From the IMG/VR virus record IMGVR_UViG_3300027365_000032, positions 1-36,903 of that record: a stretch of 36,903 bases of DNA. One strand, 5' to 3'. A model generated the notes under the pieces. That model searched no databases and was not told the origin of the DNA. It was given only the letters and a program-made list of their open reading frames with translations. The DNA comes from a virus. Of this stretch, positions 1 through 36,903 are shown in pieces (within the stretch, counting starts at the first letter, position 1; every line of letters starts with the position of its first letter). A program made the translations under genes and the position numbers.

Positions 1-378
1 ACCATGAGCCGAGACCAGATCCCGTACTACACCCCGAGCGTGTACGAGCGAATCCTTAACATGGGCGGCCTGAAGTCTGGTTCACAGGCGGAGGCCCAGC
101 ACGACCGCACCGCCGTGTATAACGGCCTGCAGCGGGGCCGTCTGCGCAAGCAGAACTTGATGCGCCGGGTAACCTTGGCTGAGACGCCGGAGGAGTACCG
201 TGAGGCGTACGAGGATGTTAAGCAGTGGAACCGGACGAACCCGGAACTTTCCATCACCCGGGAGTCCCTGCGACGGTCCAAGAAGTCGCGGGTCGAAAAG
301 ATGCGCAACGCTGAAGAAACGGGCGTCCCGCTGTCCAACAACCGGGATCTTGCTGACCGACTGATAGGAGGTGGCTGA
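1..378 (+). CDS. C-terminal part of a large virion protein (LPD38-like), 5' truncated by the window
   Basis: The frame is open from the first base, and the ATG at 4 has no Shine-Dalgarno sequence that can be seen, so this is probably the end of a longer gene entering from the left. The visible 125 residues are charged and helical. The segment AYEDVKQWNRTNPELSITRE, followed by LRRSKKSR, resembles the end of the large polyvalent virion proteins (LPD38-type C-termini) found in podovirus-like genomes, where the giant protein is thought to be carried in the particle. The family match is from memory and moderate. The stop TGA overlaps the next gene's ATG (TGATG), so the two are translationally coupled. 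The position at the head of the tail-gene run supports a structural role. Confidence 0.6.
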   Translation, partial: TMSRDQIPYYTPSVYERILNMGGLKSGSQAEAQHDRTAVYNGLQRGRLRKQNLMRRVTLAETPEEYREAYEDVKQWNRTNPELSITRESLRRSKKSRVEKMRNAEETGVPLSNNRDLADRLIGGG

Positions 379-1577
379 TGGCTGTGGAGCCAGTACGTTT
401 GATCGACTGGTCCAAGGGGATCGACAACCGGTCCCCGGACAACCGCCTCCAAGAAGGCTTCGCCCGCGACATGGTGAACCTTGATCCCGGAGCGACACTG
501 TCCTCCCGGGTCGGTTACGAACGCGTCGTGGAGACCGAGGACTGCCGGGCGGTGATGACCCTCGGCGACCAAGTCTTGTTCGTGGATGGTGACAAGCTGA
601 AGCGATACGTGGCTGGGGTTGTCGAAGAACTTTACACCGTGTCAGCGGCTGGCCCCGTAGGTCACACCACGCACAACGGCGAGCTGTTCATCTCTACGGC
701 CAACGCCACGCTTCGTTACGACGGCAAGCAGGTGCGCCGGTGGGGGGTGTCGGATGTGTTTATGAGCCCGGCCCCCAGCGTCACTCCCAAGGAGGGCGTC
801 GAGGGTCGCCAGCTGTTCGCCATGACCTATATTAACGAGCACGGCGAGGAAGGTGGCACAGGCCAACCCGGCTCGTGTCCTGCTGGCACCCTGACCTTCG
901 ACATCCCAACCATCCCCGACGGCTGCCGGGCCCGGATCTATGTTTCACCGGTGAACAGCACTACGCTGTACTTGCAGGGCGAGACAGCGTCCCCGGGCGA
1001 CATGGTAATTCACCGGGTGGACACAAACACGCAGGTACTTACGACAGCTGGTAAGTATGCACCTACTCCGGGTTCGCTGCTGGCCTCAGATAACGGTACG
1101 ATACTGGTCGCAGTGGGTGACGCTGTTTACTATACTGACCCCATGACGCCGCATCTCGTTGAGTACGACAAAGCGTTCTTCCAATACCCGGAGCCAGTGA
1201 CCATGCTCCTGTCCGGCATGAACGGGGTCTATGTTGGCGCAGACAAAGTGTATCGGCTATCGGGCGTCACTACGGACGAGCCTCGACAGGACTCAGCGGA
1301 TGACGTAGCACCGATCCCCGGTACCGGCAGCAACACACCGTCGGGTGAGGCGGTCTGGATGACAAGGTACGGTATGCGCAGAGAAAGCCCAGACCCGCGG
1401 GAAGGAATCATGCCGGCATCGTCCGACCGGTTCCACCTCGGGCACCACGAGAAAGGCGCCACCGGCGTGGTCGAGCACAATGGCCAGCGGCGCGTGGTTA
1501 CTACGACGAAGCAAATAGGCGGGCAGGGTGGACTTGCCGCCGCGGACTACTTTGAGGCGGAGGTTATAAGGCCATGA
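378..1577 (+). CDS. Virion (tail or stabilisation-like) protein, 399 aa
   Basis: The N-terminus (IDWSKGIDNRSPDNRLQEGF, then ARDMVNLD and a GYERV segment) follows the pattern of phage structural proteins that open with 'GIdN.sPd..LpdGf.RdavNvD...R.GY'. These are usually annotated as tail or virion stabilisation proteins. The rest is rich in beta strands and short repeats of the sort GTILVAVGDAVYYTDPM and VTMLLSGMNGVYVGADKVY, which could be propeller blades. A strong AGGAGG precedes the ATG, which overlaps the previous stop. The last four bases overlap the next gene (ATGA). It probably assembles into the tail or neck. I infer the role from the N-terminal pattern and the neighbours; no catalytic motif is visible. 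Confidence 0.6.
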   Translation: MAVEPVRLIDWSKGIDNRSPDNRLQEGFARDMVNLDPGATLSSRVGYERVVETEDCRAVMTLGDQVLFVDGDKLKRYVAGVVEELYTVSAAGPVGHTTHNGELFISTANATLRYDGKQVRRWGVSDVFMSPAPSVTPKEGVEGRQLFAMTYINEHGEEGGTGQPGSCPAGTLTFDIPTIPDGCRARIYVSPVNSTTLYLQGETASPGDMVIHRVDTNTQVLTTAGKYAPTPGSLLASDNGTILVAVGDAVYYTDPMTPHLVEYDKAFFQYPEPVTMLLSGMNGVYVGADKVYRLSGVTTDEPRQDSADDVAPIPGTGSNTPSGEAVWMTRYGMRRESPDPREGIMPASSDRFHLGHHEKGATGVVEHNGQRRVVTTTKQIGGQGGLAAADYFEAEVIRP

Positions 1578-2083
1578 ACAACCTACTGGGCACCGGTCTG
1601 GTGTATCGCGTCGAGATGATTGTCGACGGTGAGGTGGTGGATGAGTCCATCGAACACAACATTATGCCGCAGCAGTCGGTGGATCACATCGCAGGCATGA
1701 TCCGTGGCAGCGGTCCCTCGCCTATCTCTGGCTGGTACGTTGGCCTGTTTGAGAGCAACTACGTGCCGGACTCCAGCGTACGTGCAGCGGACCTGCAAAC
1801 TACTGTCGGCGAATCACAGGCGTACGACGAGGCTAACCGCCCTGCGTGGAGTAACTCATACGACGGCGTTGGGTTCATCGGCAACAGTGGTAACCCCATC
1901 GAGTTCACGATGAATGCCAGCAAGACTATCTACGGCGCGTTCATCGCGTCGGATTCAGTGAAGGGCGGGACCGCAGGTATCCTACTGTCCATCGCCCGGT
2001 TCTCCACGGCCAAGACGGTAGAGGCGGGCACAACCCTGCGGATTACTGCGGGTCTGACCCTGACACCCACAGCACAGCTCTGA
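1574..2083 (+). CDS. Putative tail/virion-associated protein, 169 aa
   Basis: A 169-residue protein predicted to be mostly beta strand. The N-terminal half carries a 'HNIMPQQSVDHIAGMIRGSG' segment followed by WYVGLFESNYVP. That arrangement (N-[LI]-[MV]-x-x-Q-x-[LV] and then W-Y-[VI]-G-L) is seen in small phage tail or virion proteins encoded next to tail fibres. The start overlaps the previous stop as ATGA, with GGAGG upstream. It sits in a run of four small structural genes. No enzyme motif is visible. The exact place in the particle cannot be told from sequence. Confidence 0.55.
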   Translation: MNNLLGTGLVYRVEMIVDGEVVDESIEHNIMPQQSVDHIAGMIRGSGPSPISGWYVGLFESNYVPDSSVRAADLQTTVGESQAYDEANRPAWSNSYDGVGFIGNSGNPIEFTMNASKTIYGAFIASDSVKGGTAGILLSIARFSTAKTVEAGTTLRITAGLTLTPTAQL

Positions 2084-2091
2084 GGTAGCGT

Positions 2092-2502
2092 ATGAACACT
2101 TCGATCTTCTCGTCTGAACAGCTACTGAAGTGGCTGTTCACTACGGATACAATGGGCACCCGCCCCACTGCGTGGCATGTGTCACTGCACACCGGTGACC
2201 CGACACTGGACGGCTCAGGTAACGAGGTGTCCGACGCCAACTATGCCCGCCAGTCTGCTACGTTCACTGCGACCCAACCTTCTGCGGGTGAGGTGTGGCA
2301 GGTAACCAATGACGCGGACGTGGTATTCCCGGCTTCAGCGAACGCATACACTGTCACACACGTATGTGTGTTCGACGCCGCCACAGGTGGTAACGTGTTG
2401 GGTATCTTCGAGCTGCCGCTGTCGCGCAGTATCTCGGCCGGCGGCGTGTTCTCAATCCCGATTAACGAGCTGGTGATCGCCGGCGGAACCGTAGGAGTAT
2501 AA
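2092..2502 (+). CDS. Putative minor tail protein (Gp80-like), 136 aa
   Basis: The segment TAWHVSLHTGDPTLDGSGNE followed by VSDANYARQSATF matches the pattern of small tail proteins described in many siphoviruses and podoviruses: 'yvgLHtadPg..G.ne.sg..YaRq...f'. The C-terminus (FSIPINELVIAGGTVGV) is beta rich, as in that group. GAGGT lies 8 bases before the ATG. The gene begins 8 bases after the previous stop. A minor tail or appendage role is likely from the motif and the neighbours. The family assignment is by pattern memory, not a database search. Confidence 0.6.
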   Translation: MNTSIFSSEQLLKWLFTTDTMGTRPTAWHVSLHTGDPTLDGSGNEVSDANYARQSATFTATQPSAGEVWQVTNDADVVFPASANAYTVTHVCVFDAATGGNVLGIFELPLSRSISAGGVFSIPINELVIAGGTVGV

Positions 2503-2504
2503 CC

Positions 2505-2945
2505 ATGCAGCTTAGCGATGGACTTCGTAACCACCTCGTCGCCACCGGCTCACTGAAGGCCGCTGTTGACGGTGCAGTTATCCGCCTGTACTCAGGCACT
2601 GCCCCTGCCACGCCGCACGACGCGGTGCCGGCGGGATCTACCATGTTGTGCGAGGTGTCCGTGGGTGGCGCTGGCACCGGTGTTACCTTTGAGCAAGGTC
2701 CGAACGCGGGTCTGCTTCTCAAGGCCCCCGGGGAATCTTGGGAAGGCACAGTCAACGCCGCAGACACTGCGACATGGTTCCGCCTCGTGTATCCAGCTGA
2801 TGCTGATGACAGCTCGACTTCTGCGGTGCGTATCCAAGGTACTGTTCAGGCCGCCGGCGGTGATATGCAAATCACAAACCCGAACCTGTCAGCCGGAGCT
2901 ACACAGATCATTGACTACTTCTCCATTGTAATGCCTGCAGCATAA
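2505..2945 (+). CDS. Putative small tail protein, 146 aa
   Basis: It begins two bases after the previous stop, with TAGGAG upstream of the ATG. It starts MQLSDGLRNHLVATGSLKAA and continues with an IRLYSGTAPATPHDAV segment, the pattern of small phage proteins that open with 'l.d.lrn.ll..gs....l.gg.l.iYsG..P.s.d.a..g..l'. Those usually lie beside tail fibre genes. It is beta rich, has no signal peptide, and has no enzyme motif. It ends 16 bases before the large fibre-like gene. Probably a virion appendage component, but the role is inferred. Confidence 0.55.
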   Translation: MQLSDGLRNHLVATGSLKAAVDGAVIRLYSGTAPATPHDAVPAGSTMLCEVSVGGAGTGVTFEQGPNAGLLLKAPGESWEGTVNAADTATWFRLVYPADADDSSTSAVRIQGTVQAAGGDMQITNPNLSAGATQIIDYFSIVMPAA

Positions 2946-2961
2946 GGGAGGCGGGGCCGCC

Positions 2962-4968
2962 GTGAATAAGCTACGTCGCAAAGTCGAGCTCAGATACATT
3001 CCCGGCGACCCGCCTGTCCCGGCGATACCGCCGACATGTACAACCACAACCAAACGGGTCAGTGCCGGCTCTAGTTCTGGGTCTGGGATCTCTATAATCC
3101 AGCTTAACCCTCCTACGAACGGTGGTATCTCGACAACCGGGTATATTCCTGTCTATGGGCGGGGTGACTGGAACCCCCTCACAAATAGCTACGACCGGAT
3201 CATCACTGGTTGGATGCCTCAACGGGCGTCCTCCACCGGTAGCCGGTATAGGACCACTACGGAGACTACCTGCACCGGTGGGCGTCCGTACCAACCCGGC
3301 ACCCCGGGCACAGTAGAGAAACTGAACACAGGCCCTGACTGGCGTGCCTCTGCTCGTAGCGTTGAGCGTCGTTCCGGCGACACCGTGGCATCGTTCAGCC
3401 TTAACGACCGCCCCCGGGTGGCTGTCGGGTTCGCTACCAACGACACCGGAGCGTCGCTGAACGACCTACGCATGGGCGTGATGTTGAGGACCGCCGGCGC
3501 AGCAGTCGAAGTCATACCGATTACTGACGGCGTGGAGAGTGACACACCCGCAGGTTATTACGGCGCTGGTGATCGAGTGTCACTGATCCGTAGTCGCGAC
3601 AAGTTCTTCGTCCAAGTGGGCGGAGACGTTATCTACACAGGCACGTCTACAACAGAAGACCCGGTTGTTCTGGACGCCATGCTCTACACGTCCGATGACT
3701 ATGTTGAGGATCCCGTGCTGGCTGGGGCAGTTTCTGCCAGCGTCACCGGCAGTGTAGGGCTGTCTGTCAGCCTGTCTACCACGACTGGGGTTACCGGCAG
3801 CGTAGGGCTCCGAGGGTTGGTAGCGGGTGTTGTGGACGGGGAGACCGTCGCGCAGGTTCGCGGCGTTGTCGCGTTCTCTGGTGTGGCTAACTCTGTGACA
3901 AGCGGGGAGGTTAGCGTCCGTGGGCGGGTAGGCTTCGCTGGGGATCTGTCAGCACTGGCGACGTACGCTGAGGTTACCGGACGCCTGCCTGCGTTCCAGA
4001 TGTTCTCAGCGGACTCCGATGCAGCGGGTGGGTCTGTGGTCCTGCCGTCGTTGGGGATGGATGCGACCTCGAACCCCATTCTGGTTACCGCCGGCGCGGA
4101 CCTGTCTCTGCCGTCGTTTGGCTTCTACTCCAGAACCATCACAGGTGCTGTTGGTACTGTGCAAGCTGAAGCACCGGCGTTCCAGATGCTGGCGGCAGAT
4201 AGCCCGTACGCCGGCGCCAGCGTGTCGATGCCCATGCTGACCATGCAGGCGGACGACGGGTACAACCTCCCCGGGTTCCAGTTCGTGTGGGAGAACATGG
4301 ATTTGGCGGACTCCATCACCACGGACCCGTCTCTGTACGCGTCGATCCGGTTTGGCCTTGAGCTACAGCCAGAACTGACGTTCGGTGTGTTGGTCTCCGA
4401 CATGGTGCTGGATGGTCTGATCCTCGACCCGACCCTGAGCGTGGGTGACTTCGTTAACGCCATGGTCAGTGAAGGGTTAAACCTGTCGTCTGCGACACAG
4501 GGGCCGACGGACATCTGGGGCCAGTACGGATTTGATCTGGAGACGGGTGCGGCGACACGTTACGACAACTTCGAGTTCGACGGGTTCGCCTACTCACCGG
4601 AGGCCACCTACGCCTACCGCCGGGACGGGGTGTACCTGCTTCGCGGGGGAGATGACGACGGCGCTCCACGCAATGCGATGGTGGACTTTGGCACCACGGA
4701 CTTCGGCACCAACGCCAAGAAGCACATCGAGACTGCCTACGTCGGCCTGTCCACAGACGGCACAGTGTATCTCAGATTGAACGCCGACGGCCGGGGTGAC
4801 CGGACGTACCGGGTTGTCCAACGGGACCCACTGATGCGGGCGAGAGTGGGTCGCGGCATTACCGCGAGGCAGTGGCACGCCAAGCTGGAGATTGTAGACG
4901 AACGATCATCGGAACTGGATGGCGTGGAGTTCCACATCGCGGCGTCCGCCCGACGGTGGGTGAAGTAA
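2962..4968 (+). CDS. Large tail fibre/appendage-like protein, 668 aa
   Basis: GTG start, with GGGAGG 12 bases upstream. The protein is low in charge and rich in Gly, Ser, Thr and Val. It carries internal repeats: two 'TGSVGL' units near residues 260-285, and two related blocks beginning AFQMFSADSDAAGGSV (about residue 344) and AFQMLAADSPYAGASV (about 409). N-terminal residues 60-110 are Ser/Gly/Thr/Pro rich, like a flexible linker. The last 150 residues look globular. These features suit an elongated tail fibre or adsorption appendage. The stop overlaps the next start (TAATG). No polysaccharide-degrading motif is recognisable. Structural assignment is inference from composition and position. 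Confidence 0.5.
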   Translation: MNKLRRKVELRYIPGDPPVPAIPPTCTTTTKRVSAGSSSGSGISIIQLNPPTNGGISTTGYIPVYGRGDWNPLTNSYDRIITGWMPQRASSTGSRYRTTTETTCTGGRPYQPGTPGTVEKLNTGPDWRASARSVERRSGDTVASFSLNDRPRVAVGFATNDTGASLNDLRMGVMLRTAGAAVEVIPITDGVESDTPAGYYGAGDRVSLIRSRDKFFVQVGGDVIYTGTSTTEDPVVLDAMLYTSDDYVEDPVLAGAVSASVTGSVGLSVSLSTTTGVTGSVGLRGLVAGVVDGETVAQVRGVVAFSGVANSVTSGEVSVRGRVGFAGDLSALATYAEVTGRLPAFQMFSADSDAAGGSVVLPSLGMDATSNPILVTAGADLSLPSFGFYSRTITGAVGTVQAEAPAFQMLAADSPYAGASVSMPMLTMQADDGYNLPGFQFVWENMDLADSITTDPSLYASIRFGLELQPELTFGVLVSDMVLDGLILDPTLSVGDFVNAMVSEGLNLSSATQGPTDIWGQYGFDLETGAATRYDNFEFDGFAYSPEATYAYRRDGVYLLRGGDDDGAPRNAMVDFGTTDFGTNAKKHIETAYVGLSTDGTVYLRLNADGRGDRTYRVVQRDPLMRARVGRGITARQWHAKLEIVDERSSELDGVEFHIAASARRWVK

Positions 4969-6848
4969 TGTCGAAGAAGCACCGGCTTGAGTCCAACCTA
5001 ACCAACGCACCCATAGACTTGGCGTACGCCAAACGTCGGGGACAAGCTGTCCGTAGGGGGGTGCGGAGGGAGGTAAGGCGAGGGTTGCTTATTGAACACG
5101 TGAGACGTAACGGTCGGCGTAGGACCCGGGTGATAGACCTACCTCACAGGCTGACGCTTGTTGGCGCTGTAAGTTGGCCACGCGACCCGGGGGCCACTAC
5201 AGCGTCCGGCACTCCAAGATATGTCTACGCGTTCAGTAGCAGGGACGGGCTCATATCCGGTCAAGGTGTGATAGACGTAGCCCCCGAGGACATAACGGTA
5301 ACGTCAGGCGACAATAGCAAGTTACTCGGCGACTACTTAGTAACCTCGTATGGCCCCCCTTTGGGACCCCCGAGTGCGAATCTCAGTAGAACTGTCAGGG
5401 ATAAAAACCCGACTTCTATCTGTTTAACTTGGCTGGGGACAAACACCAACCAATGGGAGGGGGTGCCAGAGGTCTTGTTTATGCCGATGTCCCCGGATCG
5501 CCCGTTGGCGGTGGGGGTAAGTGCGTCAGCACACAGCAACAAGCTCGTACAGATAACTGTCGCCGAGTCCGTTATCAGACAGAGCACCGGATTTGGCCTA
5601 GTGGCTAGGGATAGAAAAAAACCGTTAATAACAGCGCCTCAGCTGTACGCCTTCGCTCCTGAGCCTACTGCGGATTGGGGGTCGTGGGGGGTGGTGCTGG
5701 CTTTCCCCGGTGTGGACTATAGCGATGAGCAATACGACCACGGGCTAAAGGGGCTAGTGTTTACCTACATTAACGCAGACGTTGTCCTTGGTACTGAAGT
5801 CGAGGGGAGTAGCAGTAGTGTTGTGGCTTTCCATCTCCCAGACGTCCCGCAGTTCCAGCAGGGGGTCTGGGTTGACGCCGGAGAGGACCACGACGACGAC
5901 CCTATTACTGGTCGGTTACCGTCGTTCATACACGGCGACGTTGTAGCCCCCACCAATGACGTAGGACAGCAGGTCGGCGAGTTTGTGTACTTCGGCGTGT
6001 ACCACGGTGGCGTGGACGTTGTCGTGGACGGAGAAAACGAAGTTGACTATCTGACAACATTGTTCTTCGCTGACTCGGCGGGGAATTTCCAGATTTTGAG
6101 GTCCACTTCCGCAAAAGACGAGCTGCCCGACGTACCAGTTAATGTACCTCCGTACTCCGACAAGCCGTTATATAACTACATGACAGCGTTTTATGCTGCT
6201 GGGTTAGTGTGGGGGGTCTGCATCGTGTATAGAGGTAGCGGACAACTGAAGAATGGCACAACAGGGCTCACCAACAGAGTATACGGGTTGTCTGTGCTGG
6301 TGGCTAACGAGTTCGGGATCGTCGAGGATGGCGTCCCGGCGGGAACCGAATTATTCGACTTAGGGGACGACGTCGAGTCGCTGACTTGGGGGCTTACAGT
6401 ACTCGGCGGGGATTATCGGACTGCGTCCCAGTCTGTCTTCGCCTGCCACCTAAACACCACAGACCATTTCGGGTTTACGTTCGCCGTCATACAAAACGGC
6501 AGGCGCAGGCTCGCTAAGTGGGATACCTTAGATGGGTTCGGTGTCTGGGATTTCGACTACGAAGATTTCGCGGGCGCCGACGGCAGTGTACCAGCTGTAA
6601 ACTGCTATCGTAGAGTTAGCGTTGCGGAGGACAGCTCAGGGGGACAGAAGGTCGTAGGCGACCCCGGTTTCGTTGTGTCGCACAACGGTGGTAGTGAGGG
6701 GGGAGCGACGTTCGTCGTTACTGCAGGGAAGTCCCGTAGAGTAGCCCCAGTTGGCGCAGCCGGTGGACTACCTACCGGCAACGTATTGTCCGTAAAAGGG
6801 TCCACATCGGACGCCTACCAAGTATATACTGCGCCAGAGGAGGGGTAA
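4968..6848 (+). CDS. Putative virion protein of unknown fold, 626 aa
   Basis: The best start is the ATG at 4968, overlapping the previous TAA; an upstream extension would run deep into the fibre gene. The first 50 residues are very basic (KRRGQAVRRGVRREVRRG) and the rest is acidic and beta rich, with many aromatic segments such as GEFVYFGVYHGGVDVVVDGE. I recognise no domain. Base use differs from the flanking genes: far more ATA, TTA, CTA, GTA, AGG and GGG codons. That suggests recent acquisition or a fast-changing module. Its place between the fibre gene and the next virion gene suggests a virion or host-recognition role, but this is not shown. Confidence 0.6.
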   Translation: MSKKHRLESNLTNAPIDLAYAKRRGQAVRRGVRREVRRGLLIEHVRRNGRRRTRVIDLPHRLTLVGAVSWPRDPGATTASGTPRYVYAFSSRDGLISGQGVIDVAPEDITVTSGDNSKLLGDYLVTSYGPPLGPPSANLSRTVRDKNPTSICLTWLGTNTNQWEGVPEVLFMPMSPDRPLAVGVSASAHSNKLVQITVAESVIRQSTGFGLVARDRKKPLITAPQLYAFAPEPTADWGSWGVVLAFPGVDYSDEQYDHGLKGLVFTYINADVVLGTEVEGSSSSVVAFHLPDVPQFQQGVWVDAGEDHDDDPITGRLPSFIHGDVVAPTNDVGQQVGEFVYFGVYHGGVDVVVDGENEVDYLTTLFFADSAGNFQILRSTSAKDELPDVPVNVPPYSDKPLYNYMTAFYAAGLVWGVCIVYRGSGQLKNGTTGLTNRVYGLSVLVANEFGIVEDGVPAGTELFDLGDDVESLTWGLTVLGGDYRTASQSVFACHLNTTDHFGFTFAVIQNGRRRLAKWDTLDGFGVWDFDYEDFAGADGSVPAVNCYRRVSVAEDSSGGQKVVGDPGFVVSHNGGSEGGATFVVTAGKSRRVAPVGAAGGLPTGNVLSVKGSTSDAYQVYTAPEEG

Positions 6849-6851
6849 TCC

Positions 6852-7808
6852 ATGGCAACAGAACTCGATACACGGTACCAAGGTACGACTGACTTCCTTC
6901 AGAAGCACGCGAGCAAGGCGCTGACCGAGGCCAGTAATGCCCGTAGGTGGATACTCAACAAGTCCAAGCCGGATCTTGAGCATCCACGACTGAACTTCGA
7001 TATAAGGAAGCCCAACCTCCAAGAACCCCCCAAGTTCTCAGACCTGTTCCCAGATAGTGACGGGACCAGCACAGAGGTAGAGCGCCTGAACAACATGGTC
7101 GACGAGTGGGTCAGCAAGTATTTCCCGTCGATTAACGACTGTTTCCAGAATACACCTGATGACTGGTTGTGCAATGTAATCAGCGGCGTTCAGCCGTACG
7201 GTCTCGATAAGACGGTGCTGGAGTTGATCTGGCACCAAGTCCGGGACCAAGAGCAGCAGACGTTCCAGTCTAGTGAGGCCCAGCTGCGCTCGAATTTTTC
7301 TGAGCGTGGGTTCAGCCTGCCTCCCGGGGCCTATGTTCGGGCGCTTGACAGGGTACGCCAGCGAGGCGACGCAGCCGTGCTGGAGGCCAACCGACAGGAG
7401 GCCATCCGCCACGAGGAGGTCCGGGTTCAGATGCTGCAGTTCGCGGTCGGCGAGGCAGTGCGATACAAGACCTCCATTATGAACTCACTGGCAGACTTCT
7501 ATCGGATGTGGGTCACTATCCCTGACAAGGACATTGAGCGGGCCCGGGTCCGGGCGCAGGCGCAGAGTTCCCTGTACTCAGCCCTCAGCACCTACTACAA
7601 CGTGGAGGTGGCATTCGAGGAGCTGCGCCTGAAAGCTGAGTCCAGTGACTTGGAGGCCCAGATGAACGCCGACCAGAACAAGATCGCTTTGTTCGATTCT
7701 GACAACGCCTCCACTGCACTGGGGCAGGCCGTACGTGGTTTCGCTCAGGTGTCTGGTGACGCGGCGAACGCAGCCGGCTCACTGATTGCACAAATCGAGG
7801 GTGTCTGA
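6852..7808 (+). CDS. Alpha-helical virion-associated protein, 318 aa
   Basis: A strong GAGGAGGGG precedes the ATG, which lies 3 bases after the previous stop. Residues from about 120 to the end are predicted to be long helices rich in Glu, Gln, Arg and Ala (for example RQEAIRHEEVRVQMLQFAVG). The C-terminus is Ala/Ser rich (ASTALGQAVRGFAQVSGDAA). Codon use returns to the genome norm, unlike the genes on each side. No membrane segment or catalytic motif is visible. Long helical proteins beside tail fibres are often chaperones, scaffolds or internal virion proteins; the sequence does not allow a choice. Confidence 0.6.
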   Translation: MATELDTRYQGTTDFLQKHASKALTEASNARRWILNKSKPDLEHPRLNFDIRKPNLQEPPKFSDLFPDSDGTSTEVERLNNMVDEWVSKYFPSINDCFQNTPDDWLCNVISGVQPYGLDKTVLELIWHQVRDQEQQTFQSSEAQLRSNFSERGFSLPPGAYVRALDRVRQRGDAAVLEANRQEAIRHEEVRVQMLQFAVGEAVRYKTSIMNSLADFYRMWVTIPDKDIERARVRAQAQSSLYSALSTYYNVEVAFEELRLKAESSDLEAQMNADQNKIALFDSDNASTALGQAVRGFAQVSGDAANAAGSLIAQIEGV

Positions 7809-7870
7809 TGATCGACGTACACCGCGAGGACTAAAGTCACGCCGGGACAATACAGGAAGGAAAAAGACCT

Positions 7871-8641
7871 ATGGCTTATAACGACGGACTAGAGTGCACA
7901 CCATTTTGGCAGTCGTTCTTTGGGACCCTAGAGGAGCTTAATTGTGAGGCGCCCAGTATAGGTCTGCCAAGTTTCACAGGTTTGTATTTTTCCACCTACC
8001 CGGTAGGACTTCGGGTGCCTGGAGCTACGGGGGTCGTTAAACACCCTACAGTTGAGTCTACACTAGACATAGAACCTATGACCAACGTCGCCACACTTAA
8101 TGAGGGGCAGATAACAGACGCACTCGTCTATTACGTTGACGACAGAAACCCTACATATTTTGGGAGGGTGCTCGCTGAACCTGTAGGTAACGAGTCTTTC
8201 GTCGGTTACAACGGTGACAACGTGGCATTTACCGTGCAACCGCCGGCCGACCAGTCGTGGGCAAACCAAGTGGCAGGGGCGTACCTCCACGTTTTTGTTC
8301 ACCCAGATGACACGAAAACTTTGTCAGATGTTATAAACGCTCAGACTGGCGACTTTCAGGTTTACTTCATCGCTGAAGTCAACGATGGAGACAGAAGTTA
8401 TGTTAACGAATACAAAATGGTGGACCCAAAGACGGCCGCTTCTATTGCTGATAGCCAAGGATACTTGCTAGGGGCTACGGTGGTTTTGGGTCGTTATATG
8501 GGGACGTCAGGTACTAACCCCTTCTTTATGTCAGCGAGGTTCCTCCGTGTAGAACTGATTGATAGCCAAGGTCAAGCCTACGACCTTGGTGTTTCCGGGG
8601 GTGTCTGCGTTAGCGCTATCGAATTAATCCCCGGCGTATAA
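7871..8641 (+). CDS. Protein of unknown function, 256 aa, last gene of the late module
   Basis: AGGAAGGA lies upstream of the ATG after a 62-base gap, the longest in this module. The protein is acidic and beta rich with many aromatic residues and no recognisable domain. Base use resembles the gene at 4968-6848 (frequent TTA, ATA, AGG, GTA) and differs from 6852-7808. This hints that the two genes share an origin and may act together, perhaps in host recognition. It is the last rightward gene and converges with the primase gene 24 bases further on. Confidence 0.55.
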   Translation: MAYNDGLECTPFWQSFFGTLEELNCEAPSIGLPSFTGLYFSTYPVGLRVPGATGVVKHPTVESTLDIEPMTNVATLNEGQITDALVYYVDDRNPTYFGRVLAEPVGNESFVGYNGDNVAFTVQPPADQSWANQVAGAYLHVFVHPDDTKTLSDVINAQTGDFQVYFIAEVNDGDRSYVNEYKMVDPKTAASIADSQGYLLGATVVLGRYMGTSGTNPFFMSARFLRVELIDSQGQAYDLGVSGGVCVSAIELIPGV

Positions 8642-8665
8642 AAGCGGCCGTCCTTGGCCTAGCCC

Positions 8666-11599
8666 CTACGTCCGGCTGTCTCCTTGCGCGGAGGCAATGG
8701 CGGCTCCCGCCACCTCCGCTGCACTCACTGACTGAGCCCCGCGGCTCACATTCCCAAGATCTGGGTGGTTCATGTTGAACACCCACGTCCAGACCTGTGC
8801 CGTCTTCCACTGGGTACCGCGCCCCAACACCATCCGGGTCTCGTCCTTCAGGATGCCCCGCTTGCGCAGCGCCGTCTTCAGGCGGTTCACGTCGATCTGG
8901 TGGTCGGCACAATACTGGCGGAAGTACGCCCGGTCCACATAGGCCACGCCGTGCCACGCCTCGTAACGAATCCGCAGCTCGTTCCTCGGCTCCTGCGTGG
9001 CGTAGGCCAGCTTGCCCTCCACCGGCTCGACGTTGAACGTCAGCATCTTGTCGAGGTTGGAGTTCAGGAAGTCACCGAGGATGGTCACCGGCGTCCGGGT
9101 GTTGTCGGTCACCGCGTCGCGCATGTTGCGGATCGCATCCACGCTGAAGTTGGCCAGCCGATCAATGTCCATGTCGGTAATACCGATATGGTTGGTGATC
9201 TCCAGCGCCGTCAGTATGCAGGCGGGGCCGGCTGCCCAGAACCGCTCGCCGCTGGACACGTTGGCTACGTCCTCGAAGTGTCGGGTCCATTCCTTGATCC
9301 GCTGGCGGACCCGGGGGATGTCACGCATCACCTCGTGGATGAACACCTCGCCGGCCAGACCGAAGTGGTCGTTCAGCAGGTCCAGTGTCTCGTCCGCTTC
9401 CGCCTTGGGGATCTGGCGCCCCGGCACGTAATACTCGAAGATCCTCACCGCCTCGGCCGACGCGTCGGCCTTGGCCAGCGACAGGCGGCTGTGCAGGCTG
9501 GCGTTCGAGGTGGTCAGCATCATCGTCTGCCACGAGCCGTGGTTCTCTTTGGCGCTACCGTCTTGGTTCAGACGCTGGCGACCCTGCCCCTTGCTTACGG
9601 CGTAGCACAGATCCGACAGGCTCTGCTCGTCGAGGTTGGTGATCTCGTCATAACACACTGGCAGGTTCTTCAGTACGCCGATCTTGTTGTAGAAGGCCCG
9701 CACCGTGTCGTGCTCGATGTCCGCCCAGCCATGGGACTTGTGCCCCCAGATGGAGTTGGCAACGTGCATGACGCTGGACTTACCGCAGCCCTTCTCACCA
9801 ACCATGGAGATAATCATTCCGTTATAGTTGGTGAAGCGGAACAGCGGCGCAGCGAAGCCGGCACCGATCCCGAACTGGAAGGGCTCCAGACCCGGGCGCT
9901 CGTACATGGCCACCACTTTACGCCACTCATTGATGTCGCCCTTCGGCGTCACCCAGTCCAGCGCGTTGGCGATGTTCTTGTGGACGTTGACTGGCAGGGT
10001 CTTGCCCTTCTCCAGTACCCGGTCGCCCAGCACGAACTTGCCATTGTCCCGCCATCCCAGCTGGGCATACACCGTACTGGCAGCGGATGTCTTCTGCAGC
10101 TCTCGAATGTATCCAAGCATGTATTGCACCAACAGATCTACCTTTCCAAGATCAGGCAGAACTCCTATGTCGCCCAGTGTGATCGACAGTTTCCGCCGGT
10201 CGTACAGCTGGCCCAGTGGCAGAGGGAACATGTCCCACCCGTCCTTCGGCAGCCAGCGACGCACCTCCACCACGTAGCGGGACTCCCGCTCGTCGTAGAC
10301 GATGGCCTGCGGATACACGTCGTGTTCGTAAATGACCTCCTCCATCTCGACGCCCTCATCGCCCACGATACGCATGGCGATCTTGGCGCTCTCGCCGTCT
10401 GGGGAGACCACGCGTTTGAACGGGAACGGGGGGTCCGGCAGGGTCATACCCTCAGTGTCCGGGTTGTCCAGCTGGTGGACGACCTTCGGCGGTTCGGCCT
10501 TGGTCATCTCTTGGCCCAGCTGCAGGGGTGTGCTGATCTTCCCGGCAAACGGACAGCCGGCGCACCCGCCCGGGTTGTGGTCCTCGAACGTGGTACACAA
10601 CGTCGGGCCCACACCTTGTTCAATGTGCTGCTGGATTTTCTTGTCTGTCTCTGAGGCGGAGTACCCACTGTACCCACGGCTCATCATGTGGACAGCCTTC
10701 TCACCTTTCTTGGCGTGGCGCAGGCAGCCGATCATGTCGTACCACTGCGGCTCCTCCACCTGCCCGGGGTTACCAGCCTGCCACGTCAGCTGCTTACACC
10801 GACGCACCGTCTCGCGGGGATCGGCCTGCGTGTACTGTTGAGTCAGGCCACCACTGGCGTCCTTGTTAATCTCCTCACCGGCGCCCTTCAGGTGCGAGGG
10901 CATGTCACCCAACTTCAGCTCCTGTACTTCGGCCTTCACTGGCTTGGCTGCTGGCAGTTCAATGGACGCCAGCGCCGCCATGAAATGGGTGGACGAGACA
11001 GGGTTGCGGCGCACCACCAAACGAACTGGGATCGGCTCACCATACTTGTGGTTAAACGTACCCGGGACGCGCAGGACGCTGGCACAGTCAGAAGTACGAG
11101 ACGGGTCCGCCTTCAGACCCCACACCTTGGTAGCCTGCTTCAGCTTGGCGGCGTAATGCAGCCACTGCTCTTTGTCTACGGACTTTTCGAGCGGCCAGTA
11201 GACGTGTAGGCCACCGCCGCTGTCCACGATGCACGGATCTGGTAGGCCGTGCGCCGTGATAAATTTCTTCAGCTCTGTCGCTGCTGTCCTTTGGTCAGGG
11301 TAGTGCTTCGGGTCGTCCTTAACGTCTATGTCGAGCCAGAACGCACCAAGGCGGACGATGTTGTCAGCCTTCCGAATACGTTTCTTGCGTACCTCGTTGA
11401 TAGAACCAAGAGCGAAGTAACAGTCCAGCCTGTCGCTGCGCGACTGCGCGTTCTCAAGCAGATTCTCAACGGTGTCACAGGTTACGTGTCGGAAGTAGTG
11501 GATGACCTCGCCTTCATCGTTCGTAAACTGCGCTGGAACTGCCAGAAGGTAGGGGCCTTCTTCCGGCAGTATGGCAGCCAATAGTTGTAGTTCAGTCAC
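8666..11599 (-). CDS. Bifunctional primase-helicase (AEP-like primase plus DUF927-type helicase), 977 aa
   Basis: GTG start with AAGGAGAT upstream. Residues 1-210 look like an archaeo-eukaryotic-type primase: a D-x-D pair at 90-92 (LDIDVKD), an S-G-G-G-L-H-V-Y-W core at 127-135 and LRVPGTFNHK at 176-185. Cys335, Cys346 and Cys349 form a possible zinc knuckle (with Cys268 or Cys292). Residues about 560-760 are a P-loop helicase of the DUF927 kind: Walker A GEKGCGKSS at 601-609, Walker B CYDE at 649-652 and a sensor TTSN at 696-699. It would synthesise primers and unwind DNA at the phage fork. The C-terminus (780-950) may be a winged helix. It is the last gene of the leftward replication operon. 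Confidence 0.85.
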   Translation of the reverse strand: MTELQLLAAILPEEGPYLLAVPAQFTNDEGEVIHYFRHVTCDTVENLLENAQSRSDRLDCYFALGSINEVRKKRIRKADNIVRLGAFWLDIDVKDDPKHYPDQRTAATELKKFITAHGLPDPCIVDSGGGLHVYWPLEKSVDKEQWLHYAAKLKQATKVWGLKADPSRTSDCASVLRVPGTFNHKYGEPIPVRLVVRRNPVSSTHFMAALASIELPAAKPVKAEVQELKLGDMPSHLKGAGEEINKDASGGLTQQYTQADPRETVRRCKQLTWQAGNPGQVEEPQWYDMIGCLRHAKKGEKAVHMMSRGYSGYSASETDKKIQQHIEQGVGPTLCTTFEDHNPGGCAGCPFAGKISTPLQLGQEMTKAEPPKVVHQLDNPDTEGMTLPDPPFPFKRVVSPDGESAKIAMRIVGDEGVEMEEVIYEHDVYPQAIVYDERESRYVVEVRRWLPKDGWDMFPLPLGQLYDRRKLSITLGDIGVLPDLGKVDLLVQYMLGYIRELQKTSAASTVYAQLGWRDNGKFVLGDRVLEKGKTLPVNVHKNIANALDWVTPKGDINEWRKVVAMYERPGLEPFQFGIGAGFAAPLFRFTNYNGMIISMVGEKGCGKSSVMHVANSIWGHKSHGWADIEHDTVRAFYNKIGVLKNLPVCYDEITNLDEQSLSDLCYAVSKGQGRQRLNQDGSAKENHGSWQTMMLTTSNASLHSRLSLAKADASAEAVRIFEYYVPGRQIPKAEADETLDLLNDHFGLAGEVFIHEVMRDIPRVRQRIKEWTRHFEDVANVSSGERFWAAGPACILTALEITNHIGITDMDIDRLANFSVDAIRNMRDAVTDNTRTPVTILGDFLNSNLDKMLTFNVEPVEGKLAYATQEPRNELRIRYEAWHGVAYVDRAYFRQYCADHQIDVNRLKTALRKRGILKDETRMVLGRGTQWKTAQVWTWVFNMNHPDLGNVSRGAQSVSAAEVAGAAIASAQGDSRT
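8688..8719. terminator. Long hairpin at the convergent gene junction, possible terminator
   Basis: GCGGAGG (8688-8694) pairs with CCTCCGC (8713-8719), and TGGCGG (8698-8703) pairs with CCGCCA (8707-8712), with a CAA bulge and a CTC loop. It lies inside the last codons of the leftward primase gene, just past the end of the rightward genes, where a terminator for either transcript would be useful. There is no T-tract on either strand, so intrinsic termination is uncertain. Confidence 0.35.
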
Positions 11600-11638
11600 A
11601 GCCGATCTCCTTCACACGTTGTCGGGGGTACCTTCCGA

Positions 11639-11959
11639 TCAGTCCGAAACGTGGTGGCTGCGCAGTTTGTCTCGAAGGAACGCGGCGCGGTCGTTGGGGG
11701 ACAGGCCATACAGGTCGTCGTAGATTCCCAATTCTTCGTTGGCTGCGTTAAGGCGGTCGATCTTCAGTTCTACTGCACGGAGGATATGCTGCGCTGGTTT
11801 GCGCATCTTGCCACCGCGTACGGTGAACCATTCTTTCAGAGAGTTCTGGCTAACGTCCAGTACCTTGGATGCCGCGGCGTAAGACAGCTGGGTCTCAGCC
11901 AGAAAAAGCTCGTACTTGGCTTTGAAATCAATTTGTTCTTGGGTCAGTTCAGTAGTCAT
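11639..11959 (-). CDS. Small helix-turn-helix DNA-binding protein, 106 aa
   Basis: The ATG at 11959 is preferred over 11965 because it is better spaced from GGAGC. Residues 20-55 (LSYAAASKVLDVSQNSLKEW) form a helix-turn-helix of the kind that binds DNA in phage regulators. The rest is charged and helical. It lies between the SSB-like gene and the primase-helicase gene, 47 bases after the former, with a UUCG hairpin in the gap. It may regulate early transcription or assist replication. Family membership beyond HTH is not clear. Confidence 0.65.
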   Translation of the reverse strand: MTTELTQEQIDFKAKYELFLAETQLSYAAASKVLDVSQNSLKEWFTVRGGKMRKPAQHILRAVELKIDRLNAANEELGIYDDLYGLSPNDRAAFLRDKLRSHHVSD

Positions 11960-11981
11960 AACCATGCTCCAAAATATCAGT

Positions 11982-11997
11982 GGCCCCCGAAGGGGCC
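11982..11997 (-). other. Perfect 6-bp hairpin with a TTCG tetraloop between two genes
   Basis: On the minus strand GGCCCC-TTCG-GGGGCC lies 10 bases after the SSB-like gene's stop and before the HTH gene. UUCG loops make very stable RNA hairpins. Only four Ts follow, seven bases downstream, so it is a weak terminator at best. It may protect the 3' end of the SSB message or reduce downstream expression. Confidence 0.55.
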
Positions 11998-12006
11998 GTT
12001 GTTCTG

Positions 12007-13074
12007 TTAGTCGTCCCAACCTTCAAACACGGAGTCAACGGCAGAGCCGCTGTCAGCCACGGTTGCTTCGGCTTGGGTGTGCTGCTTGGCCGGCGGCTCC
12101 TCGGCAGTCTTGGTCTCCTGCTTGGCCGGCTCAGGTTCCGGGTCCGGTGTGGCAGCCGCACCGCCCCAGTCGTCCACTGCCTGCTGCTTGGCCTTCTCAG
12201 CTTCCTCAGCCTTACGCCGTTCCTCCAGTTGCTCCGGGGTCAGCTCTGGCTGCGCCGGCGTTTCTGGTTTGGTTTGCTGTGCTTCGTCTTTACCACCTAC
12301 CTCGGGCGCCGGGCGCAGACCTTCAGGCTCCGGGTCTGTGATCGGGGTGATGGTCGCCACCTTGATGGTCTCCTCAGACTCGAAGCGACTGCTCACCTGC
12401 TCGTATTCCTCGTCAGTCAGGTACCGCTGCGGCTCGAACTGCAGGCGCGGGAAGTCAGCCTCAGTGTCGAAAGACAGGCGGGTCACCACACCATTATAGG
12501 GTACAGCCGGCGATACGTTGTCCAACATGCGCAGGTATTTGGCAAACTCGCCAAGAGACGCACCGGGGATGGACAGCTGGTATGCGTCGCTGGCCACGTT
12601 CGAGGCTGGCACAATGGCCACTCGCTTACGGTCGTCACAGGCTTTGATTTTCTTGCCACTGATCTTGCTGATCGCGGAGCCCCACGCTGCCTTCGGGCAG
12701 TTCTTGCACCAGCGGTTCACTGGGTTCTCGACGTTCGGGCTCGGGTGTACGCCGTTGTCGGACCAGCAGCGCGGCATCTTGTCCTCAGCGTTCGGGTCGT
12801 ACTCGCCCTCGAAGTACATCTTGCTGGCTTCGGGGTTGGCACGCAGGAACACCACGTCGAGGTACGGTTCTTGGAACACTTTGACCTGCTCGCCACCCAC
12901 GATCAGACGGAAGCGGGACGCCTTGATACTGATGCGGTTCGGGGACTCGCCGCCGCCGGCACCCTTGGCGGCCTCTTTGTTCATCGCCTTGGCGTCGACA
13001 CGGTTCACGAACGACGGCAGATTGCCGTTGCCCTGAAGTACCGCCAGTCCTTTCTCTGTTTGGTTATCGCTCAT
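12007..13074 (-). CDS. Putative single-stranded DNA-binding protein, 355 aa
   Basis: The ATG at 13074 follows GAGGTGG with good spacing and is preferred over the GTG at 13083. The first 210 residues are a globular domain with a possible zinc cluster (CW at about 103, then CKNCP about 20 residues later, then C 25 further on). The C-terminal third is a Pro/Glu/Gln-rich linker ending in DSVFEGWDD. An acidic tail with an aromatic residue at the very end is the hallmark of SSB proteins that recruit partners. It sits between helicase and primase genes, as phage SSBs often do. The fold is not one I can name, so the SSB call is functional inference. Confidence 0.6.
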   Translation of the reverse strand: MSDNQTEKGLAVLQGNGNLPSFVNRVDAKAMNKEAAKGAGGGESPNRISIKASRFRLIVGGEQVKVFQEPYLDVVFLRANPEASKMYFEGEYDPNAEDKMPRCWSDNGVHPSPNVENPVNRWCKNCPKAAWGSAISKISGKKIKACDDRKRVAIVPASNVASDAYQLSIPGASLGEFAKYLRMLDNVSPAVPYNGVVTRLSFDTEADFPRLQFEPQRYLTDEEYEQVSSRFESEETIKVATITPITDPEPEGLRPAPEVGGKDEAQQTKPETPAQPELTPEQLEERRKAEEAEKAKQQAVDDWGGAAATPDPEPEPAKQETKTAEEPPAKQHTQAEATVADSGSAVDSVFEGWDD

Positions 13075-13084
13075 TGGTACCACC

Positions 13085-13480
13085 TCAAGAAGATTTGCGA
13101 ATGTTGACGTTGATGACTTCCTCGACCTTCACGCCGGGGGGTGTCGGGTTACCAGACTTCATAAACTCTTTCAGGTTGGTAGAGCTGATCCGTTTCTGTA
13201 ACAGATCCACCTCACCAGTCTCCCTGACGTAATCACAGAAAGCGGTCCAGTCTGGAATAGACGCTCGTGTGGTTTTGGATTGGAATACCGTGGCACCGCC
13301 AGCGGTAAACTTTTCGTGGCCAGTCTCGTGCATGTGTTGGAGAAGCCAGTTCTCACCACGCTCGTACATCTTACGCAGTTTTCTGTCTTCTTCCTCGTAC
13401 TGCTTCTTTAACTGGCTCCGTTGGTCTCGGAGTTCCAGCATACGCTGGATGACTTCTTCTGCTCTCGGTTGCTCGCTCAT
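13085..13480 (-). CDS. Coiled-coil phage protein of unknown function, 131 aa
   Basis: A strong GGGAGGTG precedes the ATG. Residues 8-50 are a charged coiled coil (AEEVIQRMLELRDQRSQLKK). Residues 55-131 hold a small domain ending in PPGVKVEEVINVNIRKSS. This layout is common in small phage proteins coded next to SSB or recombination genes, where some act with exonucleases or ssDNA. It is the first gene after the promoter at 13506-13535, with a leader of about 20 bases, so it and the SSB, HTH and primase genes probably form one transcript. The specific role is unknown. Confidence 0.6.
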   Translation of the reverse strand: MSEQPRAEEVIQRMLELRDQRSQLKKQYEEEDRKLRKMYERGENWLLQHMHETGHEKFTAGGATVFQSKTTRASIPDWTAFCDYVRETGEVDLLQKRISSTNLKEFMKSGNPTPPGVKVEEVINVNIRKSS

Positions 13481-13505
13481 GCTACACCTCCCTTGGTGAG
13501 TTTAT

Positions 13506-13535
13506 ATAGTACAACTAAGGCTAGGGTTGTGTCAA
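13506..13535 (-). promoter_or_regulatory. Sigma70-like promoter for the SSB/primase operon
   Basis: Minus strand TTGACA (13530-13535), 18-base spacer, TACTAT (13506-13511). Transcription would start near 13499, just before the Shine-Dalgarno of the 131-aa gene. The TGA stop of the helicase gene (13532-13534) lies inside the -35 box. Confidence 0.65.
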
Positions 13536-16039
13536 GTCGACTCGCCTCGGGCCTCTTTGTACAGTTCGAGTACGCTGTTCTGCATCTGGGCCTTGTTCTC
13601 AAGGGCCTCGTACACCTTCCGCTCGATCCACGTCGAGCAGATCATGGCCACGGTCATGTGGTTTTTTTGTCCCGGACGGTTCATCCTGTTGTTGGCCTGC
13701 TCAAAAATCTCCAACGAGAAGATTGGCCCGTACCAGATGGTCGTGTCTGCTTTGGTTAACGTCAGCCCGTGCGCCGTGGTCTGCGGGTGGGCCACCAGAA
13801 TGTGGGGCTCCGCCTCATGTTGGAAATCGTGGAACACCTGCTTGCGCTTGGTAACGCTGGTGTCACCTTCCACCACAGCCACCTTGTGCCCTGTGTTCTT
13901 CTCCAGATACGTGGCCACGCGATGCAGTGCCGCTGTAAATGGGACGAACACGATTACCTTATTGCTCGCCTGCTCGACGATCTCAGCACACAGCTTCAGC
14001 CGGTGCGATGAATCCACCGTGGTGGGTATGCCGTTGTTGTCGTACACCTCACCACAGCACACTTGCAGTAACTTGTTCAGGCGTACACCGGCGTTGGCGG
14101 CGGTGATCTTGTTGCCGGCCACGTCCATGACCAGCTCTTTGTGCATCTCTTTGAAGGCTTCCTTCTGTGCCTTGGTCTGCTCGCACTCGTACCGCTGGAA
14201 CGTCACCGGCGGCAGGTCGATACAGTCTTCCTTCCGGTACCGGACCCCGGGCTGCAGGATGTCGTAAGCTGTTTGGTATGCGTCAGGTTTGGGTATCCAG
14301 CGATACGTTGTCACCTGTGTCATCACCTGCGACTTGAACGCCGAGAAGTACTTGGGCACCTTCGGGTTCTTCAGCATCCGACCCAAGGCCCATGCGTCCG
14401 TGGGCTGCGTGGGGCACGGCGTACCGGTCAGTAACCACAGCCAGTAGGTCTCTTTGGTCAGGCGGTTAAGGCACTTGCTCCGGTTGGACTGAGCGTTACG
14501 GAACGACGCCACCTCGTCTACCACCCACAAGTCAAAACCCTTCTCTGCCAGTTCCTTCTCAATGGTCTTGATGCCGTCGTGGTTGATGATGTAGAACGGC
14601 ACGTCTTCGTTCAGTAGGCGCAGGCGCTTCTGCTTATCGCCGTGCAGCACCACACACCGACGACTAAACAGAAAGTGGGTGTGCAGCTCGTTCTCCCACA
14701 CTGACATCACCGACTTCGGACACACAATGATGGCCCGGCGGATCTTGCCAATTTCCATAAGGTAGTCCGTGGCCCATAACACACTGAGGGTTTTGCCTGT
14801 GTTGCCGGTGGCAAAGATGCACCCGTTCCGACGGAGGAGCAGAAACGTGCTGGGTACCATGAAGCAATACTTGTACCCGTCTGGGCTGGGCTCACGCCAC
14901 ACGGACTCAGACTTTGTCTTGTCAGCTTTCTGTCCAGTGAGGTATAGCAGCGCGGCCTTGTCCCGGGCGTGGACGCAGTAACACGTCGCCTTCCCTTCTC
15001 GTACATCCGCAGTCACCCGGGCGGTGCGGCCGGTAGCCGAGAAAGCGTATTGAATAAAATCCGCCGACGCCTTGCTGGTCGAGAAGAACTCAACGGCTCC
15101 AGCTTTTCGGGTCGCCCCATCCCAGTGAACACACTCGTCAGCGATCACTTCCAGCTGGGCTTCAGTCGCCTGCCAGAACAGGGTGCCGTACTCTTTCGTT
15201 TCCAGTGGCGGGGCAAATCGGAACACCGTGAACCCAGTGGTTTTACATAGCCGCTGGTCGTACGTTATCCACGCCTCGTCCAGCAGCTGCTTCATGCGCT
15301 CGATCTTTCGGGGCTTTTGCAGTCTTACCGATGCCACCTTTGACGGCGTCAAATGTCCGTCGGCCATGTACGCGACCTGTAACCGCAGAGCCTCGTCCGA
15401 CAGCGGTATACCGCGACCGCCCAATGTATTGAAGGTTGTTATGAACCGCCCTTTCCACCCGTACTTAGCGGCGTGGTGGCGGTGCTCTATTTCGGCGGCG
15501 TTGCGTACCTGCCACTCCCCAGTGCTGGTTACATATAACACACGGTGCTCCGGCGACAGCAGCTGATCTACGCCGCGGCTGGTCTTGAACCGTATCATTT
15601 CGGGGCACGGTTTCTTGACGTACTCCGTAGGCTGAACGTACTCGATATTGCCAGTGTCGGGGTGGTACTGCGCCACCTGCCCGCCGTCGTAGTCGTCCAT
15701 CCTGCGCCACCCGGTAGGGGACAGGTACTCCGTGGTTGCGTCCACGCACCCCATGTCGTTCAGGCAGATGGATCTCGGGTTCAACGTGAGGAACGCGCTG
15801 GTCTCACGCTGGTGGGTGAACGGGTCGAACTTACCCTTCCACTGATACATATAGTTGATGGGGCTGGGGGCGTTGATGCCGATGTTGTTCAGCACTTTCA
15901 CCTCGTCCAGCCCAAAGCGTACCTGTGTCAGCGGTACGCCGTCCTTCTCTACGACCCGGGACTTGGGGATCACCGACGTGACCCTGTCCGGGTTGCGCAG
16001 CTTCAGGACCAGTGAGTTACTCGGTTTGTGTACCAACAT
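13532..16039 (-). CDS. SNF2-type DEAD/DEAH helicase interrupted by an intein, 835 aa
   Basis: The host protein is a superfamily 2 helicase of about 519 residues after splicing. Motif I is split: ...NDMG (94-97) precedes the insert and TGKT (414-417) follows it. Motif II is WVVDEVASF (506-513), motif III LTGTP (537-541) and motif VI NRMNRPGQ (784-791), typical of SNF2/Swi2-like proteins. Such phage helicases remodel DNA in replication or recombination. The ATG at 16039 has a poor Shine-Dalgarno. The insert (98-413) removes the function of the Walker A loop until it is spliced out. The stop is inside the -35 box of the downstream promoter. Neighbours are nucleases and the SSB-like gene. Confidence 0.88.
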   Translation of the reverse strand: MLVHKPSNSLVLKLRNPDRVTSVIPKSRVVEKDGVPLTQVRFGLDEVKVLNNIGINAPSPINYMYQWKGKFDPFTHQRETSAFLTLNPRSICLNDMGCVDATTEYLSPTGWRRMDDYDGGQVAQYHPDTGNIEYVQPTEYVKKPCPEMIRFKTSRGVDQLLSPEHRVLYVTSTGEWQVRNAAEIEHRHHAAKYGWKGRFITTFNTLGGRGIPLSDEALRLQVAYMADGHLTPSKVASVRLQKPRKIERMKQLLDEAWITYDQRLCKTTGFTVFRFAPPLETKEYGTLFWQATEAQLEVIADECVHWDGATRKAGAVEFFSTSKASADFIQYAFSATGRTARVTADVREGKATCYCVHARDKAALLYLTGQKADKTKSESVWREPSPDGYKYCFMVPSTFLLLRRNGCIFATGNTGKTLSVLWATDYLMEIGKIRRAIIVCPKSVMSVWENELHTHFLFSRRCVVLHGDKQKRLRLLNEDVPFYIINHDGIKTIEKELAEKGFDLWVVDEVASFRNAQSNRSKCLNRLTKETYWLWLLTGTPCPTQPTDAWALGRMLKNPKVPKYFSAFKSQVMTQVTTYRWIPKPDAYQTAYDILQPGVRYRKEDCIDLPPVTFQRYECEQTKAQKEAFKEMHKELVMDVAGNKITAANAGVRLNKLLQVCCGEVYDNNGIPTTVDSSHRLKLCAEIVEQASNKVIVFVPFTAALHRVATYLEKNTGHKVAVVEGDTSVTKRKQVFHDFQHEAEPHILVAHPQTTAHGLTLTKADTTIWYGPIFSLEIFEQANNRMNRPGQKNHMTVAMICSTWIERKVYEALENKAQMQNSVLELYKEARGEST
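14801..15748 (-). mobile_element. Intein with a LAGLIDADG-like homing endonuclease in the helicase Walker A loop
   Basis: The insert of 316 residues (98-413) begins with Cys98 (CVDATTEYLSPTGW, the N-terminal splice block). It has a TSRGVDQLLSPEHRVLYV segment fitting splice block B (with the block B His at 165). Near its end is RRNGCIFATGN, closing on Asn413. The next residue is Thr414, usable as the +1 nucleophile. Between them, VAYMADGHLT (222-231) fits a LAGLIDADG/DOD motif, and CVHWDG (303-308) is a second conserved point. The penultimate residue is Gly in place of the usual His, which is tolerated in some inteins. The insertion point is G|T of the GxGKT loop, a favoured intein site in P-loop proteins. 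Confidence 0.85.
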
Positions 16040-16139
16040 AGTCGTTGACCATCCGTGCTATCGGTGGTTTACTGGTGGGGCGAATGCACTCATGCCATGC
16101 TTCGCCTCCATGCTGGGGCAGGGACGCCCCCTCCTACCT
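16040..16139. other. 100-base gap with a small GC hairpin and no convincing gene
   Basis: The gap between the nuclease and helicase genes contains GGGGC (16114-16118) and GCCCC (16125-16129), which can pair on either strand. A 17-codon frame starting MEAKHGMSAF exists on the minus strand but has no well-placed ribosome site, so I do not call it a gene. Confidence 0.3.
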
Positions 16140-16463
16140 TTATTCCCAGAACTCAATGTTCGACGTTTGAATGTGCGGCGCTGCCAGCCATGCGTCCAAC
16201 GTATCCATGTTGTCCTCATTGATAATCAGCGCCGTGCCGCCGGCGTCCCGTATCTCATTGAGACGTACCAGCTGCAGCTTGGTCGGTTTGCCCTTCCCGG
16301 CTTTGGCCTCAACGCCAGCGAAGTACCCGGCGTGGCACAGCAGGATATCTGGTGTGCCATTCTGTGCCATACCCGTCATCACAGGCATGGTGTGGTAGGC
16401 GCCGGCATCCTTGGCCTTCTTCTTGATCTTGTCCTTAACTTTTTTCTCAGGTGTTTGTGCCAT
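16140..16463 (-). CDS. VRR-NUC domain nuclease, 107 aa
   Basis: A single-domain PD-(D/E)XK enzyme of the VRR-NUC family: G-x-P-D at 36-39 (Asp39), V-E-A-K at 51-54 (Glu52, Lys54) and a following K-x-Q motif at 62-64 give the active site. The N-terminal 20 residues are very basic (EKKVKDKIKKKAKDAG) and probably bind DNA. The length is typical for phage VRR-NUC proteins, which cut branched DNA such as Holliday junctions in replication and packaging. It lies just upstream of the SNF2 helicase gene and overlaps the 151-aa gene by 17 bases, so they are co-translated. Confidence 0.85.
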   Translation of the reverse strand: MAQTPEKKVKDKIKKKAKDAGAYHTMPVMTGMAQNGTPDILLCHAGYFAGVEAKAGKGKPTKLQLVRLNEIRDAGGTALIINEDNMDTLDAWLAAPHIQTSNIEFWE

Positions 16464-16902
16464 CGTTCACCTCGATATCAATGTTGCCAAATACAACCTC
16501 GTCGCCGTCGAACAGTGCACCCATGCAGCCGAGGGGGTTGTCCACCCGGACCTCCGGCGATCCTTCGTGCAACCTGATCACCGTCTCACGGACGGACCCG
16601 ACGAGTCCGTCAACAGTGAAACCATCACGGTCTAAGACGAACCTATTATCATTCCTACGATGGAAACTTACTCGTTCGACATGCTCAGTTCGGTCGGTGC
16701 GGATCACCAGCTCGACCGGGGCACCCAGTGCTAATGCAGCTCTGAGCACCTGTAGCCCGGCCTGTTCAGCGTGCTGGGCGGCCAGCTCATTGTGGAGCTG
16801 GTCTACTTCCCGTTGTAGTTCCCGTTGTGCGGGCAGCTTTCTACCTCGCACCACCGCTTGCAAAGCCCGGAAGGCTTCGGTGGAAAGTCGTCTAATTCCC
16901 AT
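16447..16902 (-). CDS. Unknown protein with an N-terminal coiled coil, 151 aa
   Basis: The ATG at 16902 follows a good GGAGG, but the first 100 bases overlap the 3' end of the Cas4-like nuclease gene in another frame. No internal ATG before residue 127 gives an alternative. Residues 15-65 are an Arg/Glu/Gln-rich coiled coil (LQREVDQLHNELAAQHAEQA). The rest is beta rich (VEHVERVSFHRRNDNRFVL, then DGFTVDGLVG). I recognise no family. It sits between two nuclease genes and may assist them. The overlap is unusually long, so the N-terminal part is less certain than the rest. Confidence 0.6.
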   Translation of the reverse strand: MGIRRLSTEAFRALQAVVRGRKLPAQRELQREVDQLHNELAAQHAEQAGLQVLRAALALGAPVELVIRTDRTEHVERVSFHRRNDNRFVLDRDGFTVDGLVGSVRETVIRLHEGSPEVRVDNPLGCMGALFDGDEVVFGNIDIEVNDGTNT

Positions 16903-17513
16903 GCTTCCTCCAACTGCTCGTACTTGTTCTCCCAGTACGCCAGCATCTCGTCCAGCTGCTCTCGCCTATACTCGACTGGCGGGTCAATCTCCCCCTCCTT
17001 CAGCCAGATGAACCCGGCCTTCACCCGCTTGAGCTGTGGGTTGGTGATGAACGCCACCATGGCGTACAGCAGGAGCTGGTCCTGATCGTTCTTTTTCTTG
17101 CCGGTCTTCCAGTCGTACACCTCGGCGTAGTCTCCCAGCAGGAGAGTCACGTCGATCTTGGTGCGGAACCACACTGGGTTGGGTGCCGTCTTCTTGGTGA
17201 ACCAGCTGACCGACTTCAGGTCCTTGGTCAGTGCCACCTGCTGCTCGGCAATCAGCTTGCCACCCAGCTTGTCGGCCCGGCGCTGCACGGCGTCGAGCAG
17301 TGGCTTGTACTGCAGCATGTTGGAGGGCATCGGGCGACCCAGTTTGATCGCATCCTCCAGTGCCTTGTGGACCTCGTCGCCCCACTTGGCTGCCGCGTTC
17401 TGGACGAACGGCACTTCCTTGGTGACGTGCTTGGCTTGGTACTGCCGGGGGCAGGTCTCAAAGGTGTTCATGGCCGAATAGGACCACGAGATTACTTTCG
17501 GTTGTTCAGTCAC
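16803..17513 (-). CDS. Cas4/RecB-like PD-(D/E)XK nuclease with Fe-S-type cysteines, 236 aa
   Basis: GTG start with GGAGGG upstream. Conserved points of the RecB/Cas4 nuclease family are visible: S-Y-S-x-x-x-T-F-x-x-C-P at 11-22, H49, K119-I-D121, D134-W-K136 and Q146-L-L-L-Y150. Four cysteines (21, 218, 222, 227) match the 4Fe-4S arrangement in Cas4 and AddB-like exonucleases. It probably resects DNA ends during phage replication or recombination. It overlaps the small upstream gene by 8 bases and the 151-aa gene by 100. No cas1 or cas2 and no CRISPR array are present, so a CRISPR role is not supported. Confidence 0.85.
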   Translation of the reverse strand: MTEQPKVISWSYSAMNTFETCPRQYQAKHVTKEVPFVQNAAAKWGDEVHKALEDAIKLGRPMPSNMLQYKPLLDAVQRRADKLGGKLIAEQQVALTKDLKSVSWFTKKTAPNPVWFRTKIDVTLLLGDYAEVYDWKTGKKKNDQDQLLLYAMVAFITNPQLKRVKAGFIWLKEGEIDPPVEYRREQLDEMLAYWENKYEQLEEAWELDDFPPKPSGLCKRWCEVESCPHNGNYNGK

Positions 17514-17709
17514 GGGGACCCTCCAGTCGTTCAGCTCTCACCCGCAGGTCTTCCAGATCACGATAGCTGTCTTCGAGATCCTGTTCGTGCTTGCCTCGGC
17601 GTGCTGGCGGGATGAACTGAATCGCCCCCTCCAACATACCGACCAGCCTGCGGGTCATGTCGTAACTCTGCCACAAAGATTTCTGGCGGATAGGTGTGAT
17701 AGATGCCAT
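17506..17709 (-). CDS. Small unknown protein, 67 aa
   Basis: The ATG at 17709 comes right at the end of the DNA polymerase gene (its TAG stop is followed by CATGG). The longer frame starting at 17757 would run inside the polymerase, so the shorter version is chosen. The protein starts MASITPIRQKSLWQSYDM and ends in a charged helix (DLEDSYRDLEDLRVRAERLE), likely a short coiled coil. It overlaps the nuclease gene by 8 bases. No function recognised; coupling suggests a helper of polymerase or nuclease. Confidence 0.6.
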   Translation of the reverse strand: MASITPIRQKSLWQSYDMTRRLVGMLEGAIQFIPPARRGKHEQDLEDSYRDLEDLRVRAERLEGPRD

Positions 17710-17710
17710 G

Positions 17711-19711
17711 CTATTTCGCACTCCCATATCGCTGGGCAATATCCCCCTCTGCCGCAACCGGAAGTTGAGGCCACCAGTCAGGCGGGGTTGCCATAGTTTT
17801 TATCGCGTGATCCAAGCAGTCCTGTGCTTGCTCACTCTTTACTACTGTAACCGCCTCGTCGTGTACTGTCAAAACTACGCCTTGGGTTGGGCGACTATAC
17901 CCACCCCAGACGCGTTCGATCTCAAGGCACTGGTCACACACGATGATCCCGGCCAACGCTTGGCACAGGTTCTCAGTCACGGCACCGCCGTACAGTTTCT
18001 TGGTGACACGCTTGCGCTTGTCGTCGTACACCCACTGCATACCGTCCCAGTCTTCGTCGTAGACTTCGCGCAGGTTGGGGTACACCAGCTTGCGCCCCCG
18101 GGGCAGGTAGATACAGTTCTTGCCGGTAACGCACAGGCCCCACTGGTCAATGGCCATCTCCCGGCCGCTGGCCATGGCCCGGATGGCTTTCTCGCAACGC
18201 TTCCACAGCTTGGGCAGCATCGGGAACCGGGTGCGGTAGAAGTCCACGGTCCCCCGGGCGTTCTCCTCACTCAGCTCCAGACCGCCCATGACCCGGGCGG
18301 CGTTCTGGAACGACGACCAGCCAGACTGGTACTGCAACTGGAGCATGGCCACCTTGCCGTGGAACCGCTCACCCGGGTGGTCCTTCTTGTTGACCGGGTA
18401 ACCGTACAGGTCACTGGCGAACCACGCATACAGGTCCTCGCCGTTGTGCAGTTTCTCCACCGTGTCCATCTGCCCGGCCAGTGTGTGCGCCACCCGCAGC
18501 TCGATGTTGGAGGAGTCCACCACAACCAGCTGGTGCCCATGCGGCGCAGCCACGCCGTCACGCAGGCCGAAGCAGTGCAGATCCTTGACGTTCCACTCCC
18601 CGCCCTCGCGGTCGGACACGACGCCGGACTCCGGGTCGAACTCGTCGAAGGTGCGCAGGCCGTTGGGCGTCACGATCAGCGTGCCCGGCAGGGTCTTGTC
18701 GGTAACCGCCCGGCCCCGGCCCATATTCTGCAGGTTGATCTTGCCGCCGCCGGCAGCCCGACAGGTCTGCGTCGCTCCCCAGATCAGCGGCGCCGGCAGC
18801 TTCCCGCGTCGTGCGATACCACGGAACCGGTCCACCCGGGTCTGTTCGATGGAGGTCTTGGTCTTCAGGCGAGCCTCGGCCAGCAGGCGGACGTACTCCT
18901 TACCGTGGTCCAGCAGCGCCGTCATACCCTTGTCGGTTTTGGCAAAGGCGAAGGCGGTCTTACCTGTCTTCTTGCTGATCTTGGTGGGCGGCTCCACGCC
19001 ACACCCACGCAACAGTTCCGCGAACTTCTTGTCGCTGCGTAGGTCCTTCACGTCCAGCCCCAGTCTGTCGAGCAGGGCCTGCCGCTCGTTGGCCAGCTGC
19101 TCGGCGAACAGGTCGTAGGCGTGGCCGTCCAGCTCCAGCCGTGGCTGAGCGAACATCTTGGTGAACCAGTGGATCGCCTGCAGGTCCTTCGTCGGAACCT
19201 TGTTTAACAGGATGTTAAAGATCGCCGTACACAGCTCGGAGTCGTGGTTACAGTAGTCGGTGTAGCTGGCCCAGTCCTCCTCGCTCATGTCGCTGGCCCG
19301 CTTGCCCTTCATGTCGTGGACCGCCGTGCCCTTGGCGGGCAGGCCGAAGCGTTTGGCCAGCGCCTCCAGCGAGTAATTGCCTTGGTCCGGTAGGGCCTGC
19401 CTCGCCATGGACAGGGTGCAGCCCCAGCGCCGGGGTGTGATCCCCAGCTTCTCGGTCAGCACCAGCGAGTCGAAGCCGATGTTGTTGTGGGCAATGCACC
19501 ATACTTTGTCCCACGGGATCTTGCGCAGCTGAGCGGCGATCTCCTCGTGGGTGCCAGAGAAGAACTTGGCCCGCTTGCCGTGCGGCTGCACTGAGATACC
19601 AATGATCTCGAACCGCTCGTCACGGATGTACTCCTCCGGGGTCATCTTTCGCAGGCTGTAGTCATTGTCGTAGTAAGTTTCCGCATCTATTGTTACCGGG
19701 GCCAGCCTCAT
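17711..19711 (-). CDS. Family A DNA polymerase with 3'-5' exonuclease, 666 aa
   Basis: The exonuclease domain has D9-x-E11, the N-x-x-x-F-D81 motif and Y153-x3-D157. Polymerase motif A is VVDSSNIELR (Asp399), motif C is VHDEA (His617, Asp618), and the O-helix is R449-x3-K453-x3-L457-x3-Y461. There is no 5'-3' exonuclease domain. Leu457 is at the place of E. coli Phe762, a site where viral enzymes carry Phe, Tyr or Leu. It is the main replicative polymerase of the phage. The ATG overlaps the stop of the zinc-ribbon gene (ATGA), and it sits in the middle of the replication operon. Confidence 0.93.
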   Translation of the reverse strand: MRLAPVTIDAETYYDNDYSLRKMTPEEYIRDERFEIIGISVQPHGKRAKFFSGTHEEIAAQLRKIPWDKVWCIAHNNIGFDSLVLTEKLGITPRRWGCTLSMARQALPDQGNYSLEALAKRFGLPAKGTAVHDMKGKRASDMSEEDWASYTDYCNHDSELCTAIFNILLNKVPTKDLQAIHWFTKMFAQPRLELDGHAYDLFAEQLANERQALLDRLGLDVKDLRSDKKFAELLRGCGVEPPTKISKKTGKTAFAFAKTDKGMTALLDHGKEYVRLLAEARLKTKTSIEQTRVDRFRGIARRGKLPAPLIWGATQTCRAAGGGKINLQNMGRGRAVTDKTLPGTLIVTPNGLRTFDEFDPESGVVSDREGGEWNVKDLHCFGLRDGVAAPHGHQLVVVDSSNIELRVAHTLAGQMDTVEKLHNGEDLYAWFASDLYGYPVNKKDHPGERFHGKVAMLQLQYQSGWSSFQNAARVMGGLELSEENARGTVDFYRTRFPMLPKLWKRCEKAIRAMASGREMAIDQWGLCVTGKNCIYLPRGRKLVYPNLREVYDEDWDGMQWVYDDKRKRVTKKLYGGAVTENLCQALAGIIVCDQCLEIERVWGGYSRPTQGVVLTVHDEAVTVVKSEQAQDCLDHAIKTMATPPDWWPQLPVAAEGDIAQRYGSAK

Positions 19712-19881
19712 GCGTTACCTCCTCGTGTCCGTGTCGCCCGGTTGTTTGTGACAACAGGTTTCTGGTTGGGTTTGAGTTCCCATGGCAACGCCCGCCCGCA
19801 TCGGCTGCAGATGCGCTTACGCAAACTACTGAGCCGGATGAGGTTGGTGTCACCACAATCAGGGCAGGCGTCTTTGGTCAC
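19708..19881 (-). CDS. Small zinc-ribbon protein, 57 aa
   Basis: GTG start at 19881, chosen because GGGGGAG precedes it and the upstream stop overlaps it (GTGA). Two C-x2-C pairs (CPDCG and CSRCG, 19 residues apart) form a zinc ribbon, followed by LPWELKP and a basic tail. Zinc ribbons of this size bind nucleic acid or partner proteins. It is coupled directly to the DNA polymerase gene and may be an accessory factor. The exact role cannot be told. Confidence 0.65.
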   Translation of the reverse strand: MTKDACPDCGDTNLIRLSSLRKRICSRCGRALPWELKPNQKPVVTNNRATRTRGGNA

Positions 19882-20129
19882 GGGTTCTCCCCCTGTGCTG
19901 TCAGCCAGAAATACAGCCCGCCGACGCGGACCTTCCCGTCGTACATCCACTTGTCCTTGGTTGGCCAGAAGTCCAGCTTCTTGCCCTTGACCGTACGCCC
20001 CCAGTGGTAGGGCGTGTGCTGCTTCCAGTTCGAGAGATCGTACGTCGCTTCGTTGCGGGCCAGCCGCTGCTGTCGAAGCTGCTTATGGTACTCAGCGGTC
20101 TCCCGATACAAGTCTGTTGTTTCGCTCAC
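19878..20129 (-). CDS. Conserved small phage-type protein, 83 aa
   Basis: GTG start at 20129, after AGGAG with a 7-base gap; an upstream ATG is inside the preceding gene and has no such site. The N-terminus is helical (ETAEYHKQLRQQRLARNE). The C-terminus has aromatic-rich segments (GKKLDFWPTKDKWMYDGKVR) that resemble small phage proteins starting from a 'LDFWPTk.kW' motif. It overlaps both neighbours. No catalytic residues are evident. Confidence 0.6.
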   Translation of the reverse strand: MSETTDLYRETAEYHKQLRQQRLARNEATYDLSNWKQHTPYHWGRTVKGKKLDFWPTKDKWMYDGKVRVGGLYFWLTAQGENP

Positions 20130-20667
20130 GGTTAAACTCCTGCCATCGTTGGTACCGTTCCTCCGAGTAGGCTGCACCGACGGGTATGTTCTTCGGTGCA
20201 AGCTCTGGAGGTGCGTCGTGATACACCCAGTCCGGGTCCACTCTGCTCGGGTCGGCCTTCACCCACGACTGGGCGATCCACCCGCAGTCGAAGACATCCC
20301 GGGTCTGGTTCGCCTCCATGACCGCCGCACGCACAGCGTCGTAGGCGCCCTCGACATCCAGCAGACCGCGGCTCGTGATGGTGAAGTCGGCCTGCTCCAT
20401 CCACATTGTGCCGTCTGGCTTGCGCACCAACGCCCGGCCGCACACCACCCAGTTACGAGGGCGAGTCAGCAGGTTGTCGATGACGCTGGGTGTACTGAGG
20501 TCACACCACCCGAAGGCCATGGCCCTGCGCTGGGCGTGCAGGATATGGTCGTGACCCTCGGCACAGGGCTCCGACTCCCACATCCACACCCGGGCATCGG
20601 CGAACATGCGCTGGTCCCGGGCAGCGCGGCTGTTCTTTTTCTTACGGGGCTTCTTGTTCCTGCTCAT
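20092..20667 (-). CDS. Unknown protein with a basic N-terminus, 191 aa
   Basis: The ATG overlaps the stop of the small membrane-protein gene (ATGA). The first 20 residues are Lys/Arg rich (RNKKPRKKKNSRAARDQR), and the rest is mixed alpha/beta with four cysteines at spread positions. The 3' end overlaps the next gene by 38 bases. No family recognised. The basic start suggests nucleic acid contact. It is coupled between a membrane protein and small polymerase-linked genes, so it may be a replication accessory protein. Confidence 0.55.
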   Translation of the reverse strand: MSRNKKPRKKKNSRAARDQRMFADARVWMWESEPCAEGHDHILHAQRRAMAFGWCDLSTPSVIDNLLTRPRNWVVCGRALVRKPDGTMWMEQADFTITSRGLLDVEGAYDAVRAAVMEANQTRDVFDCGWIAQSWVKADPSRVDPDWVYHDAPPELAPKNIPVGAAYSEERYQRWQEFNRERNNRLVSGDR

Positions 20668-20771
20668 ACTACGAACGTCTCCAAAAGGAACACGGTCAGC
20701 AGGCCGAGCAGTAGCCCGGCGATCCCGCCGGTTATCGCTTTCAAATATACGTCACGGTCGAACTTATCCAC
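20664..20771 (-). CDS. Tiny single-pass membrane protein, 35 aa
   Basis: GTG start at 20771, with GGGGAGG 7 bases upstream (inside the end of the preceding gene) and a stop overlapping the next ATG (ATGA). It begins VDKFDRDVYLKAITGG (first residue Met in practice), and residues 13-35 are hydrophobic (IAGLLLGLLTVFLLETFVV), forming one membrane helix. The size, the membrane segment and the precise fit between two coupled genes make it convincing. It may anchor replication complexes or modify the host membrane, but nothing identifies the function. Confidence 0.65.
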   Translation of the reverse strand: MDKFDRDVYLKAITGGIAGLLLGLLTVFLLETFVV

Positions 20772-20772
20772 G

Positions 20773-21102
20773 TCAGATCCTCCCCATTAACCACTGCGTG
20801 GCAACGTCTTTTGGTATCGGCGGTACGCCACCCAACTGCTTCAGAGAAACGTGACGGATCTCGCCGTCCTTCTTTTCCCTGTCCCGTTTGTTCGCACACT
20901 GGGGGCGGAAGGAGGATGGGAACCGCTTTTTCAGCCACGCCTCCTTGCCACCCCTGCGTGCGGCTGTCTTGATGGTCGACGCCCTCACGTTCAGTTCGTT
21001 CGCGGCACTGTGCAGGGGCATCCCCTGCGCAGCACACGCATTGAGGTGCGCCACCCGCTCGTCAGTCAGATCCCACCGACGGTTGTTGTGACGCTCCGTC
21101 AT
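20773..21102 (-). CDS. Helix-turn-helix protein, 109 aa
   Basis: The ATG at 21102 follows GGAGGAGG; longer versions of the frame run through the neighbouring gene. Residues 13-40 (AHLNACAAQGMPLHSAANEL, then NVRASTIKTAARRG) form a helix-turn-helix, and the following stretch is basic (KEAWLKKRF, NKRDREKKDG). This suits a small transcriptional regulator or a DNA-binding replication factor. It overlaps the upstream gene by 41 bases and ends 1 base before the small membrane gene. Target unknown. Confidence 0.6.
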   Translation of the reverse strand: MTERHNNRRWDLTDERVAHLNACAAQGMPLHSAANELNVRASTIKTAARRGGKEAWLKKRFPSSFRPQCANKRDREKKDGEIRHVSLKQLGGVPPIPKDVATQWLMGRI

Positions 21103-21586
21103 GGTCCTCCTCCAAAACTTTGATAGCTGCAGCCAAATACACGATACCGCCCAGCAGCTCCGCCTTGGCCTGCTCGTACGGCAGGCGCTGGGCCTCCTCC
21201 ATCTTCTTGCCGACCTGACCGTAAGCATAGCCCCGGCCGTACAGTCGCTGCAGTTCACAGATCGGCTGGGCCTCGAACGCCTGCCCGTCGAACTTCACAT
21301 GCCGGTCCTTGCCCTTGCCTCCGGCGGACTGCTGGAATGCCTCGTCCAGAATACGGGCGAGGTGTTCGTACCCTGGGGTGGGACCCTGAAGGTAGAAGTT
21401 GTCGTTGCCCACCGGGATCGGGCGGCCGGGGCGTATGACAGGTTCGTCCTGCAACAGATCTTCGAGAATCCCTCTCGCTTGGTCTATGTCGTGCCGAATA
21501 ACTGCCAGCTTCTTGCCCGGGTAGTCTTGGGCGACTGTACTTACACACCGTACAAAGGTCGCCGCCTGCCTAAGTTTGTCAGTCAT
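21062..21586 (-). CDS. Unknown protein, 174 aa
   Basis: The ATG overlaps the last 8 bases of the exonuclease gene. The protein is mixed, with a central PIPVGNDNFYLQGPTPGYEH segment and a C-terminal helix (QAKAELLGGIVYLAAAIKVL). It looks like a soluble cytoplasmic protein without a known motif. Co-translation with the DEDDh exonuclease suggests a nucleic acid metabolism role. I do not recognise the family. Confidence 0.55.
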   Translation of the reverse strand: MTDKLRQAATFVRCVSTVAQDYPGKKLAVIRHDIDQARGILEDLLQDEPVIRPGRPIPVGNDNFYLQGPTPGYEHLARILDEAFQQSAGGKGKDRHVKFDGQAFEAQPICELQRLYGRGYAYGQVGKKMEEAQRLPYEQAKAELLGGIVYLAAAIKVLEEDHDGASQQPSVGSD

Positions 21587-22220
21587 GCGTCCCGCCCTCG
21601 CTGTCGTCGATCAAGTCCATCTGCTGGGTGTCGGTCGCGCCGAATACGCGCTTGCCCTGTGTGATATTGATGAGCCACTTGGCCTGATGCGTGGCGTCTG
21701 CCAGTGCGTCGTGACGCTCACCAACGAACTCTGGCTGCAGGTTCTTGTCTGGGTCCAGCTCGCCCTTCATGGTGCGGAAGCAGCGGTCGTTCCAGAACTT
21801 CCACGGCTCCAGCAGGCCGAGGCGCTGGTACATCTCACGCAGCAATACGTTATCGAACGCGGCGCCGTTGCCCCACACCTTGATCTCGTCGTTCACCCCA
21901 CCTTCGTCGTCGGTCAGGATGTCGGCGAACGTCTGCAGTGCCTGATGTACAGCCATGGGGTTCTCGAACGCCGCCTTGGTCGCCGCTTCGCTCTGCTCCA
22001 TCCAGAACTTCAGTGTGCCACCCGTGGCGTTGAAGCCCATGGACAGGACCTGCTCGATGTCGAGGTTCATCTTGTACCCGGGCCCCAGCGTACCGGCCTT
22101 GCGGTCGAACAACTGTACTCCGACGGAGATGATGCCGTCCCCCGGCCGGGTGCCGACGGTCTCCAGATCCAGCATGGCGTCTGGCCACTCGATGGTTGCG
22201 ATGTCTTCTTCCATATCCAT
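21579..22220 (-). CDS. DEDDh 3'-5' exonuclease (exoribonuclease Rv2179c-like), 213 aa
   Basis: Active-site points are all present: D18-L-E20 (AMLDLETVG), Asp123 (GAAFDN), His170 and Asp175 (ERHDALADATHQA), the order expected for RNase T-like enzymes. The spacing and the phrase FNATGGTLKFWMEQS fit the phage group related to Mycobacterium Rv2179c. It would trim RNA or DNA 3' ends during infection. The ATG at 22220 follows AGAGGT. It is the first gene of the replication block after the Cro-like gene. Confidence 0.85.
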   Translation of the reverse strand: MDMEEDIATIEWPDAMLDLETVGTRPGDGIISVGVQLFDRKAGTLGPGYKMNLDIEQVLSMGFNATGGTLKFWMEQSEAATKAAFENPMAVHQALQTFADILTDDEGGVNDEIKVWGNGAAFDNVLLREMYQRLGLLEPWKFWNDRCFRTMKGELDPDKNLQPEFVGERHDALADATHQAKWLINITQGKRVFGATDTQQMDLIDDSEGGTHD

Positions 22221-22233
22221 AACTACCTCTGCT

Positions 22234-22434
22234 TTATCGTTGCTTGGTTACTTCCACGACGTACCCGTAGTAGGTGGCGATCTTCATAAAGGTCGACAGC
22301 CTTGGGTACTTCACCTTGTTGTCCCGCCAGTTGCGCAGGGTGGAGGTGGATACGCCCGCCTCCTCCGCCACATCCGACAGGCACTCGCCTTGGATCTCTT
22401 TCTTCACCGCCGCGAACGCTATGGTAATGTCCAT
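22234..22434 (-). CDS. Cro/CI-like HTH regulator, 66 aa
   Basis: Residues 15-50 (GECLSDVAEEAGVSTSTLRN, then WRDNKVKYPRLSTFMKIA) are a lambda-repressor type HTH, the whole protein being hardly longer. GGAGGAAGG precedes the ATG. A copy of the dispersed palindrome (22449-22464) ends 14 bases upstream of the start, so it sits in this gene's own control region, as expected for an autoregulated repressor. It is the best local candidate to bind that palindrome, but no binding data exist. It is the leftmost gene of the palindrome-bearing region. Confidence 0.75.
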   Translation of the reverse strand: MDITIAFAAVKKEIQGECLSDVAEEAGVSTSTLRNWRDNKVKYPRLSTFMKIATYYGYVVEVTKQR

Positions 22435-22448
22435 GCCTTCCTCCCAGT

Positions 22449-22464
22449 GGTCCTAATTAGGACC
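22449..22464. promoter_or_regulatory. Dispersed palindrome copy 1 (before Cro-like gene)
   Basis: GGTCCTAATTAGGACC, perfect. It holds the TAA stop (22457-22459) of the upstream membrane-protein gene and lies 15 bases before the Cro-like ATG. A short form of the shared leader (CACTGGGAGG) follows. Confidence 0.85.
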
Positions 22465-22873
22465 GTTCCGGCAGATCGAACTCCTCGATTGCCTTCAGTT
22501 TTGTCTTCTCCTCGTCATCCTGCGCCGCCAGCCCGGCGTCATAACCTTGGCTGAAGGCCCGGAGTACGCCGACCTCGGCGTGCAGGCGCCGGTCTTGTTG
22601 CTGTTCAGCCCACGACATGAGGCGGTCAATGGCAGCTCGCCCTTCCAAGGTTTCAACCTCGTCGTTGTCGTCTCTGCCGAAAGCGATGCGTACCGCCGTG
22701 AGTTTGCCCAGCCCGAACCACCCGCGCTTCATAATCTCGCCGACGATTACCAGCAGCACCGGGCCAGCGAGGCCGGCGATGTACGGGGCCTGCTCGGGTG
22801 CCTGCTTGGCCACCAGCATCACGACCGTAGCGTATGCCATACACGCCAGTGCGAATTTCATTGCCATGCTCAT
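22457..22873 (-). CDS. Two-segment membrane protein, 138 aa
   Basis: The ATG at 22873 follows AGGAGGAAGG; a longer frame from 22954 overlaps the upstream gene and lacks a ribosome site. Two hydrophobic stretches (residues 5-19 and 28-46, AGLAGPVLLVIVGEIMKRG) form membrane helices, and the C-terminal 85 residues are charged, cytoplasmic and probably helical. It could be a membrane-acting takeover protein or a holin-like protein, but the place in the early region makes the latter less likely. Its stop is inside palindrome copy 1. Confidence 0.65.
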   Translation of the reverse strand: MSMAMKFALACMAYATVVMLVAKQAPEQAPYIAGLAGPVLLVIVGEIMKRGWFGLGKLTAVRIAFGRDDNDEVETLEGRAAIDRLMSWAEQQQDRRLHAEVGVLRAFSQGYDAGLAAQDDEEKTKLKAIEEFDLPERS

Positions 22874-22883
22874 ACCTTCCTCC

Positions 22884-23384
22884 TTAATTGTCGAACCAGA
22901 ACACGAGCCGGACATCGTCGTGATCCAACCCCCGCTTGTCAGCGAACTCGACAAGCTGGTCCAACGAGAACTTCAGCTGGTCACTGAAATACTTGTAGTC
23001 CGGGTGGTGCATGGCCGCGGCCATACTTCCAGAAACCAACTCACGTAGAGACAGCCAGTGGGGGCTGTGCCCGTCGGCCCCCCACTGCGCTCTTTCAGCA
23101 GCGACGAAGTCAGACGCGTCGTCAGGCACGCCCCGCAGGTGCGGCCCGCCGTCGAGTAGCTGGGTGCATGACGGGCCTCTCCCCCGTACGTTGGCAAGGA
23201 ACCCGAACAGAGCGTAGTTCCTACTGTCCACTGGTGACCGAGCCTCAAAAAACTCTCGACCGCTAAAGAAACCTTCCGACCCTTGTGGCATGTCGTGTCG
23301 GTGGTCGCTCACAAACACGCCCGGGGCGACCGACCACCGGCCGTCGTCTCGATACTCAACAAAAGAATGGATGTCACATCCCAT
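22884..23384 (-). CDS. MGCDIH-type conserved hypothetical protein, 166 aa
   Basis: The ATG at 23384 follows AGGAGGAAATGGC. The N-terminus MGCDIHSFVEYRDDGRW is the mark of a widespread phage and bacterial family of unknown function. A segment of the form SGREFFEARSPVDSRNYALF agrees with it. The protein is acidic and has no membrane segment. It lies 10 bases upstream of the membrane-protein gene. No enzyme activity can be assigned from sequence. Confidence 0.65.
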   Translation of the reverse strand: MGCDIHSFVEYRDDGRWSVAPGVFVSDHRHDMPQGSEGFFSGREFFEARSPVDSRNYALFGFLANVRGRGPSCTQLLDGGPHLRGVPDDASDFVAAERAQWGADGHSPHWLSLRELVSGSMAAAMHHPDYKYFSDQLKFSLDQLVEFADKRGLDHDDVRLVFWFDN

Positions 23385-23402
23385 GCCATTTCCTCCTAGT
23401 GG

Positions 23403-23424
23403 GGCGGACCCGTAACAATCCGCC
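23403..23424 (-). other. Small hairpin upstream of the MGCDIH gene
   Basis: GGCGGA and TCCGCC (6 bp) enclose a 10-base loop on both strands, in the 47-base gap between two genes. It may be an mRNA structure near the ribosome site of the MGCDIH gene. Weak evidence; no T-tract. Confidence 0.3.
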
Positions 23425-23431
23425 GTGTTTA

Positions 23432-23968
23432 TCATTGCAGCCGGGCCACCGCTGTCGCCCACTTCACCAGTGTGTCCTTGTCCGTGAACTCCATCTGCGC
23501 CAGTGGTTTGACGTACGCCTTGTCAGCGTCGGGCACCTCGTAGGTGGACACGATACCGTTGTCATCCACCCTGATACGCAGGCTGTCGTCCGTCACCTCG
23601 GCGGACACGGACTCGCTGTGATACCCGTTGGACTCGCCCAGCCAGCGCAGCCACAGCCCGCCCTTCGAGGTCTCCAGTTTGTAGAAGGTCCACGTACCAG
23701 ATTCACTGACCTCTGGACAGTCGTCGGCGTCGGACTCGCTAATCTCGAACGACTGGACGATGGCCCCGGACAACGTCTCCGGGTCACCCTCGAAATCGTG
23801 CAGAGATACACCCTCGCAGCAGTCTTGGTGGTGTATTAACTCAATGTACCCGCCGTCGATGAAGCGAATACGGACTCGCTCGGAGTGCTTCTCCACCCCC
23901 TCGACCGCCTCGATAATCGCACCCTTGGCCATAGCCACCGGGTCTTCGTTAATCAGATACTGGCTCAT
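23432..23968 (-). CDS. DUF7448-like protein with a W-motif C-terminus, 178 aa
   Basis: The segment RFIDGGYIELIHHQDCCEGV, then SLHDF, and later GTWTFYKLETSKGGLWLRWL with GESNGYHSE, follows a phage family (DUF7448 in my memory) with the conserved HxQDCC and TWTFYK..T..G....RW.GESNGY pattern. The C-terminus (TDKDTLVKWATAVARLQ) fits the signature shared by eight small proteins further right, so this is a bigger member or a source of that tail. The function of the domain is unknown. ATG start at 23968, coupled as ATGA to the preceding gene. Confidence 0.7.
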   Translation of the reverse strand: MSQYLINEDPVAMAKGAIIEAVEGVEKHSERVRIRFIDGGYIELIHHQDCCEGVSLHDFEGDPETLSGAIVQSFEISESDADDCPEVSESGTWTFYKLETSKGGLWLRWLGESNGYHSESVSAEVTDDSLRIRVDDNGIVSTYEVPDADKAYVKPLAQMEFTDKDTLVKWATAVARLQ

Positions 23969-24249
23969 ACGTTTCGCTCCACGTTGAATACGCCCAGCTG
24001 GATACCGTTCAGGTACAAGGGCACGTCACCTTCCAGCTTGTACCGGTACACAGCCTGCGCTACGTCGCCGATGGTCACGTCTGGTGTGGTGGCGTGCAGC
24101 TCGTCGCCGTCGCGGATCACCTTATGGGACAGCTCCACCGCCACGTCCTTGGTGGGGCTGTATCCAAACCAGCGCATGAAGTTGGTCAGTCGCGTCTCCA
24201 CCCGCTTGAGGCGGGCGGAGTCTGAGTTGTTGGTCTTACCTTCCGGCAT
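23965..24249 (-). CDS. Small unknown protein, 94 aa
   Basis: Starts MPEGKTNNSDSARLKRVE, followed by a helical stretch and a beta-rich end (PLYLNGIQLGVFNVERNV). The stop overlaps the next start (ATGA). It is 1 base from the end of the upstream gene. No family recognised; the layout suggests it is co-translated with the DUF7448-like protein. Confidence 0.55.
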   Translation of the reverse strand: MPEGKTNNSDSARLKRVETRLTNFMRWFGYSPTKDVAVELSHKVIRDGDELHATTPDVTIGDVAQAVYRYKLEGDVPLYLNGIQLGVFNVERNV

Positions 24250-24250
24250 A

Positions 24251-24601
24251 CTATCCTCCGCTCACAATGAGCAATCGCTTGTTGGAAATCAGTCGGCTGA
24301 GGTGTCTCCACGTCACCTCGCCTTGGTTAACGCCGTCCATGAACAGCACCACCGTGTGGTACTGCGGGTTCTCGGACAGGAGTTTCTTCACTGCCGCCGG
24401 TGAAGGCGTCACCAGCCGGGCACCGTTGGGCGGGGCCATGTCGTGTGCCAGCTTGTGGAACGGGCGAGGCAGGACAACCACCACCCCCTTGCCAGCCAGC
24501 GCAAGCAGCGCCGACCGGACGTTGGTGCCGGGGATCGCCATGCAGCTGTCCCATTTGGCGCAGCCTTCGAGCGCATCACGAACGTGTTGTGGATAGCTCA
24601 T
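24251..24601 (-). CDS. Unknown protein, 116 aa
   Basis: The ATG at 24601 (MSYPQHVRDALEGC) is coupled to the stop of the DUF3150-like gene (TGAGCATG). A GTG at 24607 is possible. The alternating beta/alpha pattern (AGKGVVVVLPRP, HTVVLFMDGVNQ, KRLLIVSGG) suggests a Rossmann-like fold without a clear P-loop. The nearest functional context is the MoxR/VWA/DUF3150 trio upstream, so it may be a fourth part of that system. I cannot name it. Confidence 0.55.
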   Translation of the reverse strand: MSYPQHVRDALEGCAKWDSCMAIPGTNVRSALLALAGKGVVVVLPRPFHKLAHDMAPPNGARLVTPSPAAVKKLLSENPQYHTVVLFMDGVNQGEVTWRHLSRLISNKRLLIVSGG

Positions 24602-24603
24602 GC

Positions 24604-25458
24604 TCACCCCCCGAAGACCGAGGCCACGTCGCTGGCCACCGTCTTGGCTGTCTCGTAGGCGTGCTCCCGGGCACCAGTGTTGGTGCGCAGGGCCTGCGGG
24701 TCGTACTGGATCAGGTCTTTCTCCAGCCGGTCAGTGATCGCAGCCAGCCGCTCGTCACCGGTGACGTTCAGGGCGGGGAGCAGGGCCACCAGATCCCGGG
24801 CGCCCTCCACCATGGAGTCACGGAACACACCGTTGGGCTTGGCCAACCGCTCGACGTAACGCTCGACCACCTGCTGCACCCGGCGGTACGCATCCTCGAC
24901 AGCCCGCTGCATGGTGGCCTCGGACTGCTGCTCGATCTCCTTGCGCAGCTCGTCCAGCTCGTCGTCGGGGATATTGCAGCGGAAGTCAGCACCCCGGGGC
25001 AGCGGCGTGAAGCGCAGGTTGAATGCGTACTTCTCGGACAGCTTGTCCGGCGTGGGGTAGTCGTCCTCGTCGAACAGCGAGCCGAGGAAACGCTTGGCCT
25101 CCTCCCGGTGGTACGGGTACTCGGACAGTAGGGCCTCGACCTCGGACACAAACCGCTGGCGGTAGTCCTGCATCTGCCGGGTGTACTCAAAGTACAGGGT
25201 GGACGGCAGGACCCGGGGGCCATCGTCGGACCACGGCAGAGTGACCCGGTAGTGGTAGGTGCGGGCCTCGTTCACCAACTTCTTGATGCCGTCGATGATG
25301 GCCGGGTCCAGCAGGGATTTGTAGTACGCACCAACACGCTGGTCTACGTGGTTGGAGTCGGCGACTTTCTTGGAGACTCGCTTGTCCTGCTTGCGGGCAG
25401 TCCACTGACTGATACGCAGGTCAACGAGCATGACGTTGGAATGGATGTTGTCGTTCAT
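24604..25458 (-). CDS. DUF3150-like protein of the MoxR/VWA system, 284 aa
   Basis: The ATG at 25458 follows GGGAG and the shared leader. A helical protein whose start (VDLRISQWTARKQDKRVSKK) and centre (TLPWSDDGPRVLPSTLYFEY, then SEYPYHREEAKRFLGSLFDE, DDYP) follow the DUF3150 pattern: 'l.is.wtg.k.dk.....v', 'tlpWdd.g.RiLp...y..y', 'LF.e.dYP'. In many phages this gene accompanies a MoxR-type ATPase and a VWA protein, as it does here. Role in the complex unknown. Palindrome copy 2 lies upstream. Confidence 0.7.
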   Translation of the reverse strand: MNDNIHSNVMLVDLRISQWTARKQDKRVSKKVADSNHVDQRVGAYYKSLLDPAIIDGIKKLVNEARTYHYRVTLPWSDDGPRVLPSTLYFEYTRQMQDYRQRFVSEVEALLSEYPYHREEAKRFLGSLFDEDDYPTPDKLSEKYAFNLRFTPLPRGADFRCNIPDDELDELRKEIEQQSEATMQRAVEDAYRRVQQVVERYVERLAKPNGVFRDSMVEGARDLVALLPALNVTGDERLAAITDRLEKDLIQYDPQALRTNTGAREHAYETAKTVASDVASVFGG

Positions 25459-25481
25459 GGTGTGCTCCCAGTGTTTCAAGT

Positions 25482-25497
25482 GGTCCTAATCAGGACG
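25482..25497. promoter_or_regulatory. Dispersed palindrome copy 2 (one-base variant)
   Basis: Plus strand GGTCCTAATCAGGACG, a copy with a changed centre base. It carries the TAG stop (25486-25488) of the gene upstream. The shared leader (ACACTGGGAGCACACC) follows before the DUF3150-like start. Confidence 0.75.
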
Positions 25498-25806
25498 TTT
25501 AAAGTTCATCATACCAGCAAAGACTGCTGCTTCCAGTGTGTCCAGCCGGGCTACTGGTTCTCCGAGGTCAAACAAGGACCCGGGAGGATGCAAGCTGTAC
25601 GGCCGTTCGTCCGCCGACGCGTCATGAGCAACGAAGAACCACGGTGAGACGGACATTGTTACCTCGCCGGTTCTCTCGTAGGCACCGAGTATGTACCTGC
25701 CACCGTCTGCTGAGTTCGGGATCACGCGACGCAGGAACACACTGCGTTCCCCTGCTGCAAAGTCCCGGTTCAGTTTCTTCACGGCCTCCTGTGCTTCACG
25801 GCTCAT
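25486..25806 (-). CDS. Small unknown protein, 106 aa
   Basis: The ATG at 25806 follows GGAGGTGACC; the GTG at 25812 is the alternative. The sequence is mixed, with an aromatic core (TMSVSPWFFVAHDASADE). The C-terminal ARLDTLEAAVFAGMMNF recalls the paralogous W-motif tail but without its Trp. It overlaps the gene before it by 11 bases. It ends inside palindrome copy 2. Function unknown. Confidence 0.55.
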   Translation of the reverse strand: MSREAQEAVKKLNRDFAAGERSVFLRRVIPNSADGGRYILGAYERTGEVTMSVSPWFFVAHDASADERPYSLHPPGSLFDLGEPVARLDTLEAAVFAGMMNFKRPD

Positions 25807-26131
25807 GGTCACCTCCGAAGGCGCCCATGGCCAGCGCCGCGGCGACGGACTGGATGATGTCGTCGGGACTGTTGCCGGTGAACACCCGCTCCTGCCGCTT
25901 CGAGTTGTCGACCACCGCGCCCGGGTAATAAGTTGCCCGAGCTTTCATCACCTTTGTGCGGGTGTTCATTACCCAGTTACTGACGCGGACGATACGCTGG
26001 AATCCGACCTCAATTTTAACCAGCGTCGCTGTCGTATCAGAGCTGGGGCCGTACACGCTAACGCCACGGGGCATCTTCTTTGGTGTGGCCCGGCGTATCG
26101 CTCGGGTCACCGCTCCATTAATAGACACCAT
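25796..26131 (-). CDS. Small basic unknown protein, 111 aa
   Basis: GGGAGGAG precedes the ATG. The protein is strongly basic (AVTRAIRRATPKKMPRG) with a beta-rich middle and a helical tail (SPDDIIQSVAAALAMGAFGG). It may bind nucleic acid. It overlaps the next gene by 11 bases and belongs to the same block of small genes after the VWA gene. No family recognised. Confidence 0.5.
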   Translation of the reverse strand: MVSINGAVTRAIRRATPKKMPRGVSVYGPSSDTTATLVKIEVGFQRIVRVSNWVMNTRTKVMKARATYYPGAVVDNSKRQERVFTGNSPDDIIQSVAAALAMGAFGGDHEP

Positions 26132-26148
26132 GTCTCCTCCCGGCTCCG

Positions 26149-26436
26149 CTATACGGAGCTCATCCGAATTGCTGTGAGTGCAGAGCGCAGGGCGGCGGAC
26201 GATGTCGACGCCCGGAACACGGTCTCGTTGTGGTCTCCCTGACAGGCCCGCAGGCGAAGCACGAACGTGCCGCCCTTACGGTCGTGCGACCAGCCCAAGT
26301 GCCACTTCTTGTTAACCTCCCCAACGCCGTAATGTTGGACGATGCGCCGCACCGCCATAGGAGAGATCCGCCAAGGTATGTCGGCGCCTTCAACCTTGAC
26401 GGAACCCGGGCCGCTACCGATAAGGAACATGTCCAC
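26149..26436 (-). CDS. Small unknown protein, 95 aa
   Basis: GTG at 26436 after GGAGGTG, right behind the stop of the VWA gene; ATG at 26430 is the alternative. Starts MDMFLIGSGPGSVKVEGADI and contains PWRISPMAVRRIVQHYGVG, a helical motif. Ends in a Ser/Ala-rich helix. Coupled to the VWA gene, so it may be expressed with it. No known domain. Confidence 0.5.
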   Translation of the reverse strand: MDMFLIGSGPGSVKVEGADIPWRISPMAVRRIVQHYGVGEVNKKWHLGWSHDRKGGTFVLRLRACQGDHNETVFRASTSSAALRSALTAIRMSSV

Positions 26437-26437
26437 G

Positions 26438-27583
26438 TCACACCTCCACGAAGATCGTCTCTCCGAACGGCGCCTTGATCGACTGCTCGGTCACCGCCCA
26501 CATCACCGGGTAGTCCCGGTCGTTACCGAACGGGGTGTACCCGTCGGTGAACACGATGGCGGCCTTGGTGTCCGGCATGTTGTCGTCGATCCAGTCCAGC
26601 GCCACGGTCATGTCCGTACCACCGGCGCCGTAGCGGGCGATGGAGTCAGTGACCTCGTCCACCGTCGGGTCGTGGAACGTGTCAACGTGCTGCACTTGGG
26701 CGTCACAGTAGATCAGGCACAGCCCTGTCGGGTTGGTGCTGTCCACCGCCTCGACCACCTCGCTGGCGAACCGGCGCATCTCGTCGGTGGATACGGAGCC
26801 CGAGGTATCGAACACCACGGACAGCATACCCATACCGTCGTTGCCGTACTTGCCCGGGAGGTAGATGTCTTGGGCAATGAACCGGCGGTTGGGCCGGGCG
26901 AACGAGTAGTCGGTCTCTGTGACTTCAGTCAGGAAGCGACGCAGGGCTTCTTCCCATGCCACCTTCGGCTCCAGCAGGTCACCGAGGAACGACTTGGCCC
27001 ACGCCGGCAGCTTGCCCATGGCCTTGGCCACCTGTGCCGCAGACACTACGTTCTCCAGTGCTGCCTGCTCGGCTGCCTGTGACTGGTCCGGGGCAGGGAG
27101 TACGTCCCCGTCCAACGGGTTGCCTCCGTCCCCACCTTGGCCCTGACCTTGGCCACCGCCACCCGGCGGCTTCTCAGGCAGGAGGTTGTAGACCTCCTCG
27201 GCAGCCATGTCCTTGGTGAACCGGCTCGGATCGTGCTGGATGCCGTCGATCAGGGCGTCACCCTCGTCGGCCGCTTGGTCGTTGATGACGTAGTCCGTCG
27301 CCTCATTCCAGCGCCGGCCGTCCCGGGCACCGACACGAAACGGGTGCAGCTGGGCGACGTGGCGCAGCTCGTGCTTGATGACGAACACGCCCTGCTCAAC
27401 CGACAGCTCGCTGAAGTTCGTCGGGTTGAAGTACAGGTGGCTGCCGTCGGTGGCAGCCAGCCACAGGTCCCGCCCATCCGGCAGCTTCTCACACTCGACT
27501 GGCTCAAGGTTCAGCATGAGTGTGGCGTAGAACGGTTCGTCCAGCAGCAAGCGGACTTTGGATTTCTCAAACAGTGAAGCCAT
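26438..27583 (-). CDS. VWA-domain protein with metallopeptidase-like N-terminus (DUF2201-type), 381 aa
   Basis: The N-terminal domain has H71-E-L-R-H75, a zinc-binding HExxH helix, with a downstream NEATDYVIN (93-101) as in the DUF2201 putative metallopeptidase family. A Gly/Gln/Pro linker (about 139-165) leads to a von Willebrand A domain with MIDAS residues D259-T-S-G-S (VVFDTSGSVS), Thr323 and Asp347 (IVFTDGY). Such proteins act with MoxR-type ATPases, encoded immediately upstream here. It may be a chaperone-like or protease system acting on virion or host proteins. ATG after GGAGATAGATC; palindrome and hairpin lie upstream. Confidence 0.85.
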   Translation of the reverse strand: MASLFEKSKVRLLLDEPFYATLMLNLEPVECEKLPDGRDLWLAATDGSHLYFNPTNFSELSVEQGVFVIKHELRHVAQLHPFRVGARDGRRWNEATDYVINDQAADEGDALIDGIQHDPSRFTKDMAAEEVYNLLPEKPPGGGGQGQGQGGDGGNPLDGDVLPAPDQSQAAEQAALENVVSAAQVAKAMGKLPAWAKSFLGDLLEPKVAWEEALRRFLTEVTETDYSFARPNRRFIAQDIYLPGKYGNDGMGMLSVVFDTSGSVSTDEMRRFASEVVEAVDSTNPTGLCLIYCDAQVQHVDTFHDPTVDEVTDSIARYGAGGTDMTVALDWIDDNMPDTKAAIVFTDGYTPFGNDRDYPVMWAVTEQSIKAPFGETIFVEV

Positions 27584-27615
27584 GATCTATCTCCAGTTGG
27601 CCAGTGGTACCAGTT

Positions 27616-27631
27616 GGGGGCCGGAGCCCCC
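27616..27631 (-). other. GC hairpin between palindrome copy 3 and the VWA gene
   Basis: Minus strand GGGGGC-TCCG-GCCCCC, a 6-bp stem with a 4-base loop, directly after the palindrome in the leader of the VWA gene. No T-tract. It may tune expression of VWA relative to MoxR. Confidence 0.5.
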
Positions 27632-27647
27632 GGTCCTAATTAGGACA
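27632..27647. promoter_or_regulatory. Dispersed palindrome copy 3
   Basis: Plus strand GGTCCTAATTAGGACA, with one end base asymmetric. It holds the TAA stop (27640-27642) of the MoxR gene. The GC hairpin and a leader with CCACTGGCCAACTGGAGA follow before the VWA start. Confidence 0.85.
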
Positions 27648-28749
27648 ACAGTTCGTGGTGCTCGGTGGCGAACTTGTTGAACGCCGCCGTGCTCATGGTC
27701 TCCGGGGAGCGACGGGTGCTGTCCCGTACCGTCATCATCATAAACTCCTTGGGCAGACGCTCGGAGTAACGGACGATGGTGGAGAAGTTGTCCTGGGTGG
27801 CACGGGCCGCCAGTGCGGAGCACACAGCGTAGCGGGTGGCGCCCTTCTCGGGGATCGGTGCGTTGTCTGGGTCCATGAGGATGCCGTCAATGTTGGGCAT
27901 CTCCTTGTAGACCTTGCGGAAACTGTTGAACTCGATGGCCGGGCCGACACCGATGGTACCTGCCAGCATGGTGGCCAGCGCATCCCCCGGGGCAACCTTG
28001 ACCAGATCCGAAGCGGCCTCCCACGAACGCTCGGTGGCGAAGGCGTGGCCCTTCTGTTTCTTGGACACGTACTCCTCGAACGTGTTGAGCAGGTCCGGGC
28101 GGAAGCGAATGAAGCCCACCACTGACGGGTCCACGTCGTGAGTCAGCGCCCAGTTGCACCAGCTATCCACATCGGAGCGAACGTAGACGTGGATCAGGCG
28201 GTTGGCCAGCGGGGTTGGCATCTTGTGTACCACGCCGCCATCGGACAACAGGTTACCGGTCAGTACGACAGACCAGCCCTCTTTCATTACCTTGTTGCCG
28301 ATACGACGGTCGTGGGTGAGCTGATACGCCGCTGCCTGTACGGCCGGGGGAGCAGACGGTGCCTCCTCCAGCAACAGGATGCCGTGCTCGGGGATGTCGT
28401 CCCGGTCTGTGCTCGGGAACCAGTCCGGCACCAGACGCCCCTGTACCCCACGCTCTTTGTCGGCGACAGGCAGGCCACCTACGTCCACCGGGTCACACTG
28501 CGACAGGCGGACATCGAACAGGCCGAAGTATTCGGACACGTCTTTCATGTGGCCTACGTCGCTGAGCATGGCCACGTTCGGCGCCCCGAGACCGGAGCCA
28601 ATATCCGAAGCGGCTTGCTGCGCAGCGGCAGACTTACCCAGACCGGGCGAGCCGTGAATCATAAGCGGGCGACCAGCGGCAACAGAGGTTGCGATGATGG
28701 CCGGCAGTTGGGAAGCAGTAACTTGGTTCAGTTCGGTTACGTCAGTCAT
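27640..28749 (-). CDS. MoxR/CbbQ-type AAA+ ATPase, 369 aa
   Basis: Walker A is GSPGLGKS (33-40), Walker B is ILLLEEA (124-130), with a sensor LTGN at 163-166 and PTPLANRLIH (178-187) near the arginine finger region, all typical of the AAA_5/MoxR group. These ATPases remodel proteins together with a VWA partner. The gene order ATPase - VWA - small genes - DUF3150 matches a recurring phage set. Promoter 28827-28856 and palindrome copy 4 lie upstream; the ATG follows AGGAG. Substrate unknown. Confidence 0.88.
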   Translation of the reverse strand: MTDVTELNQVTASQLPAIIATSVAAGRPLMIHGSPGLGKSAAAQQAASDIGSGLGAPNVAMLSDVGHMKDVSEYFGLFDVRLSQCDPVDVGGLPVADKERGVQGRLVPDWFPSTDRDDIPEHGILLLEEAPSAPPAVQAAAYQLTHDRRIGNKVMKEGWSVVLTGNLLSDGGVVHKMPTPLANRLIHVYVRSDVDSWCNWALTHDVDPSVVGFIRFRPDLLNTFEEYVSKKQKGHAFATERSWEAASDLVKVAPGDALATMLAGTIGVGPAIEFNSFRKVYKEMPNIDGILMDPDNAPIPEKGATRYAVCSALAARATQDNFSTIVRYSERLPKEFMMMTVRDSTRRSPETMSTAAFNKFATEHHELLS

Positions 28750-28774
28750 GGTGTTCTCCTAGTCTTTCGAGTGT

Positions 28775-28790
28775 GGTCCTGATTAGGACC
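28775..28790. promoter_or_regulatory. Dispersed palindrome copy 4 (one-base variant)
   Basis: Plus strand GGTCCTGATTAGGACC; the centre base differs from the consensus. It lies at about +30 to +45 of the promoter at 28827-28856. Leader CACACTCGAAAGACTAGGAG follows before the MoxR start. Confidence 0.8.
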
Positions 28791-28826
28791 GGTGGTTGTC
28801 AGCCGAGGTCATCCCCGACTGTTTAT

Positions 28827-28856
28827 ATTGTCTCACAATGTACTACTCTGTGTCAA
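28827..28856 (-). promoter_or_regulatory. Sigma70-like promoter for the MoxR/VWA cassette
   Basis: Minus strand TTGACA (28851-28856), 18-base spacer, GACAAT (28827-28832) with an extended TGA just before it. The TGA stop of the gene upstream (28853-28855) lies inside the -35 box. The sequence is closely similar to the promoter at 32176-32205, including the spacer. Confidence 0.75.
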
Positions 28857-29185
28857 GTGTGTAGTCTCGATACGGCCTGAGCCCACTTGATAACTTTGTC
28901 CTTGTCCGGGTTGTCGCCGAAGTGGCAGCTCGCTATCGGAGTGGGGTCCCAGTTTTCCCCCGTTCCGTGGGCGTGGAAAAGCCCGTCTGAAGTTACCACC
29001 AGTTGGACGCGGTTACGAAACAACACCTCAACAGTACCTAAGTTACTCACCAGCACGGGGTCCCGCCCGTCTGGCCGGGGTGCGTATGTGGACTTACTTG
29101 GCTGGTTGCCGAGAATGCACCACATCGGACCGGACCCGTATTTCGGGTGGTCCCTATCCCACTGGCGAATCGCGTCGATGTTCAT
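28853..29185 (-). CDS. W-motif family protein, 110 aa
   Basis: The ATG at 29185 (MNIDAIRQWDRDHPKYGSG) overlaps the upstream stop (ATGA); the longer frame to 29233 runs inside that gene. Beta-rich centre (GTVEVLFRNRVQLVVTSDGL). The C-terminus PDKDKVIKWAQAVSRLHT fits the family signature of W followed by V-x2-L-H. Small, acidic and neutral parts, no membrane segment. Family of unknown function; one of nine related genes in the region. Confidence 0.65.
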   Translation of the reverse strand: MNIDAIRQWDRDHPKYGSGPMWCILGNQPSKSTYAPRPDGRDPVLVSNLGTVEVLFRNRVQLVVTSDGLFHAHGTGENWDPTPIASCHFGDNPDKDKVIKWAQAVSRLHT

Positions 29186-29790
29186 GCCGCCCCCTCGTGC
29201 ATGGCCACGTACATGTCCCAGATCTGGATGCACTGGCGCATCCAGTCACCCCGCTTGGACGGGTACCACTCGGGCAGCTCCAGCCCCCGGCTCTCGAACA
29301 GCTGCTCGACAGCGGCGAGGCAAACCTGTGGCTCGTAGCCTGACCCGTCGAAGTCGTCGCCCACAAACCCACCGATGCAGTCGGCCGTGTGCCAGAACCC
29401 GTCCTGCTTGTACTCTGACTCCACCACCCACGCGCCCTCGTTCTGGAGGCGGTCGTAAGCCTCAGCCTTCTGGGCATTCAGGGTACGCTGGCCCCCGGGT
29501 ATGGTATCGGCGTGGTAGTCGTCGAAGGTGTCACCGAACAGGTCGTCCACGCTCATACAGTCGTCCGGCACCGATTCGAGGCGGACCAATCCATCCTCCT
29601 CGAAGTAGTCGAACAGAGACATCTGCTCCACATCACGCTGGGCGTTCTCCCACACCCACGGCAGCCGCTCTTTGGTGCACGTGAACTCACCCTTTAGGGC
29701 AGCGGCCATGTTCCGCTTCATCATCTCTCGGGTGTATGTATGGACAATCTGCGGGTGGATGGTGGATAGGATAGAGGTAATGACCATCAT
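29182..29790 (-). CDS. Unknown acidic protein, 202 aa
   Basis: Start at the first ATG of an ATGATG pair (29790 or 29787), after GGAGGTGC; the upstream part of the frame lies in the preceding gene. The protein is acidic (DYFEEDGLVRLESVPDDC, DDLFGDTFDDYHAD). It has a helical N-terminus (TYTREMMKRNMAAALKGEFT), and the C-terminus (IQIWDMYVAMHEG) recalls the W-motif tail loosely. Acidic proteins in phage early regions sometimes mimic DNA, but that is speculative here. Confidence 0.6.
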   Translation of the reverse strand: MMVITSILSTIHPQIVHTYTREMMKRNMAAALKGEFTCTKERLPWVWENAQRDVEQMSLFDYFEEDGLVRLESVPDDCMSVDDLFGDTFDDYHADTIPGGQRTLNAQKAEAYDRLQNEGAWVVESEYKQDGFWHTADCIGGFVGDDFDGSGYEPQVCLAAVEQLFESRGLELPEWYPSKRGDWMRQCIQIWDMYVAMHEGAA

Positions 29791-30035
29791 GCACCTCCCT
29801 TGAATACGTCTGGCTGGTCGAACACGGTGTCGGCATCGACCACGCCCTCGCCGGGCATGTCGAAGTCGGTGCCCTCGTCCAATGCCCCGGGCAGGGCGAC
29901 CACAAAGATCGCGTTGTCGTTCATGTCGGGGCGCTTGGAGCATTCATAGAAGGCGTCCATTGTGTCCTCGGCCTCGACGTGGTGGGCGAACAGCCGCCCG
30001 TCGTCTTCGTAGTAACCTATTACTGTGTGAATCAT
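29787..30035 (-). CDS. Small acidic unknown protein, 82 aa
   Basis: ATG after the leader (ACTGGAGACACGCT). The protein starts MIHTVIGYYEDDGRLFAHHV and is strongly acidic, with PGEGVVDADTVFDQPD near its end. The stop overlaps the next start (ATGA). No family recognised. Preceded by palindrome copy 5. Confidence 0.6.
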   Translation of the reverse strand: MIHTVIGYYEDDGRLFAHHVEAEDTMDAFYECSKRPDMNDNAIFVVALPGALDEGTDFDMPGEGVVDADTVFDQPDVFKGGA

Positions 30036-30069
30036 AGCGTGTCTCCAGTCTTTCCAGTGTGTCAGTAGT

Positions 30070-30085
30070 GGTCCTAATTAGGACC
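30070..30085. promoter_or_regulatory. Dispersed palindrome copy 5
   Basis: Perfect GGTCCTAATTAGGACC. It holds the TAA stop (30078-30080) of the gene upstream, and the full leader (ACACTGGAAAGACTGGAGA) follows to the ATG at 30035. Confidence 0.85.
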
Positions 30086-30446
30086 CGATCATTCGGGCGG
30101 CGACCCGCAGCCACGCCCGGGCCTGCTCCCATGTATCAGGCAGCGGGCAGCTGGTCGCGGGCGCCCAGCCAGAAGTTGTCTCTATCCCCCGTCGCGCCGC
30201 TCTGGTCAGTAGGTACAACGTCGCCCCGTCAGTGACAAACAGCCAGTTCAAGGAGTCGTCCACACCGAACACGATCTCATCCACCAGCGCGTTAGATATG
30301 TGAACGCTGCTTTCCTCTGCCTGTAGTATCTCGGCAACCGCTGACGTGAACCCCGTTTCAGTCCCTACCAAATCCTCCCGCCACACGGCGTCGTAGTCGC
30401 CGTCGCCGTCGCTCATTTGCTGCTCCCACTTCCGCCAGTCACTCAT
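30078..30446 (-). CDS. W-motif family protein, 122 aa
   Basis: ATG at 30446 after GGGAGGCGGTG. Starts MSDWRKWEQQ, a short W-x2-W N-terminal motif that recurs in related genes. The C-terminus CPLPDTWEQARAWLRVAARM is the clearest version of the family signature. The middle is beta rich. The stop is inside palindrome copy 5. Function unknown. Confidence 0.65.
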   Translation of the reverse strand: MSDWRKWEQQMSDGDGDYDAVWREDLVGTETGFTSAVAEILQAEESSVHISNALVDEIVFGVDDSLNWLFVTDGATLYLLTRAARRGIETTSGWAPATSCPLPDTWEQARAWLRVAARMIGS

Positions 30447-30708
30447 CACCGCCTCCCTGTTTCGCCTTCACCTCACGACTCAGGGTCGCGGCCCGGCCTG
30501 TCAGGTCGGTCAGGTCTCGCCGCAGTCGCAGGTGGTAGTTCATCTCCCGGGTCATGGCCTCCTGCTGCTCGTCCAGCACCGCCCCGGCGTCGGCCTTGAA
30601 CTGATTGAGCTTCTGGCCGGCGGCCTCCAGTCGCCCCGCTGCGTACAGTCGGTGGGCCTGATCCAGTATCTGTCCCAGTGATTTCAGTGTTGGCTTGCGC
30701 TTTGCCAT
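30439..30708 (-). CDS. Small basic helical protein, 89 aa
   Basis: ATG after GGGGGAATCT. Sequence opens MAKRKPTLKSLGQILDQAHR and remains helical (AAGRLEAAGQKLNQFKADAG, MTREMNYHLRLRRDLTDLTG), giving a likely coiled coil. It overlaps both neighbours. No family recognised; basic character suits nucleic acid contact or a protein complex. Confidence 0.55.
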   Translation of the reverse strand: MAKRKPTLKSLGQILDQAHRLYAAGRLEAAGQKLNQFKADAGAVLDEQQEAMTREMNYHLRLRRDLTDLTGRAATLSREVKAKQGGGDE

Positions 30709-30923
30709 AGATTCCCCCTGTTCTTGGCTCGGTCGTGGGCCTTACGGGCCAGCGACAGTCGTTTCTTTGTGGCTCGCCACCGGGATTCTTCCAGCAGCTG
30801 GGCCTCGTAGTCACCCAGTCGTCGGGCCAAATTCAAATGCTTGCGTGCCCACCGGTGGTCCCGGCGTGCCTGCGTCAGCCTTTGGACGCAGGGTGGTTCA
30901 GTGCATTGACCATGTTGCACCAT
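30684..30923 (-). CDS. Small very basic helical protein, 79 aa
   Basis: ATG at 30923 after GAGGAG; the longer frame from 31016 runs inside the preceding gene. The protein is rich in Arg, Lys and His (RLTQARRDHRWARKHLNLAR, ATKKRLSLARKAHDRAKNRG), so it probably binds nucleic acid. It overlaps the upstream gene by 49 bases and the downstream by 25. Evidence is moderate because of these overlaps. Confidence 0.5.
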   Translation of the reverse strand: MVQHGQCTEPPCVQRLTQARRDHRWARKHLNLARRLGDYEAQLLEESRWRATKKRLSLARKAHDRAKNRGNLWQSASQH

Positions 30924-31267
30924 CGGATGATCTCCTCTGCTGACATGACTTGTCCATCCACCTCGGGTCGTATGGACGCGTTGCGGTAGCGGATCAGGCA
31001 GCCCTCCCACGGGCACAGGATCAGGGTTGGGGCGAGGTCGCTGGGTACAGTCTTCGGGCGGAAAGCGAGTTTCAATCTCGCCCGCAGGCCATTACGCCCG
31101 GCCTTGTTGCCCACCGGGCGAGGCGGGTACCACAGACGCCTCACTGGCTCCCCCTCGACGCGTGCTTCAGGAAGGGTCAGGTTCCACACGGTGTCGAACA
31201 GGTGCTCCTCGGCAGCCAGCCGCTGGTGGTCCAGCGGCTCTTGGTCCAGCGGATCAGAACCGGACAT
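30875..31267 (-). CDS. W-motif family protein, 130 aa
   Basis: ATG at 31267 after AGGAGCTGAG, overlapping the upstream gene by 14 bases. The C-terminus MSAEEIIRWCNMVNALNHPA matches the family signature. The N-terminal half is Asp/Glu/Leu rich (DPLDQEPLDHQRLAAEEHLF). It is one of nine related proteins. Function unknown. Confidence 0.6.
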   Translation of the reverse strand: MSGSDPLDQEPLDHQRLAAEEHLFDTVWNLTLPEARVEGEPVRRLWYPPRPVGNKAGRNGLRARLKLAFRPKTVPSDLAPTLILCPWEGCLIRYRNASIRPEVDGQVMSAEEIIRWCNMVNALNHPASKG

Positions 31268-36772: not shown

Positions 36773-36903
36773 AACGAGTCGGGCGAGGCGAACCAATGTC
36801 AGTGTCGCTCGGAGTGTACGAGAACAGGTCAGCGTGACGCAGCGGCGCTGGGACGCAGGGAAAATCGTAAGAATCCTTTTTTGTGAGGCAGGGGGGCTGG
36901 GGG
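36773..36903. other. Window end with no gene or motif that I can support
   Basis: G-rich DNA with a CCTTTTTTG run near 36877 and a GGGGGG tract near the end. No frame with a ribosome site and no palindrome copy is seen. Confidence 0.4.

Follow-up and report, generated by a model that had tools for sequence, protein, structure and literature searches.

The window, as we call the whole 36,903-nucleotide stretch of viral DNA analysed here, carries on its minus strand an open reading frame for an SNF2-type helicase that is interrupted by an in-frame insert. The features discussed below are the following (window coordinates; insert residues numbered from its first Cys).

13532..16039, minus strand: SNF2-type helicase precursor ORF, 835 aa (Pfam SNF2-rel_dom and Helicase_C; PHROG 62, DNA helicase)
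15749..16039, minus strand: N-extein, 97 aa, C-terminal ...LNDMG; co-linear with the N-terminus of the intein-free Rollin helicase
14801..15748, minus strand: intein, 316 aa, Cys1 to Asn316, ORF residues 98-413
15746..15748, minus strand: Cys1, presumed first nucleophile, block A (invariant, 84/84)
15545..15547, minus strand: His68, block B:10 (SPEHR), an invariant column
15356..15382, minus strand: LAGLIDADG motif 1, block C, LQVAYMADG, residues 123-131, acid Asp130 (Asp130 in at least 90% of rows)
15116..15148, minus strand: LAGLIDADG motif 2, block E, VIADECVHWDG, residues 201-211, acid Asp210 (W209 and D210 invariant)
14864..14866, minus strand: Cys295, block F:4, the nucleophile position of class 3 inteins (invariant)
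14801..14809, minus strand: Thr314-Gly315-Asn316, end of block G (G:5 Thr, penultimate Gly, terminal Asn)
13532..14800, minus strand: C-extein, 422 aa plus stop, N-terminal TGKT, with Thr as the +1 nucleophile
14798..14800, minus strand: Thr+1, C-extein residue 1, within Walker A

Within the 835-aa ORF, Pfam recognizes SNF2-rel_dom no earlier than residue 404 and Helicase_C over residues 683-790, and PHROG 62, a phage DNA helicase family, spans residues 400-833. The insert is flanked by ...ICLNDMG/TGKTLSV... (slashes mark insertion points), splitting the Walker A motif (GTGKT) after its first Gly, and it extends from Cys98 (codon 15748-15746) to Asn413 (codon 14803-14801) of ORF 13532-16039 (minus strand). 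The preliminary description of this DNA had an insert at 14801-15748 dividing DMG from TGKT, starting with Cys and ending with Asn; these coordinates are correct to the base, and both terminal residues are conserved in 84/84 relatives. The combination by which an intein is recognized is present: an in-frame insert, a nucleophile at position 1 (C1), a terminal Asn (N316), and a Cys, Ser, or Thr at +1 (T+1). Joined to each other, the exteins give a 519-aa protein that is co-linear with two intein-free helicases, one of 522 aa from Pseudomonas phage Rollin and one of 527 aa from Rhizobium phage RHph_TM3_14A. Because the insert splits the P-loop, the unspliced precursor should lack ATPase activity until splicing has occurred.

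Several other features were noted around the helicase. Just upstream, at 16140-16463 (minus strand), lies a small endonuclease-like gene (PHROG 93), and in the Rhizobium phage relative an annotated VRR-NUC protein is encoded a few genes upstream of the helicase. Further away, at 26438-28749 (minus strand), a metallopeptidase/VWA protein (DUF2201) sits beside a PHROG 1297 ATPase, a MoxR/VWA-like pair. A candidate intein relic in the neighboring DNA polymerase (VTPNGLRTFDEF) was rejected; the polymerase of phage Rollin has the same stretch.

Scanning for the C-extein with single-sequence patterns retrieved nothing, and SNF2 relatives in viral contigs were instead identified with a C-extein profile. 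Among the best 80 of these relatives none carries the intein, and 79 have an uninterrupted G/TGKT or G/SGKT junction; the sequence of the remaining one (L094) stops at the contig end. Being drawn from the best-scoring relatives, these counts are no measure of frequency. The corresponding site is also unbroken in the helicases of Pseudomonas phage Rollin (DMG-TAKT) and Rhizobium phage RHph_TM3_14A (SMG-TGKT), and in those of Xp15 and Effie. Hence, the intein-free relatives that the preliminary description had suggested looking for do exist. A second, intact helicase in the same phage, which it had regarded as counter-evidence, is absent from the 36.9-kb record, itself possibly a fragment. In L008 (and L014), a 1175-aa SNF2 ORF harbors a second, different intein after LLQIS with a canonical HN end (CIAYNTPVL...LIVHN/C); the window helicase has no insert at the corresponding position (KLLQVCCGEVYD).

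The insert belongs to a large set of phage sequences. A tblastn search with the insert alone matched 228 phage records, 220 of them at a coverage of at least 80%, and among the matches listed the full-length ones run from query residue 1 to residue 316. Given these matches, the insert is not due to chance. PHROG 32482 likewise spans insert residues 1-316 (1.5e-43). Pfam Intein_splicing gave no match to the genome, and neither Pfam nor NCBIfam matched the insert; these collections therefore miss this intein family. There is no named close relative of the phage, as megablast of window positions 1-20000 against phages returned no match. In total, 84 distinct full-length viral copies of this element, all sharing both ends, were collected from many unrelated proteins, including RtcB RNA ligase, PhoH, DnaB-like, RecD-like, and PIF1-like helicases, terminase, a clamp-loader-like ATPase, RecG, and primase. 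All 84 retain C1 and the terminal Asn, and the residue right after the copy is T, C, or S in every case. The junction is of the P-loop type G/[TSC]xK[TSG] in 68 of the 84 and corresponds to the RtcB site G/CGM in seven. The endonuclease is dispensable in the family, since a 158-aa member in a Klebsiella phage terminase is without it. As judged from these comparisons, the window insert is a well-preserved additional member, and the P-loop of an SNF2 helicase is a new site for a family now spread over many unrelated P-loop ATPases as well as RtcB ligases.

Individual members add some variety. In L191 a family intein interrupts a methyltransferase-like protein (FFEVG/CGIGTK) and groups within the RtcB inteins of the tree; a short G-[CTS]-G codon context, and not the protein family, thus seems to guide insertion. 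The L205 ORF (primase/helicase-like) and the L204 ORF each hold two family inteins at different sites. A distant member is found at L012:459-1379 in a family A DNA polymerase (RYYGAH/TGRWSG), and a nearby SNF2 helicase is interrupted by an intein as well, so that this contig has two. In three different phages, annotated HNH endonucleases follow closely downstream of intein-carrying genes (L036:4042-4647, L037:4772-5449, and L038:4470-5156).

An AlphaFold model of the intein, built on 18 aligned sequences, has a mean pLDDT of 86.7 and a pTM of 0.85. It aligns with the TliVMA intein over 291 residues (Z 23.6, rmsd 4.1; Foldseek, VIA-align) and also with PhoVMA, PI-SceI, and PI-PfuI, and Foldseek matches it to PI-SceI and, over 165-168 columns, to I-DmoI. 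The predicted fold, which by itself does not demonstrate activity, is that of a HINT splicing domain with a LAGLIDADG endonuclease, matching solved inteins from end to end. In an alignment of 31 members, C1, W14, H68, K148, W209, D210, Q233, C295, G315, and N316 are invariant, while A129 and D130 are conserved in 90% or more of the members. The LAGLIDADG-like VAYMADG mentioned in the preliminary description is indeed there, as part of LQVAYMADG; a second motif, VIADECVHWDG, had been overlooked. Both motifs keep their catalytic acid (Asp130 and Asp210), and by this measure the endonuclease is intact. Family, empty sites, and fold agree with the original proposal of an intein with a homing-endonuclease motif in the Walker A loop of a phage SNF2 helicase.

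Evidence for mobility comes from relatives. Over the length of the intein, the DNA of the L015 and L018 helicase genes is 96-99% identical. Outside it, identity drops stepwise on the upstream side (93, 86, and 67% over consecutive stretches of 100 bases) and to 81% downstream; dS is 0.087 for the intein vs 0.478 for the C-extein. Because identity peaks at the insert and decays outward, as co-conversion would leave it, this pattern reads as a homing footprint. In L002 and L013, the C-exteins are 76% identical and the inteins more diverged (dN 0.447 vs 0.203); the two inteins sit in different clades of the intein tree, where L005 (same allele as L002) stands in for L002, a picture that would fit an allele swap. 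An empty helicase, L125, has a C-extein 76-77% identical to both. Across the intein tree at least 13 changes of host class were counted, vs a mean of 41 after shuffling, which suggests that family inteins mostly keep to their site and occasionally switch genes, e.g., the RecG copies within the RtcB clade. For the window intein itself, comparison of intein and C-extein with those of L001, its nearest copy, at synonymous sites revealed no footprint of a recent move. The intein dS (~1.5) is as in the exteins; the window intein is thus old relative to L001 and may have had no recent homing event. The intein is under constraint, with a dN/dS ratio in the same comparison of ~0.18, vs ~0.30 for the C-extein.

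Collectively, these data point, with a probability that we put at about 95%, to a mobile intein with an intact LAGLIDADG endonuclease in the Walker A codons, which would home at the DNA level and excise itself to yield a 519-aa helicase. Building on the ends, the empty sites, the family, the predicted fold, and the footprint in relatives established above, we infer the following course of DNA cutting and splicing and order of nucleophiles for the window intein. The endonuclease would cut helicase alleles without the intein at their conserved P-loop codons, and the intein would be copied in as the break is repaired. At the protein level, the precursor would excise residues 98-413 and join DMG to TGKT. 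Cys1 would attack the N-terminal scissile bond, most likely by the class 1 route, and the chain would then be passed to Thr+1. Asn316 would cyclize, aided by residues other than a penultimate His, and the block-F Cys295 may assist or serve as a relay nucleophile. The insert is thus best read as a selfish, homing-competent intein, probably spliced promptly, that sits where the phage has little freedom to alter its codons.

The role of Cys295 touches on the class of the intein. A class 1 feature is the Cys1 found in 84/84 copies, with a putative role as first nucleophile. No family member without Cys1 was found, including among copies selected without the YCF pattern (see below), and its retention in every one of the 84 copies examined suggests that Cys1 is needed. 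Class 3 inteins are defined as having no Cys at position 1 (PMC7891396), and the window intein, like all its relatives, has one; it is therefore not class 3 by the published definition. Moreover, the class 3 triplet Trp B:12/Cys F:4/Thr G:5 is incomplete, with Cys295 and Thr314 present and Val at B:12. Cys1 thus most likely signals a class 1 route. A refinement compatible with the mobile-intein reading is that Cys295 is used as in class 3 and Cys1 serves as an accessory or alternative nucleophile; the family would then bridge the two classes. We regard this as possible and rather unlikely. It draws on the joint conservation of the F:4 Cys and G:5 Thr/Ser with Cys1. The block-F Cys is present in all further copies read separately, while its count within the 84 is biased, because one scan used a YCF pattern; copies from protein searches are free of that bias. 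It draws also on the nearest solved splicing domain by sequence and by fold, that of the AceL NrdHF intein, which has been shown to splice by the class 3 route (PMC7891396) and which has the same G:5 Thr and missing penultimate His. Among solved structures, AceL NrdHF alone matches significantly by sequence (6.3e-7; next 0.064), and it has the best fold score among structures of a splicing domain only (Z 18.6 over 151 residues; next 16.2), with class 3 DnaB inteins at Z 13.5-13.7. A phage search with 103 residues of its N-terminal part returned weak matches, several of them to this intein family (Lederberg RtcB, Vibrio phage 277E43-1 terminase, an E. coli phage DNA polymerase, and Staphylococcus phage NAMPT), all with Cys1 where read. 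These weak matches suggest that the family and AceL NrdHF are akin. Against the bridge, however, stand the published definitions, the Val at B:12, and the loss of Cys1 in 0/84 copies; in addition, Cys is the second most common residue at F:4 across inteins (PMC4031507) and may only assist.

An evolutionary extension of this idea is equally tentative: the family might be a clade with two nucleophiles, Cys1 and the block-F Cys, that gave rise to class 3 inteins of the AceL NrdHF type once Cys1 was lost. A 2020 study considers that class 3 is unlikely to have evolved directly from class 1 (PMC7664689). Were the extension true, both nucleophiles would coexist and the block-F Cys would already be able to take the chain. 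The fixed Cys pair, together with the closeness to a proven class 3 intein, offers a concrete test of how intein mechanisms evolve.

The mobile-intein reading also has to be weighed against conditional splicing, i.e., an intein that blocks the helicase until a set time or condition is reached and then frees it, thereby regulating phage replication, as the preliminary description had suggested. The insertion in Walker A would inactivate the precursor, the two active-site Cys residues could be redox-sensitive, and some helicase inteins, that of mycobacterial DnaB among them, are reported to splice conditionally (PMC6195587). In this context, the preliminary description had correctly observed Gly instead of His at the penultimate position (G315), suggesting that splicing may therefore be slow or controlled. 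That part is not supported, as Gly occupies this position in 84/84 distinct copies and in further copies read separately, and a distant homolog with Gly is reported to splice completely. In the recombination directionality factor (RDF) intein of Bethlehem gp51, splicing is reported to be complete with the native Gly, whereas the G316H variant is slow, taking >5 h for ~50% (PMC5050341). The activity data are from Bethlehem gp51 and the sequence compared here is that of Switzer gp53; the latter, 317 aa long and ending in LTGN, fits the penultimate G316 of Bethlehem and begins with Cys just upstream of the family-profile match. As the homology is distant (~59-64 bits to the family profile), the result carries over to the window intein by analogy. 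Gly being the rule in the family, it should not be taken as a sign of slow or regulated splicing. Moreover, the 79 related helicases without the intein indicate that regulation by it is not needed, and the sporadic distribution and the homing footprint fit a selfish element, which leaves conditional splicing improbable. A degenerate, non-splicing insert in a helicase pseudogene is very improbable, for although the penultimate and block-F His residues are missing, they are missing across the whole family, the key residues, open frame, and helicase motifs are all intact, and dN is far below dS.

The mobile intein proposed here can be compared with several known systems. The PHROG 32482 inteins (PhoH-like; Acinetobacter phage AM24) belong to the same family over the full length, have the same ends, and likewise interrupt a P-loop; the AM24 intein differs in its host, PhoH, and is 36% identical. 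The mycobacteriophage RDF intein resembles that of the window in Cys1, the block-F Cys (VWCLRV), the TGN end with its penultimate Gly, and LAGLIDADG motifs, and differs in its host protein and in having Ser at +1; that of Bethlehem gp51 has been shown to splice, and its nuclease is toxic (PMC5050341). AceL NrdHF, a split class 3 intein (PDB 6zgq), shares the F:4 Cys, the G:5 Thr, and Ser at B:7 and is likewise without penultimate and block-F His, but has Ala1 instead of Cys1 and Met at B:12, is split in two, and is without a LAGLIDADG domain (PMC7891396). The Deinococcus radiodurans Snf2 intein is comparable by its host, also an SNF2 protein; it is reported to be class 3, without a position-1 nucleophile (PMC4031507). 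Finally, the mycobacteriophage TerL1-a and TerL1-b inteins, likened by description, likewise interrupt Walker A of a phage ATPase (PMC5050341), but the host is a terminase, and TerL1-a is inserted between the P-loop Lys and Thr, downstream of the site used in the window.

Follow-up and report, generated by a model that had tools for sequence, protein, structure and literature searches.

In cells, AAA+ ATPases that work together with a VWA protein, such as the pairs CobS/CobT, NorQ/NorD and RavA/ViaA, handle metals or cofactors or act as remodelling machines. Viruses encode such pairs as well. The group 2.2 jumbo phages possess an ATPase and a VWA protein with an N-terminal peptidase, for which a chaperone/peptidase function has been proposed (PMC7824862, Iyer et al. 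2021), while gp24 and gp25 are core genes of the N4-like phages and are transcribed as middle genes in N4 itself (PMC4193335). In the virus ATV, the MoxR-type protein p618 binds the VWA protein p892 strongly and also interacts with virion proteins, and p892 stimulates the p618 ATPase (PMC4124505). The pair is widespread in phages, its two members having matches in 787 and 609 phage records, respectively. Literature searches found neither a tested function for the pair in bacterial phages nor essentiality data for N4. The ATPase/zincin-VWA pair is thus already known; what seems to be new is the third component described here.

The window, i.e., the whole stretch of viral DNA analysed (36,903 nts, IMG/VR record IMGVR_UViG_3300027365_000032), contains no detected tRNA genes, and no DNA-level similarity to named phages was found for the segment in question. 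All genes of this segment lie on the minus strand, where an AAA+ ATPase (27640–28749, 369 aa) is followed by a zincin-VWA protein (26438–27583, 381 aa), three small ORFs of 95, 111 and 108 aa (26149–26436, 25796–26131 and 25486–25812), a DUF3150-like protein of 284 aa (24604–25458) consisting mostly of long helices, and ORFs of 118 aa (24251–24607) and 94 aa (23965–24249). The DUF3150-like reading frame spans 24604–25479, its start being more likely at the ATG at 25458. The order, strand and coordinates from the ATPase to the 118-aa ORF agree with a first-pass annotation of this DNA, which also had copies of a palindrome heading successive pieces of the segment. This is borne out: the 16-bp palindrome GGTCCTAATTAGGACC is present in 15 copies with up to three mismatches, compared to a mean of 0.07 copies in shuffled sequence (none of 100 shuffles reached 15), and the copies at 28775–28790, 27632–27647 and 25482–25497 precede the starts of the ATPase, VWA and DUF3150-like genes by 25, 48 and 23 nts, respectively. 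A 66-aa HTH protein encoded at 22234–22434 is a candidate binder of this palindrome. Outside the window's lineage, a repeated palindrome near the start of a trio gene occurred at 6 of 95 loci versus 18 of 1900 random positions, and palindromes thus do not generally accompany the trio.

The ATPase matches PHROG 1297 (“ATPase”, E=3e-93). Its best solved relative in a profile search against the PDB is midasin (E=4e-28), with RavA ranking behind; NorQ is likewise among the profile matches. In 11 homologues, residues G36, G38, K39, E129, N166, R184 and R241 are invariant, and the Walker A and B motifs, sensor 1 and arginine residues of an AAA+ protein are all present; we take G33–K39 to be Walker A, E129 to lie in Walker B and N166 to be sensor 1, with R184 and R241 presumably providing the arginines. 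Since the scores stay below the Pfam cut-offs of the MoxR families (AAA_5, 13.9 bits against 22; bpMoxR, 12 bits against 27), the protein can only be named MoxR/midasin-like. This corrects the initial label “MoxR”, midasin being nearer than RavA.

The VWA protein clearly matches PF13203 (E=4.9e-41, 141.6 bits, gathering cut-off 23.2) and PF09967 (DUF2201; E=8.7e-21, 74.8 bits, gathering cut-off 26.4). Its N-terminal zincin-type domain carries the motif HExxHxxxxHxxR...WNxAxDYxIN, and the HELRH noted in the first pass is indeed there as H71-E72-L-R-H75. Among 77 divergent homologues (23–47 % identity to the window protein) the HExxH is kept in 76, with H71 and E72 each conserved in 76 and H75 and D97 in all 77; N93 and A95 are also kept throughout, as are the five MIDAS residues D259, S261, S263, T323 and D347. 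Such strong constraint fits a working zinc site, in which D97 may be the third metal ligand. The structural model (pLDDT 89) places residues 248–381 on the VWF A2 domain (3zqk; Z 14.1, rmsd 2.3 over 132 residues). The matches listed in the structure search are all to VWA domains and none to the zincin domain, for which the hints come from sequence searches (M48 peptidase, E=9.8e-4; MJ1213, E=0.011). The protein also attracts the label “HNH endonuclease” through PHROG 1314, which looks wrong, as the Pfam matches above cut-off are zincin and VWA only.

The third protein scores 15.1 bits against PF11348, under the cut-off of 24.9, and is called DUF3150-like for this reason; when five of its relatives were scanned with the same profile, only one (L036) passed, with 42.5 bits. 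Although the sequence cut-off is missed, the name is supported at the level of the fold: the model (pLDDT 94.6) matches the BFVD entry A0A6J7WV52, labelled DUF3150, with E=7.6e-20 and TM scores of 0.88/0.85. Foldseek found no solved counterpart in the PDB at E≤0.001, and a literature search on DUF3150 returned no paper. VIA-align matches of the model are helical bundles over residues 157–284 with Z up to 10.6, a range common for helical models, and barely cover the N-terminal part. D133 is conserved in 41 of 45 DUF3150 sequences from trio loci and phages. Its candidacy as a ligand of the VWA MIDAS is not supported, since it is also found in 17 of 17 bacterial relatives that lack this VWA protein. 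In bacteria, DUF3150 relatives adjoin AAA+ ATPases of the PF00004 type at 24 of 32 loci, again without this VWA protein. DUF3150 thus stands beside a different AAA+ ATPase there and looks like a general AAA+ partner.

The remaining ORFs are less informative. None of the three small ORFs belongs to a known family in Pfam, PHROGs or PADLOC. Three small genes are also present between DUF3150 and VWA in G003 and in the Synechococcus phage MinM2, and BLAST and phmmer detected no similarity between these and the ones of the window. The 118-aa ORF had been described as Rossmann-like, which finds no support, as it has no family match in Pfam (E≤1), PHROGs (E≤0.1), PADLOC or NCBIfam (both E≤0.01). The 94-aa ORF resembles proteins that follow the DUF3150-like gene in L068 and G003 (26 % and 28 % identity, respectively).

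That such trios recur in phages, as the first-pass annotation stated, is supported by 80 viral loci collected with the VWA protein as seed, and the set is frequent among phages from the environment. All three genes are found on one strand in 41 of these loci, in the order ATPase-DUF3150-VWA in 37, and in 34 of these 37 the median intergenic gaps are 16 and 4.5 nts. Similarly, records longer than 50 kb carrying a relative of the window's primase contain the ATPase and VWA genes in 8 of 8 cases and DUF3150 in 7. The composition of the trio is nevertheless broader than had been claimed, because at 28 further loci of the 80 a gene of the Nmad5 family occupies the DUF3150 slot. The two occupants were considered as a single family and rejected as detectable homologues (profile-profile probability 1.3 %). 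In N4 and four other named phages that have the pair, neither DUF3150 nor Nmad5 was detectable within about 6 kb. The pair thus does not require the third part. The trio genes are co-inherited with the phage. Distance correlations over 20 loci, which reach 0.76–0.925 within the trio, were dropped as evidence of a complex because they do not clearly exceed the values obtained for DNA polymerase as a control (0.80–0.875).

We favour, with a probability of roughly 55 %, the view that the three proteins constitute an early remodelling machine of the AAA+ type, one of its subunits being a metalloprotease and the third being exchangeable. In this ATP-driven machine, made in the early or middle phase of infection, the ATPase would form a ring on which the VWA subunit docks via its MIDAS, and the zincin-type domain, probably active to judge from its conserved site, would act on the protein being handled. 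The helical DUF3150-like protein would be the third subunit and would most likely serve as an adaptor, either delivering the target or coupling it to the ring; in other phages the Nmad5-family protein takes this position and might play the equivalent part. Given its location among replication genes, the module would most likely act on proteins of replication, DNA modification or host takeover/defence, and less likely on those of the virion. A more specific and decidedly tentative version is that the MoxR/midasin-like ring and the VWA-zincin form a fixed engine whose target is set by DUF3150 or Nmad5, that DUF3150 is a general AAA+ adaptor of a fold without solved counterpart and serves the PF00004 ATPases of bacterial elements and mycobacteriophages as well, and that in phages of the window's lineage the parts are linked to a palindrome private to each phage, which varies between phages and yet lies at an equivalent place ahead of the start codons.

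Other functions can be envisaged. By analogy with ATV p618/p892, a function as virion-assembly chaperone and as peptidase in the maturation of structural proteins, which has been put forward for the jumbo-phage pair (PMC7824862), would agree with the interaction of p618 with both p892 and virion proteins (PMC4124505) and with a second structural module located near the gp24/25 homologues in RPP1 (PMC4193335). However, in the window the trio is part of the replication/early block, where it precedes the exonuclease, polymerase, nuclease, helicase and primase genes and shares their strand, while the block matching the plus-strand genes of Rollin is on the other strand; Rollin has much of both blocks but none of the three genes. 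This early location and the absence in Rollin argue against a dedicated role in virion assembly, as does the middle-gene status of N4 gp24/25 (PMC4193335), and we regard this explanation as unlikely. The same early position and the lack of the trio in Rollin, one relative, would suit a role in counter-defence, with a defence protein of the host being disabled or degraded, a possibility which overlaps with the preferred machine and differs in naming the target. In Dhillonvirus, mutations escaping the Tmn defence fall in a gene of the Nmad5 family, which neighbours many trios (PMC11846954), but this link is one of escape mutation and not of anti-defence activity, and no Nmad5 gene is detectable in the window. 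Moreover, none of the seven window proteins matches a PADLOC defence HMM at E≤0.01, and the ATPase/VWA pair, present in nearly all long records of the lineage and a core component of N4-like phages, has a housekeeping-like distribution. Counter-defence as such appears about as improbable as virion assembly.

Less likely still is a chaperone of the CobS/CobT, NorQ/NorD or RavA/ViaA kind that handles metals or cofactors or acts in remodelling, its HExxH binding metal without peptide cleavage. It is in line with RavA and NorQ appearing among the ATPase matches and with a weak match to PHROG 249, “porphyrin biosynthesis” (E=0.035). On the other hand, we know of no HExxH zincin in these cellular pairs, and E72, the catalytic Glu, would be needless for pure metal binding.

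For the favoured remodelling machine, the swappable third component and the association of DUF3150 with AAA+ ATPases in two settings offer a route to the function of the pair. Should the machine turn out to act as a protease, phages would possess a counterpart of the AAA+ proteases whose metalloprotease is built into the VWA adaptor. Midasin (Rea1/MDN1), which provides the nearest AAA+ modules in the PDB, is a single giant eukaryotic polypeptide whose AAA ring works with its own MIDAS domain and acts on pre-60S ribosomes; to our knowledge it has no HExxH peptidase. ATV p618/p892 resembles the window in combining AAA+ and VWA proteins (PMC4124505) but comes from an archaeal virus, is a virion component and, according to PMC7824862, lacks the peptidase domain. 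The jumbo-phage pair has the AAA+ gene adjoining a vWA gene with an N-terminal metallopeptidase domain, whereas the accessible text of that paper mentions no DUF3150/Nmad5 component and proposes a role in virion assembly. N4 gp24/gp25 and their equivalents in other N4-like phages (Schitoviridae) are homologous to the ATPase and zincin-VWA genes, adjacent and in the same order, but belong to another lineage, and neither DUF3150 nor Nmad5 was found in the 13-kb stretches examined. In the cluster O mycobacteriophages Corndog and Dylan, the early genes contain an array of 17-bp palindromes which, according to the paper describing them, are not tied to start sites (PMC4351075). In Dylan, the gene next to that of the AAA ATPase gp95 codes for gp94, which probably corresponds to the DUF3150-fold match S5YZA3, but the ATPase of these phages is of the PF00004 type and VWA was not found in the 31 kb examined. 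Finally, MinM2 has the ATPase, DUF3150, VWA and small genes in one run together with a palindrome array of its own, and departs from the window in its ATPase-DUF3150-VWA order, a single small gene following the ATPase and three others preceding VWA.

The record (36,903 bases, about 60 % G+C) falls into two strand blocks, with plus-strand genes in bases 1-8641 and minus-strand genes from 8666 to the end. Within the latter, the segment that encodes the AAA+ ATPase (27640-28749), the zincin-VWA protein (26438-27583) and the DUF3150-like protein (24604-25458) lies upstream, in the order of transcription, of the genes for a primase/helicase-like protein (8666-11599), an SNF2-type helicase (13532-16039), a PD-(D/E)XK nuclease (16803-17513), a family-A DNA polymerase (17711-19711) and an exonuclease (21579-22220), all on the minus strand. 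ORF calls bore out the coordinates that the first-pass annotation had assigned within 24251-28749. Immediately downstream of the module, a DUF7448 protein is encoded at 23432-23968 (E=3.6e-15).

The zincin-VWA protein is above both Pfam cut-offs for DUF2201, and its residues 248-381 match VWF A2 (Z 14.1, rmsd 2.3, 132 residues). In an alignment of 77 sequences (the window protein and 76 from viral contigs or bacterial genomes, redundancy removed at 90 %), the five MIDAS residues D259/S261/S263/T323/D347 are invariant, as are H75, N93, A95 and D97; H71 and E72 of the HExxH motif are kept in 76 of the 77, and so are H80 and R83. The sole sequence without H71/E72 (locus L035) is also divergent nearby, and that of locus L125 lacks H80. 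In the AlphaFold model (pLDDT 89.1), H71-H75 lie on helix 62-77 and D97 on the one that follows, 89-106; the N-terminal domain would thus fit a zincin with the Asp as third ligand. PHROG 1314 labels the product of 26438-27583 an “HNH endonuclease”; no finding here backs this label, which looks wrong and is borne by many phage records.

The ATPase matches PHROG 1297 at 3e-93 and scores under the Pfam cut-offs for AAA_5 and bpMoxR. When a profile of 11 homologues was compared with the PDB, midasin came first (4e-28), followed by Clp/Hsp100 ATPases, RavA (4e-7) and NorQ (2e-5). The Walker B motif reads EE, not DE. Judged by sequence, the protein can be called MoxR/midasin-like.

The DUF3150-like protein matches PF11348 at 15.1 bits, under the cut-off; a bacterial relative from the same search (L036) passes at 42.5 bits, and four other relatives scanned gave no DUF3150 match at E<=0.1. 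Its model, built from 62 sequences, is confident (pLDDT 94.6, pTM 0.89) and consists of a core of two helices of about 42 residues each plus a small strand part. It matches no PDB chain at E<=0.001 and eight viral models at that threshold, one of them labelled DUF3150 (TM 0.88). A full-text search of open PubMed Central papers found none on DUF3150. The ATPase/VWA pair is already published, so that, within open PubMed Central, the part of the system that seems new is the DUF3150 component.

Among named phages, tblastn found the VWA protein in 609 records, the ATPase in 787 and the DUF3150-like protein in only 3, each a cyanophage record 65,014 bases long. Scanning viral contigs with the VWA alignment gave at least 599 stretches, with at least 567 confirmed. 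The best 80 loci carry all three genes in 41 cases, ATPase and VWA only in 31, VWA and DUF3150 in 3 and VWA alone in 5; contig ends truncate some of the loci in these last two groups. The order in the 41 trio loci is ATPase-DUF3150-VWA in 37, DUF3150-ATPase-VWA in 3 and ATPase-VWA-DUF3150, as in the window, only in L068, the closest relative among the matches listed. Evolutionary correlation within the trio is no higher than with the polymerase and therefore cannot be used as support. The full trio also occurs in bacterial genome contigs of Cupriavidus sp. YR651 (L034) and a Thiohalocapsa MAG (L035).

Where DUF3150 is absent from these 80 loci, its slot is usually filled: 28 of the 31 have a protein of 216-260 aa between ATPase and VWA, and all 28 form one BLAST cluster. 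Scanned for Nmad5 (PF18757), five of these proteins gave two matches above the cut-off, two below and one no match. Profile comparison showed no homology with DUF3150. Members of the slot profile are also found on the downstream side of VWA: 29 of the 41 trio loci and 12 of the 28 slot loci have one there. The window has no detectable Nmad5-like protein.

The window's lineage includes Pseudomonas phage Rollin, which shares genes of both strand blocks with it (primase 47.8 % identical over 97 %). Rollin has one Nmad5-like gene and no ATPase, VWA or DUF3150 match at E<=1 in its whole record, although this record is marked as a partial genome and contains a stretch of N. Seventeen records, picked from 80 viral-contig primase loci as long contigs or close relatives, were searched for the trio. 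Those above 50 kb carry ATPase and VWA in 8/8 and DUF3150 in 7/8, the shorter ones ATPase or VWA in 0/9 and DUF3150 in 1/9. In G003, by primase the closest long record of these 17, the arrangement is that of the window: ATPase and VWA are followed by three small ORFs, then DUF3150, then a homologue of the 94-aa ORF (23965-24249, minus strand). G003 has an additional small ORF between ATPase and VWA.

DUF3150 is also found away from the VWA gene. Of the 35 loci returned by a bacterial genome scan, 32 lack this ATPase and VWA, and the other three (L033, L034, L035) have the complete trio. An ATPase of another AAA+ type is present in 24 of the 32, a partly circular count since the search profile was built from eight of the same loci's ATPases; it lies upstream on the same strand in 16 of the 20 loci having at least 2.5 kb upstream. 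Nine bacterial ATPases (L038, L039, L040, L041, L042, L051, L053, L057 and L067) were independently assigned to PF00004 by Pfam. Neighbours examined at L041 and L042 include RadC, UvrD and JAB-domain genes. In mycobacteriophage Dylan, gp94 (275 aa) comes after the PF00004 ATPase gp95; by length and phage name it is probably S5YZA3, a weak fold match to the DUF3150-like model (E=1.8e-3, TM 0.36), with marginal sequence support. The chromosome CP043547.1 (Planctomycetales bacterium 10988) contains four DUF3150 loci (L055, L059, L060, L064), which suggests a multi-copy mobile element.

The trio's genes, its conserved catalytic and MIDAS residues, its co-occurrence and its location in the early/replication block are established. 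As to mechanism, the ATPase subunits would form a ring on which the VWA protein would dock through its MIDAS; its peptidase would be functional, DUF3150 or Nmad5 would serve as adaptor, and the target may be linked to replication, to DNA modification or to takeover of the host. A role in virion assembly, proposed in PMC7824862, is a possible alternative.

The minus-strand block also holds all 15 copies of a palindrome (22449-36706), 11 of which are followed within 75 nt by a Shine-Dalgarno-like stretch and a start codon. Several copies, e.g., those at 36691, 34910, 32123, 30070, 28775 and 25482, are separated from the start codon by a conserved leader near CACTGGAAAGACTGGGAGACACACC. Relatives have a different palindrome in the same place, often 15–50 nt before start codons of the early block. 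Of 10 lineage members examined, 8 (the window, L068, G003, G007, G011, G014, G016 and G017) have a repeated palindrome close to the start of one or more trio genes; G014 has only two perfect copies. In G006 an array is present, but the copy that precedes the ATPase is imperfect, and G005 shows no repeated palindrome near trio gene starts in the part covered; G006, G017 and L068 were likewise searched in part. In Rollin no palindrome is repeated. When the window, L068 and the five records covered whole were each resampled five times by nearest neighbour, no such palindrome appeared more than once. The copies have the look of operators bound by a dimeric, phage-specific regulator; alternatively, they may form a hairpin in the leader of the mRNA. 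For the operator reading, a candidate regulator is the 66-aa helix-turn-helix protein at 22234-22434 (PHROG transcriptional regulators, E=1.5e-7), whose start is preceded at 14 nt by a perfect palindrome and whose gene is possibly self-regulated. The lineage's palindromes may form a phage-specific operator or immunity system. A comparable array, 34 palindromes of 17 bp, is described for cluster O mycobacteriophages in PMC4351075.
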